From a virus, in the IMG/VR virus record IMGVR_UViG_3300043570_001864, positions 1 to 58,310 of that record: 58,310 nucleotides of DNA, one strand, 5' to 3'. The notes beneath the pieces are model-generated. The model did not search any database. It was not told where the DNA came from and saw only the letters and a program-made list of their open reading frames with translations. Made by a program: the position numbers and the translations under genes. How positions within the stretch are numbered: position 1 is the stretch's first letter; every line of letters starts with the position of its first letter. Positions 1-58,310 of the stretch are shown here, piece after piece.

Positions 1-309
1 CCGACTACTACTCAAACTTATACATTTTACACCAACTCGGATGATGCATCTTATGTGTGGGTTGGAGCAAATGCGATATCTGGATTTACTACAGCAAACG
101 CAACAGTCAATAATGGAGGTGCTCATGGTCCTATAGAGGCATCAGGTTCTATAGATCTAACTGCAGGAGTTTATTATCCTATAAGAATTCAATTCGGTGA
201 AGCCGGCGGAGGTGATGTACTTACTTTCAATTATTCAACACCAACGATAGCAAAAACAACTAATGTAACAGGATTAGTTTTCTATAATACATCAACTAAC
301 GGATTCTAA
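1..309 (+). CDS. C-terminal part of a PA14/GLEYA-like adhesin or fibre protein (5' truncated)
   Basis: The reading frame is open from base 1, so the gene begins outside the window; the GTG at 55 is internal. The 102 visible residues include YTFYTNSDDASYVWVGANA followed by a VNNGG..HG segment, then GVYYPIRIQFGEAGGGD and a C-terminal beta strand. This is the pattern of PA14/GLEYA sugar-binding beta sandwiches (aromatic-DDxxxxWVG, then YPIRIxFGExGGGD). I infer a virion-surface glycan-binding module of a tail or head fibre. It ends 5 bases before the next fibre-like gene, and its last 12 codons recur at 1331-1366 in a rearranged copy, so this locus has recombined. The family is recognised by pattern only. 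Confidence 0.6.
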   Translation, partial: PTTTQTYTFYTNSDDASYVWVGANAISGFTTANATVNNGGAHGPIEASGSIDLTAGVYYPIRIQFGEAGGGDVLTFNYSTPTIAKTTNVTGLVFYNTSTNGF

Positions 310-314
310 AACAT

Positions 315-1091
315 ATGGCAACAACAAGAGCATTTTCATATAATCCAACACAATCAACAATTGCGGGAACTACGAATGTGGGTACTCTATGTATAGGTGT
401 ATCTCCTTTAGCATATAGTACTAACCCTGGTGGATTAACCTGGTGGATGGGACCAGACGAAGATAATTCTTACGTGATAGCTAAGGATGTATCAGCTGGA
501 AATTTTCCCACTCCTGTAGGGAACGTAGGTAATGTACAATTTTGGAGATGCACTAATACGGATTTAGCATTTAAAGATTTAGTATCTATAATAAGTGGTA
601 CTGCACAAGCATCGGCTTCAGCAGCTAAATCATGGCTAACAACAAATAATTATTGGACTAATTATACCAGTGGTGTAACTTTCTCTCGCCCTTTCGTTAA
701 TGGTATTGCACCAGGAGCTACCACAGAAACTGCTTGGAATACATTCAGAGCAGCATTAACGGGATCTTATACACAATTTGTTATATCAAATTCATTAGGA
801 TTTAGTCTAACCGTAAGCCATGCTACTTCGGTCCAAACTTTGGCAGATGCTTTAAAAAATGCAACAAGCAATACCTCAGTAACTATAAACAGCGTAGTTT
901 GGAGAGTGGGAACAGCTTGTGGAACTCCTTCTATTGGTGGAGTTGCTGTTGAATTTTCTAATGTAGGAAGCTGTACTGGATCAAGTACTATAGCATTTAG
1001 ACCTATGATTAATAACTTAAACTGGGGAGGTATGGGTACAGGGTCTACTGTAAGCCAGGCTTCTCAAACAATGACACTAACATTTAGCTAA
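315..1091 (+). CDS. putative virion fibre/adhesin protein
   Basis: A 258-residue protein starting MATTRAFSYNP. It is rich in Ser, Thr, Gly and aromatic residues, has no membrane segment, and reads like a secreted or virion beta-rich protein (GGLTWWMGPDED near residue 38, many TxS/GxT turns). I do not recognise a named domain. It lies immediately after a PA14-like gene and is probably co-translated (5-base gap). A copy of its first 30 bases, with a variant start MATTREFAYN, is present at 1371-1400, which suggests a family of paralogous fibre modules upstream of the window. The stop overlaps the next start (TAATG). Confidence 0.6.
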   Translation: MATTRAFSYNPTQSTIAGTTNVGTLCIGVSPLAYSTNPGGLTWWMGPDEDNSYVIAKDVSAGNFPTPVGNVGNVQFWRCTNTDLAFKDLVSIISGTAQASASAAKSWLTTNNYWTNYTSGVTFSRPFVNGIAPGATTETAWNTFRAALTGSYTQFVISNSLGFSLTVSHATSVQTLADALKNATSNTSVTINSVVWRVGTACGTPSIGGVAVEFSNVGSCTGSSTIAFRPMINNLNWGGMGTGSTVSQASQTMTLTFS

Positions 1092-1252
1092 TGGAAAATT
1101 ATAGAATAATGAATATAACAGTAACACCATATATTGTTGTTCCTGGTAAAGAATCGCTAACTCTAGAAGAATGCATATTGTGGATAAATGAAAACGGAGG
1201 AGATTGTCCTTTATGTAATTACACCATACAGCCATCGGAACATAATATATAG
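1091..1252 (+). CDS. small hypothetical protein, 53 aa
   Basis: The ATG overlaps the stop of the preceding fibre gene (TAATG), the usual sign of translational coupling. The product starts MENYRIMNITVTPYIVVPG and has a CPLC pair near residue 40 (GGDCPLCNYT). A single CxxC without a partner does not make a zinc finger. No family recognised. It may be a small virion or chaperone protein for the fibre encoded just upstream. A late-type box (GATATATAA) begins 3 bases after the stop. Confidence 0.5.
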   Translation: MENYRIMNITVTPYIVVPGKESLTLEECILWINENGGDCPLCNYTIQPSEHNI

Positions 1253-1255
1253 TCA

Positions 1256-1264
1256 GATATATAA
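1256..1264 (+). promoter_or_regulatory. late-promoter-like box GATATATAA
   Basis: The box is identical to the one at 1524-1532 because both lie in a 79-bp duplicated segment. It is three bases upstream of the ATG at 1268. The same box, close to the T4 late promoter TATAAATA, precedes most virion genes in this window. Confidence 0.5.
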
Positions 1265-1267
1265 GTA

Positions 1268-1366
1268 ATGAAAACATTTAAAGATTTTATTTACGAAAAA
1301 ATTAATGAAGACACATTATCGTATAGGGGATTAGTTTTCTATAATACATCAACTAACGGATTTTAA
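1268..1366 (+). pseudogene. chimeric 32-codon gene remnant (capsid-targeting peptide fused to fibre C-terminus)
   Basis: The ORF begins with the same 22 residues as the gene at 1536 (MKTFKDFIYEKINEDTLSYR then GL) and then switches to the last residues of the first gene (VFYNTSTNGF, stop). Bases 1255-1333 match 1523-1601, and bases 1328-1370 nearly match 271-313; the two parents share GGATTA at the junction. It looks like the scar of a tandem duplication at microhomology followed by deletion. It keeps a late-type promoter box, so a 32-aa peptide could still be made, but I treat it as a remnant. Confidence 0.7.
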
Positions 1367-1370
1367 AACA

Positions 1371-1409
1371 TATGGCAACAACAAGAGAATTTGCATATAA
1401 TTTACAATA
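1371..1409 (+). pseudogene. start of a decayed fibre-gene copy
   Basis: ATG followed by 11 sense codons (MATTREFAYNLQ) and a stop. The first bases are identical to the start of the fibre gene at 315, then diverge (REFAYN versus RAFSYN), so the source was probably a paralogue rather than the visible copy. The remainder of the gene is missing. Confidence 0.6.
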
Positions 1410-1438
1410 AATTAAATAAATAGAGAATATTAAAAATT

Positions 1439-1519
1439 AGGCAAAGTAACCACAAACCCACTGGTAATAGGCAGTTCTTGAGATGGAATGCAATATAAAA
1501 CGTAAGTCCTGCTTTGCCT
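1439..1519 (+). ncRNA. possible structured RNA or leader between scar and next gene
   Basis: A GC-richer stretch in AT-rich surroundings, closed by AGGCAAAG (1439-1446) and CTTTGCCT (1512-1519), a perfect 8-bp inverted repeat enclosing 65 bases. There is no ORF and no tRNA T-arm. It ends just before the late-type box of the gene at 1536. It could be a terminator-like structure, a small RNA, or a remnant of a lost gene. Only the inverted repeat is seen; function is unknown. Confidence 0.3.
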
Positions 1520-1523
1520 TTTA

Positions 1524-1532
1524 GATATATAA
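1524..1532 (+). promoter_or_regulatory. late-promoter-like box GATATATAA
   Basis: Box three bases upstream of the ATG at 1536. If it acts as a -10 element, transcription would start at or inside the start codon, giving a nearly leaderless mRNA. Confidence 0.5.
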
Positions 1533-1535
1533 GTA

Positions 1536-2120
1536 ATGAAAACATTTAAAGATTTTATTTACGAAAAAATTAATGAAGACACATTATCGTATAGGGGATT
1601 AAAATTTAATTTTAATTCAACTATCGATGGGTATGTTAAAGTAAAAGAAGATGATCCAACTATATCATTTGATAGTGAAACCTCGTTTGATAAACTTATA
1701 ATAACCGATCCTCGTGAATTCTTTAACTTTAGATATGATAATGAAAAGGATAATAAGAACTTATCTTCTATTGATTCAGAAAATGTTCTTAGAATTAGAA
1801 TTGGATCTAAAGATTTTAAGGGAAGATCCGGCGGGGTTACTCATGTATCTGTAAGAGTCCCTGAAAATTTTGACTATAATAAATTTCAATTAGAGTTACC
1901 TAATATAAAGATAGCGCTTACAGATAGAACTGAAGTAGACAGAGTTATTAAAGAAGTTGAGGCTCTTGTAACTAAATGTGCAGGGGAAGAACCTAATGCG
2001 TATTCAGATAATAAACCAGATTACAGACAGGACATCGTAAATTTTATTAAATCTATAGAAGAAAAGCTAGGTAAAGAAGATACCAAAAGAATATTTATTG
2101 ATATTATTAATAAATTGTAA
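1536..2120 (+). CDS. putative head-internal protein with capsid-targeting-like N-terminus
   Basis: 194 residues. The N-terminus MKTFKDFIYEKINED closely resembles the capsid-targeting peptide of T4 internal proteins (MKTYQEFI.E type). It contains IYE and INE, which fit the T4 prohead protease rule of cleavage after (I/L)xE. The remaining part is acidic and soluble with no membrane helix; no family recognised. A late-type box lies directly upstream. I infer a protein packaged into the head with DNA and possibly injected. The first 22 codons and the promoter are duplicated at 1255-1333. Function of the mature part is unknown. Confidence 0.6.
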   Translation: MKTFKDFIYEKINEDTLSYRGLKFNFNSTIDGYVKVKEDDPTISFDSETSFDKLIITDPREFFNFRYDNEKDNKNLSSIDSENVLRIRIGSKDFKGRSGGVTHVSVRVPENFDYNKFQLELPNIKIALTDRTEVDRVIKEVEALVTKCAGEEPNAYSDNKPDYRQDIVNFIKSIEEKLGKEDTKRIFIDIINKL

Positions 2121-2141
2121 AATTTAATTTACATAGATAAG

Positions 2142-2150
2142 AATATATAA
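2142..2150 (+). promoter_or_regulatory. late-promoter-like box AATATATAA
   Basis: Extended sequence GAATATATAAAAT, eight bases upstream of the ATG at 2159. It matches the box family shared by virion genes in this window. Confidence 0.5.
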
Positions 2151-2158
2151 AATAAAAA

Positions 2159-2437
2159 ATGAAACATCTTAAAAAATATCAATCTAATAATTCAGAAATT
2201 AACGAAGGATTTTGGGATTCTCTTTTTGGCAAACCCACTGTTGATGATGCTGCTCATGACCAAATGAGAGGTCAAGGATGGAGCCACAGAGGTAAAGACG
2301 AAGAAAATTATATCATGTTTCAAGGACAAAAGTTCTATCCAGAACAGATCCAATATGATGATGCTTATTCAACTAAACAAATACCAAGAGTTGAAGGTGG
2401 TATGCTAATCGTAGCTAACCCAGCTTGGAATTTATAA
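2159..2437 (+). CDS. putative head-internal protein, 92 aa
   Basis: Starts MKHLKKYQSNNSEINEGFWD. A short basic amphipathic head followed by INE before Gly is a good match to a T4 prohead-protease site ((I/L)xE then small residue), at residue 17. The mature part would be about 75 residues beginning GFWDSLFGKPT. No known domain. It follows another gene with the same type of N-terminus and has its own late-type box. I infer a capsid-packaged protein. Confidence 0.55.
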   Translation: MKHLKKYQSNNSEINEGFWDSLFGKPTVDDAAHDQMRGQGWSHRGKDEENYIMFQGQKFYPEQIQYDDAYSTKQIPRVEGGMLIVANPAWNL

Positions 2438-2463
2438 TAAAAATAAAAAAATATCAGAAATCG

Positions 2464-2494
2464 TTTTTTAATGAGAAACTTTTCTGTACATTTG
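2464..2494 (+). promoter_or_regulatory. Bacteroidota-type promoter (T-run, 17 nt, TACATTTG)
   Basis: TACATTTG at 2487-2494 fits the Bacteroidota -7 consensus TAnnTTTG. A T6 run (2464-2469) preceded by AAATC sits 17 bases upstream, in the place of the -33 element. The same arrangement, with the same 17-base gap, recurs at 3599-3630 and 4080-4109. It would drive the short ORF at 2527. Confidence 0.6.
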
Positions 2495-2526
2495 GAGTAT
2501 ATAATAAAAAAGGAACAAAACTTTCA

Positions 2527-2616
2527 ATGAAACACTTTTTAAATATCGCAACAGATTTTCAACTTCGTAAAGAGGATGACCTTCTAGAGGATAGATTTAA
2601 GTGTCAGAGGAAATAA
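2527..2616 (+). CDS. very small hypothetical protein, 29 aa
   Basis: ATG at 2527 gives MKHFLNIATDFQLRKEDDLL and ends in a basic FKCQRK. A longer frame from a TTG at 2425 is possible but would begin upstream of the TACATTTG promoter, so I prefer the ATG. The gene is bracketed by that promoter and a strong terminator, forming its own small transcription unit. Such tiny early phage proteins often modify host functions; no specific role can be read from the sequence. Confidence 0.45.
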   Translation: MKHFLNIATDFQLRKEDDLLEDRFKCQRK

Positions 2617-2637
2617 ATTTATATAATGATATAATTT

Positions 2638-2667
2638 AAACCTCTGATAACCTCAGAGGTTTTTTTG
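2638..2667 (+). terminator. intrinsic terminator
   Basis: AAACCTCTGA and TCAGAGGTTT form a stem with a short loop, followed by a T run. It ends the small unit upstream of the tRNA array. Confidence 0.85.
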
Positions 2668-2690
2668 TTTTATACGCTCTTTGAAATTAC

Positions 2691-2762
2691 GCTGCCATCG
2701 TCTAACGGTTAGGACCTATGGTTTTCATCCATAAAATCGGAGTTCGATTCTCCGTGGCAGTA
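2691..2762 (+). tRNA. tRNA-Glu (UUC)
   Basis: Acceptor GCTGCCA pairs with TGGCAGT. The anticodon stem TATGG/CCATA encloses the loop TTTTCAT, giving anticodon TTC. The T arm GGAG-TTCGATT-CTCC is intact and CCA is not encoded. It is the first tRNA of the array, just after a terminator; a CTCTTTGAAATTA stretch precedes it. Confidence 0.95.
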
Positions 2763-2773
2763 CAAAAAATTAA

Positions 2774-2845
2774 GGTCCCGTAGTTAAACGGCTATAATGC
2801 TGCCCTGTCACGGCAGAGTTCGGAGTTCGATTCTCCGCGGGACCG
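2774..2845 (+). tRNA. tRNA-Asp (GUC)
   Basis: Acceptor GGTCCCG/CGGGACC. Anticodon stem CTGCC/GGCAG with loop CTGTCAC gives anticodon GTC. T arm with TTCGATT loop intact; discriminator G; no encoded CCA. Confidence 0.95.
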
Positions 2846-2856
2846 CCAAATTATAT

Positions 2857-2929
<73 letters not shown>

Positions 2930-2933
2930 CTAA

Positions 2934-3014
2934 GCCCAGGTGGTGAAATGGTATACACGCTAGTCTTAGAAATTAGTGACGTAAGTCGTGAGGGTTCGAG
3001 TCCCTCCCTAGGTA
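2934..3014 (+). tRNA. tRNA-Leu (UAG)
   Basis: Class II tRNA with a long variable arm (about TGACGTAAGTCGT). Anticodon loop CTTAGAA gives TAG. Acceptor GCCCAGG/CCTAGGT has one C-A mismatch at the fourth pair. T arm intact. It ends three bases before the ATG of the HAD gene. Confidence 0.88.
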
Positions 3015-3016
3015 CT

Positions 3017-3586
3017 ATGAAAATTATATTTTTAGATCATGACGGTGTAATTTGTCTTTCCCAACAATTTGGAGGACGTTACAAAAAGCAGGCTAAAGCT
3101 AGAAAAAAGCTTTCTCAGGATCTGATGACTTTTCCTGTTGGAGCTAGGTTTGATAATTTTGATAAGAAAGCAATAAAGGTTTTAAATACAATCTTAGAAG
3201 AAACAGGAGCTGAAATAGTGGTTTCTTCAGATTGGAAAAACTGGGCAACTGTAGAAGAAATGGGTGAATACTATAAAGAGCAAGGAATTATTAAAACTCC
3301 TATAGATTTCACTCCTAGAGAATACACGTTACCAGAGAAACAAGAATGGCATCCAGATTGGGATTTAGAAGCATCAAGAACTTTAGAAATCCAAGAATGG
3401 TTGAAAGATCATCCAGAAGTCTCTCATTGGGTAGCAATAGATGATTTGGATATGAGTTTTAAAGAAGTATCTTCTAATAGAAGCGGTACCGGATGGGGAT
3501 TAATAAATTTCGTACACACTCCAAGCCTTAATGAAGGTATTAAAAAATGTGGAATTAAAGAAAAAGTTTTAAAATTTTTAAAATAA
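3017..3586 (+). CDS. HAD-superfamily phosphatase-like protein
   Basis: 189 residues starting MKIIFLDHDGVICL. HAD motif I is D7-x-D9-G-V; motif II is probably VVSSDW near residues 68-73; motif III is AIDD near residues 140-143. Length and layout fit the small HAD phosphatases, including those associated with nucleic-acid end repair, but the substrate cannot be told. A longer frame from 2948 would begin inside the tRNA-Leu gene, so the ATG at 3017, three bases after the tRNA, is the sensible start. Co-location with tRNAs makes an RNA-repair or nucleotide role worth considering; this is inference. Confidence 0.8.
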   Translation: MKIIFLDHDGVICLSQQFGGRYKKQAKARKKLSQDLMTFPVGARFDNFDKKAIKVLNTILEETGAEIVVSSDWKNWATVEEMGEYYKEQGIIKTPIDFTPREYTLPEKQEWHPDWDLEASRTLEIQEWLKDHPEVSHWVAIDDLDMSFKEVSSNRSGTGWGLINFVHTPSLNEGIKKCGIKEKVLKFLK

Positions 3587-3598
3587 TTTAAGAAATCA

Positions 3599-3630
3599 TT
3601 TTTTTATCCCGTTACATTTGGTTATCTTTG
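3599..3630 (+). promoter_or_regulatory. Bacteroidota-type promoter (T-run, 17 nt, TATCTTTG)
   Basis: T7 run (3599-3605) after AAATCA, then 17 bases, then TATCTTTG at 3623-3630, a full TAnnTTTG match. A second match, TACATTTG, overlaps at 3613-3620. It would drive the gene at 3684. Confidence 0.65.
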
Positions 3631-3683
3631 TAATATAAATTAACAAACTTTATTTACAATTTACAATTTACAAAAAACCTATT

Positions 3684-4061
3684 ATGAAAAATCAAAAATT
3701 AAAAAGAGTTACTATGAGTGTATCTCACGAGAATCCTGATGCACAGGTAAATTTTAAATCAATCGGAATTGGAAAAGATCAAAGAGAAGCAGCTATTTTT
3801 GCTTTAGGATCTTTCTTAAATGTTATAGATGGAGTAAGCCAAGAAGGTATATCAGATTACAACGAAGCTTTGGAAATGGTTAATGCTCAATATTCGGAAG
3901 CTGAAATAGTATCATTTACTGAAACCCAATTGGAAAGGGCAAAAGATGCTTTTATTACTACTTACGAAACAACTAAAGTTGATTATGTTTGGGACGAAGT
4001 AGAAGATGGAATGGCTTTGGGCTTGATCGAAGGATTAGAAATAATCGAAGAGGAATATTAA
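3684..4061 (+). CDS. hypothetical acidic protein, 125 aa
   Basis: Starts MKNQKLKRVTMSVSHEN and becomes strongly acidic towards the C-terminus (DYVWDEVEDGMALGLIEGLE). No membrane segment or recognisable motif. It has its own host-type promoter 54 bases upstream and lies among tRNA genes, as do many early accessory phage genes. An acidic, DNA-mimic-like composition is compatible with a host-takeover role, but nothing in the sequence proves it. Confidence 0.6.
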   Translation: MKNQKLKRVTMSVSHENPDAQVNFKSIGIGKDQREAAIFALGSFLNVIDGVSQEGISDYNEALEMVNAQYSEAEIVSFTETQLERAKDAFITTYETTKVDYVWDEVEDGMALGLIEGLEIIEEEY

Positions 4062-4079
4062 AAAATATCAAAAAACATC

Positions 4080-4109
4080 TTTTTATTCAAAAAAGATATT
4101 GTACTTTTG
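4080..4109 (+). promoter_or_regulatory. Bacteroidota-type promoter (T-run, 17 nt, TACTTTTG)
   Basis: T5 run (4080-4084) followed after 17 bases by TACTTTTG at 4102-4109, matching TAnnTTTG. It drives a short unit that ends at the terminator at 4285-4318. Confidence 0.6.
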
Positions 4110-4147
4110 CGAAACTATTCTGGAAACAGGATATATAATTAAGAAAA

Positions 4148-4255
4148 ATGAAAAACTGTAGTAAACATAACATCAATCGCATGATCAGTCAGATTAATGG
4201 CTGCTATCAAACGGTGGCGTTTTGGGCAAAGGGGAAAGAACCCGATCGAAGCTAA
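4148..4255 (+). CDS. small ORF, 35 aa, or small RNA
   Basis: ATG at 4148 encodes MKNCSKHNINRMISQINGCY then QTVAFWAKGKEPDRS. The GC content is clearly above the flanks. Together with the promoter at 4080-4109 and the terminator at 4285-4318 it forms an isolated transcript of about 200 bases. It may encode a peptide or be a non-coding RNA; the sequence cannot decide. Confidence 0.4.
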   Translation: MKNCSKHNINRMISQINGCYQTVAFWAKGKEPDRS

Positions 4256-4284
4256 TACAGGAAATCATATTTAGATATTTTGGA

Positions 4285-4318
4285 AAAGGCTTTGATTCAC
4301 ATCAAAGCCTTTTTTTTG
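4285..4318 (+). terminator. intrinsic terminator
   Basis: An 11-bp perfect stem (AAGGCTTTGAT / ATCAAAGCCTT) with a four-base loop, followed by a T8 run. It closes the short unit at 4102-4255. Confidence 0.92.
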
Positions 4319-4341
4319 TTCTTTGACATACTGGAAAAAAT

Positions 4342-4414
4342 GGTACCGTAGCTCAGTCGGTAGAGCACTAGACTGAAAATCTAGGTGTCGCCGGTTCGAT
4401 TCCGGCCGGTACCA
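4342..4414 (+). tRNA. tRNA-Phe (GAA)
   Basis: Acceptor GGTACCG/CGGTACC, anticodon stem CTAGA/TCTAG, loop CTGAAAA giving GAA, T arm GCCGG/CCGGC, discriminator A. Confidence 0.97.
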
Positions 4415-4424
4415 CAATTAAAAT

Positions 4425-4497
4425 GATCTCGTAGCTCAGCTGGTAGAGCACCGCACTTTTAATGCGGGAGTCGAGGGTTCGAGCCCCTCCGGGATCA
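4425..4497 (+). tRNA. tRNA-Lys (UUU)
   Basis: Acceptor GATCTCG/CGGGATC, anticodon stem CCGCA/TGCGG, loop CTTTTAA giving TTT, T loop TTCGAGC, discriminator A. Confidence 0.96.
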
Positions 4498-4503
4498 CTA
4501 CAC

Positions 4504-4576
4504 ACATCAGTAGCTCAATTGGTAGAGTGTTGGTCTCCAAAACCAAAGGTTGTAGGTTCGATTCCTACCTGGTGTG
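4504..4576 (+). tRNA. tRNA-Trp (CCA)
   Basis: Acceptor ACATCAG/CTGGTGT, anticodon stem TTGGT/ACCAA, loop CTCCAAA giving CCA, T arm GTAGG/CCTAC, discriminator G. Confidence 0.95.
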
Positions 4577-4582
4577 CTAAAA

Positions 4583-4655
4583 GGCTCTGTAGTTCAAGGG
4601 ATTAGAATGGATCACTACGGATGATCTGATCCTGGTTCGAATCCAGGTGGAGTCT
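4583..4655 (+). tRNA. tRNA-Arg (ACG)
   Basis: Acceptor GGCTCTG/TGGAGTC with several G-T pairs, anticodon stem GATCA/TGATC, loop CTACGGA giving ACG. A34 would need host TadA deamination. T arm CCTGG/CCAGG intact. Confidence 0.88.
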
Positions 4656-4666
4656 CAAACAAATAG

Positions 4667-4737
4667 GGTCGTGTGGTCGAGTGGTTAGGCACTAGTCTGC
4701 AAAACTAGTTATACTGGTTCAATTCCAGTCACGACCT
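4667..4737 (+). tRNA. tRNA-Cys (GCA)
   Basis: Acceptor GGTCGTG/CACGACC, anticodon stem CTAGT/ACTAG, loop CTGCAAA giving GCA, T arm ACTGG/CCAGT, discriminator U. Confidence 0.95.
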
Positions 4738-4754
4738 CAAAAAAATTTAAAAAT

Positions 4755-4892
4755 ATGATGATAGAAAGTAAAATAGTAGCCAGAGGAAGTTTCCCCTCAA
4801 GCAGAGAAAACTTAAGAAGAGAAACATTAAAATTTAATAGAGCCAAAATATTGATCAGAAGAATTAAAAGACTAATTAACAAAGGAAAGTAA
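4755..4892 (+). CDS. small basic protein, 45 aa, overlapping a tRNA gene
   Basis: ATG at 4755 (a second ATG follows). The peptide is rich in Arg and Lys, with the C-terminal half RAKILIRRIKRLINKGK predicted as a cationic helix. The last nine bases, including the stop, form the 5' acceptor strand and next two bases of the tRNA-Ser gene at 4884. The ORF is therefore either translated from an unprocessed transcript or cut by RNase P at its end. A nucleic-acid- or membrane-binding peptide is possible. No family recognised. Confidence 0.45.
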   Translation: MMIESKIVARGSFPSSRENLRRETLKFNRAKILIRRIKRLINKGK

Positions 4893-4969
4893 TCTCAGAT
4901 GGTGACGGGGCTCGCCTGCTAAGCGAAGCGTACCTTAATTGGTATTTGGTTCGATTCCAATTCTTTCCG
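4884..4969 (+). tRNA. tRNA-Ser (GCU)
   Basis: Class II tRNA with a long variable arm. Anticodon loop CTGCTAA gives GCT. Acceptor GGAAAGT/TCTTTCC has a mismatch at the last pair; one T-stem mismatch; discriminator G. The 5' end overlaps the end of the small ORF at 4755-4892. Confidence 0.8.
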
Positions 4970-4975
4970 CAACAT

Positions 4976-5049
4976 TGACATATAGCTCAGTTGGTTAGAG
5001 CGTTGATCTGATACGTCAAAGGCCGAAGGTTCGAATCCTTCTATGTCAA
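4976..5049 (+). tRNA. tRNA-Ile (GAU)
   Basis: Acceptor TGACATA/TATGTCA, anticodon stem TTGAT/GTCAA, loop CTGATAC giving GAT, T arm GAAGG/CCTTC, discriminator A. Confidence 0.94.
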
Positions 5050-5057
5050 CCACATTT

Positions 5058-5130
5058 AGTCTCTTAGCTCAGTTGGCAGAGCGTTTGGTTTACATCCAAA
5101 ATGTCGGGGGTTCGAATCCCTCAGGGACTA
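5058..5130 (+). tRNA. tRNA-Val (UAC)
   Basis: Acceptor AGTCTCT/AGGGACT, anticodon stem TTTGG/CCAAA, loop TTTACAT giving TAC, T loop TTCGAAT, discriminator A. Confidence 0.94.
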
Positions 5131-5132
5131 CA

Positions 5133-5214
5133 AGATTAGAAGCGGCGAATGGGGTTACTTCTCAGAACTTTTAAATTTGACCAAAAAACACCTCGCTCAA
5201 ATATTCTCTAATCT
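5133..5214 (+). ncRNA. unexplained structured stretch inside the tRNA array
   Basis: The 82 bases are closed by AGATTAGA (5133-5140) and TCTAATCT (5207-5214), an 8-bp perfect inverted repeat in tRNA-like dimensions. There is no T loop (TTCGA) and no clear anticodon arm. It may be a small RNA processed with the tRNAs, or a tRNA decayed beyond recognition. Only the pairing and the position are seen. Confidence 0.35.
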
Positions 5215-5219
5215 AAACT

Positions 5220-5291
5220 GGGGATGTAGCTCAGCGGTAGAGCTCTCGACTGTTAATCGATAGGTCGCTGGTTCGAATCCAGCCTTCCCCG
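5220..5291 (+). tRNA. tRNA-Asn (GUU)
   Basis: Acceptor GGGGATG/CTTCCCC with one T-T mismatch, loop CTGTTAA giving GTT, T arm GCTGG/CCAGC, discriminator G. Confidence 0.93.
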
Positions 5292-5296
5292 CAATT

Positions 5297-5378
5297 CGGA
5301 GTGTTGAGCAATTGGCTGCTCAGCTGACTGTAAATCAGCCGCCTTAAGGCATTGGGGGTTCGAATCCCTCCGCTCCGA
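5297..5378 (+). tRNA. tRNA-Tyr (GUA)
   Basis: Class II tRNA with a long variable arm (GCCTTAAGGC hairpin). Acceptor CGGAGTG/CGCTCCG, anticodon stem GCTGA/TCAGC, loop CTGTAAA giving GTA, discriminator A. Confidence 0.95.
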
Positions 5379-5381
5379 CAC

Positions 5382-5450
5382 AGTGTATCTGTAAGATATA
5401 GAGACGGACAGTCCGACGGTTGAAGTGGATGCGTAATTCCACACGTCTCT
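5382..5450 (+). ncRNA. second unexplained structured stretch in the tRNA array
   Basis: Three nested pairings are visible: TATCT/AGATA near 5386-5398, a long-range AGAGACG (about 5400-5406) with CGTCTCT (5444-5450), and inside it GGAC/GTCC and GTGGA/TCCAC hairpins. It has tRNA-like size but no T loop. It may be a small RNA or a diverged tRNA; it cannot be assigned to the missing Pro tRNA because no TGG anticodon loop is visible. Confidence 0.35.
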
Positions 5451-5454
5451 AAAT

Positions 5455-5527
5455 GCGATAGTAGCTCAGTTGGTAGAGCACCGTCCTTCCAAGTCGGGGG
5501 TCGCAGGTTCGAATCCTGTCTATCGCT
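5455..5527 (+). tRNA. tRNA-Gly (UCC)
   Basis: Acceptor GCGATAG/CTATCGC, loop CTTCCAA giving TCC (anticodon stem CCGTC/GTCGG with one T-T mismatch), T arm GCAGG/CCTGT, discriminator U. Confidence 0.92.
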
Positions 5528-5531
5528 CCAC

Positions 5532-5604
5532 GGGGTAGTAGCTCAATTGGCTGAGCGCTTCCTTTGCAAGGAAGAGGATGTGGGTTCAAGTCCCATCTAC
5601 TCCA
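5532..5604 (+). tRNA. tRNA-Ala (UGC)
   Basis: Acceptor GGGGTAG/CTACTCC, anticodon stem CTTCC/GGAAG, loop TTTGCAA giving TGC, T loop TTCAAGT, discriminator A. Confidence 0.95.
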
Positions 5605-5611
5605 CTTATAT

Positions 5612-5684
5612 GGCGAGTTAGCTCAGTTGGTAGAGCGTTGGAATCATACCCCAAAGGTCGGCAGTTCGAACCTGCCACTCGCTA
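5612..5684 (+). tRNA. elongator-type tRNA with CAU anticodon (Met, or Ile2 if lysidine-modified)
   Basis: Acceptor GGCGAGT/ACTCGCT, loop ATCATAC giving CAT, T arm GGCAG/CTGCC, discriminator A. It lacks the three G-C pairs of the initiator. The innermost anticodon-stem pair is A-C. Met versus Ile2 cannot be settled by eye. Confidence 0.88.
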
Positions 5685-5686
5685 CT

Positions 5687-5763
5687 GTGACGGTAGCTCA
5701 GTTGGTTAGAGCGTCTGATTGTGGTTCAGAAGGTCGGGGGTTCGATTCCCCTCTGTCACCCCA
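5687..5763 (+). tRNA. tRNA-His (GUG)
   Basis: Acceptor GTGACGG/CTGTCAC, anticodon stem TCTGA/TCAGA, loop TTGTGGT giving GTG. The discriminator is C, as expected for His. CCA follows directly at 5761-5763; the other tRNAs here lack it, so it may be chance. Confidence 0.95.
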
Positions 5764-5764
5764 T

Positions 5765-5837
5765 GCCTTTGTAGCTCAGTTGGTAGAGCACTTCACTTGT
5801 AATGAAGATGTCGCAGGTTCAATCCCTGTCAAAGGCT
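5765..5837 (+). tRNA. tRNA-Thr (UGU)
   Basis: Acceptor GCCTTTG/CAAAGGC, anticodon stem CTTCA/TGAAG, loop CTTGTAA giving TGT, T arm GCAGG/CCTGT, discriminator U. Confidence 0.95.
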
Positions 5838-5843
5838 CTAAAT

Positions 5844-5916
5844 TGTCCTGTGGTGTAATTGGCAACACGTCTGGTTTTGGACCAGAAGAGTCCAGGTTCG
5901 AGCCCTGGCGGGACAT
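5844..5916 (+). tRNA. tRNA-Gln (UUG)
   Basis: Acceptor TGTCCTG/CGGGACA, anticodon stem TCTGG/CCAGA, loop TTTTGGA giving TTG, T arm CCAGG/CCTGG. Last tRNA of the array, followed by the HNH gene. Confidence 0.95.
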
Positions 5917-5963
5917 CTAAAAAATAAGATAAATAGATTGACCAGTGTGTAAAAAATGTAGTT

Positions 5964-6452
5964 ATGAAAGTGCTAGTTCTAAATAATGACTTTACTCCTA
6001 TAAGTGTTACCGACTTTGCTCGTGGATTTAAGCTTGTGTATAAAGGTAAAGCAGAAGTTTTAGAGCACGATGAACAAAATCCAATTGTTACTGAACAAAG
6101 CACTTACAAAAGACCTTCTGTTATCAGACTTTTAAAATATGTTGTATTGCCTTTTAAGAAGTTAAAACCGACTAGGGAAAATATCTTTAGAAGAGATGGG
6201 ATGAAATGTGTTTATTGTGATACTACTAAGAACCTAACAATAGATCACGTTCTACCTAGATCTAGAGGTGGAGTTAATACATGGGAGAATCTAACAACAT
6301 GTTGTTCAAAATGTAACAATAAAAAAGATGACAGGACTCCAGAAGAAGCTGGAATGAGAATGAGACAGAAACCATTCAAGCCAGGATACGGATATTTTAT
6401 ACGCAATTTCGCAAAAGGATTGGAGGTATGGACAGCATATCTCCCTGATTAA
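5964..6452 (+). CDS. HNH endonuclease
   Basis: 162 residues. The C-terminal half holds a complete HNH domain: CVYC (first zinc pair, near residue 81), then IDHVLPRSRGG (catalytic His), NTWENL (HNH Asn), and CSKCNNKK (second zinc pair). The N-terminal part (VLNNDFTPISV, then a Lys-rich RPSVIRL region) is the module that accompanies this domain in a widespread bacterial and phage HNH family. It is freestanding, between the tRNA array and a metabolic gene, where homing-type nucleases are often found. Target DNA is unknown. A terminator follows. Confidence 0.88.
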   Translation: MKVLVLNNDFTPISVTDFARGFKLVYKGKAEVLEHDEQNPIVTEQSTYKRPSVIRLLKYVVLPFKKLKPTRENIFRRDGMKCVYCDTTKNLTIDHVLPRSRGGVNTWENLTTCCSKCNNKKDDRTPEEAGMRMRQKPFKPGYGYFIRNFAKGLEVWTAYLPD

Positions 6453-6458
6453 AAATTA

Positions 6459-6490
6459 ACCCCGGATTTATCAATAATCTGGGGCTTTTT
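6459..6490 (+). terminator. intrinsic terminator
   Basis: CCCCGGATT and AATCTGGGG pair (one G-T) around a short AT loop and are followed by CTTTTTG. Ends the HNH gene transcript. Confidence 0.88.
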
Positions 6491-6537
6491 GTGGAAATCT
6501 TTATCGTCACATAATCTATAAGAAGTAAACTATTATT

Positions 6538-7602
6538 ATGTTATTTGATTTTGACGATATCTTAATTGAACCTGAAATACAAACCCACATTAGATCAAGA
6601 AAACAGGTCGATGTAATGGACGAAAAACAAATGCTTCCTCTCTTTACTGCACCTATGGATACAGTTATAAATGAGGATAATATAAATATATTTAATAACA
6701 ATAAAATATATGGAATTATTCCCAGAAAAGCCAATCCTGGATTAGATTACTTCTCAACTAATTATAAGGTATGGTATTCCTATGGTTTAGATGATTTTAA
6801 GAAGATATTTATTGAAAATGATATAAACCTAAAGATAGGTGAAAGATCGTTTGTCTTAATTGATGTAGCAAATGGTCATATGAAATATGTTAAGGACTTA
6901 GTTAAAGAATCAAAAGAAAAATACGGAAGATCTTTAGTGCTAATGGTGGGAAATTGTGCTAATCCATCTACATTTTTATCTCTGTCACAAGTTGGAGCGG
7001 ATTACGTCAGAATGGGAATAGGTAACGGAGCTGGGTGTCTAACCACCGTTCAAACTGGTATCGGTTACCCTATGGCATCTTTAATTCATGAAACAGTTAA
7101 GATACAACAAGAAAGAAACCTCACAACAAAGATAGTAGCAGATGGAGGTTTTAAAAAATATGCAGATGTTATTAAAGCATTGGCTTTAGGAGCTGACTAT
7201 GTTATGCTTGGTAGTATTTTTAATAAAACATTAGAAAGTTGTGGCGAAACATATGAAGGTAATAAAAAATATGATTCATGGACCGAGCCTGGTGACAAAG
7301 TAGACCAATACTCTTTAGATGTTCTAATACAATTTGAAGCTGGTAAAAAATTCTATAAAAAATTTAGAGGCATGTCAACTAAGGATGTGCAGAAGAGTCT
7401 AGGCAAAACAGAATTAAAAACATCAGAAGGAATTTCTAAAATGCAACCAGTTGAATATACTCTTACCGGATGGATTGAGAACTTTACTGATTATTTAAAA
7501 TCTGCTATGAGTTATACTGATTGTTTAACTATTGGTGAATTTATTGGAAAGGTTAGATTCAATAAAATTTCAAAAAATTCAATGGAAAGATTCAATAAAT
7601 AG
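6538..7602 (+). CDS. IMP dehydrogenase / GMP reductase family enzyme
   Basis: 354 residues in the IMPDH/GMPR TIM-barrel fold. Visible motifs: FDDILIEP (residues 5-12, FDDVLL-type start), TAPMDTV (37-43), GNCANP (138-143), the catalytic loop GIGNGAGCLTTVQTG with Cys167, KIVADGG (198-204), then GADYVMLGS, and the flap FRGMSTKD with a following SEG. There are no CBS domains and the length fits GMP reductase (about 345 aa), so GMPR is slightly favoured, but the reaction direction cannot be told by eye. It would act in the cytoplasm in purine interconversion, together with the guanylate kinase gene at 48802. Confidence 0.88.
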   Translation: MLFDFDDILIEPEIQTHIRSRKQVDVMDEKQMLPLFTAPMDTVINEDNINIFNNNKIYGIIPRKANPGLDYFSTNYKVWYSYGLDDFKKIFIENDINLKIGERSFVLIDVANGHMKYVKDLVKESKEKYGRSLVLMVGNCANPSTFLSLSQVGADYVRMGIGNGAGCLTTVQTGIGYPMASLIHETVKIQQERNLTTKIVADGGFKKYADVIKALALGADYVMLGSIFNKTLESCGETYEGNKKYDSWTEPGDKVDQYSLDVLIQFEAGKKFYKKFRGMSTKDVQKSLGKTELKTSEGISKMQPVEYTLTGWIENFTDYLKSAMSYTDCLTIGEFIGKVRFNKISKNSMERFNK

Positions 7603-7622
7603 GAAACTAGATCAGGTTTTTT

Positions 7623-7630
7623 AGTATAAT
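7623..7630 (+). promoter_or_regulatory. AGTATAAT box
   Basis: AGTATAAT preceded by a T6 run, 13 bases before the ATG at 7644. The same octamer is at 12571, 34666 and 46296, each close upstream of a gene. It may be a non-late promoter element. Confidence 0.4.
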
Positions 7631-7643
7631 AAAGAAAAAAATA

Positions 7644-8429
7644 ATGAAAAAGTTTGGGCGTTTTAATGATGTGATCCGTTGGACTGCACAACAAATGTAC
7701 GATTACTCATATGAGGTACATACAGAAAAATGGCAGGGTAAGGAGATTAAACATGATCCTAAGTACACAATGATTGAAACATTAAACCTTTCTTTTTCGT
7801 GTCAGATGTCACCGGATATTAAAGAGATAGGTGAACAGATTAAACCAAATTTTGCATGGGCAGACGAACACTTTGAAGAAAGAGTTAGCGGATTACCATT
7901 GAACCCTCCTCCCTCACATGTGAGATGGCCTTATGCTCAAAAGAATAATGAGGAATTTGGAGGACTTGAAAAATTTTCACATACTTATCCAGAAAGAATC
8001 TGGCCCAAATTTGCATCAGAAATTCCTAACAGTAAGATGTCAGGAATAAGATATGAATACGGGGATTTTAATGATGTTGTTGAATTAATGTCAAGAGAAC
8101 CTTTCACTAGACAAGCATTCCTTCCTATTTGGTTTCCTGAAGATACTGGATCAGTTACAGGAGAAAGAGTTCCTTGTACTATTGGATATCATTTCATTAG
8201 GAGAGGAGATTGGGTACATGTTGTTTATTATATTAGATCTTGCGATTTCTTTAGACACTTTAGAGATGACATTTATCTTTGTGCTAAAAAAGTATTCTGG
8301 TTAATTGAAAAACTAAAAGAAAAAGATCCAGAGAATTGGAATAATGTAAAACCTGGTATGCTTACTATGCACATTACTTCTTTACATGCTTGGGCAGTAG
8401 AAAAGTCTTTGCTAAAGAAATTAATGTAA
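7644..8429 (+). CDS. thymidylate synthase superfamily protein (dUMP/dCMP methyl- or hydroxymethyltransferase-like)
   Basis: 261 residues. The C-terminal half carries the ThyA-fold signature: RQAFLPIWFPED (156-167), VPCTIGYHF with probable catalytic Cys178, and YYIRSCDFFRHFRDDIYL (about 195-212), matching the RSxD nucleotide-binding segment. A later LTMHITSLH matches the ThyA HxxxxH/Y region. The N-terminal 140 residues diverge from canonical ThyA. In phages this family includes thymidylate synthases and dCMP/dUMP hydroxymethylases that feed modified-base DNA. Which reaction is done here cannot be judged. It sits next to the IMPDH-like gene, consistent with a nucleotide-pool block. Confidence 0.8.
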   Translation: MKKFGRFNDVIRWTAQQMYDYSYEVHTEKWQGKEIKHDPKYTMIETLNLSFSCQMSPDIKEIGEQIKPNFAWADEHFEERVSGLPLNPPPSHVRWPYAQKNNEEFGGLEKFSHTYPERIWPKFASEIPNSKMSGIRYEYGDFNDVVELMSREPFTRQAFLPIWFPEDTGSVTGERVPCTIGYHFIRRGDWVHVVYYIRSCDFFRHFRDDIYLCAKKVFWLIEKLKEKDPENWNNVKPGMLTMHITSLHAWAVEKSLLKKLM

Positions 8430-8430
8430 T

Positions 8431-8439
8431 GATATATAT
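8431..8439 (+). promoter_or_regulatory. late-promoter-like box GATATATAT
   Basis: The box directly follows the stop of the ThyA-like gene and is three bases before the ATG at 8443. A promoter here would give an essentially leaderless transcript. Confidence 0.45.
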
Positions 8440-8442
8440 TGG

Positions 8443-9273
8443 ATGCTTAAACATCTAAAAGATTTTAAAAATTTTAGTCTATTCGAATCGATTAGAATAG
8501 AAAAAATGGATCCTTCCACATACGAAAAAGAAACAGTTACTGCTTTACCTTATGTTGATAAGATAGAGGAAAATAGACAATTATTTCTTAAAAAACTTTG
8601 TAAAATTTCAGAAGAGCTAGATATAAAACCAGAATGGCTTTTACATACAATATTTCATGAAAGTAGGTTTGATCCTAAGTACAGAGATCAAATGTCACGT
8701 GCAGTAGGACTTATTTCTTTTCTTCCTAGTATTTTAAAAATATTTATCAACGATGAAACAGGTAAAACAATAACGCCTAATGACGTTTTACAAATGAGCA
8801 ATATTGATCAATTGGACTTAGTTGCGGAATTTTATAAAATGTGGTTCGAAAAAATGAAATTAAAATCACCAATTATTGCTGGAGATTTTGCAGCTTTAAC
8901 TTTCTATCCTGCAGTAATACAAAAGGATTGGGGGTGGAAATTCCCTGATTATGTAGTGGATTTAAATATAGAAATGTTTAATAAGTTCCCTTCTGGTGTT
9001 GGTAGAACTAAAAAAGATTATTATGATTATATTGATCAAGTATTAAATAACAATACTGAACAAGATGATGATAATGATTATATACTAGGTAATTTTGGTG
9101 GTGCTTTTGCAGAGCCAGGAGTATATAGTAATAAGAAACCTTTAGAATTTTATAAAGATCTTTTATTTGCTATACAAGATCCAGCACAAAATCAAGAGCT
9201 ACAAGCTCAGGACATAGAAAATACAGAGAAATCCAAGCAGATTGGTACACTAGGAATAAACAACGTAAAATAA
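8443..9273 (+). CDS. lysozyme/transglycosylase-like protein with capsid-targeting-like N-terminus
   Basis: 276 residues. Residues 64-100 (EWLLHTIFHESRFDP then SRAVGLISFLPS) match the catalytic ES motif and the AxGLxQF motif of soluble lytic transglycosylases, with Glu73 as candidate catalytic residue; Q is replaced by S in the second motif. The N-terminus MLKHLKDFKNFSLFES resembles the capsid-targeting peptides of the genes at 1536 and 2159 and contains LFE, a possible prohead-protease site. The C-terminal 40 residues are Gln/Asn/Glu-rich. I infer a head-packaged peptidoglycan hydrolase used on DNA entry rather than a simple endolysin. Confidence 0.65.
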   Translation: MLKHLKDFKNFSLFESIRIEKMDPSTYEKETVTALPYVDKIEENRQLFLKKLCKISEELDIKPEWLLHTIFHESRFDPKYRDQMSRAVGLISFLPSILKIFINDETGKTITPNDVLQMSNIDQLDLVAEFYKMWFEKMKLKSPIIAGDFAALTFYPAVIQKDWGWKFPDYVVDLNIEMFNKFPSGVGRTKKDYYDYIDQVLNNNTEQDDDNDYILGNFGGAFAEPGVYSNKKPLEFYKDLLFAIQDPAQNQELQAQDIENTEKSKQIGTLGINNVK

Positions 9274-9281
9274 AATATAAA

Positions 9282-9464
9282 ATGAAAGCTATTATTAATT
9301 TTTTTAAATCTTTATTTACAACTAAAAAAGAAGAGATGTTTTGTGAGATCGTGAAAAAAGAAGCTACTCCTAAAGCTAAAAGAGGAAAAAAACCTAAAAC
9401 TGAAAAAGCGATAGGAAAGGAAGTTAAAGCTCCTGCTAAAAAATCCAAAAAAAGTGAAAATTAA
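9282..9464 (+). CDS. small Lys/Ala/Pro-rich protein, 60 aa
   Basis: Starts MKAIINFFKSLFTTKKEEMF and ends in a histone-H1-like tail rich in Lys, Ala and Pro (residues 27-60, such as KAKRGKKPKTEKA). The amphipathic start plus basic tail would suit nucleic-acid or membrane binding. It lies 8 bases after the lysozyme-like gene and overlaps the next gene by 11 bases. No family recognised. Confidence 0.6.
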   Translation: MKAIINFFKSLFTTKKEEMFCEIVKKEATPKAKRGKKPKTEKAIGKEVKAPAKKSKKSEN

Positions 9465-9741
9465 GAAGCTAACCGAATTCCTTATAGAAACTAATAGTCA
9501 ATTAGAATATAGCGGAGAAGACGTTACAAAAATGCCAATTATAGGTAAGATTATTACCTATTCTATTGGTCCTTTTGAAGAGGGAGAATATGATGTAGTA
9601 GAAATAATAGATTCTCCAGACGGGAAAGATATTTATGTTACAGATAAATGGTATAAAGAATACAAAAGAATACCACAGATCATACATTCTGATTTAGTAA
9701 AAGAATATATTCCAGTAGAAAAATTGGGAAACTTTTATTAA
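9454..9741 (+). CDS. hypothetical protein, 95 aa
   Basis: The GTG start at 9454 overlaps the previous gene by 11 bases. The sequence starts VKIKKLTEFLIETNSQLEYS (M when initiated); the KKLTEFLIE start resembles the capsid-targeting-type N-termini here, with LIE as a possible protease site. The rest is a small soluble beta-rich protein (YSIGPFEEGEYDVVEIIDS). No domain recognised. Confidence 0.5.
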   Translation: MKIKKLTEFLIETNSQLEYSGEDVTKMPIIGKIITYSIGPFEEGEYDVVEIIDSPDGKDIYVTDKWYKEYKRIPQIIHSDLVKEYIPVEKLGNFY

Positions 9742-9761
9742 TAAGGTTATATAATAATAGA

Positions 9762-9838
9762 ACTAGAGGTTTCTAGTCACTTCCCGGTCAACAAACCGTA
9801 GAGTTTTCAGAAATGGAAGCAAAGGAAGGGGCCAAATA
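9762..9838 (+). ncRNA. possible structured leader or small RNA
   Basis: The 108-base gap before 9850 has a GC-rich core with two clear hairpins: ACTAGA-GGTT-TCTAGT (9762-9777) and CGGT-CAACAA-ACCG (9785-9798), then purine-rich GGAAGCAAAGGAAGGGG. There is no ORF and no tRNA signature. It could be a structured 5' leader of the zinc-ribbon protein gene; no known riboswitch recognised. Confidence 0.3.
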
Positions 9839-9849
9839 AAATAGTCTTT

Positions 9850-10605
9850 ATGTATTATTCAACGCCAAGCGTAATGTCGGCATGTACTGCTAACATTACA
9901 AAAAACAGAAATAGATCTAAGATCTATGAGAATTCCGTCTATCTAAAAGACGGTGAAAATTTCGAGATTGAGTTATTCAATCCAACAACGTCAAGGGTAC
10001 TTGCAAAAATCACTATCAACGGTAATAGCATTTCTAATTCAGGAATTGTTCTAAAACCAGGAGAGAGAGTTTATCTGGAAAGATTTATTGATTCAAACAA
10101 CAAATTTGTTTTTGAAACGTATGAAGTCGAAGGATCAAATGAAGCTTTAAATGCTATCAGAAATAATGGAGGTGTAGAAGTTTCTTTCTATACTGAAATT
10201 ACAACTTCCACTTACTCGTCATTTCCAACTAGCCATACTGGATATGTGTCGGGTACATTGAATGATACCTACAGCTATCCATTTGGTGGTACTACAGTAA
10301 ATAATCTTTTTACAATGTCCAGTGTTACTAATAGTTCTATAGGAGTTAATTCTAGTGTATTAACTAGTTCAACAAAAAGTATTGAAACTGGTAGAATCGA
10401 AAAAGGTGATTCAAGCGATCAATTATTCGAAACAGTAAATGGGAATTTTAGCACATTTGCTACAAGTTCTATTACTATCAAATTACTTCCTGAGTCACAA
10501 AAACCAGTTGAGGTTTCTACACTTAGAAACTACTGTGCAAATTGTGGAACAAGATCTAAAAAGCAATCTTGGAAATTCTGTCCAAATTGTGGAGAAAAAA
10601 TCTAA
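9850..10605 (+). CDS. putative virion protein with C-terminal zinc ribbon
   Basis: 251 residues. The N-terminal two thirds is a beta-rich, Asn/Thr/Ser-rich domain (VYLKDGENFEIELFNPTT, LKPGERVYLERFID) like a virion or capsid-associated protein. Residues 228-249 form a zinc ribbon with two CxxC pairs: CANC, 14 residues, CPNC. The middle 80 residues are Ser/Thr-rich and low complexity, likely a flexible linker. It is followed by a two-way terminator against the convergent gene. Surface display or assembly role is inferred. Confidence 0.55.
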   Translation: MYYSTPSVMSACTANITKNRNRSKIYENSVYLKDGENFEIELFNPTTSRVLAKITINGNSISNSGIVLKPGERVYLERFIDSNNKFVFETYEVEGSNEALNAIRNNGGVEVSFYTEITTSTYSSFPTSHTGYVSGTLNDTYSYPFGGTTVNNLFTMSSVTNSSIGVNSSVLTSSTKSIETGRIEKGDSSDQLFETVNGNFSTFATSSITIKLLPESQKPVEVSTLRNYCANCGTRSKKQSWKFCPNCGEKI

Positions 10606-10614
10606 ACCCTACTA

Positions 10615-10653
10615 CACAAAAAACCCAAGAGCGATCTTGGGTTTGTAGTTTTT
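10615..10653. terminator. bidirectional intrinsic terminator
   Basis: A 10-bp stem AAACCCAAGA / TCTTGGGTTT with a four-base loop. An A6 run on the left gives a T run for the minus strand, and T-rich sequence follows on the right. It lies between two convergent genes. Confidence 0.85.
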
Positions 10654-10654
10654 A

Positions 10655-11467
10655 TTAATTAAGGTAAGTATCCCAATCCTGAGCCATTTCTGCTTGAGAA
10701 ATTTCAGTATCTGTATAAGGTCTAATATTTTTTAAAGGAGTACCTTGATAGTTCATGTAAGCTTCTTTAGGTACTGGAATTTGTGATTGCTGAGGTGTTT
10801 CTGATCCGTATCCAGCATATGTAGGTTGAGTTGTAACATCGCTTTTTGTAGGAGCTCCTGTTACCCAACTAACTGCTTTAACTCCAGATTTAATTTCAGT
10901 TGTTACTCCTCTTAAAGCTTTAATTTTTCCAGCGTCTTTACTAAGAGCTACTAATTTAGATCCCCCATTAAGTACAAATGATTTTAAAGATCCTAGCATT
11001 TTTCCAACAAATGGTGCAATACCAGAGAATTTAGCTAAAAATTTAGAACCTTTTAAGAATTTAGCAATTTTAGGAAAGAATTTAGCAACTCCATTAATTA
11101 ATGGCTTAAGAATCCCCGCTCCTATTCCTACACCTTTTCCTAGTGCTTTAACTAGAAGAGTTCCTCCTGCTCCAATGTATTGTCCAAATAATGGGATTAA
11201 ACCAATTGCACAAAGTCCAGCAAGAAGAAATTCGCCTTGCTTAGCATAAGAAACTAAATTAATACCTTCTGCTACTGATCCTACTCCTGGTATAAGAGCT
11301 GCAAAATCTAAAATTGTATTATACCATGCCTCTAGTAATTGATCATCATTAGAATTTAGATATTCTATAGATTCAATAATTTGTTCATGTGAAAAATCGT
11401 TCTGGTTGAAATTAAAGCTATTCTCATCTTCGAATAGAAATCCGTCCATTGATAATATGTGATTCAT
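10655..11467 (-). CDS. putative head-internal, membrane-active protein
   Basis: 270 residues on the minus strand. The N-terminus MNHILSMDGFLFEDENSF has LFE, a possible prohead-protease site, near residue 13. Residues 50-130 are strongly hydrophobic and Gly-rich (ALIPGVGSVAEGINLV, LAGLCAIGLIPLFGQYIGAGG), as in pore-forming or membrane-inserting domains of phage and toxin proteins. A Lys-rich amphipathic stretch follows (FFPKIAKFLKGSKFLAKF). Its own late-type box lies upstream on the minus strand. I infer a virion protein that could insert in the cell envelope during DNA entry. No named family. Confidence 0.55.
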   Translation of the reverse strand: MNHILSMDGFLFEDENSFNFNQNDFSHEQIIESIEYLNSNDDQLLEAWYNTILDFAALIPGVGSVAEGINLVSYAKQGEFLLAGLCAIGLIPLFGQYIGAGGTLLVKALGKGVGIGAGILKPLINGVAKFFPKIAKFLKGSKFLAKFSGIAPFVGKMLGSLKSFVLNGGSKLVALSKDAGKIKALRGVTTEIKSGVKAVSWVTGAPTKSDVTTQPTYAGYGSETPQQSQIPVPKEAYMNYQGTPLKNIRPYTDTEISQAEMAQDWDTYLN

Positions 11468-11482
11468 ACTATTATTTTTATT

Positions 11483-11491
11483 TTATATATC
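11483..11491 (-). promoter_or_regulatory. late-promoter-like box on the minus strand
   Basis: Reads GATATATAA on the minus strand, extended as AAATAAAAATA, 15 bases before the minus-strand ATG at 11467. The presence of the box on the opposite strand for a minus-strand gene supports it as a true promoter element. Confidence 0.55.
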
Positions 11492-11507
11492 TGATTCAAG
11501 GAAACTT

Positions 11508-11885
11508 TTGATGTTTTTCACTATAATTAGCATGTTATATAGATCAAGTAAAATATATGTAGATGATTCTGATATTCATGGACGTGGAGTATTTGCATCG
11601 GAATTTATAAAATCGGGTGAAATTCTAGAGGAATGTCATTTTTTAGTATTAGAAAATGGATTACAATATCCAGAAATTTTACATAATCATTTTTTTTCGT
11701 GGCCAAAAGGCGCAGGAGACAAATTAGCTATATGTCTTGGATATGGAAGTATCTTTAATAACTCAGACGAATCTCCCAATGCAGATTGGCAAACAGACAC
11801 AACAAAAAACAAAATAATATTCTTCTCAATCCGAGATATTAATCAAGGAGATGAAATATTTACGAATTACCGAAAAAATGATTAA
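11508..11885 (+). CDS. SET-domain protein (putative lysine methyltransferase)
   Basis: 125 residues, the size of a bare SET domain. Motifs in order: DIHGRGVFA (22-30, the SAM-binding xGxGVFA), GYGSIFNNSDESPNA (78-92, the NHSxxPN motif with NNS instead of NHS), and GDEIFTNY (114-121, GEELxxxY with catalytic Tyr121). The start may be ATG 11508 or ATG 11532; both precede the domain. The enzyme would transfer methyl groups from SAM to lysine of a protein, phage or host. It lies among small uncharacterised genes. SET proteins are rare in phages. Confidence 0.82.
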   Translation: MMFFTIISMLYRSSKIYVDDSDIHGRGVFASEFIKSGEILEECHFLVLENGLQYPEILHNHFFSWPKGAGDKLAICLGYGSIFNNSDESPNADWQTDTTKNKIIFFSIRDINQGDEIFTNYRKND

Positions 11886-11900
11886 TTTTTTAAAAAATCG

Positions 11901-11932
11901 TTTTTTATAACAAAGCAGTATCATTAAATTTA
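11901..11932 (+). promoter_or_regulatory. possible promoter (T-run plus TAAATTTA)
   Basis: AAATCG and a T6 run (11901-11906), then 18 bases, then TAAATTTA (11925-11932), one base away from TAnnTTTG. The upstream part is as in the three clear host-type promoters. It lies 20 bases before the ATG at 11952. Confidence 0.4.
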
Positions 11933-11951
11933 TCCTATAAACAAAAACAAG

Positions 11952-12218
11952 ATGGACACGGAAGACAGGAAAAGATTAGAAGAAATAGAGAAAAGTATAG
12001 AAAAGCTCTATGATGAACAATCAAGAAAACTTTACGATTACATTGCTCAAATGGGTGAAGATGCTTTTATGGAAGGACAACCTTTATATAAGTTTAGAGA
12101 CACCGATCTTTTTGATAAACTTATAGCACACTTTGAATCTATTGAAGAATACGAAAAATGTGCATTCATTCTAGAGCAATCTACAAAAATTAGACAAGCA
12201 ATTATAGAAAGGATGTAA
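11952..12218 (+). CDS. hypothetical helical protein, 88 aa
   Basis: Starts MDTEDRKRLEEIEKSIEKLY; highly charged and predicted to be nearly all helix, with a heptad-like first half. Residues 66-80 (IEEYEKCAFILEQ) resemble the ExYExCAxLL pattern also seen near the end of the next gene (NFEACNKLLLL), so the two could be distant relatives. No named family. Preceded by a probable host-type promoter. Confidence 0.6.
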   Translation: MDTEDRKRLEEIEKSIEKLYDEQSRKLYDYIAQMGEDAFMEGQPLYKFRDTDLFDKLIAHFESIEEYEKCAFILEQSTKIRQAIIERM

Positions 12219-12248
12219 TACAGAAGAAACTTTTCCAAGTTCATACAA

Positions 12249-12256
12249 TATAAATA
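12249..12256 (+). promoter_or_regulatory. exact T4-type late box TATAAATA
   Basis: TATAAATA, identical to the T4 late promoter consensus, four bases before the ATG at 12261. Confidence 0.5.
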
Positions 12257-12260
12257 GTGT

Positions 12261-12515
12261 ATGGGAAAAGGACGAAGATACATAAAAAAATCTGCTGATG
12301 GCAGATTTTTTTTGCATATAGAGAAGCCAGAGTATCAGATAGATCTTGATAAGAAAACAAAATTATGGACCTCTTCAGATTATCTGTTCTCAGAGGCTCT
12401 TAAAGAAGATTTAGAAAACACAAAAAATACTCTGGACGTATTAATAAGGTGGAATGAGATTCAACAGAATTTTGAAGCTTGTAATAAGCTTCTACTTTTA
12501 AGAAAAACTTTCTAA
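12261..12515 (+). CDS. hypothetical protein, 84 aa
   Basis: Starts MGKGRRYIKKSADGRFFLHI; basic N-terminus then a charged helical part with NFEACNKLLLL near the end, similar to the preceding gene. No domain recognised. The gene is bracketed by a late-type box and a strong terminator. Confidence 0.6.
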   Translation: MGKGRRYIKKSADGRFFLHIEKPEYQIDLDKKTKLWTSSDYLFSEALKEDLENTKNTLDVLIRWNEIQQNFEACNKLLLLRKTF

Positions 12516-12522
12516 AATAAAA

Positions 12523-12549
12523 AAAAAGAGTGGATTCACTCTTTTTTTG
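12523..12549 (+). terminator. intrinsic terminator
   Basis: AAAGAGTG-GATT-CACTCTTT hairpin followed by T7. Confidence 0.9.
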
Positions 12550-12570
12550 TGAACCTAAATTAAAAAATCG

Positions 12571-12578
12571 AGTATAAT
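12571..12578 (+). promoter_or_regulatory. AGTATAAT box
   Basis: AGTATAAT directly after AAAAAATCG, 14 bases before the ATG at 12593 and just downstream of a terminator, so a promoter is needed here for the recombination operon. Confidence 0.5.
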
Positions 12579-12592
12579 AATAAAAAGAAATT

Positions 12593-12898
12593 ATGGAATC
12601 GATTTTTGAAAACGAAAAATTATTATCGGGAAGAATGCTTTCCTTATCTAAATCTGGATATAGAGAAGAATTCCCAGATAATGAGGTTTATTTCAATGCA
12701 AACATTTTTGTTTTAGAAGAGGGTAAAATTTGGTATGGTGATATTGATGTCACTAAAGAAAAAGAACAATTAGAAAATGTAGCAAGAGAAATTGGAAAAG
12801 ATTTGTACATCCTTAGGGAAATGGACGGAAGATTTGGAAATGAAGAATTAAAGGATTCTGAAATTATTACTAGAGCAATGTGTAAAATAACTAAATAA
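12593..12898 (+). CDS. hypothetical protein, 101 aa, first gene of the recombination operon
   Basis: Starts MESIFENEKLLSGRMLSLSK; soluble, mixed alpha/beta, acidic. No motif recognised. It follows a terminator and an AGTATAAT box and is 14 bases upstream of uvsX, so it is probably co-transcribed with the recombination and replication genes. A role with UvsX is guilt by association only. Confidence 0.65.
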   Translation: MESIFENEKLLSGRMLSLSKSGYREEFPDNEVYFNANIFVLEEGKIWYGDIDVTKEKEQLENVAREIGKDLYILREMDGRFGNEELKDSEIITRAMCKITK

Positions 12899-12912
12899 TA
12901 AAAATAATAAAT

Positions 12913-14076
12913 ATGGCAAAGAAAGAATTTTCGTTCGCGGAATTAGACAAATCACTTTCAAAAATTGAAGGATTTGAAATGGGATCAATTTTAGAAACTA
13001 ATGAGTTTTCTAAAACAACAGAATGGATCTCAACAGGTAATTATCTTTTAAATGCTCAACTTTCAGGAAGTTTATTTGGAGGAATAGCAAATAACAGATC
13101 AATAGGAATTGCGGGTGATCCTTCTACAGGTAAGACTTTTCTGGCAATGAATATTACAAGAGAAGCTCAGAAGCAAGATTATGATGTTATTTATTGTGAC
13201 ACAGAAGGTGCTATAGATAAAAGCTCAGCCAAAAAATTCGGAGTTGATCCAACAAGAGTTAGATACCAGCCTATTAAAACTATTAATGACTTTAAAATAT
13301 TCACAACAAATATTTTAGAAAAAGTTAAGAATGCAAGAAAAGAAGGGGCAGAACCTAAAATCATGATCATTTTAGATTCTCTTGGTATGCTTAGTACAGA
13401 TAAAGAAACAGGTGATGCTATTAAGGGTAAGAGCGCAATGGATATGGGATTAAGATCTAAAGAAATGAGATCACTATTCCGTGTTATAACATTAGACTTA
13501 ACAGGTGTTAGAATTCCATTGGTTTGTACTAATCACACAACAACAGGAGGAATAGGCGGATTTATGCCAACGAAAGAAGCATCAGGAGGTGATGGACCAA
13601 TTTTCTCAATGAGTAATGTTATTATGCTTTCTAAAGCACAATTAAAAGAGAATGACACAAAAACCGGAATTATTGTAACATCTACACCTAAGAAAGCAAG
13701 ATTCACCAGACCTTATCCAGTTAAATTCCATATCTCATTTATGAATGGTATGAATCCTTATGTGGGATTACAAGATTTTACTTCCTGGGAAATTTGCGGA
13801 ATTGAAAGAGGTAAATTAGAGGTTGATAAAAAAACAGGAGACATGGAATTTACCGCTAATGCTACTTCTACAAGATGGGCAATTAAACATTTAGGCAAGA
13901 CCGTTACTTCTTCTCAATTATTTAATGGAGAAATATTCACTGATGAAGTATTAAGTATGATCGATGAGAAAGTAATTAAACCTCATTTCTTATTACCCGA
14001 TCTTTTTGACGATGAAGAATTAGCAATACTAGCTGAACCTGAAGCAGACACTGAAGAGGAAGATGGAGAAGAATAA
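12913..14076 (+). CDS. uvsX: UvsX-type RecA recombinase
   Basis: 387 residues. Walker A GDPSTGKT at 68-75, a YCDTEGAID segment after it (like T4 UvsX), Walker B MIILDSLGML near 156-165, and a CTNHTTTG L1/L2-region motif near 208. The acidic C-terminal tail (EADTEEEDGEE) is typical. It forms filaments on single-stranded DNA for recombination-dependent replication in T4-like phages. The start of the next gene overlaps its end by 14 bases, and helicase and gp46/gp47 genes follow, a classic recombination operon. Confidence 0.95.
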   Translation: MAKKEFSFAELDKSLSKIEGFEMGSILETNEFSKTTEWISTGNYLLNAQLSGSLFGGIANNRSIGIAGDPSTGKTFLAMNITREAQKQDYDVIYCDTEGAIDKSSAKKFGVDPTRVRYQPIKTINDFKIFTTNILEKVKNARKEGAEPKIMIILDSLGMLSTDKETGDAIKGKSAMDMGLRSKEMRSLFRVITLDLTGVRIPLVCTNHTTTGGIGGFMPTKEASGGDGPIFSMSNVIMLSKAQLKENDTKTGIIVTSTPKKARFTRPYPVKFHISFMNGMNPYVGLQDFTSWEICGIERGKLEVDKKTGDMEFTANATSTRWAIKHLGKTVTSSQLFNGEIFTDEVLSMIDEKVIKPHFLLPDLFDDEELAILAEPEADTEEEDGEE

Positions 14077-14356
14077 ACTTAAAATGAAATATCTGCTAGG
14101 TATCTGGAAAGATCTTCCCGAATATCCAACAAAAGAAGATGTTATTTATGAGCTTAACTCATATTTAATTAAGGATGGAAGACCTGATGGAGAGTTTTCA
14201 GACCAGACTTTTAATTCTTTTCTTCCTGAAGGATGGGAAGAAAATAAATTTGCAGAAGCAGTTAATGAACTTATAGAGACAGACATTTTTGAAAAAACTG
14301 AAAAAACATTAGGAAATAAAAATTGGTATAAAATAAAGGATAATCCACACTATTAA
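14063..14356 (+). CDS. hypothetical protein between uvsX and helicase, 97 aa
   Basis: Overlaps the end of uvsX by 14 bases and ends 2 bases before the helicase gene. Residues 25-90 (PTKEDVIYELNSYLIKDGRP, then a second helix-turn pattern ending NKNWYKIKDN) look like a small winged-helix domain. The first codons read MEKNKLKMKYLLGIWKD; translation could also start at ATG 14084. Position suggests a helicase or recombinase accessory factor, but no family is recognised. Confidence 0.6.
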   Translation: MEKNKLKMKYLLGIWKDLPEYPTKEDVIYELNSYLIKDGRPDGEFSDQTFNSFLPEGWEENKFAEAVNELIETDIFEKTEKTLGNKNWYKIKDNPHY

Positions 14357-14358
14357 AA

Positions 14359-15660
14359 ATGCAAAATCAACACTTAGAAAATATTTGGTTTAAAGCGGTA
14401 ATTGACAATCCAGCTTATATTGAAGCAACAGAATCTAGTTACTTCAAAAATGCAGATTTCCAAGAAGCTTTTAAAGTCGTAAAATCATTTTGGAAAAAAT
14501 ATCAACAGGTCCCTAGCAAAAATCAAGTCAGAGAATCTGCAAAACTTTTGAAATTAGAAGATAAACTCACAGATTCTTTACTTGAATCTATGTGGTCAAT
14601 ATCTCTTAATGATTACGATACTGATTGGTTACAACAGAATACCGAATCTTGGATTGAATGGAAGACATTAGAAAAAAGTGCGGTAGATTCAATAAATTAT
14701 ATCAAAAGTACTGATGTAACTCCAGATAATATTAAGGATGTGATTAACACTTACAAATCGATAGTTGTTGATCGTAATAAAGTGGATTTCTCATTTGATA
14801 TGGGGCTTAACTTTAAAGATCCAGAAGCTCACAAGCAGCCAAGCAGCTTAACATTCTCTAGTGGATATGATTACATAGATCATTGCCTTGGTGGAGGATT
14901 TTCAGCTAAATGTCTATATGTTTTATTAGGACAGCCTAAAGTTGGAAAAACTCTTTGGCTTGGTAATATAGCAACACAAGCTATTAGAGCAGCAAATAAT
15001 GTCGCTATTGTTACATTAGAATTAGGAGACAGAAAATACATGAAAAGATTAGGATCTAATCTTTTGGGAATCAAGATGTCAGAATATAAAGACTCAGCGG
15101 AGAATGACTCACAAATTAAAAAGAAAATAACAAATCTTGGATTTGATAATTTAAGAACCCCCGGTGAATTAGTAGTGAAAGAATTTGCCACATCTCAAGC
15201 ATCTGCAATAGACGTAGAAAATTGGTTAACTAAGGTTGAACAAGTAATGGGAATTAAATTCAAAATCGTTATTATTGACTATATTAATATTATGAAGAAC
15301 TGGAGAAATCCAAATTCAGAAAATACATATATGAAAATTAAACAGATTGCAGAAGATCTTAGAGCTGCAGCACAAAGAAATGATTGGGCAATAGTGACAG
15401 CAACTCAGACAAAACAAAGTGAATTTGATGCTACGGATCTCAGTATGAATTCAGCATCCGAATCATCAGGACTGGTAGCAACAGTTGATGGTATGTTTGG
15501 TATTATTCAAGATCCTATGATGCTTACTAACAACGAATACAAGCTAAAATTGCTTGCAAATAGGGACGAAGGCTATAAAAACTCTTACAAAAAGTTTATA
15601 GTTGATTACACCTTCATGAGAATATCTGAAGATCCCAACTCTCAAATAATAAATGATTGA
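14359..15660 (+). CDS. DnaB-type replicative helicase (T4 gp41-like)
   Basis: 433 residues. An N-terminal helical domain (about 1-140) precedes a RecA-like motor: Walker A GQPKVGKT (191-198), TLELGDRKYMKRL (DnaB motif 1a), Walker B VIIDYINIM near 306, and a TATQTKQSEF motif 3. This is the hexameric 5'-3' helicase at the replication fork. Its stop TGA overlaps the next ATG at 15660. The helicase-to-gp47 order fits a T4-like replication/recombination block. Confidence 0.92.
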   Translation: MQNQHLENIWFKAVIDNPAYIEATESSYFKNADFQEAFKVVKSFWKKYQQVPSKNQVRESAKLLKLEDKLTDSLLESMWSISLNDYDTDWLQQNTESWIEWKTLEKSAVDSINYIKSTDVTPDNIKDVINTYKSIVVDRNKVDFSFDMGLNFKDPEAHKQPSSLTFSSGYDYIDHCLGGGFSAKCLYVLLGQPKVGKTLWLGNIATQAIRAANNVAIVTLELGDRKYMKRLGSNLLGIKMSEYKDSAENDSQIKKKITNLGFDNLRTPGELVVKEFATSQASAIDVENWLTKVEQVMGIKFKIVIIDYINIMKNWRNPNSENTYMKIKQIAEDLRAAAQRNDWAIVTATQTKQSEFDATDLSMNSASESSGLVATVDGMFGIIQDPMMLTNNEYKLKLLANRDEGYKNSYKKFIVDYTFMRISEDPNSQIIND

Positions 15661-16136
15661 TGAAAAAACAGCAAAAACTGATCGAAGATGAAAAAACCGA
15701 CCTTGACATAAATCAAGAACTAGCAGAAAAAAAGAACGAAAAAGATACTGTTGATGAAGAGTTTGAAATGGATTCAAGTACAGATTATAGAAGCTTACAG
15801 TCTATAGTAACTTATGAAGATGAAGACTATATTCATTCGTGTAATTTAAATGATAAAATAGACGAGATCTTTCAAGTATCTAGATGGACTATCATAAGTC
15901 CAAGTAAAAAAATACCAAAGGATCTTATCCCTTTAATATTTCAAGACATATTAAAAGAATTGGAAGAGACAGAATTTACAATGGTAGAGAAATTTGTTGC
16001 TATTTGTGATTATACAGCAATAAATTATCAAAAAGCTTATGAATCTATTCATATGAAGTATAAAGAAATTATAGTTCAAGAGATGGATCAAAAATATGGT
16101 ATTTTAAGTAAAAAAGGAATTAAAAAGATATTTTAA
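15660..16136 (+). CDS. hypothetical protein between helicase and gp47, 158 aa
   Basis: ATG at 15660 overlaps the helicase stop (TGATG); a TTG one codon earlier is also possible. The first 60 residues are acidic and Lys/Glu-rich, probably disordered; residues 70-158 are predicted helical (IPKDLIPLIFQDILKELEE). Its stop overlaps the next start (TAATGG). No family recognised; the tight coupling suggests a replication or repair helper. Confidence 0.7.
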   Translation: MKKQQKLIEDEKTDLDINQELAEKKNEKDTVDEEFEMDSSTDYRSLQSIVTYEDEDYIHSCNLNDKIDEIFQVSRWTIISPSKKIPKDLIPLIFQDILKELEETEFTMVEKFVAICDYTAINYQKAYESIHMKYKEIIVQEMDQKYGILSKKGIKKIF

Positions 16137-17248
16137 TGGAAAAATTCTCAGATATTAAGAGAGTAATTTTTATTACAGATACTCATTTAGGTGTAAGGAA
16201 CAATTCTAATGATTGGATAGACATTCATGATGATTATTTTAAAAATTGGTTCATTCCCCTTTGTAAAAAAATATACAGACCAGGAGATTGTTTAGTGCAT
16301 CTTGGTGATGTTTATGATAGTAGACAATCACTTAATCTTCGGGTTCTTAATCTTGGTATAGAAATATTTGAAGATCTTTCGCAAATTTTTAAAGATGGTA
16401 TTTTTATAATATGTGGTAATCACGATATTTACGGAAAAAATACAAATGAAGTAAACTCTTTAAAATCTCTTAAATGGATACCAGGAATAAAAATATACGA
16501 AGAACCTGAATCTATACAACTAGGTAACAGAAAGATTTTTCTTATGCCTTGGAGAAAAGATCATGATGCGGAGAGAGAAACATTAATGACAGTAAAAGAA
16601 CCACATGATTATATGTTCTGTCATACAGATCTTAAAGGTCTAATGTTTAATAAGTTTGTGAGAATTGATGCAGGATTAGATTATGCAGATATGGATAAAT
16701 TTGAAAGAGTTTATTCTGGACATATACATTATTCACAGACATTTGGAAAAATGAGAATGCTAGGATCTCCTTTTCAGTTAACAAGATCCGATACTGATAA
16801 TGCAAAAGGGATAACCATACTAGATTTAGAATCTGGAGATGAGGAGTATTACGAAAACAATTACTCCCCTAAATTTGTTAGAATCACTTTTGATAAAGTT
16901 TTAAATTCAACGCCTAATGAATTAAATCCTATATTCAAAAATAATTTTATAGACATATTAGTTGATCCAGAATTAGCAGTAAAAGCTCCTCTCGGATTAT
17001 TAACAGAATATGTAGTTCCCCCATTAAAAATATCATTCACACCTATAACTAATCCCGGAGAGGAATTAGTAGATGAAGGATTTCACGATCTAGAAGGAAA
17101 AAGCTTTTCTATTTTAGATCTAACTAAATTATACTTAGATAAGTGTAACTATGAAGATGATAAGAAAAGTAAGATCTATAAAGCGATAGAAAAATTATTA
17201 CACAAAGTTTCAGTACAAGTTAAAGAAGATGAAGATCAAGAAGATTGA
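16136..17248 (+). CDS. gp47-like recombination nuclease subunit (Mre11/SbcD family)
   Basis: 370 residues with all metallophosphoesterase motifs: DTHLG (15-19), GDVYDSR (57-63), GNHD (94-97), CHTD near 161, and SGHIHY near 199. With the gp46-like protein it forms the Mre11-Rad50-type complex that resects DNA ends for recombination-dependent replication. It overlaps the gp46-like gene by 20 bases, as expected for co-translated partners. The C-terminal 130 residues are divergent, with an acidic end. Confidence 0.93.
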   Translation: MEKFSDIKRVIFITDTHLGVRNNSNDWIDIHDDYFKNWFIPLCKKIYRPGDCLVHLGDVYDSRQSLNLRVLNLGIEIFEDLSQIFKDGIFIICGNHDIYGKNTNEVNSLKSLKWIPGIKIYEEPESIQLGNRKIFLMPWRKDHDAERETLMTVKEPHDYMFCHTDLKGLMFNKFVRIDAGLDYADMDKFERVYSGHIHYSQTFGKMRMLGSPFQLTRSDTDNAKGITILDLESGDEEYYENNYSPKFVRITFDKVLNSTPNELNPIFKNNFIDILVDPELAVKAPLGLLTEYVVPPLKISFTPITNPGEELVDEGFHDLEGKSFSILDLTKLYLDKCNYEDDKKSKIYKAIEKLLHKVSVQVKEDEDQED

Positions 17249-18896
17249 ATGGAGAAATGTTGCTTCATACGGTAACAAAATCCAAAAATTAGAATTACCA
17301 GATAAATCTGGTCTAATCCAAGTAGTTGGTGAAAATGGTGTAGGTAAGTCCACAATATCCGATGTTATTACATTCGGGCTATATGGAAAGCTTGAAGGAA
17401 AGAAACTTAAAGATATACCAAATAGATCTAATAAATGTGCTTGGATGAAGATAGAATTCGAGCAGGATGGAAAAATTTATGAAGTAGAGAGAGGATTAGA
17501 GCCTTCACTTTTTCAATTAACTATAGATGGTAATATTTACGATCAAGCTGGTAAAAATAATGTGCAAGATTTTTTAAGCGATGACATATTAAAAATACCT
17601 TATTATGTTTTTAATAATACAATTTCGTTATCAATAAATGATTTCAAAAGCTTCCTTAAAATGAGCACAACAGATAAGAAATTGATTATTGATAAGATAT
17701 TCGGATTCTATATTCTCAATGAGATGAGAGACATTTTAAAAGAAGAATCAAAGACTATAAAATCATCAATTGATAGATTATCCGGTGAAATATTTGCTAC
17801 TGGAAGATCTATAGCAGCATCACAAAAAGAACTAGAGGATTTACAACAAAAAATACTAGAAAATTCAGGGTCAGAAATAGAAAGTAATAAAGAGCAATTA
17901 GAAAACTACAAAGAACTTTTAAAACTACACGGAGATAAACTAAAAGATTTTAGGTCTAAAGAAAATGAAGCAACTAGGAACGTAACAAAATCATACGAAT
18001 TGTATAGTGATCTTTCTTCTAAAATCAAAAATATAGATTCTAAAATGAATTTATATAATAATGAAAAATGCCCGACTTGCTCATCCGATTTATCTACAGA
18101 ATTTCATAAAAATTTATTCGACGATCTTTCTGATACGAAGATTAAATTAACAGAAGATCTAGCTGATTTAAAAAAGAATTATGAGGATGCTAAGAAGGTT
18201 CAAAGTAATATTGCTACGATTAAGAATGACCTATTTACAAAAGGTGGTAAAATCGAAAGTGCAATTAGAACATTACAAGATAAAATTAAAACTCTCAAGA
18301 CTTCAAAAAATAACGACCAGGTTAATTCGGTAAGGAAACTTTTAAATGGAGCTAATGAAGATCTTTCCGATTTTAGTCAAGAAAAGACTGTTTGGGAAGA
18401 AAGACAGATTTGGATTAAGACTTTAGATGAAGTGCTTAGTGAGAAAGGGGTTAAACAATTAGCTATTAAGTCCATATTACCGTCTCTAAACAACGAAATA
18501 CTAAATACCTTATTATCCCTTCACTTACCTTACAAAGTCGTTTTTAACGAAGAATTTAATGCCCAGATATTCCACTTGGGAGAAGAGATATCAACACAGA
18601 CATTATCCACAGGAGAAATGAAGAAAGTGGATTTTGCAGTTCTTGTTGCTATAATAAAGCTAATGAAAATAAGATTCTCTTCAGTTAACATACTTTTCCT
18701 TGATGAAATATTTAGTTCAGTAGATCCTGATGGAGTTCATAGTATATTAAACACATTAAGAAAATTAACGGACGATCTAAGCATGAGCATTTTTGTAATA
18801 AATCATGCTCCAATGCCAACAGAAATATTTGATTATAAGATAGAAATATCAAAAAAGAATAATTTCTCAGATATTGCTTTCGATAAAATGGTGTAG
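17229..18896 (+). CDS. gp46-like recombination nuclease subunit (Rad50/SbcC family)
   Basis: 555 residues. Walker A GENGVGKST (34-42), long coiled coil (about 170-430) split by a zinc-hook CPTC near residue 280, ABC signature LSTGEMKK near 459, Walker B LFLDEIFSSVD near 488, and a final FVINHAP switch. It is short like other phage gp46 proteins. It is the ATPase partner of the upstream Mre11-like protein. A late-type box begins right after its end. Confidence 0.94.
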   Translation: MKIKKIEWRNVASYGNKIQKLELPDKSGLIQVVGENGVGKSTISDVITFGLYGKLEGKKLKDIPNRSNKCAWMKIEFEQDGKIYEVERGLEPSLFQLTIDGNIYDQAGKNNVQDFLSDDILKIPYYVFNNTISLSINDFKSFLKMSTTDKKLIIDKIFGFYILNEMRDILKEESKTIKSSIDRLSGEIFATGRSIAASQKELEDLQQKILENSGSEIESNKEQLENYKELLKLHGDKLKDFRSKENEATRNVTKSYELYSDLSSKIKNIDSKMNLYNNEKCPTCSSDLSTEFHKNLFDDLSDTKIKLTEDLADLKKNYEDAKKVQSNIATIKNDLFTKGGKIESAIRTLQDKIKTLKTSKNNDQVNSVRKLLNGANEDLSDFSQEKTVWEERQIWIKTLDEVLSEKGVKQLAIKSILPSLNNEILNTLLSLHLPYKVVFNEEFNAQIFHLGEEISTQTLSTGEMKKVDFAVLVAIIKLMKIRFSSVNILFLDEIFSSVDPDGVHSILNTLRKLTDDLSMSIFVINHAPMPTEIFDYKIEISKKNNFSDIAFDKMV

Positions 18897-18906
18897 GATA
18901 TATAAA
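18897..18906 (+). promoter_or_regulatory. late-promoter-like box GATATATAAA
   Basis: Starts at the last base of the gp46-like gene's stop region, two bases before the ATG at 18909. It marks the switch from replication genes to virion genes. Confidence 0.55.
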
Positions 18907-18908
18907 TC

Positions 18909-19328
18909 ATGGCAGATACATTTCCAGCAGGCACAGAATCTATAAGAAATTTAACACCCAAATTTAATTATTTTTTAGTAGTTAAAGAAGATTCTATTGC
19001 AGACGATATTCCACAAAAAGAATATTTTGTTTATAGATTTAAAGTGGCACTTAGTGCTAGCGATGGAATTAGTGAATTAAAAAAATACTTTAAATTCATT
19101 CTAAATTCCCAGGTTTTTGTTTGTAACGAACTTAGCGATGTTGAATATGCTACTGGAATTTTTTATCATCCATACTACAAGAATAGTAAAAAAGAACCTT
19201 TATCTTTCAGATTAAAAGAAATCCCTATTTATATGCAATCTGAAATAAGAGTTATTGATTTTAATAAGGATCTATACCAATACGGGAGTAAACCTATAAT
19301 AAAGGATAATACATCTGTTATAATATAA
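18909..19328 (+). CDS. putative virion/neck protein, 139 aa
   Basis: Starts MADTFPAGTESIRNLTPKFN. Soluble alpha/beta protein with no recognised motif (SDVEYATGIFYHPYYKNSKK). First gene behind a late-type box and 9 bases upstream of a gp15-like gene, so it is probably structural or an assembly factor of the neck or tail. In T4 the neighbouring genes are 13 and 14, but I cannot assign it to either. Confidence 0.6.
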   Translation: MADTFPAGTESIRNLTPKFNYFLVVKEDSIADDIPQKEYFVYRFKVALSASDGISELKKYFKFILNSQVFVCNELSDVEYATGIFYHPYYKNSKKEPLSFRLKEIPIYMQSEIRVIDFNKDLYQYGSKPIIKDNTSVII

Positions 19329-19337
19329 TAATAAAAT

Positions 19338-20174
19338 ATGAATTTTTTAGAAAAATATAACACCGACGACGTATTCTTTAGAGGTATAATACTAGGTCTA
19401 TTAACTGAGTTAAATCAAATAATAACTTATGAACAAACTGATAATAACCAAGTAACCACTAAAATTTACATACCATTCTTTTATTCTATGGTAGGGGATG
19501 AACCATTCCTACAAGACTTCTATCTTTCTTATGAAGACTGCAATGGTAAGCCAGCATTTGCTGAAGGAAATTATGATGTTATACCAAGAGGAATTATCGA
19601 AATAGGATCAACAAGAATTGACTCAGGATCGGCAACTACTAAATTTGTTAGAGGTTCTTATGTTAAGGAAGTCGAAAAAGAAGAGGGAAGTGAAATGGTT
19701 ACTTTTTCTTCTTATTTTAATCCAATTCCATTAAGTATACAAATTACTGCAAAAATAAAAGTTGATACCACTCTTGATGCTTTTAAAGTCCAACAAAGTG
19801 TTCTTGAAATTCTTTATAAAAGGTTTATATACTATTTTTACTATAAAGGATTCAGAATACCAGTACAAGCGGTTCTCCCAGATGCACCACCAGATAAGCA
19901 GCCTAATAATTTCCAAATGTCTTATGGATCTCAAAGAGGAGAAGCAATAACCCTTTCTTTCTCTATGGAGCTAGAAACATATCTTCCTGATTTGGATTTA
20001 ACTACTGAAAGATTCAGAGGTAATTTAATGCAAGGAGGAATAAAATTAAATGCTGAATTTGGTACAGCTCCTGCAGATAATAGCCAAATAATATCAGGAT
20101 TAGGAGTTTATGCTATTAATAGCGACATAAAAGGGGAAACGGGTGCAACAGGATCTGGTCCAGCTAATCCTTAA
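19338..20174 (+). CDS. probable tail-sheath terminator/stabiliser (T4 gp15-like)
   Basis: 278 residues. The pattern of a short N-terminal helix, TTKIYIPFFYS, YDVIPRGIIEIGSTRID, SSYFNPIPLSIQITAKIKVD and a TLDAFKVQQSVLEILYKRF helix resembles T4 gp15 (VPI.YA, LPRI, SQYNPSPI..IYELSI, ..QIVEQILPYF). This protein caps the tail and holds the sheath. Its C-terminus ends in a collagen-like GETGATGSG tail, also seen on the portal proteins. The end overlaps the minus-strand gene by 4 bases. Assignment is by pattern and gene order (next to terminase and sheath). Confidence 0.6.
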   Translation: MNFLEKYNTDDVFFRGIILGLLTELNQIITYEQTDNNQVTTKIYIPFFYSMVGDEPFLQDFYLSYEDCNGKPAFAEGNYDVIPRGIIEIGSTRIDSGSATTKFVRGSYVKEVEKEEGSEMVTFSSYFNPIPLSIQITAKIKVDTTLDAFKVQQSVLEILYKRFIYYFYYKGFRIPVQAVLPDAPPDKQPNNFQMSYGSQRGEAITLSFSMELETYLPDLDLTTERFRGNLMQGGIKLNAEFGTAPADNSQIISGLGVYAINSDIKGETGATGSGPANP

Positions 20175-20482
20175 GAATTTAAAGGCTGATCATCTTTTAC
20201 TTCTTCTTCTTCTTTTACTTCTTCTAGATCAGTAACTCCAGAATCTTTAGATTTTCTATAACCTAAAAGAGTTGCACCTATTGATATAAGAATAATAGAT
20301 TGAGTTAGTATATCTGCACTTTTATCTAAAAACATTTTATCGATACAGCCAAGTAAGAAACAAATACCCCCAATAAAAACTATATATAGACCCGATGTGC
20401 CACTCCCAGAAGTTTTTCCATCTGAGTTAGAAGTAAGTTGCGCGAAGCTAAACCTCTCCATAGTTGCTCTGAATTTTTTCAT
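20171..20482 (-). CDS. small two-helix membrane protein on the minus strand
   Basis: The ATG at 20482 gives 103 residues starting MKKFRATMERFSFAQL; a longer start at 20533 would overlap the divergent gene and is unlikely. Two hydrophobic segments (SGLYIVFIGGICFLLGCI and ILTQSIILISIGATLLGY) are followed by a strongly acidic C-terminal tail. Size and topology allow a holin or an inner-membrane virion protein, but nothing is diagnostic. It is antisense to its neighbours and shares a palindromic late-type box with the divergent gene at 20521. Confidence 0.6.
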   Translation of the reverse strand: MKKFRATMERFSFAQLTSNSDGKTSGSGTSGLYIVFIGGICFLLGCIDKMFLDKSADILTQSIILISIGATLLGYRKSKDSGVTDLEEVKEEEEVKDDQPLNS

Positions 20483-20494
20483 ATTGTTTTTTCT

Positions 20495-20504
20495 GATATA
20501 TATT
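20495..20504. promoter_or_regulatory. palindromic late-type box between divergent genes
   Basis: GATATATATT contains ATATATAT and reads as a late-type box on both strands (GATATATAT forward, AATATATAT reverse). It is 16 bases from the plus-strand ATG at 20521 and 12 bases from the minus-strand ATG at 20482. Confidence 0.5.
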
Positions 20505-20520
20505 ACAAACAGTAGCCAAA

Positions 20521-22710
20521 ATGGCAGAGACACTAATAGATTTTACTTCAATAGGAAATTACAGAATAATTTCTTGGAGCCAGCCATGGAAAAATGTTCA
20601 ATCATTTAATGGGTGGATAATTGATACAACAGGAGAAGATCCTCCACACATTTTTTTATATCTAGAATATAGATGGAGTATTAACGGGTCTAATTGGTCT
20701 TTATGGAGTCAATTGACAGAAGCATCAGTTCAGGCATTATCTATATCACCCGATAATCCATTATGGTTAGAGGCGAGAATGACTGCTACGTCGGATGAAA
20801 ATTCTAGTCCTTATTACCCGCCAGGAACACCTTTAAGCCCACCAATAGAATTATTAGACTTCGAATTTGATTTGACATATGTAACAGTAGATCCTAGAGA
20901 TTTAATGGGAAATCCGCCTGCACCTATGTGTAGTAAAGAATTAACAAATTATCCCATAGTATTTTCAGATTGTAATTATACATTTAGACCATATGATATC
21001 AATAGGGCTATAAATCTATATCAGGATTTAAGCAAGATCGTAAATAATGTTTTTGGACACGAGGTTGTTTATTATTCAGTACAGCCACAAGGTAGAGGTA
21101 AAGATGTTGTATTAAAAGAGTATACATTATTTGATGTAGTAGAAGAAAAATGTGTGAAGGTAATGGTACCCAATAATACATTCCCTGATGCAGCTTTAAC
21201 TTTCGATACCTACGGATTAAACTTTAATCAACCATTTGAAATCCATATTGATAGAAAATATTTTGAAAGCATATTTGGAAAAGCATCACAGCCAAGAAAA
21301 AGAGATATCATTTTCTTTCCCTTAACTAATAGAATTTATCAAATAGATTCAATGTATGTGTTTAGGGATATAAATAATTATCCTGTATATTTTAAGATTC
21401 AGTTAGTTAAATATGAGATTAAGAAAAACACATCTTTTGTCAATCCTGCTGCAGAAACTGAATTATTAGATTACACGGTAAACACCCAAAAATTATTTGG
21501 AGAGGAAATAGAAAACCAAGAGATTGAATTAACCAAACCCCAACAATATGCAGTGACGTCGCAAAGAAGATTGGAAGATCCTATAAGATCATATATTAGC
21601 AAAGAACTTCCTATAATAGAATATGATCTAAATAATAACTGGACGATAGTTTTTAATAATTATTATGATTTAGATAAATTATTTATTGACTCACAAAATG
21701 CAGTAGATCCTGCATCTCCTGCATTATTAGATTTTGAAAGAGATGCTGTTAGATGGAAATCTGATCCAGTTTTAACAGCTACAGACGAAAGATCATTTAT
21801 GTGCTGGTTTAGAACAAGAAATTTCTTAGATAGAAGTAGATTAGTTCCTAAGCCCGCTCCTAAATTGTCAATAACTATTGATACAATAGGAACAAATGAA
21901 ATAACTTACACAACTTATCCAATACCACATAAATTAAGTCTTGGAGAAAATCCTAATGGATTTATATCAATACTCGGGGATGGAATAAGATCTGGCGGAT
22001 TTGAAATACTAGAAATAGTCGATCAATTCAGATTTAAAATAAAAGATGATGGAGCAGCAGCACCAGGTACTACTGCAGGATGGAAAGCTCAAAAAGCTCA
22101 AACAAGAATTCTATTCGATGGATATTACGGGGGACAAGGATTACGTATAGATTTCATATGGAGCGGATCAAATGCAGTCGCTAGTCCAACAGATAATAAT
22201 TATATAGAAACAGGAAGTTTTAGAATAAAGATAAATAACTTAGAAGTATACTCTCCGTTTGGGGCTGGAATAGCTAGTACCATAGGACAATTTATACCTT
22301 CTGTAGATGATTGGTACGGATTTGTTTTTAATTTTTCTAACATATTCAGACAATATTCACTAAAGGTTTGGCAATTGACTTATGATCCTGATAATCCGCT
22401 AGCTCAAACTTCGGATTTGAGTCTAATACATTCAACGGATGGAGTTACTTCACAGGCTTATACTTTTAATATTACGCCTGTAATTGATAATAATTATGAT
22501 AGTCCATTTTACGGAACTAATAATTATTCATATAAAACTAGTTCTTGTCCACTTTGGGCAACTAACTATAGATTTTTTAAACATATGGTAGAAGAGGAAA
22601 AACAGTCAACAATGCTAAATCAGAATATAATAGGAGATGCGCATCTTGCTATTATAATAGATAATGCTAAACCTATATTAAAACTTCCTAAGGTCGCCAG
22701 AAACAGATAA
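20521..22710 (+). CDS. large neck-type protein (T4 gp14-like part) with lectin-like C-terminal part
   Basis: 729 residues. Residues 225-300 (FEIHIDRKYFESIFGKASQP, then RDIIFFPLTNRIYQIDSMYV) resemble the T4 gp14 pattern in which a bulky-aromatic segment is followed by GDLxFFPL..KLFEI. The N-terminus (1-130) is beta-rich with a fibronectin-like repeat (YRWSINGSNWSLW). The C-terminal half (about 420-729, RTRNFLDRSRL to FKHMVEEE) is rich in beta strands and Asn and looks like a concanavalin/LamG-type module, making it about three times the size of T4 gp14. I infer a neck protein that may also display a decoration or whisker domain. Homology is tentative. Confidence 0.5.
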   Translation: MAETLIDFTSIGNYRIISWSQPWKNVQSFNGWIIDTTGEDPPHIFLYLEYRWSINGSNWSLWSQLTEASVQALSISPDNPLWLEARMTATSDENSSPYYPPGTPLSPPIELLDFEFDLTYVTVDPRDLMGNPPAPMCSKELTNYPIVFSDCNYTFRPYDINRAINLYQDLSKIVNNVFGHEVVYYSVQPQGRGKDVVLKEYTLFDVVEEKCVKVMVPNNTFPDAALTFDTYGLNFNQPFEIHIDRKYFESIFGKASQPRKRDIIFFPLTNRIYQIDSMYVFRDINNYPVYFKIQLVKYEIKKNTSFVNPAAETELLDYTVNTQKLFGEEIENQEIELTKPQQYAVTSQRRLEDPIRSYISKELPIIEYDLNNNWTIVFNNYYDLDKLFIDSQNAVDPASPALLDFERDAVRWKSDPVLTATDERSFMCWFRTRNFLDRSRLVPKPAPKLSITIDTIGTNEITYTTYPIPHKLSLGENPNGFISILGDGIRSGGFEILEIVDQFRFKIKDDGAAAPGTTAGWKAQKAQTRILFDGYYGGQGLRIDFIWSGSNAVASPTDNNYIETGSFRIKINNLEVYSPFGAGIASTIGQFIPSVDDWYGFVFNFSNIFRQYSLKVWQLTYDPDNPLAQTSDLSLIHSTDGVTSQAYTFNITPVIDNNYDSPFYGTNNYSYKTSSCPLWATNYRFFKHMVEEEKQSTMLNQNIIGDAHLAIIIDNAKPILKLPKVARNR

Positions 22711-22713
22711 TTT

Positions 22714-23484
22714 ATGCCAAGAAGAAAACCAAAAATACCGAATCTTTCAAAAGAGGCAGAGCTTAATCTTAAAGATAAGCTTGATGGAATTGTTTTAGCA
22801 GATGAAATGCTAGCAGGACTAAGTACACCGGATATCCCGGCAATGAAGCCTCAGAGATTCATAAATGTAGATTCAGTAAAGAATGAGGTAGAAACAGAAG
22901 CTAGAGCTATACTAGATTCATTATCTAGATTCTATGCCGATTTAGAAGATATTCCAGAAGACAGTTATTTAAAACACAAACAGAAAATAGATGCTCTTAA
23001 TATATCAACTATGGCATTTCAGATAAGAACTGCACAGCATGCTATATCGAAGCTTGTAGAAGAAATAGATTCAGGAAGAATGGAGCCTAGGCTTTTTGAG
23101 GTTCTAGCACAGCTTCAAAATCAGATCATGCAAATGCCTAAAAATTTCTCTAACTACATGTCACAAATGGAGAAAAATTACAAACAGCTTAAAAATGAAT
23201 CAGAAGAGATTAAAAGAGGCGGTAATATCCAATTAGATGAACACGGAAATGTTATACAAACTGACGAAAATATGGATCTTTTAAAAGTAAGAGGTACTAA
23301 AAGTTTAATGGAAAATTTACAATCTGTAATAAAATCTGGTAATCTTGTTAAAGACGCAGAAATAGTACCGCCTAACGATGATCTAATAAATCCACGAACA
23401 AAATTCGGAACAGGATCAGGCGATTTATCTTTAGGCGGAGATGATGATATTGACTTTGTAATAGAAGATGATATTTTCGAATAA
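22714..23484 (+). CDS. small terminase subunit (T4 gp16-like)
   Basis: 256 residues, directly before the large terminase gene (10-base gap). The central region (about 85-165) is a long helical hairpin or coiled coil (FQIRTAQHAISKLVEEIDSG, QLQNQIMQMPKNFSNYMSQM), as in T4-type small terminases; the C-terminus is acidic (GGDDDIDFVIEDDIFE). It would bind concatemeric DNA and regulate the TerL motor. Identity rests on location and fold pattern, since the family has few conserved residues. Confidence 0.75.
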   Translation: MPRRKPKIPNLSKEAELNLKDKLDGIVLADEMLAGLSTPDIPAMKPQRFINVDSVKNEVETEARAILDSLSRFYADLEDIPEDSYLKHKQKIDALNISTMAFQIRTAQHAISKLVEEIDSGRMEPRLFEVLAQLQNQIMQMPKNFSNYMSQMEKNYKQLKNESEEIKRGGNIQLDEHGNVIQTDENMDLLKVRGTKSLMENLQSVIKSGNLVKDAEIVPPNDDLINPRTKFGTGSGDLSLGGDDDIDFVIEDDIFE

Positions 23485-23494
23485 TTAATTTATT

Positions 23495-25300
23495 ATGGCA
23501 CTTAAAGAAGATAAAATAGGTAATTTTTGGTCGACTGAAAAAGTTGATCAATTAAACTATAATGCAGAAGAAAATGGTATAGACTATAAAGATGTTGATA
23601 ATCCTTATCATGAGAATGATCCAGAATTAAGAAAGGGACAAATTCTATTCGAATACACTGAATGGGAATTAGAGGAGATGAGAAAATGTGCAGAGAATGT
23701 TGTTTATTTTGCAAATAAGTATTGTAAAGTAATGACAGATGATGGTATACAGAAGATAAATCTTAGGGATTACCAGATACAGATCCTAGATCAATATCAA
23801 ACTCACAGAAAAAATATATTCGTTTCTCCAAGACAATCAGGTAAAACTATAACTTCCTCCATATTTCTTTTATGGTATTTACTTTTTAATTTTGAAAAGA
23901 ATGCTATGATTATGGCAAACATTGGAGATACTGCTGCGGAATTAATGGATAAGATCAAAGTTATTATGAAAGGACTTCCTTTCTTCTTAAAGCCAGGTCT
24001 AATCGTCTATAATGTAATGACCATGAAGTTTGATAACGGATGTAGAATAATGGCTAAGACGACAACTAAAACATCGTCTATCGGTTACACAATTCATATG
24101 TTATACATGGATGAGTTCGCACACATTAACCCTAACTTTATCAATCAGTTCTTTAAATCAGTTTACCCTACTATATCTTCTTCACAGATAGCCAGAGTTA
24201 TTATAACTTCCACTCCTAACGGAATGAATAAATTCTGGGAACTTTATAAAGGAGCAATAGAAGGGGAGAATGAATTTAATCCAATCAGAGTTGAATGGTG
24301 GCAAATTCCAAATAGGGATGAGGAATGGAAAAGGAAAGAAATTGCAGCATTAGGGTCTGAGGAGGATTTTAATCAAGAATATGGCTGCCAATTCCTTTCA
24401 TCATCAAGACTTCTATTGGATTCTTACACATTAAAAAGATTAAAAAATAGTGAAGAACAATTCATTTTTCACGAACTCTCCCCGTTCGAAAATAGTCCAA
24501 TAGATTATTCTAGCCTTATATGGCATCCTAAATTCGATCCCACATCAATTTTTGAAAAGGATGGTCAAAGATTTTATGTTTCAATAGATACAGCAAGTGG
24601 TGGAGGAGGAGATTATTCAGTAGCAAATATATTTAAGGTTGCTCCTATGCCATCTAATGTCATTAAGAATAAAAAATTCTTTGAGGATGAGAGCGATTTC
24701 TTCTGTCTTTTACAAGTTGGTATTTTTAGATCTAACACAATAGAGATAGACGAATTTAAAGCTTTGTTAGAGATATTAATAGGAAGTATATTAGGTGTTG
24801 ATAATACAAGAATAGTTCTAGAGCTTAATTATAAAGGGGAAATTCTAATGGATAAACTTTTAGATTGTGAAGAATTCTTTGACGAAATGTTTGTTTATAC
24901 AAAACATTCTGAAGCTTCGAATAGATTAAAGCCTGGAATTAAACTAACCGTTAAGAATAAAGAAAAATTCTGCTACGATTTAAAAATAAATACAAGATCT
25001 TCTAAAATAATTCCATGTAGTAAAAACGGAATACACGAATTAGCTAACTTTGGAATAAATCCAAATGGGAGTTTTTCTAGTCAAATAGGTAAAGATGATG
25101 AGGCAATGACACTGGTAAATATAAATTGTATATTTGATAACGGAGATTTTCAAGAGACAGTTTCTGACCTGTATGATATAATACCAGAAAAATTCAGAAA
25201 ATTAATGGAAGAAAGGTTAACTGAAAATGTAGAATCCATTCAAAACAAGACTAATGACCTTTCAAGTTATACTTTCTTAAACGGACTCCTTGATTCTTGA
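23495..25300 (+). CDS. large terminase subunit (T4 gp17-like)
   Basis: 601 residues. ATPase domain: adenine-binding region LRDYQIQIL, Walker A SPRQSGKT (111-118), Walker B LYMDEFAH (202-209, with catalytic Glu), and ITSTPNGMNKFW (coupling motif). The nuclease domain has SIDTASGGGGDYSV (from residue 364), then LELNYKG and a later acidic region with DDEAMTLVN, typical of the RNase H-fold headful nuclease. It packages DNA through the portal. Two portal genes are in this window. Confidence 0.95.
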   Translation: MALKEDKIGNFWSTEKVDQLNYNAEENGIDYKDVDNPYHENDPELRKGQILFEYTEWELEEMRKCAENVVYFANKYCKVMTDDGIQKINLRDYQIQILDQYQTHRKNIFVSPRQSGKTITSSIFLLWYLLFNFEKNAMIMANIGDTAAELMDKIKVIMKGLPFFLKPGLIVYNVMTMKFDNGCRIMAKTTTKTSSIGYTIHMLYMDEFAHINPNFINQFFKSVYPTISSSQIARVIITSTPNGMNKFWELYKGAIEGENEFNPIRVEWWQIPNRDEEWKRKEIAALGSEEDFNQEYGCQFLSSSRLLLDSYTLKRLKNSEEQFIFHELSPFENSPIDYSSLIWHPKFDPTSIFEKDGQRFYVSIDTASGGGGDYSVANIFKVAPMPSNVIKNKKFFEDESDFFCLLQVGIFRSNTIEIDEFKALLEILIGSILGVDNTRIVLELNYKGEILMDKLLDCEEFFDEMFVYTKHSEASNRLKPGIKLTVKNKEKFCYDLKINTRSSKIIPCSKNGIHELANFGINPNGSFSSQIGKDDEAMTLVNINCIFDNGDFQETVSDLYDIIPEKFRKLMEERLTENVESIQNKTNDLSSYTFLNGLLDS

Positions 25301-25352
25301 GAGACGAATGATATATACATAGAAAAAGAAGTCTAAAGCAGTATACTTCTTC

Positions 25353-25361
25353 GATATATAA
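25353..25361 (+). promoter_or_regulatory. late-promoter-like box GATATATAA
   Basis: 17 bases before the sheath ATG at 25379. A second, weaker box (GATATATAC, 25310-25318) lies 40 bases further upstream. A high-output promoter would be expected here. Confidence 0.55.
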
Positions 25362-25378
25362 AAAAATAAAAATTAAAG

Positions 25379-28300
25379 ATGGCCAAACAAGTTAAACTTG
25401 ACTTATCCCAATTCAAAGCATCGGGTGTTTACACATTAGAATTTGATGCTTCGGAAAATATTATCATTAATCCTCAGACGATTAGATTAGTAATAGGTTA
25501 CTCTAATATTGGACCTTTCAATACTCCAGTATATTGTCCCGATATTACAACTTTCCAGTCAGTATTTGGGAGTACTGATAAAGCTTTAGAGAAAAAAGGA
25601 TCATTCTTTCATAGATCTGTTTTAACATGTTTAGGGAGTGGACCTGTATTTGCTTTAAATCTAAGATCACTTAACAATACCGTAGATACTAACGGAGATC
25701 CTGATTACGCTGCTGGTGCTGACGTTGCTAGATATCGTGCTTTCTCTATGGATTCAGAAGAGCAAAATGGTGCTAATGCAACAGGAGCATATTCAGATCC
25801 TTTGACAAATCAGGATAAATTAGTTTCTTCTTATTACAACAAAGAGAAATTCTGGTTCCCAGACACTAATTATTTCTTAGCAACTGAAGATTCTGCTGGT
25901 GCACAACCAGATACAAGAAAATTATTCAGCCTTGTTAACTTAGGTCAAAATCCAGTAAGTATTATAGTAAGAAAATCTTTAGATTCTAGATTTCCTTTAA
26001 GAGGATTTGATATTACAGCTAGAGAATATTTTGGAGCTGATAATGTACCTTCTTATATGAATCAATACGATTATCTTTCAGATTGGTTTATTGATGTAAT
26101 CGTAATTAGTGGAAATTGGACCGATTATCAAGCTTTAGCTAATGACCCAGTTTATAACACATATTTCACTTCTAAAGGATTTATTAAATCACAAATAGAT
26201 AATTTCTTATCACAAAATGGAGTTAATACTTTATTAACTGTTACTGGTACTATTATTCCTAACTTTACAGACCAAAACGGTACTCTTAGATACATTCAGA
26301 CATTAATTAACAACCAAACACCAACTACTGGTATATTCTGTGCAGTTAATGAAGAAGCTTTAGATGATTTATTAGTAAACTCTTCAGTTTTTGATCTAGT
26401 TGGTCATCACTTAGTTGATGAAACTACTCCTGATGCTGATATCACTTCAGTTCCTAGGAATTTAAATTTCTTATCTTATAGCCAAAATCTATTTGCAGAT
26501 TACACTTACGATAGAAATGTAGACGGTTCTACTACAGGTACAGAGATTTCTGATTCTGGAGTTTCTCCTTCTACTGGCTTTGATATATTACCAGAAACTG
26601 GTACATTATTAATAGATACTAACTACAATGTTATAGGAGACGCTGGAATACCTTTCACTGAATTTGATACATATTCTACTACTGCTAGAGATGGGGGATC
26701 TATTTATTTAGATACTAAATTTCAAAACCCAACTCTACACGATACACAAATTACAACTTTAACACAATTCTTAGATACTACGCCAGATTCACCTGCTGAA
26801 AGATGGGTATTAGGTAAAGTTACATCTACCTTACCAACAGCTGGTTATTTAGGATTCTACGTTGGTGACTTAGTTAAGATTAAGGTAACTGAAGCTAAAT
26901 TTATTACTAATAACACTTTACCAACAGGTCTAAAACAACAGGTAAGAATCAGAATGAATCACCCTTTAGTTGGTTCTACTGCTTCTACAACATATGTTGA
27001 ACCTTGGTACGAAACAAATAAAAGTACAGTGGATGCTTACCAGATTGGTACTCCAGATTACTTTGATAATGATGATGTTTTCTTCTCACCAGATATCCCA
27101 GTAGGTACAGATAGCTATTTAGCTTATGAAAACTCTCTTATGTACAGAGACTGGACTAAGGGAAATATTGGAGATGGTGATCAAGACTGGAAAGATGATA
27201 CTGGATCTCTTAAACAATACTTAAAATTTGAAGTAAATGTAGATAGAGACGGTTATAAAATCCTAGTCTGTAGAGCGTTTTCAGAGGATACCCTCACAAC
27301 TCCTGAAGCAATTGAAGGATTTGGCGATACTTTTATTAGTTCTTTACCTACTGGTACTAATGCAGTTGGAACATACCAATTTAATATCGTTTCAACAACA
27401 GGTAACATTAGTGATTATATTGATATTGTTACTCAATTACAGCCTAACGTTATTGAATTAACTACAGCAATTGCTAATTCTTCAGGAATTAAAGTGGGAG
27501 ATCTATTAGTTTCTACTGACACTCAAATTTACGATAATCCATTAACTGAGAATCTTCAGTCAAGATTAACTAGAGTACTTGAGGTTAAAACAGTATCTTC
27601 TGCTTCTTCCCCTGGTATTTACACAGTACAAGTTAAAACTGAAAGACCTATTAAATTGTATCCAGGTACAACAACAAGAGTTTTGAGCTTTAAAAATATA
27701 CAAGAATTTGTTACATCTTTCAATTTCACTTATCTACCAGGAGCTCAGATTAAAGCTGCTTCTGTACCAAACGGAACAGATACAAGAATGAATGAGATCT
27801 TGGACGTACTTTCTAATACAAACTTAGCAAGAACATTAGCTGATACTGACGTAATCACATTCAGATACATCGTAGATACATTCGACGGAGGTATTCAACC
27901 AAACTGTAAATTCCAACTTACTAGACTTGCTAAAAACAGACAAAAATGTTTAGCAATTTGTAATGTGCCTTCAATGAAGAAATTCTCTGATTCTATTGAT
28001 CCTAGATTTACTTCAGCACCTACAGCAACAGATCCAGCTCCAATTTTACAAGCTAGATATATTGCAGACGGAGGTAACTTAAGTTTGAATCCTTCATTCA
28101 CGTTCTCTTTACCTGATGAAGACTTAGGAGCAAAATTCTCAGGATTCTTCTCTCCTTTCTTAACAATCAGAGAGAATGGTAAGAACTTAAACGTTCCACC
28201 ATCAGCATACGTTTCTAACAACTTCATTCGTAAATTTATTACAGGTGAACCTTATTCAATCGTAGCTGGTCTTAAAAGAGGTATTATCTCTGCTGGTAAC

Positions 28301-28780
28301 TTAGTTGGTCTTGAGTATGATTTCGATATTGAAGATAGAGAATACTTAGAGCCATTCGGTATCAATCCAATCATCAGAAAAAGAGGTGTTGGTATTGTTA
28401 TCTACGGTAACCAAACAAGCTACCAAAGAACTAACTCAGCATTTAATAACTTACACGTTAGAGACTTATTAATCACTATTGAATCTGCAATAGAGCAAAT
28501 ACTTTCTAACTATGTGTTTGATTTTAACGAAGACAATGTAAGACTTGAAATTAAAACATTAGTAGACAATTATTTAACTGGAGTAAGATCTGTTGGAGGT
28601 ATTTATAACTACTTATCTATTATGGACTCTTCTAATAATACACCTGCAATCATTGATCAAAATATTGGTATTATTGACGTAATTATTGAACCTGCAAGAG
28701 GTATTCATAAGTTTATTAATAGAATGACAGTTACTAGAACAGGTGGTATTGCTTCTGGAGGATTTTTGCAATTTAGTTAA
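25379..28780 (+). CDS. tail sheath protein (T4 gp18-like), unusually long
   Basis: 1133 residues against about 660 for T4 gp18. The N-terminus (YTLEFDASENIIINPQTIRL, VIGYSNIGPFNTPVY) and the C-terminal 250 residues (NNFIRKFITGEPYSIVAGLK, RGVGIVIYGNQTS, NLHVRDLLITIESAIEQIL) match contractile sheath proteins, whose C-terminal domain builds the helical sheath mesh. The extra length lies in the middle (about 100-800), probably surface-exposed insertion domains. Codon use is more GC- and C-ending-rich at the 3' end (aac, atc, ttc), as in highly expressed genes. The tube genes follow. Confidence 0.92.
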   Translation: MAKQVKLDLSQFKASGVYTLEFDASENIIINPQTIRLVIGYSNIGPFNTPVYCPDITTFQSVFGSTDKALEKKGSFFHRSVLTCLGSGPVFALNLRSLNNTVDTNGDPDYAAGADVARYRAFSMDSEEQNGANATGAYSDPLTNQDKLVSSYYNKEKFWFPDTNYFLATEDSAGAQPDTRKLFSLVNLGQNPVSIIVRKSLDSRFPLRGFDITAREYFGADNVPSYMNQYDYLSDWFIDVIVISGNWTDYQALANDPVYNTYFTSKGFIKSQIDNFLSQNGVNTLLTVTGTIIPNFTDQNGTLRYIQTLINNQTPTTGIFCAVNEEALDDLLVNSSVFDLVGHHLVDETTPDADITSVPRNLNFLSYSQNLFADYTYDRNVDGSTTGTEISDSGVSPSTGFDILPETGTLLIDTNYNVIGDAGIPFTEFDTYSTTARDGGSIYLDTKFQNPTLHDTQITTLTQFLDTTPDSPAERWVLGKVTSTLPTAGYLGFYVGDLVKIKVTEAKFITNNTLPTGLKQQVRIRMNHPLVGSTASTTYVEPWYETNKSTVDAYQIGTPDYFDNDDVFFSPDIPVGTDSYLAYENSLMYRDWTKGNIGDGDQDWKDDTGSLKQYLKFEVNVDRDGYKILVCRAFSEDTLTTPEAIEGFGDTFISSLPTGTNAVGTYQFNIVSTTGNISDYIDIVTQLQPNVIELTTAIANSSGIKVGDLLVSTDTQIYDNPLTENLQSRLTRVLEVKTVSSASSPGIYTVQVKTERPIKLYPGTTTRVLSFKNIQEFVTSFNFTYLPGAQIKAASVPNGTDTRMNEILDVLSNTNLARTLADTDVITFRYIVDTFDGGIQPNCKFQLTRLAKNRQKCLAICNVPSMKKFSDSIDPRFTSAPTATDPAPILQARYIADGGNLSLNPSFTFSLPDEDLGAKFSGFFSPFLTIRENGKNLNVPPSAYVSNNFIRKFITGEPYSIVAGLKRGIISAGNLVGLEYDFDIEDREYLEPFGINPIIRKRGVGIVIYGNQTSYQRTNSAFNNLHVRDLLITIESAIEQILSNYVFDFNEDNVRLEIKTLVDNYLTGVRSVGGIYNYLSIMDSSNNTPAIIDQNIGIIDVIIEPARGIHKFINRMTVTRTGGIASGGFLQFS

Positions 28781-28807
28781 TAGATTTGTAAATAAATCAG
28801 GGAGAAA

Positions 28808-28816
28808 AATATATAA
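28808..28816 (+). promoter_or_regulatory. late-promoter-like box AATATATAA
   Basis: Extended AATATATAAAATA, nine bases before the first tail-tube ATG at 28826. Confidence 0.5.
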
Positions 28817-28825
28817 AATAAAAAC

Positions 28826-29398
28826 ATGGCAGGATTACCACATTATTCAAGTTCGAAAGCTTCGGTTAATAAATTCGAACCCGTTTTCCTTAATCAGTTT
28901 GAGGTGACTATTTCACCTCCTGCTGGTGTTATATCAGTTCAAGGAAATCCTGGTAGCGGAAATATTCTTTTAGAGCAGGTGACCAATATTTCAGGTTTAC
29001 AAGTGGATCAAAATGCTGGTGAGATCACTCAACAGTACAAATTTGCTAAAAGATACTATGCTGGAGCAGCTCCACAAAGAACTGGTTTAGATGTTTCAAT
29101 ATCATTCGAAGTTAACCTTGATGATGACAATTCAATGTATGTTTTTAAAATACTTCGTCAATGGTCTGATTTAATTTATAATCCTATTACAGGAGCAATG
29201 GGTCTTAAGAAAGATTACACAGGAAATATTTTAATTAATGTTTTTAATAAACAAGGGGATATTTTCAGAAAGATTAATCTTAAAGATTGTTTCCTTATGT
29301 CACCTATAACAGATATGGGATTAAACTATACTCAAGCATCTATTTATAAAATTGATGTACAATGGGCAGTAGATTATTTCGAAGACGTATTTATATAA
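28826..29398 (+). CDS. tail tube protein, copy 1 (T4 gp19-like)
   Basis: 190 residues starting MAGLPHYSSSKASVNKFEPV. Conserved with the next gene: FLNQFEV.I.PP, the ISGL segment, a QxYKFAKRxYAG loop, the FEVNLDDDNSMYVFKILRQWSDLIYNP stretch, FRKINLKDCFL, and the end DYFEDVFI. This is the pattern of T4 gp19 and related tube proteins, which form stacked hexamers inside the sheath. It follows the sheath gene, as in T4. Confidence 0.9.
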   Translation: MAGLPHYSSSKASVNKFEPVFLNQFEVTISPPAGVISVQGNPGSGNILLEQVTNISGLQVDQNAGEITQQYKFAKRYYAGAAPQRTGLDVSISFEVNLDDDNSMYVFKILRQWSDLIYNPITGAMGLKKDYTGNILINVFNKQGDIFRKINLKDCFLMSPITDMGLNYTQASIYKIDVQWAVDYFEDVFI

Positions 29399-29401
29399 AT
29401 A
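29394..29401 (+). promoter_or_regulatory. exact T4-type late box TATAAATA
   Basis: TATAAATA overlapping the end of the first tube gene, nine bases before the ATG of the second. Confidence 0.5.
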
Positions 29402-29410
29402 TAAAAGAAA

Positions 29411-29989
29411 ATGGCAGGATTACCACATTTTAGCTCAGCAAAAGCAGCAGTTCAATTATACGAACCAGTATATCTTAATCAATTCGAGGTTATTATTCAA
29501 CCTCCTGTTGGTGTAACTCTTCCTCAAGGAAACGGCGGAAGGTCTTTATTGGTAGAAAATGTACTTTCTGTTTCTGGCTTATCAGTTGATAAAAACCCAG
29601 GTGTAATGGAACAAAGGTATAAATTCTCAAGAAGAAGATATGCAGGTGGTGCAGTTGATGATACTGGTGTAAAATTCAGAATTGAATTTGAAACCAATTT
29701 GGATGATAACAACAGCAACTACGTATTTAAAACTATGCGTCAGTGGTCAGATTTAATCTATAATCCTTTAACAGGTGCTACTGGTATTAAATCTACATAT
29801 GCTGGTGGAACTTATGTACTTGTATCAATATTCAATAAAGAAGGCGATGTATTTAGAAGAATTAAATTAGTAAATTGCTTTCCTACAGATCAAATAAAAG
29901 CAATGGATTTAGATTATACTAACGGAACAACTCCGTACAAAATAGCACTTTCATTTAGAGCGGATTATTTCGAAGACGTTTTTAACTAA
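29411..29989 (+). CDS. tail tube protein, copy 2 (T4 gp19-like paralogue)
   Basis: 192 residues starting MAGLPHFSSAKAAVQLYEPV. It aligns along its whole length with the preceding gene and keeps the same key segments (YLNQFEVIIQPP, LDDNNSNYVFKTMRQWSDL, DYFEDVF). It has its own late-type box. The two may form a mixed tube, or one may be the initiator or terminator ring. Both copies are intact, so both are probably functional. Confidence 0.88.
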   Translation: MAGLPHFSSAKAAVQLYEPVYLNQFEVIIQPPVGVTLPQGNGGRSLLVENVLSVSGLSVDKNPGVMEQRYKFSRRRYAGGAVDDTGVKFRIEFETNLDDNNSNYVFKTMRQWSDLIYNPLTGATGIKSTYAGGTYVLVSIFNKEGDVFRRIKLVNCFPTDQIKAMDLDYTNGTTPYKIALSFRADYFEDVFN

Positions 29990-30002
29990 AAAAAATCAAG
30001 GG

Positions 30003-30011
30003 AATATATAA
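30003..30011 (+). promoter_or_regulatory. late-promoter-like box AATATATAA
   Basis: AATATATAA directly followed by a terminator-like hairpin starting at 30012. Transcripts initiated here would begin with the hairpin. Confidence 0.4.
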
Positions 30012-30039
30012 ATGGAGACTCAACAAAGTCTCCATTTTT
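30012..30039 (+). terminator. intrinsic terminator
   Basis: ATGGAGACT-CAACAA-AGTCTCCAT, a 9-bp perfect stem followed by T5. It ends the sheath/tube transcripts. Confidence 0.85.
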
Positions 30040-30094
30040 GTTTGATCTTATTTCTTACAAGAATGTCGATATTAAAATAATATGGACGACGATT

Positions 30095-30310
30095 GTGACT
30101 CAGAAACAGAAAAGAAGACTTGCCTCAATCTGCTTAATCCTAGCAACATTTTTCAATCCTTTCGGATTCGATATCCTTTTTGCAGCTTTAATGAAATGGA
30201 CACATTCCTATTGGCATACTGTCGCAATTTTTTATTTCCTTTCGGGATTGTTCTTTGGTCTTTACTTTTTTTTATCGTCTAATAGGAAACTAAAAGAAAA
30301 AAAAGAGTAA
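30095..30310 (+). CDS. small two-helix membrane protein
   Basis: Two hydrophobic segments (ASICLILATFFNPFGFDILF and HTVAIFYFLSGLFFGLYFFL) sit between a basic N-terminus (TQKQKRRL) and a basic tail (RKLKEKKE). There is no ATG in this frame; the GTG at 30095 is the most sensible start, with a TTG at 30038 as alternative. A competing ATG frame at 30082 encodes a less protein-like sequence. Size and topology would fit a holin-like or other small phage membrane protein. Function unknown. Confidence 0.5.
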   Translation: MTQKQKRRLASICLILATFFNPFGFDILFAALMKWTHSYWHTVAIFYFLSGLFFGLYFFLSSNRKLKEKKE

Positions 30311-30331
30311 AAGAAATATAAGAAAAAAAAT

Positions 30332-31363
30332 ATGATTGACAATTTTGACGATGAGCTTCTAAATGAACTCAACCAAAAAGAAGCTAAATCTAAGTTCGAG
30401 TATGATGCTCAACAAAGGATTGAAGAACAAGATCCAGATGTAGAAAATGTAACAATTCCCGATTGGATACCAACAGAAGATAATATAACACCGAGAAATT
30501 TAGGAAAAGTTAACGTCAATAGAACTCCACTTGGAATGGAGGCGGAATGGAAAAATATACCAGCAGACACTTTACCCTCTAAAGGATTTGGCTATCCTGA
30601 TGGATTTGAAATTGCAATAAAATCAGCTAAGGTTACTGAAATTAGGCAATTCTCCACAGTAGACGATAGCGATAGATTAGATCTAGATGACAAATTAAAT
30701 ACTATCATTGAAAAATGTATGAAAATACGTTGGAATGGTGGTATTCTTGAATCATACGATTTATGGTACGAAGATAGATTCTTTATTATTATGTCAATAA
30801 GAGATATGACTTTCTTAAAAGGAGAGAATAGAATCTTATTACCTATTACAAAAAACTGTACTAAAGAAGAATGTAACATTCCTGATATGATAGAATTAAA
30901 ATCTAATCTATTAGATAGTTTTGTTGTTGATCAGGAGATATTAAAAAGATACAATAAAGATTCATATTCATTCAAATTTATACCTAAAGACGGAAGTGCA
31001 GAAATGGATTTGTATATTCCCACCATTGGTGTTACCACAGTATGTAGAAGAATTATAGCAGATAAAAGAAAGAAGGGTAAAAAATTCGACGATAGCTTTG
31101 CAAAGGTTGCAACTTTTATAATTCCAGACTGGAGAGGTCTAGATGAAAGATTATATGATCAATATGAAAGAGCGTCGTTAGAATGGACTCCATTACAATT
31201 CTCAATAGCAGATCAAATCAGTGAAAAAATTAATTTTGCAACAAAATCAAGAATTTATACAAAATGTGAAAGCTGTGATGGGGAGGTCACAGCAGAAATT
31301 TCCTTTCCCGGAGGATACAGATCCCTTTTCATTATTTCAAATATCCTTGAGCAACTATTTTGA
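30332..31363 (+). CDS. baseplate hub assembly protein (T4 gp26-like)
   Basis: 343 residues. After a charged N-terminus, residues 80-330 follow the T4 baseplate gp26 pattern: DTLPSKGFGYPDGFEIAIKS, VTEIRQFSTVDD, a cluster ending IEKCM, the WYEDRFFIIMSIRDMTFL stretch, and a C-terminal CESC zinc pair. It takes part in baseplate hub or tape-measure chaperone assembly. The 3' end overlaps the gp51-like gene in another frame, and the last codons are CTA TTT TGA, a possible +1 frameshift site joining the two. Confidence 0.7.
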   Translation: MIDNFDDELLNELNQKEAKSKFEYDAQQRIEEQDPDVENVTIPDWIPTEDNITPRNLGKVNVNRTPLGMEAEWKNIPADTLPSKGFGYPDGFEIAIKSAKVTEIRQFSTVDDSDRLDLDDKLNTIIEKCMKIRWNGGILESYDLWYEDRFFIIMSIRDMTFLKGENRILLPITKNCTKEECNIPDMIELKSNLLDSFVVDQEILKRYNKDSYSFKFIPKDGSAEMDLYIPTIGVTTVCRRIIADKRKKGKKFDDSFAKVATFIIPDWRGLDERLYDQYERASLEWTPLQFSIADQISEKINFATKSRIYTKCESCDGEVTAEISFPGGYRSLFIISNILEQLF

Positions 31364-31541
31364 TATTAAATTTAGACTTTGGGAAGAATTTAAACTCTCA
31401 ATAGATAATTTAGAATCTCTTCCATTTTATGAATATCAACTATATGTAGATAAGCTTAATGAAAAAATAGAACGAGAGAATAAGAAATCCGAACAGGGAG
31501 ATTTAGTAGAAGCATTTTCATTTTCAAAGCCAAAAAGTTAA
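31347..31541 (+). CDS. gp51-like baseplate hub assembly chaperone
   Basis: TTG at 31347 gives 64 residues starting (M)SNYFDIKFRLWEEFKLSID, then LESLPFYEYQLYVDKLNEKI. This is the pattern of T4-like gp51 proteins (short helix, LxxMPYYEYE, basic helix). The frame is open upstream to 31221 but without a good start, and it is +1 relative to the gp26-like gene, which ends 17 bases after this TTG. It could be translated from TTG or as a frameshift fusion with gp26. A terminator overlaps its 3' end. Confidence 0.6.
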   Translation: MSNYFDIKFRLWEEFKLSIDNLESLPFYEYQLYVDKLNEKIERENKKSEQGDLVEAFSFSKPKS

Positions 31542-31556
31542 CTTTTTGGCTTTTTA
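31528..31556 (+). terminator. intrinsic terminator
   Basis: AGCCAAAAAG-TTAA-CTTTTTGGCT stem followed by T4-5. It overlaps the last codons of the gp51-like gene. Confidence 0.88.
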
Positions 31557-31560
31557 GGTA

Positions 31561-31568
31561 TATAAATA
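31561..31568 (+). promoter_or_regulatory. exact T4-type late box TATAAATA
   Basis: GGTATATAAATA right after a terminator and 10 bases before the TTG start at 31579. The preceding terminator makes a promoter here necessary, which supports the box as a real promoter. Confidence 0.6.
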
Positions 31569-31578
31569 AAAATACATT

Positions 31579-33279
31579 TTGGCAGGAGAAACAGGAACAC
31601 AAGGATCAGAATTTCCAATTTTTAAATCTGGAGAAGGTGCTTTCGATAGAGCTAAATATAAGCAAGAAGAAAGTGCAATGATAACCCCTACGGGGCAATT
31701 AACGGGAAAGGAAATAGACGAAGATTTAAAAAAGAAGAAGAAATCTGCAGATGAGGTTATAAAAGAAGCTAAAGCATTCTATAATGAATCGTTTGAAAAA
31801 AATCTAAAAGCTTTAGATCCTGCTTATGATCCTAAACTTATTTATTATTCAGAAGCTTACGATGAAAGCGGAACTGATAGAATGGATATTGGTGAAAAAA
31901 TAGACAATGGAGAGGCATTAGACGGTAAGGAAATTTTTGAAATGTCCAAAGGATCTGCTCAAAATAAGATAGGAAATGCACAAAAGCTTAAAACTGGTAG
32001 TGTAACTCAGATAGTAGAAAATTTAGGGCTTAGAAATATAAAAGAGTACGAAAAGTACGATACAATCAAAGGAGAATTTGATAGTAAAGTAAAAGATGAT
32101 AAACTTAAATTTGATCCATTATTGGATAAATTTTTAGATATTCTATCATATTTTAATGGGGATGGTGGCCCAATGACTGTACAAAAATCTGCAATTCTTT
32201 TTACACCAGAGAATAACGCTATAATATCTGCATTTGCTAAAATACTAGAAGCTGAAGGGTTTGCTAGTGAAAGCGTTGTAAACATGTCCAAAAGATATGA
32301 TGATAATTTAGCTAAGCTTATAGATAAATCTAAAGGCGGATCCATAGAGTCAATGAAAATGACTAAAGAGGGAGATGTTGTACCAGCTACAGGACCTACA
32401 GGAGCATCTACAGAAACTAAGTTAGTAGAAAAAACAAGTACTACAGAAGGCACAGGAGGAACTACAGGACCAGCAGTTTCATCAACAGAAACTAAATTAG
32501 AAGAAGCAAAAAACACTACAGGAACTACTGGTGGAACTACTGGACCAGCAGTTTCATCAGCAGAAACTAAATTAGAAGAGACAAAAAACATTACGGGAGG
32601 TACAGGTACAGTAAACTCTGAACCAGCAAAAATAGATACTGTAAATAATAATAAAGAAAGTAAAGTTAATAATTTGCTTAAGGATTTATTTGGTATAGAT
32701 TCAGGAGCTTCCAGTGGAACTGGAGGAACTGGAGGAACTGGAGGAACTGGAGATAGTAAAGCTAAGACTGAAACAGAAAAACTTACAGAAAAAAAAGCAG
32801 AAGATATTACAGGCGCTCCTAAAGGAGTAACGGGATCTACTGTGGGAACTGAAAAAAAAGAACCGGAGAAAAAAAATGAGGAGACTAAGTTAGAAAATAA
32901 AATAGATAATAAAAATGATAAAGTAAATGAAACTTTACCTGTTTCTACGGGTAAGATAGAAACAACAACACAAAATTTATCTAGTGTAAGCACAATGGTA
33001 GAAAAGCCCAAAGAGCCAGAACCTAATACTGCTACCACTACTAATACCACTACTAGTAATACTAGTTCTGATAACGGAAGCTCTGGAAGTACCACTACAG
33101 AAGTTCCTAAGAGCGAAACTACTAATAACGAAAAAAAAGTTGAAGGAAATAAAACAGAAGGAGAAGGAAATAAAGAAATGTTAGATACTATGAAAAATAT
33201 GGTATCATTACTGACACAGCTTAATAGCACTATGCAAGGACCCTTAATTGTTACTCCAACTAATAAAAAGTTTCAATAG
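31579..33279 (+). CDS. low-complexity virion protein with Gly-Thr repeats
   Basis: 566 residues from a TTG start (the only start that fits the late box). Residues 1-270 are charged and helical with no recognised domain. From about 270 to 400 there are degenerate repeats of TGGTTGPAVSSxETKLEE, and a GTGGTGGTG tract; further on come Lys/Glu- and Thr/Ser/Asn-rich disordered stretches. The sequence resembles a flexible, possibly collagen-like virion linker. It follows the gp26/gp51-like genes, so it may belong to the baseplate or tail. The long antisense frame here is a by-product of the repeats. Confidence 0.6.
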   Translation: MAGETGTQGSEFPIFKSGEGAFDRAKYKQEESAMITPTGQLTGKEIDEDLKKKKKSADEVIKEAKAFYNESFEKNLKALDPAYDPKLIYYSEAYDESGTDRMDIGEKIDNGEALDGKEIFEMSKGSAQNKIGNAQKLKTGSVTQIVENLGLRNIKEYEKYDTIKGEFDSKVKDDKLKFDPLLDKFLDILSYFNGDGGPMTVQKSAILFTPENNAIISAFAKILEAEGFASESVVNMSKRYDDNLAKLIDKSKGGSIESMKMTKEGDVVPATGPTGASTETKLVEKTSTTEGTGGTTGPAVSSTETKLEEAKNTTGTTGGTTGPAVSSAETKLEETKNITGGTGTVNSEPAKIDTVNNNKESKVNNLLKDLFGIDSGASSGTGGTGGTGGTGDSKAKTETEKLTEKKAEDITGAPKGVTGSTVGTEKKEPEKKNEETKLENKIDNKNDKVNETLPVSTGKIETTTQNLSSVSTMVEKPKEPEPNTATTTNTTTSNTSSDNGSSGSTTTEVPKSETTNNEKKVEGNKTEGEGNKEMLDTMKNMVSLLTQLNSTMQGPLIVTPTNKKFQ

Positions 33280-33306
33280 GGGATTTACTTTATAAAAAGT
33301 ATTTTC

Positions 33307-33314
33307 TATATTTG
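33307..33314 (+). promoter_or_regulatory. Bacteroidota-type -7 element TATATTTG
   Basis: TATATTTG fits TAnnTTTG, 26 bases before the ATG at 33341; T-rich sequence lies 15-20 bases upstream. It starts a non-late block (deaminase, sigma, nuclease). Confidence 0.55.
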
Positions 33315-33340
33315 TAAAATAAAACCTAAAATAAAAAAGT

Positions 33341-33613
33341 ATGAGTAAAAACTATGAGATTTCGAAAGAGCTTAAACAGGCATCGGCTCAATTCCTTAAG
33401 GAATATTCGAACTATGAAAAATGTCTGCAGAATTTAGAAAATGAAGAAAAAATTGGATTTACGGAAGATGAAGTTAATGAGATATTAAATCTCCTTGGTG
33501 CTTTTAGACTAAGAGACGTGTTTTCTATTGTAGAACGCTATAAAATCGAAGTCGTACCTTTAAAAGCACAAGCTGATGATCAATCAGAGCCTACCGCTGC
33601 AGAAGCAGAATAA
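33341..33613 (+). CDS. hypothetical protein, 90 aa
   Basis: Starts MSKNYEISKELKQASAQFLK; charged, helical, with an acidic Ala/Glu-rich tail (QSEPTAAEAE). It has a host-type promoter and overlaps the dCMP deaminase gene by 38 bases in another frame. No domain recognised. The overlap suggests translational coupling with the deaminase. Confidence 0.65.
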   Translation: MSKNYEISKELKQASAQFLKEYSNYEKCLQNLENEEKIGFTEDEVNEILNLLGAFRLRDVFSIVERYKIEVVPLKAQADDQSEPTAAEAE

Positions 33614-34013
33614 GATCGATTTATTGTACTTAAGAATGGCCAAAGTTTGGTCGGAAAATTCTCACTGTAAAAGAAGTCAGGTAGGATGTCTAATAGTCAA
33701 TAATCGTACAATTATATCTGATGGGTATAATGGAACTCCTTCAGGATTTCCTAATCAATGCGAGGATTGCGATAACAACACCATATCAACGGTTTTACAT
33801 GCAGAAGCTAATGCTATAACGAAAATAGCTAAAAGTACAAATACGGCGGAAGGCGCTACATTATATGTAACCCTATCTCCTTGCTTCGATTGTGCTAAAC
33901 TTATAATTCAGGCAGGAATTAAAAGAATAGTTTACTCGGAAGTTTATAGAAAGACAGATTCTTTTAAACTTTTTGAACAAGCAGGAATAGAAATAAAAAG
34001 ATTAGAAATTTAA
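33576..34013 (+). CDS. deoxycytidylate (dCMP) deaminase
   Basis: 145 residues. Zinc site: HAEANAI (His75-x-Glu77) and PCFDCAK (Cys pair near 102 and 105), with the N-terminal pattern LRMAKVWSENSHCKRSQVGC and DGYNGTPSG typical of dCMP deaminases. It converts dCMP to dUMP for thymidylate synthesis, acting upstream of the ThyA-fold enzyme at 7644. ATG 33576 is kept because conserved residues (IDLLYLRMAK) begin before the next Met. Confidence 0.93.
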   Translation: MINQSLPLQKQNKIDLLYLRMAKVWSENSHCKRSQVGCLIVNNRTIISDGYNGTPSGFPNQCEDCDNNTISTVLHAEANAITKIAKSTNTAEGATLYVTLSPCFDCAKLIIQAGIKRIVYSEVYRKTDSFKLFEQAGIEIKRLEI

Positions 34014-34029
34014 AAAAATTGGAACTAAA

Positions 34030-34650
34030 ATGGCAGTAAAAAACATTCAAGAATTGGCAGAGAGCTTTATGAGAAGCTCATCAGAAAAAGATTTTGTAGA
34101 ACTATACAAAAGAATAAAACCTGGATTATTAAATCATTGTAAATCTATTTTAATAGAACAGGAAGCTGCAGAAGATGCTGTTTCTAACACAATGGCTAAG
34201 ATCTGGACTAAGATCACTCAGTATGATTCAACTAGAGGTAATTTTTCTACATGGGTCTACAATATAGCTAGGAACGAATCTTTAGTTATTAAAAAATGTG
34301 AAGATAGGTATATGCCTATTATAAACGAGATGGTTAGAAATTCCGATGATTCTGACGATCATGTATTCAGATCAAGTTCAAATGTAGTTCAAGGTGACAC
34401 CACTTGCGACTATATAACTACTGATAATGATGAGATGGAGGATCTTTATGATAATGTTATAGAGAAAATGAGTGACCTACCGGAAATTTATAAAGACATT
34501 CTTTATGATAGAGAAATTCTAAGAATGAAATATCAAGAGATAGCAGATAAACATGGAATGAAAAAAAGAGCTATAGCTACAAGAATTAGAAGAGCAAGAT
34601 TAAAAGTCAGAGAAATGTTTCCTGGAGTTAATTTAACTTTTAATAATTAA
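34030..34650 (+). CDS. ECF-like sigma-70 family factor
   Basis: 206 residues with the two sigma domains of ECF type. Region 2: ELYKRIKPGLLNHCKSILIE, then EAAEDAVSNTMAKIWTKI and FSTWVYNIARNESL (about 25-90). Region 4: MSDLPEIYKDIL with YQEIADKHGMKKRAIATRIR, a helix-turn-helix (about 150-200). A 50-residue acidic linker joins them. It would redirect host RNA polymerase. It is separate from the gp55-like protein at 41540, so this phage seems to have two sigma factors. It is located in the non-late block after dCMP deaminase. Confidence 0.85.
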   Translation: MAVKNIQELAESFMRSSSEKDFVELYKRIKPGLLNHCKSILIEQEAAEDAVSNTMAKIWTKITQYDSTRGNFSTWVYNIARNESLVIKKCEDRYMPIINEMVRNSDDSDDHVFRSSSNVVQGDTTCDYITTDNDEMEDLYDNVIEKMSDLPEIYKDILYDREILRMKYQEIADKHGMKKRAIATRIRRARLKVREMFPGVNLTFNN

Positions 34651-34665
34651 TGTAACTTTTCTTAT

Positions 34666-34673
34666 AGTATAAT
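34666..34673 (+). promoter_or_regulatory. AGTATAAT box
   Basis: AGTATAAT after TGTAACTTTTCTTAT, 20 bases before the ATG at 34694. Same octamer as at 7623, 12571 and 46296. Confidence 0.4.
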
Positions 34674-34693
34674 CTAAAATTAAGAAAAAAGTT

Positions 34694-35155
34694 ATGAAAT
34701 ATCCATTTAAAAGAGTTATAATAGACATAGGTAATTATTTCTTTGTGAGAAGAACTATAAAGAATAATATGAGTTCTATAGAGTGGAATAAATTTAAGCT
34801 TAGAGTAGATTGGATTGGAAGAATTTATACTGTTGTAAATCTTCCGCCAGAAGTAATATATTCTCCAGATACACCAGAAGAAATAAGACCTGCATATGTT
34901 ATTGAAGAGTCTAAGCCATTAAATGAGTATCTTACTGGATTAGGATTGTCTGAAGTTATTTTACCCGAAATAACACCAATACCAAAATCAATTTCTTATC
35001 TTATTACATACACTCCAGCTTTTCAAAGATTATCATTGAGATGGATTTTTTATAGAATTGGTTTAATCTTAGTAATTAGTTATCTTCAATACAAGTTCGG
35101 ATTCTTATCATGGATAGGTGGTCTAATAAAATCGTTATTTGATGCCATCTTCTAA
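34694..35155 (+). CDS. hypothetical protein with C-terminal membrane segment, 153 aa
   Basis: Starts MKYPFKRVIIDIGNYFFVRR. Residues 1-110 are soluble; the C-terminal part (LRWIFYRIGLILVISYLQYK and a second amphipathic stretch FLSWIGGLIKSLFDAIF) is hydrophobic, so it is likely tail-anchored or membrane-associated. No family recognised. Overlaps the next gene by 14 bases, so probably co-translated with the nuclease. Confidence 0.65.
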   Translation: MKYPFKRVIIDIGNYFFVRRTIKNNMSSIEWNKFKLRVDWIGRIYTVVNLPPEVIYSPDTPEEIRPAYVIEESKPLNEYLTGLGLSEVILPEITPIPKSISYLITYTPAFQRLSLRWIFYRIGLILVISYLQYKFGFLSWIGGLIKSLFDAIF

Positions 35156-35897
35156 TATAGAAATTACAAGAAAAGCTTACCCATGGGGTAGAGCATATAT
35201 CGTTGAGGGAGCTTCTGAAGCTCCTTTAATTTTGCCATCTGTTACTACTGTGCTTAAATTATTAAAAAACGAAAAATACGAAATGCTCAGAAAGCAATTC
35301 GGAGATAAGAGATGGGATAAGATATTACACGATGCTGCAGAACGAGGAAATGTAATGCACAGAATGCTAGAACTTTTTCTTCTTGAATGGGCAAAAGAAA
35401 AAAACGTAGACAGATCGTTAAAGAAAGCACAAATATTTGCAATAGAAGAATCAAGAAGAGATGAGGGTAAATTTTCTAAATACGTAGATAAAGGAAGAGA
35501 TCTTTTTTGGAATTTTTATCACGAAAAGTTTTGGGAAAATATCTTAGAAGTTGTAGATAACGAAGCTTTCTTATACACAACATTTAAAGGAGGATGGGCT
35601 GGTGCGTGCGACTTTGTTTACAGAGATCTGGAATACAATTTAATAGTAGAAGATTTTAAATCATCAACTTCTTTAAAAGACGAAGAAGATATATTAAGTT
35701 ATAAATTACAAATAGCAGCTTACATGTTTATGTGTGCTGAAAAATATAATGAAGTTCCTAAAGTTGGTAAGATACGTATAGCAAATGAGCAGACATCTGA
35801 TATACAAACATTTGAAGTACATGATTATGAATTAAAAGATTACCTTTCCCAGTTCATAGATTTATGTGAAAAATTCAGAGAAATTAACAATATTTAA
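35142..35897 (+). CDS. PD-(D/E)XK nuclease (RecB/Cas4-like exonuclease fold)
   Basis: 251 residues from ATG 35142 (a TTG one codon earlier is possible). Motifs: ERGNVMHRMLE (motif I-like His), GGWAGACDFVYRD (Asp of motif II), IVEDFKSST (ExK, about 168-176), then LQIAAYMF (QxxxY, motif III). These are the hallmarks of the RecB-like nuclease family. It could resect DNA or degrade host DNA. It overlaps the preceding gene by 14 bases. Confidence 0.85.
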   Translation: MPSSNIEITRKAYPWGRAYIVEGASEAPLILPSVTTVLKLLKNEKYEMLRKQFGDKRWDKILHDAAERGNVMHRMLELFLLEWAKEKNVDRSLKKAQIFAIEESRRDEGKFSKYVDKGRDLFWNFYHEKFWENILEVVDNEAFLYTTFKGGWAGACDFVYRDLEYNLIVEDFKSSTSLKDEEDILSYKLQIAAYMFMCAEKYNEVPKVGKIRIANEQTSDIQTFEVHDYELKDYLSQFIDLCEKFREINNI

Positions 35898-35941
35898 GAA
35901 ACTTTCTATTACAAATAACCTATAAAATATAAAAATACAAA

Positions 35942-36451
35942 ATGGCAAAAATAGCGAAAACACCGAAAATGGAAGTGATTAAAGAAGAAGCAAACGAAGC
36001 TGCTCTCGAAAAATATCTTTCTAATGTTGATCACGATAAAGTTAATTCTATCAAAAAAGATCTAGAGGATTACAAAAAGAGTCTAGCAGGAAAAGAATAT
36101 GCTGTGTCTATGACACCAGAGATTTTAGATGTATTTCTAGACTACATGAAAAATGGAGTTCAGTGGAGATCTAAAGAAGCTCTTGGAGTTAAAGAGATTT
36201 TAAAAAGTATAGAGAGAACAAAAAAAGAAGGTATTAAAGATGGCGTTGCTTATTTTAATAACCTAGAGGTGGAAGCTTCACATTATTTTATTTTAAAAAT
36301 GGAAGGGACTGGAGAAAGCCGAATTGATAATTTCGTAGCTCTTTGGAAAACTTTTGAAGAGACATTAGTACTAATTCAACAAGATAACTTGGTTGTTAAA
36401 GATCTTGAGCAACAATTAGCTGCTGCAGAGCAAGGATTGGAGCTAGCATAA
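35942..36451 (+). CDS. hypothetical protein, 169 aa
   Basis: Starts MAKIAKTPKMEVIKEEANEA; mostly helical and charged, with an Ala/Gln/Glu-rich C-terminus (DLEQQLAAAEQGLELA) that may form a coiled coil. No family recognised. Followed by a strong terminator, so it closes the deaminase-sigma-nuclease block. Confidence 0.65.
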   Translation: MAKIAKTPKMEVIKEEANEAALEKYLSNVDHDKVNSIKKDLEDYKKSLAGKEYAVSMTPEILDVFLDYMKNGVQWRSKEALGVKEILKSIERTKKEGIKDGVAYFNNLEVEASHYFILKMEGTGESRIDNFVALWKTFEETLVLIQQDNLVVKDLEQQLAAAEQGLELA

Positions 36452-36474
36452 TAAACCTTATACCCTAATATAAC

Positions 36475-36508
36475 AAAAGACTAGAAATATTTCTAGTCTT
36501 TTTTTTGT
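36475..36508 (+). terminator. intrinsic terminator
   Basis: AAAGACTAGAAA-TA-TTTCTAGTCTTT near-perfect stem with a T8 run. Confidence 0.92.
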
Positions 36509-36509
36509 G

Positions 36510-36518
36510 GATATATAT
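36510..36518 (+). promoter_or_regulatory. late-promoter-like box GATATATAT
   Basis: Immediately after the terminator and three bases before the ATG at 36522. Confidence 0.5.
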
Positions 36519-36521
36519 GTC

Positions 36522-37790
36522 ATGAAGAAAAAATTGTTACCGTGGATAATAACACTTTCAGCACTGTCAGTTTCTGGATCTGCTGCTTTTTATTCTGTAT
36601 CGGGTTTAGGAAAAATGTTTGCGGGTGCATCCACACAAGTTATGGTTCTAGCGGGAAGCTTAGAACTTGCAAAATTAGTAACTGCATCATTACTTTATCA
36701 ATACTGGAAACAACTTAATGGATTCCTTAAAACTTATCTCTCTGTAGCCACCTTAATATTGATTTTAATCACGTCTGCTGGAATTTACGGCTTCCTTTCA
36801 TCTGCTTATCAAGAAACTGCATTTAAAGTCCAGAATCAGGATAAAAACATTGAAATATTAGATAAGGATATCGCGGTCGTTCAAACAGAGATTAAGAATT
36901 ACGAATCACAGATTTCACAGAAGAATAGCAGATTAACGCAGCTTACTACAATAAGAACAGGTCTACAAACAACACAAGATGTCCTTATAGAAAAATCAAA
37001 ATCTACAACAGCTATTAGAAAACAAATTAATGATGTTGATTCTGAAATAAAAAGAATGGATTCAGAAATATCTGTAATGAATGATTCAATATCATCAAAA
37101 AATAATAAAATAGGAGGTATTGAAAGGAATAAATTAGGAGTTTCATCAAACTCAGATCTAGCAAAAGAAGTAGGTCCTTTAAAATATATTGCAGAGCTCA
37201 CTGGTAAAACGTTAGATCAAGTTGTGAATTGGTATATCATTGTACTAATGTTAGTTTTTGATCCTTTAGCAATTGCTTTAGTTATTGCAGCAAACTTTGC
37301 TTTTGAGATAACCAAAGATAAAGAAAACAAAATAGAAATAAAAAAAAACAAAGAAATGAAAGAGAATAAATTGAAAAAGTTTTGGAGTAATCTATTTAAG
37401 AAAAAAATCCAAAAAAACCAAGAAGCAATAGTAAAAGAAACAAAAGAGAATAAATTAAAAAAGTTCTGGGATAATTTATTCAAGAAAAAAGTACAAAAAC
37501 TGCAAGAAGAAAATAGCGGAATACATCACAAAAAAGAATATGTTATAGATTACAGTGAGACAAAAAATGATTCGGAAGGTATTATATTTATACCTCAAGA
37601 AACTGTAATTGAAGAGCCTAAAATTATTATAGAACCAGTATCTATTATTCCAATAGAAGAAAATGTGAAAGATATAGAGAATAAAATAGATGATACGGAT
37701 AAATACAAAGATATTAATCTTTCTTTTGAAGAACAAAAAAAAATTAGAGAGAGATTTAGAAATAATCCAGAGTCGGACCTTTTAAATTAA
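36522..37790 (+). CDS. membrane and coiled-coil protein
   Basis: 422 residues from ATG 36522 (a GTG at 36507 would begin inside the terminator and promoter). Hydrophobic segments at about 9-28, 37-55 and 67-90, a long coiled coil (about 105-205, VQTEIKNYESQISQKNSRL), then a fourth membrane segment (WYIIVLMLVFDPLAIALVIA). The basic C-terminal part contains two copies of KENKLKKFWxNLFKKKxQK followed by an acidic tail. A late-type box lies upstream. It may be a virion inner-membrane or cell-envelope remodelling protein; no named function. Confidence 0.65.
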   Translation: MKKKLLPWIITLSALSVSGSAAFYSVSGLGKMFAGASTQVMVLAGSLELAKLVTASLLYQYWKQLNGFLKTYLSVATLILILITSAGIYGFLSSAYQETAFKVQNQDKNIEILDKDIAVVQTEIKNYESQISQKNSRLTQLTTIRTGLQTTQDVLIEKSKSTTAIRKQINDVDSEIKRMDSEISVMNDSISSKNNKIGGIERNKLGVSSNSDLAKEVGPLKYIAELTGKTLDQVVNWYIIVLMLVFDPLAIALVIAANFAFEITKDKENKIEIKKNKEMKENKLKKFWSNLFKKKIQKNQEAIVKETKENKLKKFWDNLFKKKVQKLQEENSGIHHKKEYVIDYSETKNDSEGIIFIPQETVIEEPKIIIEPVSIIPIEENVKDIENKIDDTDKYKDINLSFEEQKKIRERFRNNPESDLLN

Positions 37791-37791
37791 G

Positions 37792-38376
37792 ATGATAAAA
37801 CCTGTTTATACAACAAATCCTGTTCATATTAAATATCTAGATTGTAATCCCGCAGTCTATAGGAGGATTAGTTTTCAATCGTGTAATTTAGATATTAAAG
37901 AAGGTGCAAACGTTCTATCTACTATATCTTTATGTGATTTTAAACTTGAATCATTAGGGAGTTCTGAATTAGGTGGTTGCGGTGGTTCATTAAAAAAGAA
38001 CATAACTTTAAATGCTTTAAGTACCTATATACTAACAGCAAGTGAAATTGGACAAGCACAAGGAGAGGTTCAAATGATAGTGGTAAAAGCTACGTACCAA
38101 AAAAATCATCGAGAAGAGGATAGACTTGTATACTGGGAATATAAAGGAAACACCTACCCAATGCATAATTTAATGATATTAACAGGCAGAACACAAGCAG
38201 AAATACCATGGCAAGGGTGGGATTTAGGATATTATTCAAACACTCCACCAAGTCCGGTATTTAGCCCACACACATATCCACCAATAGCATCGCCCGATTT
38301 ATCGTTCGGAGGAATTATGTTCAGTAATCCTAGCAACACATATAATACTGAACTAGAAATATTTGTTTTTAATTAA
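37792..38376 (+). CDS. putative virion protein, paralogue A
   Basis: 194 residues starting MIKPVYTTNPVHIKYLDCNP. Beta-rich with pattern FQSCNLDIKEGANVLSTISLCD, MIVVKATYQ, and YPMHNLMILTGRT, then WDLGYYSN. The next gene shares these elements (FQRCNLSVIKGTTVLREISL, MIKASYPS, LPMSDITLLTGNP, WDLDPNGS), so the two are tandem paralogues. Their ends overlap by one base. Probably virion structural proteins (late block), perhaps baseplate or fibre adaptors; no named family. Confidence 0.65.
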   Translation: MIKPVYTTNPVHIKYLDCNPAVYRRISFQSCNLDIKEGANVLSTISLCDFKLESLGSSELGGCGGSLKKNITLNALSTYILTASEIGQAQGEVQMIVVKATYQKNHREEDRLVYWEYKGNTYPMHNLMILTGRTQAEIPWQGWDLGYYSNTPPSPVFSPHTYPPIASPDLSFGGIMFSNPSNTYNTELEIFVFN

Positions 38377-38861
38377 TGGCTACACCACCTATAGTATGTG
38401 ATACAATACAGTTTGAAGGAGCAATATTTCAAAGATGTAACTTGAGTGTAATAAAAGGCACTACGGTTCTTAGAGAAATAAGTCTTTGTGATACTAATAT
38501 AATTTTGAATAATTACACATCTTTTAATGGGTGCATATACAGTAATTCAAGTCTTATTCTTAATTCTGAAGGATTAGGAGAGGTATCTTTTATAATGATA
38601 AAAGCAAGTTACCCATCAACACTTCCAGTATATAATAGATTTATTAATATAATTTATAATGGATCATATTTACCAATGTCAGATATAACATTATTAACGG
38701 GGAATCCGTCAGATCTTTCCCCATATTTTTTAGGAAGAGGTTGGGATTTAGATCCAAACGGAAGTGATATTGAATCCCCTTACTTTGATGAAGGAGGTAT
38801 GTTATTATATAATCCACATTCAGTTAGAGTAAATGTTGAGGTTATTATTGGGGGAAATTAA
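38376..38861 (+). CDS. putative virion protein, paralogue B
   Basis: 161 residues starting MATPPIVCDTIQFEGAIFQR. It aligns with the preceding gene across most of its length (see entry for paralogue A). The TAATG overlap implies coupled translation and possibly a heteromeric complex. Confidence 0.65.
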   Translation: MATPPIVCDTIQFEGAIFQRCNLSVIKGTTVLREISLCDTNIILNNYTSFNGCIYSNSSLILNSEGLGEVSFIMIKASYPSTLPVYNRFINIIYNGSYLPMSDITLLTGNPSDLSPYFLGRGWDLDPNGSDIESPYFDEGGMLLYNPHSVRVNVEVIIGGN

Positions 38862-38931
38862 ATAAACGAGATTGAAACTTATTATTATAAAGATCATTAA
38901 ATAATAACAAAGAGGAATCTAGAAAAGAATA

Positions 38932-38940
38932 GATATATAC
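38932..38940 (+). promoter_or_regulatory. late-promoter-like box GATATATAC
   Basis: 18 bases before the ATG at 38959. Confidence 0.45.
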
Positions 38941-38958
38941 TAAAAAAGCGAATTAAAA

Positions 38959-41295
38959 ATGGAAAAAAATATTAATCCAGAGATCAACAGATTAAACATG
39001 GAAACATCTAAGCAAGCAGCTGATTCTTTAAGAGAATGGGCAGGATTAGGTGCTTCTCAAGCTCCTGTTGCTTCTTCATTTCTTAATGGCTCAACTGCTC
39101 AGCACTTAAACGAATCTGCATTTCCAGATATGTCAACTAAAGCTTCTAAAAGAACTTCTTTCAGCTTTGGTGTTTTAAATACTGTTTCAGCATTAAGAAA
39201 CTCAAGCTTAAATGAATTACCAGCAGGTAAAATTCTTTTAGAAAAATACAATTACTTACTAATAGAAAAAGGTATTTCTGAATCCTTTATTATTGAAGAA
39301 TTGTTAAACGATCTTAGCTCTTTTTCTTGGGAAAATTCAGTTAAACCAGTTTTAGAAAACTTAACAAATACTTTTGAAAGTAACAGAAGAGAAGTTGAGG
39401 TTTTAAAAACTTACGAGACTATTAAGAATAATTCAGGAAAAGAACTTTTTTCAGATGCTACAGACCAAATGAAAAATTGGTTATCCTCAGAAAAAAGAAG
39501 CTCAGATACTTTAGTTCACGGATTAAAAAGATTTGGATTTAACCCGATGGTTAGAAATTTAGTTAGTTTCCTTTCAATTTACGAAAATCAAGGCACTAGC
39601 AAATTTAATGTTGGATTTGACAATAATATTTGCGAGATCAGTAATATCTATTCTCCAGTATATGTTAACGAAAATGAAGTGGTATTTTACTCTTCTGGTA
39701 AATTCTTAAAACTTCAAGAATCTGAAGGAACTATTTTTGAATGCGAAATGGAAGAAGTTCCTGCTGAGCTACAAGACAAAGCTTCAATCTTAGCTGATAG
39801 AGACGTTAGAGTTGAGAATAACAGAATATTATTAACACTTGGAAATAATAAAATCGAGATCTCTTTTGCAAATGAATCAAAAACTATCTTCTTTGATGGT
39901 AAAGAAATTAAGGAAGAAGATTTACCGCTTGCAGTAAGTGTTTCAACTAATAACTTATTGGAAAATTCAAACTACAAGATCAATAAAGCAATTTTTATTG
40001 CTAAAGTTGCTGATGAGATTATTGATTTGGATTTTGGTAAAAAAATTAAATCTAAAGTTTATGAAGGTGTAGAAGCTAATATATTTAAAATTGGCGCAAC
40101 TATCTACGTTCAAACAGTTAATCCAGCAATGAAATTAAATAAAATCTACGAAGCTAATGCTACTCAAGCTATTAATATCGTTAAAGACTTTATTAAATAT
40201 GATATCTCTGAATCTTTAACAGAATTCTTAGATGGCGAAGTAGCTTTCTTAAGCGTTATGAAAAATGACAAAACAGAAATCGTTAAGAATATTGATATCT
40301 TAGAAAGCGAATTAAGAAAATTAGATGTTGTTAAGGAACAAAATCCTCTTATTGCTAATTCTGATGAACTAATATCTTTAGAAGAAGGTATCGAAAACGA
40401 AATCGAATCTTTAAAAGACAGATGGAATCAAATCAATGTAGAAATTGAAAGATTTGAAAATAAAGCTAAAGACGTTTCTTCAAATATGAATGAAGATCTT
40501 GGATATCCAATTGATACTGAGGTTAGAGTAAAAAGAAACGGCGTTAAAGGCAGAGTGATTGGAGTAGACGGAAGCTCTAAGACTTACACTATATTATTCC
40601 AAGAGGGTAAAACAGGAGAATATTTCTTCTCTGATGTAGAAGATCTTACTGATGAAGTTAACAACTACGACATTAAAACTCCTGATTTAGATATTGAATA
40701 CACTGACGATTTAGCTAATGAATCTAATCAAAATTTAGCATCTGCACCAGGAAATAAAGGAGGTAGTTATAAAGATAAATCGGTTATGAATTTATCTAAA
40801 AAACACATGGCTGCTGCTCCTAATAAAAAAACAGGATCATCTCCTAAATTTATAGATAATGATTCAAATGCTAATTTTGGAAAAACACCTAAGTCTGGTA
40901 AAAGAACATCTGAAACAGGAAACAGTGTAAAATCTGGAGCTAGTAATTTAGCAAAACTTCCTAAAGGATCTGCTGGTAAAGGACAAAACTTTATTGATGG
41001 ATTAGAAAATTTAGATTTAGCTAAAGCACCAAGTGGATCTGTTAAAGGATCAGCTAAATTTATTCAAGATCTTAAGAATATGAATCTTGCAATTAAAGAG
41101 AGTCAAAAAAATTCGCACATTGAAAAAGCTCCTGCAGGATCAAAAGAAGTACCTAAAAAGTTTATTGAAAAAGAAGAGAGAGCTAATTTAGCAGATGCTC
41201 ACGGAAATTCCAATAAGAATGGTAAAAGATTTGCAGAAGCAGATTCTGTAGCAGCATTTGCTACTACACCAGGGAGAGCATCAAAAAAAAAGTAA
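38959..41295 (+). CDS. large virion-associated protein with C-terminal short-motif repeats; probable frameshift donor
   Basis: 778 residues. Residues 1-500 are helical and soluble, with a coiled coil near 435-510 (KNIDILESELRKLD, EEGIENEIESLKDRWNQINV). Residues 515-555 (DTEVRVKRNGVKGRVIGVDG, YTILFQEGKTGEYFFSD) look like an SH3/Tudor or KOW-like barrel. The last 190 residues hold about eight degenerate repeats of about 20 residues with core xLAKAPxGSxKGxxKFIxD, ending GRASKKK. Codon use favours A/T-ending optimal codons as in abundant proteins. The 3' end TCA AAA AAA AAG TAA contains A AAA AAG, and a -1 shift opens an 83-codon extension. Role unknown; perhaps scaffold or internal head protein. 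Confidence 0.7.
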   Translation: MEKNINPEINRLNMETSKQAADSLREWAGLGASQAPVASSFLNGSTAQHLNESAFPDMSTKASKRTSFSFGVLNTVSALRNSSLNELPAGKILLEKYNYLLIEKGISESFIIEELLNDLSSFSWENSVKPVLENLTNTFESNRREVEVLKTYETIKNNSGKELFSDATDQMKNWLSSEKRSSDTLVHGLKRFGFNPMVRNLVSFLSIYENQGTSKFNVGFDNNICEISNIYSPVYVNENEVVFYSSGKFLKLQESEGTIFECEMEEVPAELQDKASILADRDVRVENNRILLTLGNNKIEISFANESKTIFFDGKEIKEEDLPLAVSVSTNNLLENSNYKINKAIFIAKVADEIIDLDFGKKIKSKVYEGVEANIFKIGATIYVQTVNPAMKLNKIYEANATQAINIVKDFIKYDISESLTEFLDGEVAFLSVMKNDKTEIVKNIDILESELRKLDVVKEQNPLIANSDELISLEEGIENEIESLKDRWNQINVEIERFENKAKDVSSNMNEDLGYPIDTEVRVKRNGVKGRVIGVDGSSKTYTILFQEGKTGEYFFSDVEDLTDEVNNYDIKTPDLDIEYTDDLANESNQNLASAPGNKGGSYKDKSVMNLSKKHMAAAPNKKTGSSPKFIDNDSNANFGKTPKSGKRTSETGNSVKSGASNLAKLPKGSAGKGQNFIDGLENLDLAKAPSGSVKGSAKFIQDLKNMNLAIKESQKNSHIEKAPAGSKEVPKKFIEKEERANLADAHGNSNKNGKRFAEADSVAAFATTPGRASKKK
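40732..41292 (+). repeat. degenerate ~60-bp coding repeat (xLAKAPxGS..KFI motif)
   Basis: About eight copies of a 17-25-residue unit: a small hydrophobic (NLA), A/L-x-P, a Gly/Ser/Lys-rich turn, and KFI(D/E). Examples: NLAKLPKGSAGKGQNFIDGL, DLAKAPSGSVKGSAKFIQDL, IEKAPAGSKEVPKKFIEKEE, NLADAHGNSNKNGKRFAEAD. The copies are diverged at DNA level, so the repeat is old and probably selected. Confidence 0.7.
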
Positions 41296-41361
41296 TTACG
41301 AAGAAAATAATTGAGTCTGTTGGCCAAAAATCCGAAGAGGGTATTGGCAACAGACTCAATT
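41286..41361 (+). promoter_or_regulatory. predicted -1 ribosomal frameshift signal: A AAA AAG plus downstream stem-loop
   Basis: The heptamer A AAA AAG (41286-41292), the same as in E. coli dnaX, is in the correct phase for the 38959 gene and is followed at once by TAA. A 14-bp perfect stem pairs 41309-41322 with 41348-41361, extended after one bulged G by four more pairs, with a 16-nt loop. The spacer of 16 bases is longer than usual. The run of nine A residues could also cause transcriptional slippage. Confidence 0.65.
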
Positions 41362-41543
41362 TTGTTTTAGATGATTTGAAAGATTGTCTAGCAAAGATAA
41401 AGGAATTGGAAACTTCTAGCGAAGAACACGGTAAGATAGGTATAGAAACAATTAGAAATTCGAGGATAAATTTGGAAAAATTAAGATTAAATTTAGAAGA
41501 TCAAATAGAGAAACTCCAAAATAACAGCCCCGAAGCACAATGA
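41292..41543 (+). CDS. frameshift-accessed C-terminal extension (coiled-coil, ~83 codons)
   Basis: The -1 frame after the slippery site reads VITKKIIESVGQKSEEGIGN, then RLNFVLDDLKDCLAKIKELE, and a final charged helix ending QIEKLQNNSPEAQ. It has clear protein-like composition, heptad hydrophobics and ends in TGA overlapping the next ATG as ATGA (41540-41543). There is no ATG, GTG or early TTG to start it independently (first TTG is 28 codons in). It continues uninterrupted upstream into the A run of the 38959 gene. I therefore infer a fusion of 778 plus about 83 residues made by frameshift or slippage. Confidence 0.65.
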   Translation, partial: VITKKIIESVGQKSEEGIGNRLNFVLDDLKDCLAKIKELETSSEEHGKIGIETIRNSRINLEKLRLNLEDQIEKLQNNSPEAQ

Positions 41544-41896
41544 TATATGTAAAAAACAAAGAGCTTAAAAGAGCTTTACAAGAAAGCAAAGAAGTAGGAA
41601 AACTCACATCCGAAACTGTGCAAATGTTTACTTTAATAGTAAACGGAATGTCTAAGACCCATTCATACAGAGATCACGAAGATCGCGAAGATTGTATCTC
41701 ATTCGGATTAGAGGATTTAATAAAATACTGGAACAGATACGATCCAGCAAAATCTGATAATCCTTTTGCTTTCATTTCGCAAATAGCACATAATGGAATG
41801 AAGAAAGGATGGAAAAAAATATATCCACCTAAAGCTCCTAAAACTATACCATTTTCAAGAATCGTAAGAGAAGAAAATTCCAATTATAATATATAA
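41540..41896 (+). CDS. late-transcription sigma factor (T4 gp55-like)
   Basis: 118 residues starting MIYVKNKELKRALQESKEVG. It follows the T4 gp55 pattern: YVNNKELLxAI at the N-terminus, IVNGMSKTHSYRDH (T4 AEGLSKRFNF), DCISFGLEDLIKYWNRYDPA (ADGIEASIKGLHNFD), and NPFAFISQIAHNGMKKGWKK ([20 protein letters not shown]). This is sigma region 2, which reads the late -10 box. The C-terminal clamp-binding part is short. The ATG overlaps the stop of the frameshift ORF (ATGA). TATAAATA-like boxes before virion genes are the expected targets. Confidence 0.8.
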   Translation: MIYVKNKELKRALQESKEVGKLTSETVQMFTLIVNGMSKTHSYRDHEDREDCISFGLEDLIKYWNRYDPAKSDNPFAFISQIAHNGMKKGWKKIYPPKAPKTIPFSRIVREENSNYNI

Positions 41897-41902
41897 TTGT
41901 GA

Positions 41903-42388
41903 ATGGACATCAAAAAACTAAAGCCGAATGGTAAATGGAAGTCTGGTAAATACTACCCTACTAATCCAGAAAAGTATATTGGTGATATTCATAATATAAT
42001 TTATAGAAGCTCTTGGGAACAAAGATTTTGTCAGTATTGTGATATTAATCCCAATATAACTAAATGGAGCTCAGAACCTACAGGTATTCCTTATTGGAGT
42101 CCAATTGATAAAAAAGAACATAAATACTTTGTTGATTATTATATCCAGGTATTAAAAAATAACTCGGTAGAAAATTGGTTAATTGAAATAAAGCCAGAAG
42201 ATCAGTATGCTTTACATATGAGGCCAAAAGAGCCTACAGGTAATCTTACGGAAAAGAAAATAAGAAGCTATAATGAAAGACTCAAAACTTGGATCACAAA
42301 CAGATGTAAGTTTGAAGCAGCAACAAGATTTGCAGAATCTAGAGGTTATAAGTTTGGAGCTATAAACGAAACCTTTATAATGCGATGA
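41903..42388 (+). CDS. head completion protein (T4 gp4-like nuclease fold)
   Basis: 161 residues. Pattern of T4 gp4/gp50 family: GKWKSGKYYPTNPEKYIGD, IIYRSSWEQRFCQYCDINPN, WSSEPTGIPYWSPIDKKEHK, YFVDYYIQV, and IEIKPEDQ. The D...ExK arrangement (DYY, IEIK) is that of a TnsA-like PD-(D/E)XK fold. It acts in finishing the DNA-filled head before tail joining. It lies 6 bases after the late sigma gene and overlaps the next gene by 4 bases. Confidence 0.85.
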   Translation: MDIKKLKPNGKWKSGKYYPTNPEKYIGDIHNIIYRSSWEQRFCQYCDINPNITKWSSEPTGIPYWSPIDKKEHKYFVDYYIQVLKNNSVENWLIEIKPEDQYALHMRPKEPTGNLTEKKIRSYNERLKTWITNRCKFEAATRFAESRGYKFGAINETFIMR

Positions 42389-42978
42389 AACCTTTTAAAA
42401 CACAATTTGAAGATTATAAATTATCAGTATCTGGTCTTTCGTCATTAGCCGAGGATTCTTTTATGCACTGGTTTAAAACATTTGTAAATAGTAAGAGCCA
42501 ATTTAACCCTTCGAGTTTTTTGTCAGGTAAAGTTTATTCATTAGAATATAACGACCAATTAGAAAAATCTAAAAAATATATTAATAAAAGACCCATAGTA
42601 TTCTTTACTGGCTTTAAAAGCTACGAAGATAAGACAATATTTTATGGTATAGATTTAATATTGCTGTCTCCTCAATTTAGAATTCCTTTTTTTACAAGAA
42701 TACAAAGTGTTTATCAAGAAATCATAGAAAAGAACCAAGAAAAAATCGGCAGGGGGGAAATTAAATCACAGGTTCTGTTAAAAACAGATTACGAAACACT
42801 TGACACTATTCTTAAAGGAATAAACTATAAACATGCTTATAGAGCATGGGATTTAAAAAAAGTTCGTGATGTTGTGGAAATTCCTTACGAAGATTGGACT
42901 AGAATAGTATATCTGGATACTAGGTCAATTGAAGGGACCCAGTTAAATGAGATATATAAGAAAAATTTACAGATCTAA
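42385..42978 (+). CDS. conserved phage protein of unknown function next to portal
   Basis: 197 residues starting MKPFKTQFEDYKLSVSGLSS. The central part (SGKVYSLEYNDQLEK, RPIVFFTGFKS, YGIDLILLSPQFRIPFFTRI) has the shape of a conserved structural or assembly protein seen near head-completion genes of T4-like phages: Gly-x-hYxF, Pro-hhhhh, then G-hNhhhhPxxxR. I cannot name it with certainty. ATGA overlap with the gp4-like gene and TAATG overlap with portal 1 indicate one operon. Confidence 0.55.
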   Translation: MKPFKTQFEDYKLSVSGLSSLAEDSFMHWFKTFVNSKSQFNPSSFLSGKVYSLEYNDQLEKSKKYINKRPIVFFTGFKSYEDKTIFYGIDLILLSPQFRIPFFTRIQSVYQEIIEKNQEKIGRGEIKSQVLLKTDYETLDTILKGINYKHAYRAWDLKKVRDVVEIPYEDWTRIVYLDTRSIEGTQLNEIYKKNLQI

Positions 42979-44621
42979 TGGCTGGATTTACAGATGATAA
43001 AAAAACATTCTTTAGTGCTATTATAGATAGCGTTAAAAAAGTTGGCAGTTTTGGTATGTCTTATGAGGATCTAGTGATTAAAAATTCACAAGCAGTAGGT
43101 GTAAGCGAAGCACAATTCCTACAAAAAGGAGGTATTAAAGATGAGGCTTTCTTATTCGGTTTAAGAAGAGCAGATACAACAACTAAGCAGTATATAGCTT
43201 ATTTTGATAAAGATTATAAAAATAAAAAGCATTACTTACAAGGTTTTTCACAGAATCCAGAGATTGAATTTATTTTAGATACTATTTGTGATGAAGCTAT
43301 AGTGTATGACGAAAGAAACTTTTGGGCTTACTTCTCATTTATGCAGCACGATGATGTTGATGAAGAGACATACGATAAAGTACAAAAAAGATACAAAGAG
43401 ATCTATAATCTATTTGGATTTAACCAAGACATATTAGCTTGGCACTTATTCAGAAAATTCTTATCCGATGGTATATTATCTTTTGAAATAGTATTTGATA
43501 AGAAAGGTAAAAATATAGTAGGTTTTAAGGAATTAGATCCTGCTTCTCTTGTACCAACAGTAGAAGCACAGCCTGACGGATCATTTATAGACATATGGAT
43601 TCAATATCCAGATAACCCATCTTTGACTAGAAAGCTTTATGATTCGCAGATAATTTATATAAGTTATGCTAAAGGTGGAGGTACAGCAGGTAGAGTAAGT
43701 TATACTGAAAGATTAATTAGATCATTCAACTTACTTAGAATTATGGAACACACCAGAATCATCTGGAACGTAATGAATTCTTCTTATCGTATGGCAATGA
43801 CAGTTCCAATTGGAACTAAATCTCCGCAAAAAGCTAAACAGACTCTTGGAGAGTTAATGTCAATCTATAAAGAAGATATTAGATTAAATACTGATAGTGG
43901 AGAATTATCAGTAGACGGAAAACCCAAAATACAATTCTTTAAGAATTATTTAATGCCTTCATCTCCTAACGGAACACCAGATATTCAGCCTTTAGCTGGA
44001 GCAGGTGATGCTACCGCATTCTCCGATACTACGGTATTAAAATATTTTGCAAATAAATTAAGGATGGATTCTAAAATACCTGCTACTAGATTCGGTAGGG
44101 AAGAATCAGGATCAGAAGGTACTATTACATTTACTGCAGAAGGATTAGACCAAGAAGAAATTAGATTCGGTAAATTTATAAACAGATTAAGGTCAATATA
44201 CCAAGATATTTTAATGAAACCATTATGGGTTCAATTCTGTTTAGATTTTCCTAATCTAAAAACCGATTACATTCTAAAATCTGAATTCGGACTAGACTAC
44301 GTTAAGGAAAATATGTTTAGAGAAGCCAAGGATATGGAGGTAATGGTAGCAAGAAAGGATCAGGTTATAAAAATTTCAGGTCTACTAAATTCCGAAGGTA
44401 AAAAATACTTCAGTATGGATTTCTTAGTTGATAGATTTCTAGGAATGAATAACCAAGATATTTCCGATAACAAAAAAGCTAAAGAAGAAGCTGCTGATAA
44501 GAAAAAAGAAGCTGCAGGAGCAACAGGCGGAACACCAACTGAAGACGAAGCACCAGCTGAAGGAGCAACAGGTGAAGCACCAGCTGAAGAAGAAGAAGGA
44601 GGAGAAGAATTTACACTATAA
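42978..44621 (+). CDS. portal protein, copy 1 (T4 gp20-like)
   Basis: 547 residues. Portal signatures: EIEFILDTICDEAIVYDERN, FLSDGILSFEIVFDKKGKNI, FKELDPASLVP, SYTERLIRSFNLLRIMEHTR, IIWNVMNSSYRMAMTVPIGT, and FINRLRSIYQDILMKPLW. It forms the ring at the head vertex through which TerL packages DNA. The C-terminal 50 residues are a low-complexity Gly-Ala-Thr-Glu tail (GATGG, EGATGEAPAEEEEGG). The next gene is a full-length paralogue, a rare arrangement. Confidence 0.92.
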   Translation: MAGFTDDKKTFFSAIIDSVKKVGSFGMSYEDLVIKNSQAVGVSEAQFLQKGGIKDEAFLFGLRRADTTTKQYIAYFDKDYKNKKHYLQGFSQNPEIEFILDTICDEAIVYDERNFWAYFSFMQHDDVDEETYDKVQKRYKEIYNLFGFNQDILAWHLFRKFLSDGILSFEIVFDKKGKNIVGFKELDPASLVPTVEAQPDGSFIDIWIQYPDNPSLTRKLYDSQIIYISYAKGGGTAGRVSYTERLIRSFNLLRIMEHTRIIWNVMNSSYRMAMTVPIGTKSPQKAKQTLGELMSIYKEDIRLNTDSGELSVDGKPKIQFFKNYLMPSSPNGTPDIQPLAGAGDATAFSDTTVLKYFANKLRMDSKIPATRFGREESGSEGTITFTAEGLDQEEIRFGKFINRLRSIYQDILMKPLWVQFCLDFPNLKTDYILKSEFGLDYVKENMFREAKDMEVMVARKDQVIKISGLLNSEGKKYFSMDFLVDRFLGMNNQDISDNKKAKEEAADKKKEAAGATGGTPTEDEAPAEGATGEAPAEEEEGGEEFTL

Positions 44622-44627
44622 AAAAAT

Positions 44628-46274
44628 ATGGCAGGATTTCTAGATAATATTGGAAAGTTTAATCCTAATATCTCAAGGATATTAAAATCAATTAGTGGTT
44701 TAGGATCTTTTGGTATGGAATATAAAGATATGGTAATAGAGGATTCTATGGCTATAGGTATTTCAGAAGCTAATATGAGAGAAAGATTTGGATTCTCTGG
44801 AGATGACGAAGATTTTATTTATAGTATAGCTGCACAGGATACCACAAATAAAAAATACATAGCATACTTTGATAAAGATTATCCATTCAAAAGAGATTTT
44901 CTTAGAACATTTGCACTTAATGCTGAAATAGAATACATCTTAGACACTATTTGTGATGAAGGTATAGTTTACGATGAGAAGAACTTCTTCTGTCATCCTG
45001 CAACCATTAATATGGAATTAAAGGATGACGTATTAAAATCCTTAAGAGGCAATTTCAGAAAACTTTATGTCCTTCATAATTTTTGCAACGGTATAACGGG
45101 ATGGCAATATTTTAGACAATTAATTGTTGAGGGATTTTTGGCATTTGAAATCATTTATTCTAGTGACGGAAAAGAAATTGTGGGATTTAAAGAATTAGAT
45201 GCTATAAGTCTTACACCAGCTATAGAAAAAAAACCTGATGGCACAAGAGAAACTATCTGGTGGCAGTACTATGGTGAAACTACTAGACAAAGAAGATTAT
45301 TAGATGCACAGGTGATTTATATCTCTTACTCTAAAGCTAATTCAGTTTCAAGAATATCTTATACGGAAAGATTAATTAGATCTTTCAATTTGCTTAAGAT
45401 TATGGAGCATTCAAGGATTATCTGGAACGTAATGAATGCCCAGTACAGAATTAAAATGACAGTTCCTATCGGAAGTAAAGCTCCACAAAAAGCTAAAGAG
45501 ACTTTAGGAGAACTTATGTCAGTTTACAAAGAGGATATTAAACTCGATACCACATCAGGTGAATTATCTATAAATGGAAGACCCGATTTACAATTTTATA
45601 AAAATTATCTTTTTCCACAAAGTGGTGGCGAATCAGTAAAAGTGGAAACAATTAACGGACAAGGACCAAATCTGAACGTAATGGATTCTGTGGTTTATTT
45701 CTATAATAAATTAAGACAGGATTCAAAAATTCCATACAATAGATTCTCTTCTAGATTCGGTGTTAGTAGTAGCAATACATTTAAATCTGGTGCAGATGGT
45801 GCAGAAAGGGATGAAGTTAGATTTTCTAAATTTATAACAAGACTAAGATCTATCTTTCAGGAAATTATGGTTAAGCCATTATGGATCCAAATGTGTTTAG
45901 AATTTCCACATCTTAAAGACGATGCAGAATTTAGAAGTCAAATAGGTGTTAAGTTTGAAAGCGATAACATGTTTGGTGAATCTAGAGAGATTGAACAACT
46001 AATTAAAAAAGTAGATTTTGTAACTGCTTTAGGAGAGGTAAAAGAAACAATAAATGAAGAAGAAGTTCAATATTTCAATCAGGATTACTTAATAGAAAGA
46101 TGGTTAGATTTATCTAATGATGATATTAAGATGAACAAATTTTATGTTAAAAAAGCAGAGGAGGAAGTAAAAGCAGGAGCAACTGGAGCAGCAGAAGGAG
46201 CAACTGGAGCAGCAGAAGGAGCAACGGGAGCAGAAGGTGAAACTGGAGCAGAAGAAGAAGAAGCATCTATTTAA
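44628..46274 (+). CDS. portal protein, copy 2 (T4 gp20-like paralogue)
   Basis: 548 residues, collinear with copy 1 and sharing most signatures (EIEYILDTICDEGIVYDEKN, SYTERLIRSFNLLKIMEHSR, VPIGSKAPQKAKETLGELMS, FITRLRSIFQEIMVKPLW), but diverged in the first 60 residues, in the 340-390 region and near the C-terminus. The tail again consists of GATGAAEGATG repeats. Both genes are intact, so the portal may be a mixed ring, or one copy may have another role. Confidence 0.9.
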   Translation: MAGFLDNIGKFNPNISRILKSISGLGSFGMEYKDMVIEDSMAIGISEANMRERFGFSGDDEDFIYSIAAQDTTNKKYIAYFDKDYPFKRDFLRTFALNAEIEYILDTICDEGIVYDEKNFFCHPATINMELKDDVLKSLRGNFRKLYVLHNFCNGITGWQYFRQLIVEGFLAFEIIYSSDGKEIVGFKELDAISLTPAIEKKPDGTRETIWWQYYGETTRQRRLLDAQVIYISYSKANSVSRISYTERLIRSFNLLKIMEHSRIIWNVMNAQYRIKMTVPIGSKAPQKAKETLGELMSVYKEDIKLDTTSGELSINGRPDLQFYKNYLFPQSGGESVKVETINGQGPNLNVMDSVVYFYNKLRQDSKIPYNRFSSRFGVSSSNTFKSGADGAERDEVRFSKFITRLRSIFQEIMVKPLWIQMCLEFPHLKDDAEFRSQIGVKFESDNMFGESREIEQLIKKVDFVTALGEVKETINEEEVQYFNQDYLIERWLDLSNDDIKMNKFYVKKAEEEVKAGATGAAEGATGAAEGATGAEGETGAEEEEASI

Positions 46275-46295
46275 GAAACTTAGTATTTTATAACA

Positions 46296-46303
46296 AGTAT
46301 AAT
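46296..46303 (+). promoter_or_regulatory. AGTATAAT box
   Basis: AGTATAAT after AAGAAACTTAGTATTTTATAAC, upstream of the host-type promoter of the ligase gene. One of four identical octamers near gene starts. Confidence 0.4.
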
Positions 46304-46314
46304 AATAGAAATCA

Positions 46315-46346
46315 TTTTTATTATTTAGTAGGTATTTCTACATTTG
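46315..46346 (+). promoter_or_regulatory. Bacteroidota-type promoter (T-run, TACATTTG)
   Basis: AAATCA and T5 (46315-46319), then 19 bases, then TACATTTG (46339-46346), matching TAnnTTTG. ATG of the ligase is 15 bases downstream. Confidence 0.55.
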
Positions 46347-46361
46347 TTTAAAATATATCGG

Positions 46362-47690
46362 ATGCAAAAAGAGCTTAAAATTTTATTAGAAATTGAATGT
46401 TTGTCAGGAAACGGTTCTCAAAAAATCAAGCAAGATTTAATTAAAAATAACTATTCGAAAGAATTAGAATATCTTCTTAAGGTTGCGTTAGACCCATTTT
46501 TAACTACCAAATTACATAAACTAGAGGTTTTGGAAGAAAGTCCATATCTAGTTTCTGCTGACCAAGACATATTTGAAAGATTTAAAGATCTAACAGAAAG
46601 ACTTTTTATAGCACCTGCAGCAAATGATAAGTTTAGAGAAGAAGCTTTTGAATTAGTTAATTGTTTTCCTCTTTCTGTAGAGGAAAGAAAAGTATTATGT
46701 AAAGTTCTAACCAAAAGACTTAATATTGGTATAGGAGCTAAGCTCATCAATAAATCTTTTGGTAAAGAAATTATACCAGATCCAAGTCTAATGTTAGCTC
46801 AAGATGATGAAGACGAAATAAAAAAATGGAGTCATATTATTTGTGAGGAAAAATACGACGGCGTACGAGTGATAGCTTTTGTTTCTGGCAATGAGGTTAA
46901 ATTCTACACTAGAGCATTTAATGAAATTCCAAATCAGTATTTAGAAAAAATCGGAAATGAATGTTTGTCCTTAATTAAAAATTCAGGATTACCTGGTGAT
47001 TGGTTTTTTGATGGCGAGCTAACAGATCTGAATAGAAAAAGTGTATCTGGCAAAGTCACACAAATGTTAAAGGGTAAGCCCATGAATGCTATAGGTGATG
47101 ATCTAATCTATAATGTATTTGATTTAGAATATGCAGATACTCTTAAGACGGGTAAAGGTATCATTCCTTTTAGTATCAGAAGGTCTACGTTAGAGGGAGT
47201 TTTTAGTACATATAAGACCACTTCACTAACACTTGCAGATTCTTTCTTGACTACAGAAAAAGAAGACATATACGCTTACTATAAGAAGATCGTATATAAT
47301 GGTGGGGAGGGTGTTATTCTTAAAAATCCAGAACATGTATACGAATGTAAAAGATCTAAAAATTGGATTAAATTAAAAGAAGTAAATGAATGTGATTTAG
47401 TAATCACTGGCTGGTATCCAGGAGAAGGAAAAAGAGAGGGTTTTATTGGTGGATTCTTTTGTAAAGATTTGTCAGGAACACTTAAAGTAAAAGTTGGATC
47501 GGGATTTACAGATTTAGATTTAAAAGAATTAAGTAAAGATCCCGATTCGCACATAAACAAAGTGTGCTCGGTTTTATATAATGTTATAATTAATGACAAG
47601 AACAACAACTGGTCGTTATTTTTACCTAGATTTGTAGAGATTAGACATGATAAAGACCAAGCAGACGATTTAAAAGAAAAATGTAAATAA
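46362..47690 (+). CDS. ATP-dependent DNA ligase (T4 gp30-like)
   Basis: 442 residues from ATG 46362; a TTG at 46344 overlaps the promoter and is rejected. Nucleotidyltransferase motif I EEKYDGVR with Lys164 as adenylation site, motif III DGELTDL, motif IV GEGVILKNP, and motif V WIKLKE; C-terminal OB fold. The N-terminal 150 residues are the helical DNA-binding domain. It seals nicks in lagging-strand synthesis and recombination. Stop and the next start are adjacent (TAA ATG), coupling it to the clamp loader. Confidence 0.94.
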   Translation: MQKELKILLEIECLSGNGSQKIKQDLIKNNYSKELEYLLKVALDPFLTTKLHKLEVLEESPYLVSADQDIFERFKDLTERLFIAPAANDKFREEAFELVNCFPLSVEERKVLCKVLTKRLNIGIGAKLINKSFGKEIIPDPSLMLAQDDEDEIKKWSHIICEEKYDGVRVIAFVSGNEVKFYTRAFNEIPNQYLEKIGNECLSLIKNSGLPGDWFFDGELTDLNRKSVSGKVTQMLKGKPMNAIGDDLIYNVFDLEYADTLKTGKGIIPFSIRRSTLEGVFSTYKTTSLTLADSFLTTEKEDIYAYYKKIVYNGGEGVILKNPEHVYECKRSKNWIKLKEVNECDLVITGWYPGEGKREGFIGGFFCKDLSGTLKVKVGSGFTDLDLKELSKDPDSHINKVCSVLYNVIINDKNNNWSLFLPRFVEIRHDKDQADDLKEKCK

Positions 47691-48638
47691 ATGATACAAG
47701 AATTATTAACGGAAAAATTAAGGCCAAAAGAATTAAAACATATGATCCTTCCAGAAAGGATTAAAGGATCATTCGAAAACGGACTTCAACAAAATGTTTT
47801 ATTAGCTGGATCACCAGGATCTGGTAAAACTAGTATGGCTAAAATTCTGATAAGGAATCATCCCTATATTTTTATAAACGTATCTGATGAGAGCTCAGTT
47901 GAAACAATAAGAACTAAGGTACATGATTTCTGTTCTACTGTTTCTATCCTTGACGGAGAGAATCGAATAAAGATAGTAGTACTAGATGAGTTTGACGGTG
48001 CATCAGATCAGTTCTATAAAGCTTTAAGAGGTACAATTGAGAAATATGCTAAGACAACAAGATTTGTTGCTACGTGTAATTATATAAGTAAAATACCAGA
48101 TGCTATAAAATCAAGATTTGAAGTTTATGATTTTGATCCAGTATCTAAAGAAGAAGAGGCTGAAATACAGACACAGTGGCAAGAAAGAATTTCTAAAATT
48201 CTTTCAGCTATGGAAATAGCACACAATGACAGAACATTAAAGTTATTTACTAAAAAATATTTTCCGGATATGAGATCAGCTTTGAATACAATTCAAAGAT
48301 GGAATATTGATGGAGTGACAGATCTTACAGAACAGAAAATTAATGAGGCTCTATTTGATCACGAGGATCTTTTTAATCTTATAATGAGTTCGCCAGATCC
48401 TTTAAAGAATTATCAATACATTATTGGACATTATTCAGGAAAGGTTGATGAAGCTATGTCTTCGTTAGATTCAGAATTTATAAATTGGCTGACAGAGAAA
48501 CATCCTAGTAAATTAGGACTTATTCCTAATATAATAATTCTTAGTGCTAAGCACCAGGCAGAAAGAAGTCAAGTCATAGACCCTATTACAAGTCTATTAG
48601 CATTAGTATTCAGTTTGCAAGGGACAATGAACAAATGA
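47691..48638 (+). CDS. clamp loader large subunit (T4 gp44-like AAA+ ATPase)
   Basis: 315 residues. Walker A GSPGSGKT (40-47), Walker B IVVLDEFDGAS near 96-106, sensor 1 FVATCNY, and SRF arginine finger (IKSRFEVYDF). It opens the sliding clamp with its small subunit; the gene at 50408 is a possible candidate for that subunit. Adjacent to the ligase gene. Confidence 0.93.
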   Translation: MIQELLTEKLRPKELKHMILPERIKGSFENGLQQNVLLAGSPGSGKTSMAKILIRNHPYIFINVSDESSVETIRTKVHDFCSTVSILDGENRIKIVVLDEFDGASDQFYKALRGTIEKYAKTTRFVATCNYISKIPDAIKSRFEVYDFDPVSKEEEAEIQTQWQERISKILSAMEIAHNDRTLKLFTKKYFPDMRSALNTIQRWNIDGVTDLTEQKINEALFDHEDLFNLIMSSPDPLKNYQYIIGHYSGKVDEAMSSLDSEFINWLTEKHPSKLGLIPNIIILSAKHQAERSQVIDPITSLLALVFSLQGTMNK

Positions 48639-48640
48639 TC

Positions 48641-48796
48641 AGTATACTACTCGTTACCTTAGATTTTCTCACTTAGCGAGTAGTATACTATACAAAATAG
48701 TCTAAAAATGACCAGCAAAATAGTCTAAAAATGACCAGTAAACTATGCATTAATTAAGAAATATAATGATAATGCTTAGTATACTATACAAAATAT
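48641..48796. repeat. intergenic repeat cluster with AGTATACT palindromes and tandem 23-mers
   Basis: The 163-base gap holds an inverted repeat of 13 bases (48641-48653 with 48677-48689), two perfect tandem copies of a 23-base unit (48693-48715, 48716-48738; starts CAAAATAGTC), and three AGTATACT palindromes (48641, 48682, 48778), the last two each followed by ATACAAAATA (a perfect 18-base direct repeat). It contains no ORF. This resembles an operator or iteron cluster or an origin; function inferred only. Confidence 0.75.
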
Positions 48797-48801
48797 GAAA
48801 T

Positions 48802-49272
48802 ATGAAAGGTAAAATTATAATAGTAGGACCAGGAGGATCAGGAAAAGATTTTCTAAGAAAAAAAATGGTTGAAAGAGGATTTGATTATGGTGTATCTTTT
48901 ACTAGCAGACCTCCAAGGGAAGGAGAGAAAGAAGGAATTGACTATTATTATAGAGATGTTGATTTTTTTGAATCTAATAGAGACATATTTTTAGAACTAC
49001 AAGAATTTAATGAATGGAAATATGGAATTTCTAAAGGGGAGTTTTTAATAAAAAATCTTTTTATTTTAAGCCCTGCAGGACTTAAAAGCTTACCTGAGAA
49101 TTTTAGAGCTGATTCTTTTGTTATTTATTTAAATCCTCCAGAGGATACAAGAGTCAAAAGATTAAAAGAAAGAAATGATGCAGATGATGTCGAAAGAAGA
49201 TTAATTGCAGACCAGAAGGATTTTTTTAAATTTTCAGACTATGATATAATGATAACAAATGAAGATTTTTAA
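48802..49272 (+). CDS. guanylate kinase-like enzyme
   Basis: 156 residues. P-loop GPGGSGKD (8-15), then the GMP-binding stretch SFTSRPPREGEKEGIDYYYR, and the Arg-containing lid (RVKRLKERNDADDVERRL). The length is shorter than E. coli Gmk (about 207). It phosphorylates GMP/dGMP to the diphosphate in the cytoplasm and complements the IMPDH/GMPR-like protein at 6538. It lies downstream of the repeat cluster, which may control it. Confidence 0.85.
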   Translation: MKGKIIIVGPGGSGKDFLRKKMVERGFDYGVSFTSRPPREGEKEGIDYYYRDVDFFESNRDIFLELQEFNEWKYGISKGEFLIKNLFILSPAGLKSLPENFRADSFVIYLNPPEDTRVKRLKERNDADDVERRLIADQKDFFKFSDYDIMITNEDF

Positions 49273-49275
49273 AAT

Positions 49276-50406
49276 ATGGTAACGATACTAATAGACGGAA
49301 ACTACATATTTCACAAGACGTTCGGGGTTTTTTCTGGATTTGGTAGCAAAAATCCAGGAGACGTTTTATCTTCTGAGGCAGAAAGAAATATGTTTATAAG
49401 AAAGGTGATAACAGATTTATGCTACTCATTAAATCAAATACCTAATATAAATCGTATAGTGTTTTGTAAAGACTCTAGATCTTGGAGAAAAGATTATAAA
49501 ATAACACGAAGTGTATATAAAGAGAGTAGAATAAAAGGCGAAGGAGTTGACTGGGGATCTTTCTTTAAACTCATGGACGAATTTTCCGAATATTTAGAAG
49601 AGAGTGGATTTATTTATAGCTCTTATAGAGGTGCGGAAGGCGACGATTTAATTTGGGCTTGGTGTGATTATTTAAAAGATTCAGAAGATTGCGTTATAGT
49701 AATAAGTGGAGATAAGGATATGCACCAGCTTGTAGAATATAACGGAAAAAGATGGACTGGTATATGGAATACCAATTCAAAAAATAATAAGTTAGTGGTA
49801 TCACAAGATTGGTCTATTAATCAAGTTGAAGAACCCACTATATTTGATGTCACACCAGCTTCTGGATCTAATGATGATAAATTAGATAAGCTAATCTCTT
49901 CTTGTATTGTTGAAAAAATAGATATTAAAGAATACGTCTTTAAAAAAATCCTTATGGGAGATAAAAAAGATGATGTTCCTGGTGTTTTTCCTTACAAAAC
50001 AAAAAACGGTAAGAATTCAAATATTGCAGAAGGTAAAGCACAGAAGATTTGGGATCTTTATGTGGAAACTGAATGGTCCAAATTCAGTCTAGAAGAAATT
50101 TGGGATAACGAAGATTTTCTTGGTTGGATCGCAGGATTATCTTTAAGACTAATATCACAGACCGATAATAAAGAAAACAGAGATCAATTTAAAAAATTCT
50201 ACGAAGAGAATGCCAGATTAGTTTGGCTAAATAGTAAATCATTACCACATAATATAGTGGAAGGACTTAGATCTCATGTTCAAGAATTAGATGCAAAAGA
50301 AAAATTCGAAGTTAAGATTGACAAAAAAGAAATGATTGACAATTCACCATGGGCTAGAGAGTCAACACCACCTAGAGGATTTGATCCTTTTGATTTATTT
50401 AAGTGA
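49276..50406 (+). CDS. 5'-3' exonuclease / RNase H-type FEN nuclease (T4 rnh-like)
   Basis: 376 residues. PIN/FEN motifs: ILIDGNYIFHK (5-15), YRGAEGDDLIWAW (117-129, metal-binding acidic cluster), VISGDKDMHQLV (about 142-153) and LMGDKKDDVPGV (helix-hairpin-helix region, about 234-245). It removes RNA primers and flaps before ligation. The length is slightly above T4 RNase H (305). Four bases after guanylate kinase. Confidence 0.88.
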   Translation: MVTILIDGNYIFHKTFGVFSGFGSKNPGDVLSSEAERNMFIRKVITDLCYSLNQIPNINRIVFCKDSRSWRKDYKITRSVYKESRIKGEGVDWGSFFKLMDEFSEYLEESGFIYSSYRGAEGDDLIWAWCDYLKDSEDCVIVISGDKDMHQLVEYNGKRWTGIWNTNSKNNKLVVSQDWSINQVEEPTIFDVTPASGSNDDKLDKLISSCIVEKIDIKEYVFKKILMGDKKDDVPGVFPYKTKNGKNSNIAEGKAQKIWDLYVETEWSKFSLEEIWDNEDFLGWIAGLSLRLISQTDNKENRDQFKKFYEENARLVWLNSKSLPHNIVEGLRSHVQELDAKEKFEVKIDKKEMIDNSPWARESTPPRGFDPFDLFK

Positions 50407-50407
50407 T

Positions 50408-50809
50408 ATGAATAATCCTTTCGATATAATTAAAGCTTTTCATTCTAAGAACTGGGATAAAATTCCAGATAGAGATAAAGCTAGAAATTTATTTATGATA
50501 AACAGGATATGTTCTATTGCATATCCTTTACAAGCTAATTCTTTCAATCATATAAAAATAAATCCCTCAAAGGTTGTTGACTTCTGGAAGGTTTTTATCA
50601 CACACAAGCATAAAAGTACTCCATCTTGGATTTGGACAAAGACTCTTAAGAAAGAGAAAGAGAAATTAGAAAATAAATACAAGGAAGAGATCATAGATTT
50701 TATAAAAGAGAAGAACGAAATCTCTAATAGAGAGATAAAAGAACTGATTGAGTTTTTTCCTAGTAAATTCAAAGAATACTATAAAGAAGTAGAAAGTCTC
50801 CTGAGATAA
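50408..50809 (+). CDS. hypothetical protein, 133 aa; possible clamp-loader small subunit
   Basis: ATG 50408 follows the exonuclease stop by one base; a longer frame from 50336 lies inside that gene and is rejected. Starts MNNPFDIIKAFHSKNWDKIP, then FMINRICSIAYPLQANSFNH and a Lys/Glu-rich helical end. The short helical, replication-linked protein could be the gp62-like clamp-loader small subunit, whose sequence is poorly conserved. That name is only a suggestion from context. Confidence 0.55.
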   Translation: MNNPFDIIKAFHSKNWDKIPDRDKARNLFMINRICSIAYPLQANSFNHIKINPSKVVDFWKVFITHKHKSTPSWIWTKTLKKEKEKLENKYKEEIIDFIKEKNEISNREIKELIEFFPSKFKEYYKEVESLLR

Positions 50810-50828
50810 GATTGATATTATTCGTTAG

Positions 50829-50837
50829 GATATATAT
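50829..50837 (+). promoter_or_regulatory. late-promoter-like box GATATATAT
   Basis: 20 bases before the ATG of the collagen-like fibre gene at 50858. Confidence 0.5.
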
Positions 50838-50857
50838 CATAAACAAAATAGTCCGGG

Positions 50858-53800
50858 ATGAAGGAACTTAATCAAATAACGATAAAACAACTCCTGGCTT
50901 CTAATACCATAGGAGTCAATAATTCTATCACTAATGCCAATTTTGCACAATTACAAGAGGGATTACTTCTTATAAATTCAGCATTTGGTATTTCAATACA
51001 GAATAAGACATTAAATTTCCCTACTGGTAAAATTAATACTGGTGCAATAAAAGCAGACACCATAAGATTGCCTATCAATGGTAATTCTTCTATTCAATTA
51101 AATGGAAGCAATGGAGAAATATTAGTAAACGGATTAATTACAACTGCTAATGCCTTTATTGGAGGAAACTTAATAGTAGGTGACAGTAACAATGGAGGAA
51201 GATTAAAATTAATCCTAGACCGAACTTATATAGACGAAACAATTAAACCTGGAGAACCCGGACAGGTAAGGTTTATTGGAGATGACTATGAGGTTTATTT
51301 AAATTATGGAGAGGTATTATCGTCATTCTCATTTACTGTGGGTTCTGGTGCAAATGGACAGGATATAGCAGTTTTATATAATGGAGCAACAGCAGGACAA
51401 GTTCAATGGAATAATGATAATGTTTTAACATCAGAAAATTTAGTAAATGCTATACTTACTAACGCCACTGGTCCTTGTTTAGCAGAATCAAATCTAAATA
51501 CAGTTACAATCCTAGCATTACCTGGATTAGGTGCAACAGCAAACGGAGACACTATAACAATATCAGGAAGTGTACCTGTCAGTGTGACATCTGGAACTAT
51601 GTCAGGCGGTGTTAATGGAACAGGAGCTTGGGTTTCTATAATAGGATCACAAGGACCTACAGGACCTACAGGATCAGGAGCTGGACCTACAGGAGCTACA
51701 GGAACAGGAGCTACAGGAACAACAGGTGCTACCGGTGCTACCGGGGCAACTGGTGCAGGAATCACAGGAGCTACTGGAGCTACTGGAACAGGAGCTACAG
51801 GAACAACCGGAACAACCGGACCAACAGGTGATACAGGACCTACTGGTCCTAATGGAGCAAAAGGATCCGCAGGAGCTCCTGGTGTTACTGGTGCTACCGG
51901 ACCTTCTGGACCTTCTGGACCTACTGGATCTACGGGAACAGCAGGAAGTAATGGTGCCACTGGATCTACAGGTTCTACCGGACCTACTGGAGCTACTGGA
52001 GCTACTGGAACTAATTGGTACACAGGATCTGGTGCTCCTTCTATAGGAACAGGAAGCGAAGGAGACTTATACTTAGACGGTGTTACTGGAGATGTATACG
52101 AAAAAATAGGGGGAATTTGGCAATTACAATCTAATATTAAAGGTGTTACTGGCGATACTGGAGCAACAGGAGCAACAGGGGAAACAGGAGCTACTGGAGC
52201 TACTGGAGATACTGGAGCTACTGGAGCTACGGGAACTGGTGAAACGGGAGCTACCGGAGCAACAGGAGCAGTAGGAACGCCTACACCTATGGGATATGTA
52301 GATTTATCTAAACTTAGCACATCACAACAAATATCACAAGGTGGATTTAAGCCTATAAATTTTGACACCACAAATCTTATTGATAGTTCATATTTTACAG
52401 TAGGGACTTTTACAATCTCTTCGACAACTGGTGTATATGTTGAGGTTTTAAAAGCCGGAACATATTTTATATCATACAAAGTTGGATTGGAACATGCGTC
52501 TTCGGGATCTTATAGTTTTTTATCTAGTAGCTTATGGAAGGATACAACAACACCAGTAGAGATAACAAATTTTAAAGGATTTACAACATTAGAAGATGTT
52601 GCATCTGGTGTAATACCATCTGATATAATTACTATTACTGGTATTTTGAATGCAGCTGTTGGTGATCAGTATTGGGTAAAGGTAGTATACCAAGGAGGAG
52701 GATCAGGTATTGTAGATATCACCGATGGTGACACAGGATTTAGTATGTTTTCTTTAGAAGGAAATCAAGGAACAGATGGAACTAGCGGCACATCAGGAAT
52801 AAGTGGTTCATCAGGAACATCAGGAATAGGAGGAACTAGTGGAACTAGTGGAATAAGTGGAACAGACGGAAGTTCTGGTTCTAGCGGTACATCAGGATCA
52901 GGAACTAGTGGAACATCAGGAACATCCACTCCAGGTATAACAAGCGGATCTAGTGGTACATCAGGAATAGACGGCACATCAGGATCTAGTGGAACATCAG
53001 GAATAGGTGGTACATCAGGATCTAGTGGTACATCAGGAATAGACGGAACATCAGGATCTAGTGGAACATCAGGAATAGACGGAACATCAGGATCTAGTGG
53101 AACAAGCGGTATAACAGGAATAGATGGTAGTTCAGGATCTAGTGGAACATCAGGAATAGGTGGCACATCAGGATCTAGTGGCACATCAGGAATAGATGGA
53201 ACATCGGGTACATCCGCTCCTGGTATAACAAGTGGAACTAGTGGATCATCAGGATCTAGCGGTAGTTCAGGATCTAGTGGAACTTCTGGAATAGATGGAT
53301 CAAGTGGAACTTCTGGAATAGATGGTTCAAGTGGAACAAGTGGATCTAGTGGAACAAGTGGATCTAGTGGAACATCAGGATCTAGTGGAACATCAGGATC
53401 TAGTGGTAGCTCAGGATCTAGTGGTAGCTCAGGATCTAGTGGAACTTCTGGAATAGATGGTTCAAGTGGAACCTCAGGAATAAATGGTTCAAGTGGAACT
53501 AGTGGTTTATCAGGAGTAGATGGAGTATCAGGATCTAGCGGAACATCAGGATCTAGTGGAAGCTCGGGATCCAGTGGAACTTCAGGATCTAGTGGTAGCT
53601 CGGGAACTTCGGGAATAGATGGTTCTTCAGGAACTTCAGGGATAGATGGTTCAAGTGGAACATCAGGAATAGATGGATCTAGTGGAACATCAGGATCTAG
53701 TGGAACTTCAGGATCTAGTGGAACTTCAGGATCTAGTGGAACTTCAGGATATAGTGGTAGCTCAGGAACTTCGGGAATAGATGGTTCTTCAGGAACTTCA

Positions 53801-55246
53801 GGGATAGATGGTTCAAGTGGAACATCAGGAATAGATGGATCTAGTGGAACATCAGGATCTAGTGGAACATCAGGATCTAGTGGAAGCTCAGGATCTAGTG
53901 GAACTTCAGGATATAGTGGTAGCTCGGGAACTTCGGGAATAGATGGTTCTTCAGGAACTTCAGGTTCAAGCGGAACATCAGGTTCAAGTGGAACATCGGG
54001 AATAGATGGATCTAGTGGAACATCAGGATCTAGTGGAAGCTCTGGATCTAGTGGAACTTCAGGATATAGTGGTAGCTCGGGAACTTCGGGAATAGATGGT
54101 TCTTCAGGAACTTCAGGGATAGATGGTTCAAGCGGAACATCAGGTTCAAGTGGAACATCGGGAATAGATGGATCTAGTGGAACATCAGGATCTAGTGGAA
54201 GCTCTGGATCTAGTGGAACTTCAGGATATAGTGGTAGCTCGGGAACTTCGGGAATAGATGGTTCTTCAGGAACATCAGGTTCAAGCGGAACATCAGGAAT
54301 AGATGGATCTAGTGGAACATCAGGATCTAGTGGAAGCTCAGGATCTAGTGGAACAAGTGGATCAGGATCTAGTGGAACAAGTGGATCTAGTGGAACTTCA
54401 GGATATAGTGGAAGCTCAGGAACTTCAGGAATAGATGGTTCAAGTGGCACATCAGGATCTAGTGGAACATCAGGATATAGTGGATCTTCAGGAACATCAG
54501 GATCTAGTGGAACATCAGGATCTAGTGGAACATCAGGATCTTCGGGTAGCTCAGGATCTTCAGGATCTTCAGGATCTAGTGGAACATCAGGATCTAGTGG
54601 CTCAAGTGGTACATCAGGAGTAGGAACAGCTATTCTTTATAATTCAGTTTCTAGATACAGAACATATCTTAATTCGGATATAGAATGCTGGATAGCCTCA
54701 AGTTCAAGCGTTAACATTGGACTTGATTGGTCTAGATCTGGAACAACTCTAACAATCACACATAACTCGCACGGAAGATCTGATGGTAATATGATCATTG
54801 TGAGAAACGCAAATGCTGATAATTTCAATGGTACTATTAGTGTAGTAAATGCAAACACCTTCACAGTAAATACTGTGGACAGTGGGGCACTTTCAGGTAA
54901 AGAAGCAGCTTATTCTCTAGGATTTACAGTGGGAACACCTACAGCAGCAGCACTGACTATAACAGCACCCGCAAGTGCTGATTGCCAATTATTGTCTGTA
55001 TTATATGCAACAGGAGCTAGATCTGGGCAAACATTAGCAGTAACTACTCCTATTGGTGCAACAAATGGTTGTGGAGCGAATAGTACTGCTCAAAATCAAT
55101 TTTATCCTGTATTTTTAGTTAGGACAATATCAACAGGTGCAACGCAGGCGGCTACATTAACTTTAAATACATCATCTAACTTTCATGTATTTAACTTTGC
55201 AGCAATGAATCCATCATTAAGTAATCTCGTAAGATTAGATTTCTAA
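50858..55246 (+). CDS. giant collagen-like fibre protein
   Basis: 1462 residues. Residues 1-260: N-terminal virion-binding part with beta-helix-like repeats ([20 protein letters not shown]). 265-386 and 428-475: Gly-x-y tracts of GAT/GPT type (collagen-like). 476-632: a beta-sandwich, C1q/TNF-like ([11 protein letters not shown] to [13 protein letters not shown]). 636-1254: over 600 residues of Gly-x-y of GTS/GSS/GID type. 1255-1462: C-terminal globular domain ([20 protein letters not shown] to [13 protein letters not shown]), the likely receptor or trimerisation domain. Phage fibres of this type form triple helices without hydroxyproline. Its own late box lies upstream. Confidence 0.88.
52764..54617 (+). 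repeat. collagen-like coding repeat (GTS/GSS/GID)
   Basis: Near-identical 9- to 45-base units, such as GGATCTAGTGGAACATCAGG and GGAATAGATGG, repeated throughout. Several 100-180-base blocks recur almost unchanged (compare 53750-53870, 53920-54010 and 54060-54180), pointing to recent expansion by recombination. No CRISPR features. Confidence 0.9.
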
Positions 55247-55259
55247 TTAAAAGAAGAAG

Positions 55260-55268
55260 AATATATAC
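55260..55268 (+). promoter_or_regulatory. late-promoter-like box AATATATAC
   Basis: Box 32 bases before the GTG at 55301. Confidence 0.4.
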
Positions 55269-55300
55269 AATAAGACAAATAAATATAAAGAAATTAATCT

Positions 55301-58300
55301 GTGGCTAGACCTAATTTAATAACCGGACAAATTACCATACCGGGGTTTTCTCAATACATTGCAGTTAACCCCACAGCAGACGTAGCTTCAGGTAATGCTA
55401 ATATTAGCGGTATAACTGATACGAATCTGCTCTATCCTGGATTAGAAGTATCTAATAGTAATTTTCCACCTGGTACAACTATATTAAGTGTAAATTATGG
55501 AGCGAACACTGCAATATTAAGCAATAATGCAACAGGTACAGCTACCGGAACTACTTTAACTATAGTATTCTCTGATGGGCTTTACTACTGTCCTGGATCT
55601 ACATATTTGGATGTAAACGGAGCTTATGACAATACAGATATAACAGAGGGATTTCAGATAGTTAATCTAGCTACTGATGCTAACACTAGTTATTATTTAT
55701 CAGGCGTATTTAATCTTTGGAGAATCACATATATTTCTGATGTTGTTGGAGATGGTACTACACTTTCTTTCTATGTACAATTTGATGAGGAAGCCCCATA
55801 TTCAGCTTTTAATAGAATACCTACAGATGCTATACAAAATGCTATAAGTCAACAAACATCTAACAGAGCTTATGGATGGAACGTGTCTTCACAAGTTTAT
55901 CCTAGTCTTCCTGCAGGATCTGATATAGCTCAAACCAATTTAGATGCACAGAACATCTCAGATTATGTTCCAGTAATTGTAGGTCCTACAGGACAACAAT
56001 TTAATGGAGCTTGGTATGTTGGATTTACTGGTGCTGGTGTTACAGTAGCTGGTGATGGTGCAGAATTTGAAAAAGTAACAGTTACAATACCAGGTGGATC
56101 TGGTGGATCTGCTATAGCAATATACGGACCAACCGGACAAGTGGCTACAGGAGCTACCGGTATTAATTTTACGGGATCCGGTATTAGTTCAGTTACATCT
56201 TCAAATAACTTTGTTACTGTATCAGTATTAGGAGGAGCAGGAACATCAGGTTCAAGTGGTACCTCAGGTTCTTCTGGGACTAGTGGAACTTCAGGAATAG
56301 ATGGTTCTTCAGGAACTTCAGGCTTAAGTGGAACAGATGGTTCTAGTGGAACTTCAGGCTTAAGTGGAACAGATGGTTCTAGTGGAACTTCAGGCTTAAG
56401 TGGAACAGATGGTTCTAGCGGAACTTCAGGAATAGATGGTTCTAGTGGAACTTCAGGAATAGATGGTTCTAGTGGAACTTCAGGAACTTCAGGAATAGAC
56501 GGTTCTAGTGGAACTTCAGGAATAGACGGTTCTAGTGGAACTTCAGGCTTAAGCGGAATAGATGGTTCTTCAGGAACTTCGGGAATAAGTGGTTCTTCAG
56601 GAACTTCGGGAATAAGTGGTTCAAGCGGATCTAGTGGAACTTCAGGAATAGATGGTTCTTCAGGAACTTCGGGATTAGATGGTTCTTCAGGAACTTCAGG
56701 ATTAGATGGTTCTAGTGGAACTTCAGGATTAGATGGTTCTAGTGGAACATCCGGAACATCCGGAACATCCGGAATAGATGGCTCAAGTGGAACTTCGGGA
56801 ATAGATGGTTCTAGTGGAACTTCAGGAATAGATGGTTCTTCAGGAACTTCTGGAATAGATGGAACATCAGGAACTTCTGGAATAGATGGAACTTCAGGAA
56901 CTTCAGGATTAGATGGATCTAGTGGAACATCGGGAATAGATGGTTCTAGTGGAACTTCAGGATTAGATGGTTCTTCAGGAACTTCGGGAATAGATGGAAC
57001 TTCAGGAACAGATGGTTCAAGTGGAACTAGTGGAACTAGTGGAATAGATGGAACTTCAGGAACAGATGGTTCAAGTGGAACTTCAGGAATAGATGGAACT
57101 TCAGGAACAGATGGTTCAAGTGGAACTTCAGGAACAGATGGTTCAAGTGGAACTAGTGGAACTAGTGGAATAGATGGAACTTCAGGAACAGATGGTTCTT
57201 CAGGAACATCAGGATCTAGTGGAACTTCAGGAACAGATGGTTCTAGTGGAACTAGTGGAATAGATGGAACTTCAGGAACAGATGGTTCTTCAGGAACTTC
57301 AGGAATAGATGGAACTTCAGGAACAGATGGTTCTAGTGGAACTTCAGGAATAGATGGTTCTAGTGGAACTTCAGGAATAGATGGTTCTTCAGGAACTTCT
57401 GGAATAGATGGAACTTCAGGAACTTCAGGAATAGATGGTTCAAGTGGAACTTCTGGTTCTTCAGGAACATCAGGATCTTCAGGAACTAGTGGAATAGATG
57501 GAACTTCAGGAACAGATGGTTCTTCAGGAACTTCAGGAATAGATGGAACTTCAGGAACAGATGGTTCTAGTGGAACTAGTGGAATAGATGGAACTTCAGG
57601 AACAGATGGTTCTTCAGGAACTTCAGGAATAGATGGAACTTCAGGAACAGATGGTTCTAGTGGAACTAGTGGAATAGATGGAACCTCAGGAACAGATGGT
57701 TCAAGTGGAACTTCAGGAATAGATGGTTCAAGTGGAACTTCTGGTTCTTCAGGAACATCAGGATCTTCAGGAACTAGTGGAATAGATGGAACTTCAGGAA
57801 CAGATGGTTCAAGTGGAACTAGTGGAATAGATGGAACTTCAGGAACAGATGGTTCAAGTGGAACTTCAGGAATAGATGGAACTTCAGGAACAGATGGTTC
57901 AAGTGGAACTTCAGGAATAGATGGAACTTCAGGAACAGATGGTTCTTCAGGAACATCAGGATCTAGTGGAACTTCAGGATCTTCGGGAACATCAGGATCT
58001 AGTGGAACTTCAGGAATAGATGGAACTTCAGGAACAGATGGTTCAAGTGGAACTTCAGGAATAGATGGAACTTCAGGAACAGATGGTTCAAGTGGAACTT
58101 CAGGAATAGATGGAACTTCAGGAACAGATGGTTCTAGTGGAACTTCAGGAATAGATGGAACTTCAGGAACAGATGGTTCTTCAGGAACTTCAGGAATAGA
58201 TGGAACTTCAGGAACAGATGGTTCTTCAGGAACTTCAGGAATAGATGGAACTTCAGGAACAGATGGTTCTAGTGGAACTTCGGGTTTAAGTGGAATAGAT

Positions 58301-58310
58301 GGTTCTTCAG
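55301..58310 (+). CDS. second collagen-like fibre protein (3' truncated by the window)
   Basis: GTG start giving (M)ARPNLITGQITIPGFSQYI and open for over 1000 codons to the window end. Residues 1-310 form the virion-binding domain with beta-rich segments (ANISGITDTNLLYPGLEVSN, TSYYLSGVFNLWRITYISDV, a GPTGQ and GATG pair). From about residue 313 on it is Gly-x-y with units [18 protein letters not shown] and GLSG. It is the same architecture as the preceding gene but with a different N-terminal domain. No ATG fits better, and the GTG follows a late-type box. The C-terminal domain is outside the window. Confidence 0.85.
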   Translation, partial: MARPNLITGQITIPGFSQYIAVNPTADVASGNANISGITDTNLLYPGLEVSNSNFPPGTTILSVNYGANTAILSNNATGTATGTTLTIVFSDGLYYCPGSTYLDVNGAYDNTDITEGFQIVNLATDANTSYYLSGVFNLWRITYISDVVGDGTTLSFYVQFDEEAPYSAFNRIPTDAIQNAISQQTSNRAYGWNVSSQVYPSLPAGSDIAQTNLDAQNISDYVPVIVGPTGQQFNGAWYVGFTGAGVTVAGDGAEFEKVTVTIPGGSGGSAIAIYGPTGQVATGATGINFTGSGISSVTSSNNFVTVSVLGGAGTSGSSGTSGSSGTSGTSGIDGSSGTSGLSGTDGSSGTSGLSGTDGSSGTSGLSGTDGSSGTSGIDGSSGTSGIDGSSGTSGTSGIDGSSGTSGIDGSSGTSGLSGIDGSSGTSGISGSSGTSGISGSSGSSGTSGIDGSSGTSGLDGSSGTSGLDGSSGTSGLDGSSGTSGTSGTSGIDGSSGTSGIDGSSGTSGIDGSSGTSGIDGTSGTSGIDGTSGTSGLDGSSGTSGIDGSSGTSGLDGSSGTSGIDGTSGTDGSSGTSGTSGIDGTSGTDGSSGTSGIDGTSGTDGSSGTSGTDGSSGTSGTSGIDGTSGTDGSSGTSGSSGTSGTDGSSGTSGIDGTSGTDGSSGTSGIDGTSGTDGSSGTSGIDGSSGTSGIDGSSGTSGIDGTSGTSGIDGSSGTSGSSGTSGSSGTSGIDGTSGTDGSSGTSGIDGTSGTDGSSGTSGIDGTSGTDGSSGTSGIDGTSGTDGSSGTSGIDGTSGTDGSSGTSGIDGSSGTSGSSGTSGSSGTSGIDGTSGTDGSSGTSGIDGTSGTDGSSGTSGIDGTSGTDGSSGTSGIDGTSGTDGSSGTSGSSGTSGSSGTSGSSGTSGIDGTSGTDGSSGTSGIDGTSGTDGSSGTSGIDGTSGTDGSSGTSGIDGTSGTDGSSGTSGIDGTSGTDGSSGTSGIDGTSGTDGSSGTSGLSGIDGSS
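56240..58310 (+). repeat. collagen-like coding repeat ([15 protein letters not shown]), continues past the window
   Basis: Over 2 kb of short units, dominated by a 36-base unit of the type GGAATAGATGGAACTTCAGG plus AACAGATGGTTC. Copies towards 57000-58300 are nearly identical and in long tandem, so length changes by slippage or recombination, and assembly errors, are likely. Confidence 0.9.

Follow-up and report, generated by a model that had tools for sequence, protein, structure and literature searches.

A conserved A9 run and a -1 frame extension between a large phage gene and a T4-like late sigma factor gene

Organization of the P0001 locus

Is a reading frame that stays open beyond the stop codon of a large phage gene, up to the start of the next gene, translated, and if so how is it entered? 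The locus that raises this question lies in the virus record IMGVR_UViG_3300043570_001864, the 58,310 bases of which were analysed as a whole and are referred to as the window; all features described are on its plus strand. P0001, the 0-frame product of the locus (38959..41295), is a large protein of 778 aa with no assigned function. The 3' end of its ORF reads TCA AAA AAA AAG TAA: a run of nine A's (A9, 41283..41291), which is the candidate slippage site, is followed by G41292 and by the 0-frame stop TAA (41293..41295), and the heptamer A AAA AAG (41286-41292) is phased as a -1 slip requires. The -1 frame contains no stop from 41226, inside the gene, to 41540 and is closed by a TGA at 41541-41543. 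From the slip onward it makes up an extension of 83 codons plus TGA (41292..41543), in which ATG and GTG do not occur and the first TTG is codon 29; its stop overlaps the ATG of the next gene (41540) as ATGA. An initial annotation had described these features, all of which were confirmed, and had interpreted them as a ribosomal -1 shift, stimulated by a downstream stem, that adds a coiled coil to a virion protein. An ordinary ORF call ends P0001 at the first stop.

The next gene codes for a gp55-like late sigma factor (41540..41896; phrog_234, E 1.9e-16; PF04542) and is followed by genes for a gp4-like head closure protein (41903..42388; phrog_218, E 5.3e-44; PF08722), a gp2-like DNA end protector (42385..42978; phrog_429, E 3.6e-12) and a gp20-like portal protein (42978..44621; PF07230, E 1.4e-58). 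These T4-like genes were identified by their Pfam and PHROGs matches; the two genes upstream from P0001 had no match in either collection. The window also carries a tRNA-Lys(UUU) gene. The sequence TTGGAAACTT was considered as a promoter motif ahead of the sigma gene and rejected, since it showed no enrichment in the window. A host search found no relative in genome_contigs, and no close DNA match to the window was present among phage records; distant protein matches came from 16 records of huge phages, of which 15 belong to Prevotella Lak phages.

Relatives of P0001 were found at 44 loci, some of them partial, and the more remote homologues share 26-48% identity. The best Pfam match of the protein (E 0.005; 16.9 bits vs 35 needed) and its best PHROGs match (E 0.016) were both far under the cut-off, the comparison with solved structures gave no convincing match, and the AlphaFold model, built with 13 sequences, was unusable (pLDDT 45.7). 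The label of virion protein is left without support by these matches; such a role could only be guessed from the gene neighbours.

Conservation of the -1 frame extension

Relatives of the extension were found at 59 loci, which reduced to 38 distinct sequences; 35 of these, the window's own included, span the junction and are referred to as clade 1 (L074, L088 and L103 were dropped, as their sequences end before the junction). The alignment of homologues, which the initial annotation had proposed as a check, agreed with its reading of the frames: all 35 close junctions have the A run, the stop behind it and an open -1 frame, which is more than chance would give. Clade-1 extensions run for 80-84 codons in the -1 frame without a stop, and the other two frames contain 6-14 stops each. 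Substitution rates by -1 frame codon position were highest at the third position (0.30, vs 0.21 and 0.13 at the other two), and the median dN/dS was 0.29 (588 usable of 595 pairs). Judged by this pattern of substitution, the extension is conserved coding sequence. Its stop overlaps the start of the sigma gene in every clade-1 junction, as ATGA in 32 and as TAATG in three.

The structural model of the extension has two helices, at residues 14-46 and 51-77, and is of moderate confidence (pLDDT 71.6). The coiled coil proposed earlier was not confirmed by this model, in which the 83 residues probably form a helical module. Matches to PDB sequences were weak (the best, to ClpB, at E 0.011), and comparison of the structure with a viral structure library gave none at E <= 0.001.

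A search with the sigma protein gave at least 70 loci. Among the matches listed, the junctions of two intermediate relatives, L170 and L171, read A9G followed by a stop, and their -1 frames hold extensions of 79 and 80 codons that are homologous to that of clade 1. A more distant group, clade 2, was searched with its own extension sequence and comprises 54 loci with 23 distinct junctions, in all of which A9 is followed by C and then by TAA or TGA. In 22 of them the -1 frame runs for 56-61 codons before a stop; in the remaining one it is cut by the end of the contig. In the four clade-2 loci tested, the upstream ORFs are P0001 homologues with 30-32% identity over 668-740 columns. No relation between the clade-1 and clade-2 extensions was detectable (hhalign probability 0.5). 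The clade-2 extension also showed dN below dS in all 14 estimable pairs of 15; it does not overlap the start of the sigma gene.

Start codons were then counted, since the -1 frame could be a separate small gene with a non-standard start codon. ATT and ATA codons do lie near the beginning of the frame in the window, and codon 33 of the clade-2 frame is ATG in 20 of 23 junctions. That ATG, however, stands 3' of the conserved first nine residues; in clade 1, ATG occurs in only 1/35 extensions and GTG in 2/35, and TTG, present in all 35, varies in position (most commonly codons 29, 39 and 61), with the conserved residues beginning at codons 8-9. An own start codon was rejected, there being none common to the relatives ahead of the conserved part, and a separate gene, which would also leave the co-occurrence of A9 and extension unexplained, is very improbable. 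The last part of the clade-2 extension could be started at the codon-33 ATG.

The three sets together make 60 distinct junctions (35 from close, 2 from intermediate and 23 from distant relatives), which are related sequences and not independent, so that counts among them are not probabilities. In all 60 a 0-frame stop (TAA, TAG or TGA) lies at the same place, directly 3' of the A run, and the -1 frame continues without a stop, for 56-84 codons with one contig ending early. The run is A9 in 59 junctions and A10 in one. Homopolymers are prone to sequencing errors, and a misread A run whose true sequence fuses the two frames would also account for the window. Such an error would have to recur as A9 in 59 of 60 junctions, and the 0-frame stop, kept in three forms, would be needless in a fused frame; of all the explanations considered, this one is the hardest to credit. 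As the initial annotation had held, the extension appears to be entered through a shift at the A run, and not through a start codon of its own or by an error in the sequence.

Lineages without the run and the extension

Both the A run and the extension are absent from three lineages, L120, L172/L173 and L174/L175. A stop ends the -1 frame after 2 codons in L120, after 24 in L172 and after 3 in both L174 and L175; the L120 region can still be aligned to the extensions, yet it is broken. A tree was built from the sigma, gp4, gp2 and portal proteins. It placed L120 with the extension-bearing L087/L095 (support 0.99), L174/L175 with the extension-bearing L170/L171 (0.99) and L172/L173 as sister to clade 1 (1.0); some other branches were unresolved (lowest support 0.03). 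Because the extensions of L170/L171 and of clade 1 are homologous, this distribution reads as three separate joint losses of run and extension, barring transfer between lineages. The remotest homologue, L188, has neither. In the sequences compared, the A9 run and the extension are kept or lost as a pair.

Conservation of the A run

The nine A positions are invariant in all 58 clade-1 and clade-2 junctions (35/35 in clade 1), and the bases that flank the run in clade 1, both upstream and in the spacer after the stop, are variable. The clade-1 heptamer is A AAA AAG in 33 junctions, A AAA AAC in one and A AAA AAA in one; in clade 2 it is A AAA AAC in 23/23. The codon that precedes the Lys codons is ACA, TCA, GCA or AGA, with A as third base in all 35 clade-1 junctions. 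As a background, 18 P0001 genes were examined: the third base was invariant in only 3 of 144 fourfold columns, and was A in none of these, and invariant Lys columns were always AAA in 3 of 25. The invariant A's exceed this codon-choice background, which indicates that the three A's unneeded by a ribosomal heptamer are conserved as well. The two open frames overlap by just 13 nt in 10 of 43 junctions, an overlap that leaves only the A run as the place of the shift.

The plus strand of the window contains three further A9 runs, at 12519, 37340 and 37735. The latter two lie in the upstream gene and were not conserved in 10 usable relatives (14 loci given, 12 matched; L010 and L011 were dropped, as each gave only a 15-nt fragment), and the view of the junction A9 as a chance run was rejected.

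A Shine-Dalgarno (SD) element upstream from the run was considered as a stimulator. The window has AGGGAG there, the upstream element of dnaX. An SD-like tetramer occurs in just 7/35 clade-1 and 8/23 clade-2 junctions and none is common to all, so this candidate was rejected.

The hairpin and the U-tract

The perfect 14-bp stem noted initially (41309-41322 with 41348-41361) is present, as is the long spacer of 16 nt that separates it from the run. In a scan of the plus strand of the window, in 55-nt stretches taken at every third base, this hairpin (41309..41361, within the extension) was the strongest local fold (-28.5 vs -22.3 kcal/mol for the next best), with z = -6.8 vs shuffles. Clade 1 showed 35 compensatory cells vs 9.7 in shuffled alignments and a covariation score of 0.200 vs 0.107, neither value being reached in any of 500 shuffles. 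Pairs with double changes (3 vs 2.4) and pair types (8 vs 8.9) were in no excess over shuffles, and RNAalifold credited one stem pair with double changes. The Leu codon in the hairpin is CTC in 27/27 representatives; CTC makes up 0.4% of the Leu codons in P0001 genes.

The hairpin is followed by a U-tract (41360..41369). In the 27 representatives it holds 6.96 T of 8 on average, vs 5.36 simulated from codon choice, and none of 2000 simulations was as high; for the window alone, P was 0.11-0.15. By this comparison with simulated codon choice, the U-tract is kept at synonymous sites.

In clade 1 an invariant GAGTCT hairpin core begins 20 or 23 nt downstream from the first stop-codon base, and in some members an A-U lower stem also folds and draws the hairpin closer. 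Three lineages without the extension (L120, L172 and L174) still have a hairpin at that place, followed by 6-7 T of 8; in L175 another hairpin ranked best, and the expected one is visible in the sequence. Clade-2 hairpins were computed for 22 of the 23 junctions, L244 being incomplete. In 14 of the 22 a hairpin of -18.6 kcal/mol or lower starts 86-97 nt after the stop (91-97 nt in six members). The other eight keep the run and the extension without the usual hairpin, their best alternatives being weaker (-13.0 to -18.1 kcal/mol); in five of these eight, the best hairpin (-13.5 to -18.1 kcal/mol) lies 15-17 nt after the stop. The search in relatives ranks candidates and has no shuffled control.

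These results bear on the model put forward in the initial annotation, a ribosomal -1 shift at A AAA AAG for which the 14-bp stem acts as stimulator. In its favour, the heptamer lies in phase, and the hairpin is strong and covaries in clade 1; other systems have spacers of 11-14 nt, and a lower stem can escape notice (PMC5009743), and the A-U lower stem of some members shortens the distance. The hairpin and the run with its extension nevertheless occur without each other, the hairpin without the run in L120, L172 and L174 and the run without the hairpin in 8/22 clade-2 members; the spacer is at least 16 nt; the hairpin starts 91-97 nt after the stop in six clade-2 members; and the U-tract accounts for the hairpin as a terminator. 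A stimulatory role of the stem was rejected as the leading idea and is now considered unlikely.

A stable hairpin followed by a U-tract, with compensatory cells above shuffles, and its presence in lineages without the extension point to a separate, terminator-like element. It is best read as a predicted intrinsic terminator ahead of the gp55-like sigma, gp4, gp2 and portal genes, and the reading frame of the extension runs through it. An efficient terminator at this site would shorten the extension's own mRNA.

Probable mechanism of the frame shift

Slippage on the A9 run, mainly by RNA polymerase, probably yields two forms of P0001, with the hairpin as a separate terminator. The majority of P0001 copies would end at the codon after the run, and a minority would continue in the -1 frame after a slip and gain the 83-residue C-terminal module. 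RNA polymerase would add one A, the resulting A10 in the mRNA opening the -1 frame, and the hairpin with its U-tract would form an intrinsic terminator, or an attenuator, that separates P0001 from the gp55-like sigma operon. The polymerase is favoured because the full nine A's are held, because the next base is G or C according to the clade and because the junctions have no stimulator in common. The run has the approximately eight or more A's that are associated with poly-A slippage, at the frame junction itself, and is conserved beyond the needs of its codons. RNA polymerase slippage on nine A's was shown for Thermus dnaX (PMC3711429), and for the eleven A's of Citrobacter tssM the absence of nearby stimulators argued for transcriptional slippage (PMC4256274). 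The E. coli polymerase is less prone to slip on runs of A than on runs of T, and has no detectable slippage activity below eight A's (PMC6260861).

Alternatively, the ribosome itself may shift -1 on the run, using A AAA AAG (clade 1) or A AAA AAC (clade 2) together with the overlapping A AAA AAA, perhaps assisted by the stop codon after the run, with the hairpin again a terminator. A heptamer is in phase at the junctions, the stop is next to it in 60/60, and a tRNA-Lys(UUU) gene is at hand in the window; moreover, a proven A_AAA_AAC frameshift cluster without an established stimulator has been described (PMC4066793). The G that follows the run in 33/35 clade-1 junctions suits the ribosomal heptamer, although AAG is the rarer Lys codon (23% of Lys codons). 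This alternative leaves aside the three A's beyond the heptamer, invariant in 58/58, and would have to operate on A AAA AAC throughout clade 2, with neither an SD-like element nor a near structure common to the junctions. We regard the ribosomal shift as possible, but RNA polymerase slippage as more likely, on the comparative data at hand. Of the mechanism initially proposed, the slip on the A run was supported and the priority given to the ribosome was not: transcriptional slippage, its second choice, is rated first here.

Possible coupling to the sigma operon

The slip might in addition work as a switch through which the late sigma operon is expressed in step with the extended form of P0001, a suggestion that we consider rather doubtful. 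A ribosome that halts at the 0-frame stop would leave the hairpin, about 17-25 nt beyond, free to end transcription. On a slipped message the ribosome would cross the hairpin, so that transcription would go on, and would end on the sigma start codon (through the ATGA or TAATG of clade 1), where it could restart. A translating ribosome can prevent intrinsic terminator hairpins (PMC5021804), which makes the switch testable. Against it, the terminator is retained in lineages without the slip, and clade 2 is without the overlap and partly without the hairpin.

Comparison with known systems

The P0001 junction resembles the poly-A realignment cases of Thermus dnaX, Citrobacter tssM and Shigella spa13, in which an A run near a stop gives two C-terminal variants; in spa13 the end of the extension also overlaps the start of the next gene (PMC3711429, PMC4256274, PMC5009743). 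It differs from them, as a candidate case, in that the gene is that of a T4-like phage and precedes a late sigma gene, and that a terminator-like hairpin lies inside the extension. With the ribosomal -1 frameshifting of the dnaX and IS3 type it shares A AAA AAG in phase and a stop close after. Unlike that type, it has no conserved upstream SD, structures are missing from the usual distance of 5-9 nt, the clade-2 heptamer is A AAA AAC, and three extra A's are conserved.

The addition of a C-terminal module to part of a phage protein is also known from lambda gpG-gpGT and from the coat extensions of T3, A2 and A118 (PMC5009743). Those are structural proteins, whereas P0001 has no assigned role, and its neighbours are not a major tail protein and a tape measure but, downstream, gp55-, gp4- and gp2-like proteins and the portal. 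According to a review, the G-T shift is not seen in T4 (PMC5009743). A hairpin with a U-tract about 20 nt past a stop codon is a feature in common with intrinsic terminators and translation-coupled attenuation; unlike the known examples, the predicted terminator here lies inside a conserved -1 coding frame, so that a coding sequence under constraint appears to be written across a terminator-like hairpin.

The mechanism as such is already known; as far as the literature was searched, what is new is the location, the pair of extensions and a terminator-like hairpin embedded in coding sequence. The locus adds a recoding case, well supported by comparison, to the T4-like phages of environmental metagenomes. 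With three joint absences and two extensions that show no detectable relationship to each other behind A9, it offers a good system for studying the function and origin of such tails. It also advises caution, as a stem-loop after a slippery run need not be its stimulator; the separation of the two was visible only in distant relatives. No earlier report of the P0001 case was found in the open literature, surveyed mostly in outline. The nearest published case is a Campylobacter phage methyltransferase, with a poly-A frameshift that may be rescued by transcriptional slippage (PMC2853527).

Sequences upstream of the sigma gene

Analysis of the region preceding the gene for the gp55-like late sigma factor identified the sequence GAAACT at positions 41409-41415 of the window. 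GAAACT occurs 5' of the sigma gene also in L120, L172, L174 and L175, relatives that carry no extension (the -1 reading frame that is probably entered by slippage on the A9 run). In clade 2, distant relatives with a different extension, it lies between the stop codon of the extension and the sigma gene, and in most of the members shown it is followed by AACCTCGAGG. GAAACT may have a role in regulating the sigma gene; a search of the window for enrichment of GAAACTT found none.

Close to the end of the extension, the codons for LQNN (about 41513-41526) include the rare leucine codon CTC, which lies shortly 5' of the sigma start and is conserved in 23 of 27 extensions. A stretch resembling this region is retained in the broken copy of L120. 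Perhaps the CTC/LQNN stretch is a signal of the sigma gene.

C-terminal part of P0001

From about residue 590 to residue 778 (about 40726-41292 in the window), the C-terminal part of the 778-aa protein P0001 was modelled with low confidence. The short motifs KFI, NFI or RFA recur there at residues 630, 677, 700, 734 and 757, separated by AP-containing stretches; AP motifs were found in the clade-2 extension too.

Other features of the window

Two T4-like portal (gp20) genes stand in tandem, at 42978-44621 (PF07230, E = 1.4e-58) and 44628-46274 (PF07230, E = 5.7e-61), identical at 248 of 518 aligned positions (48%). T4 has one portal gene; relative L120 likewise has two portal ORFs.

Repetitive DNA at about 51700-52300 and 53500-57400, which turned up repeatedly among the stable hairpins of the window, apparently encodes Gly/Thr/Ser-rich repeats, and these regions are perhaps fibre genes.

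Nineteen tRNA genes are located at 2691-5917, among them tRNA-Lys(UUU) at 4425-4498.
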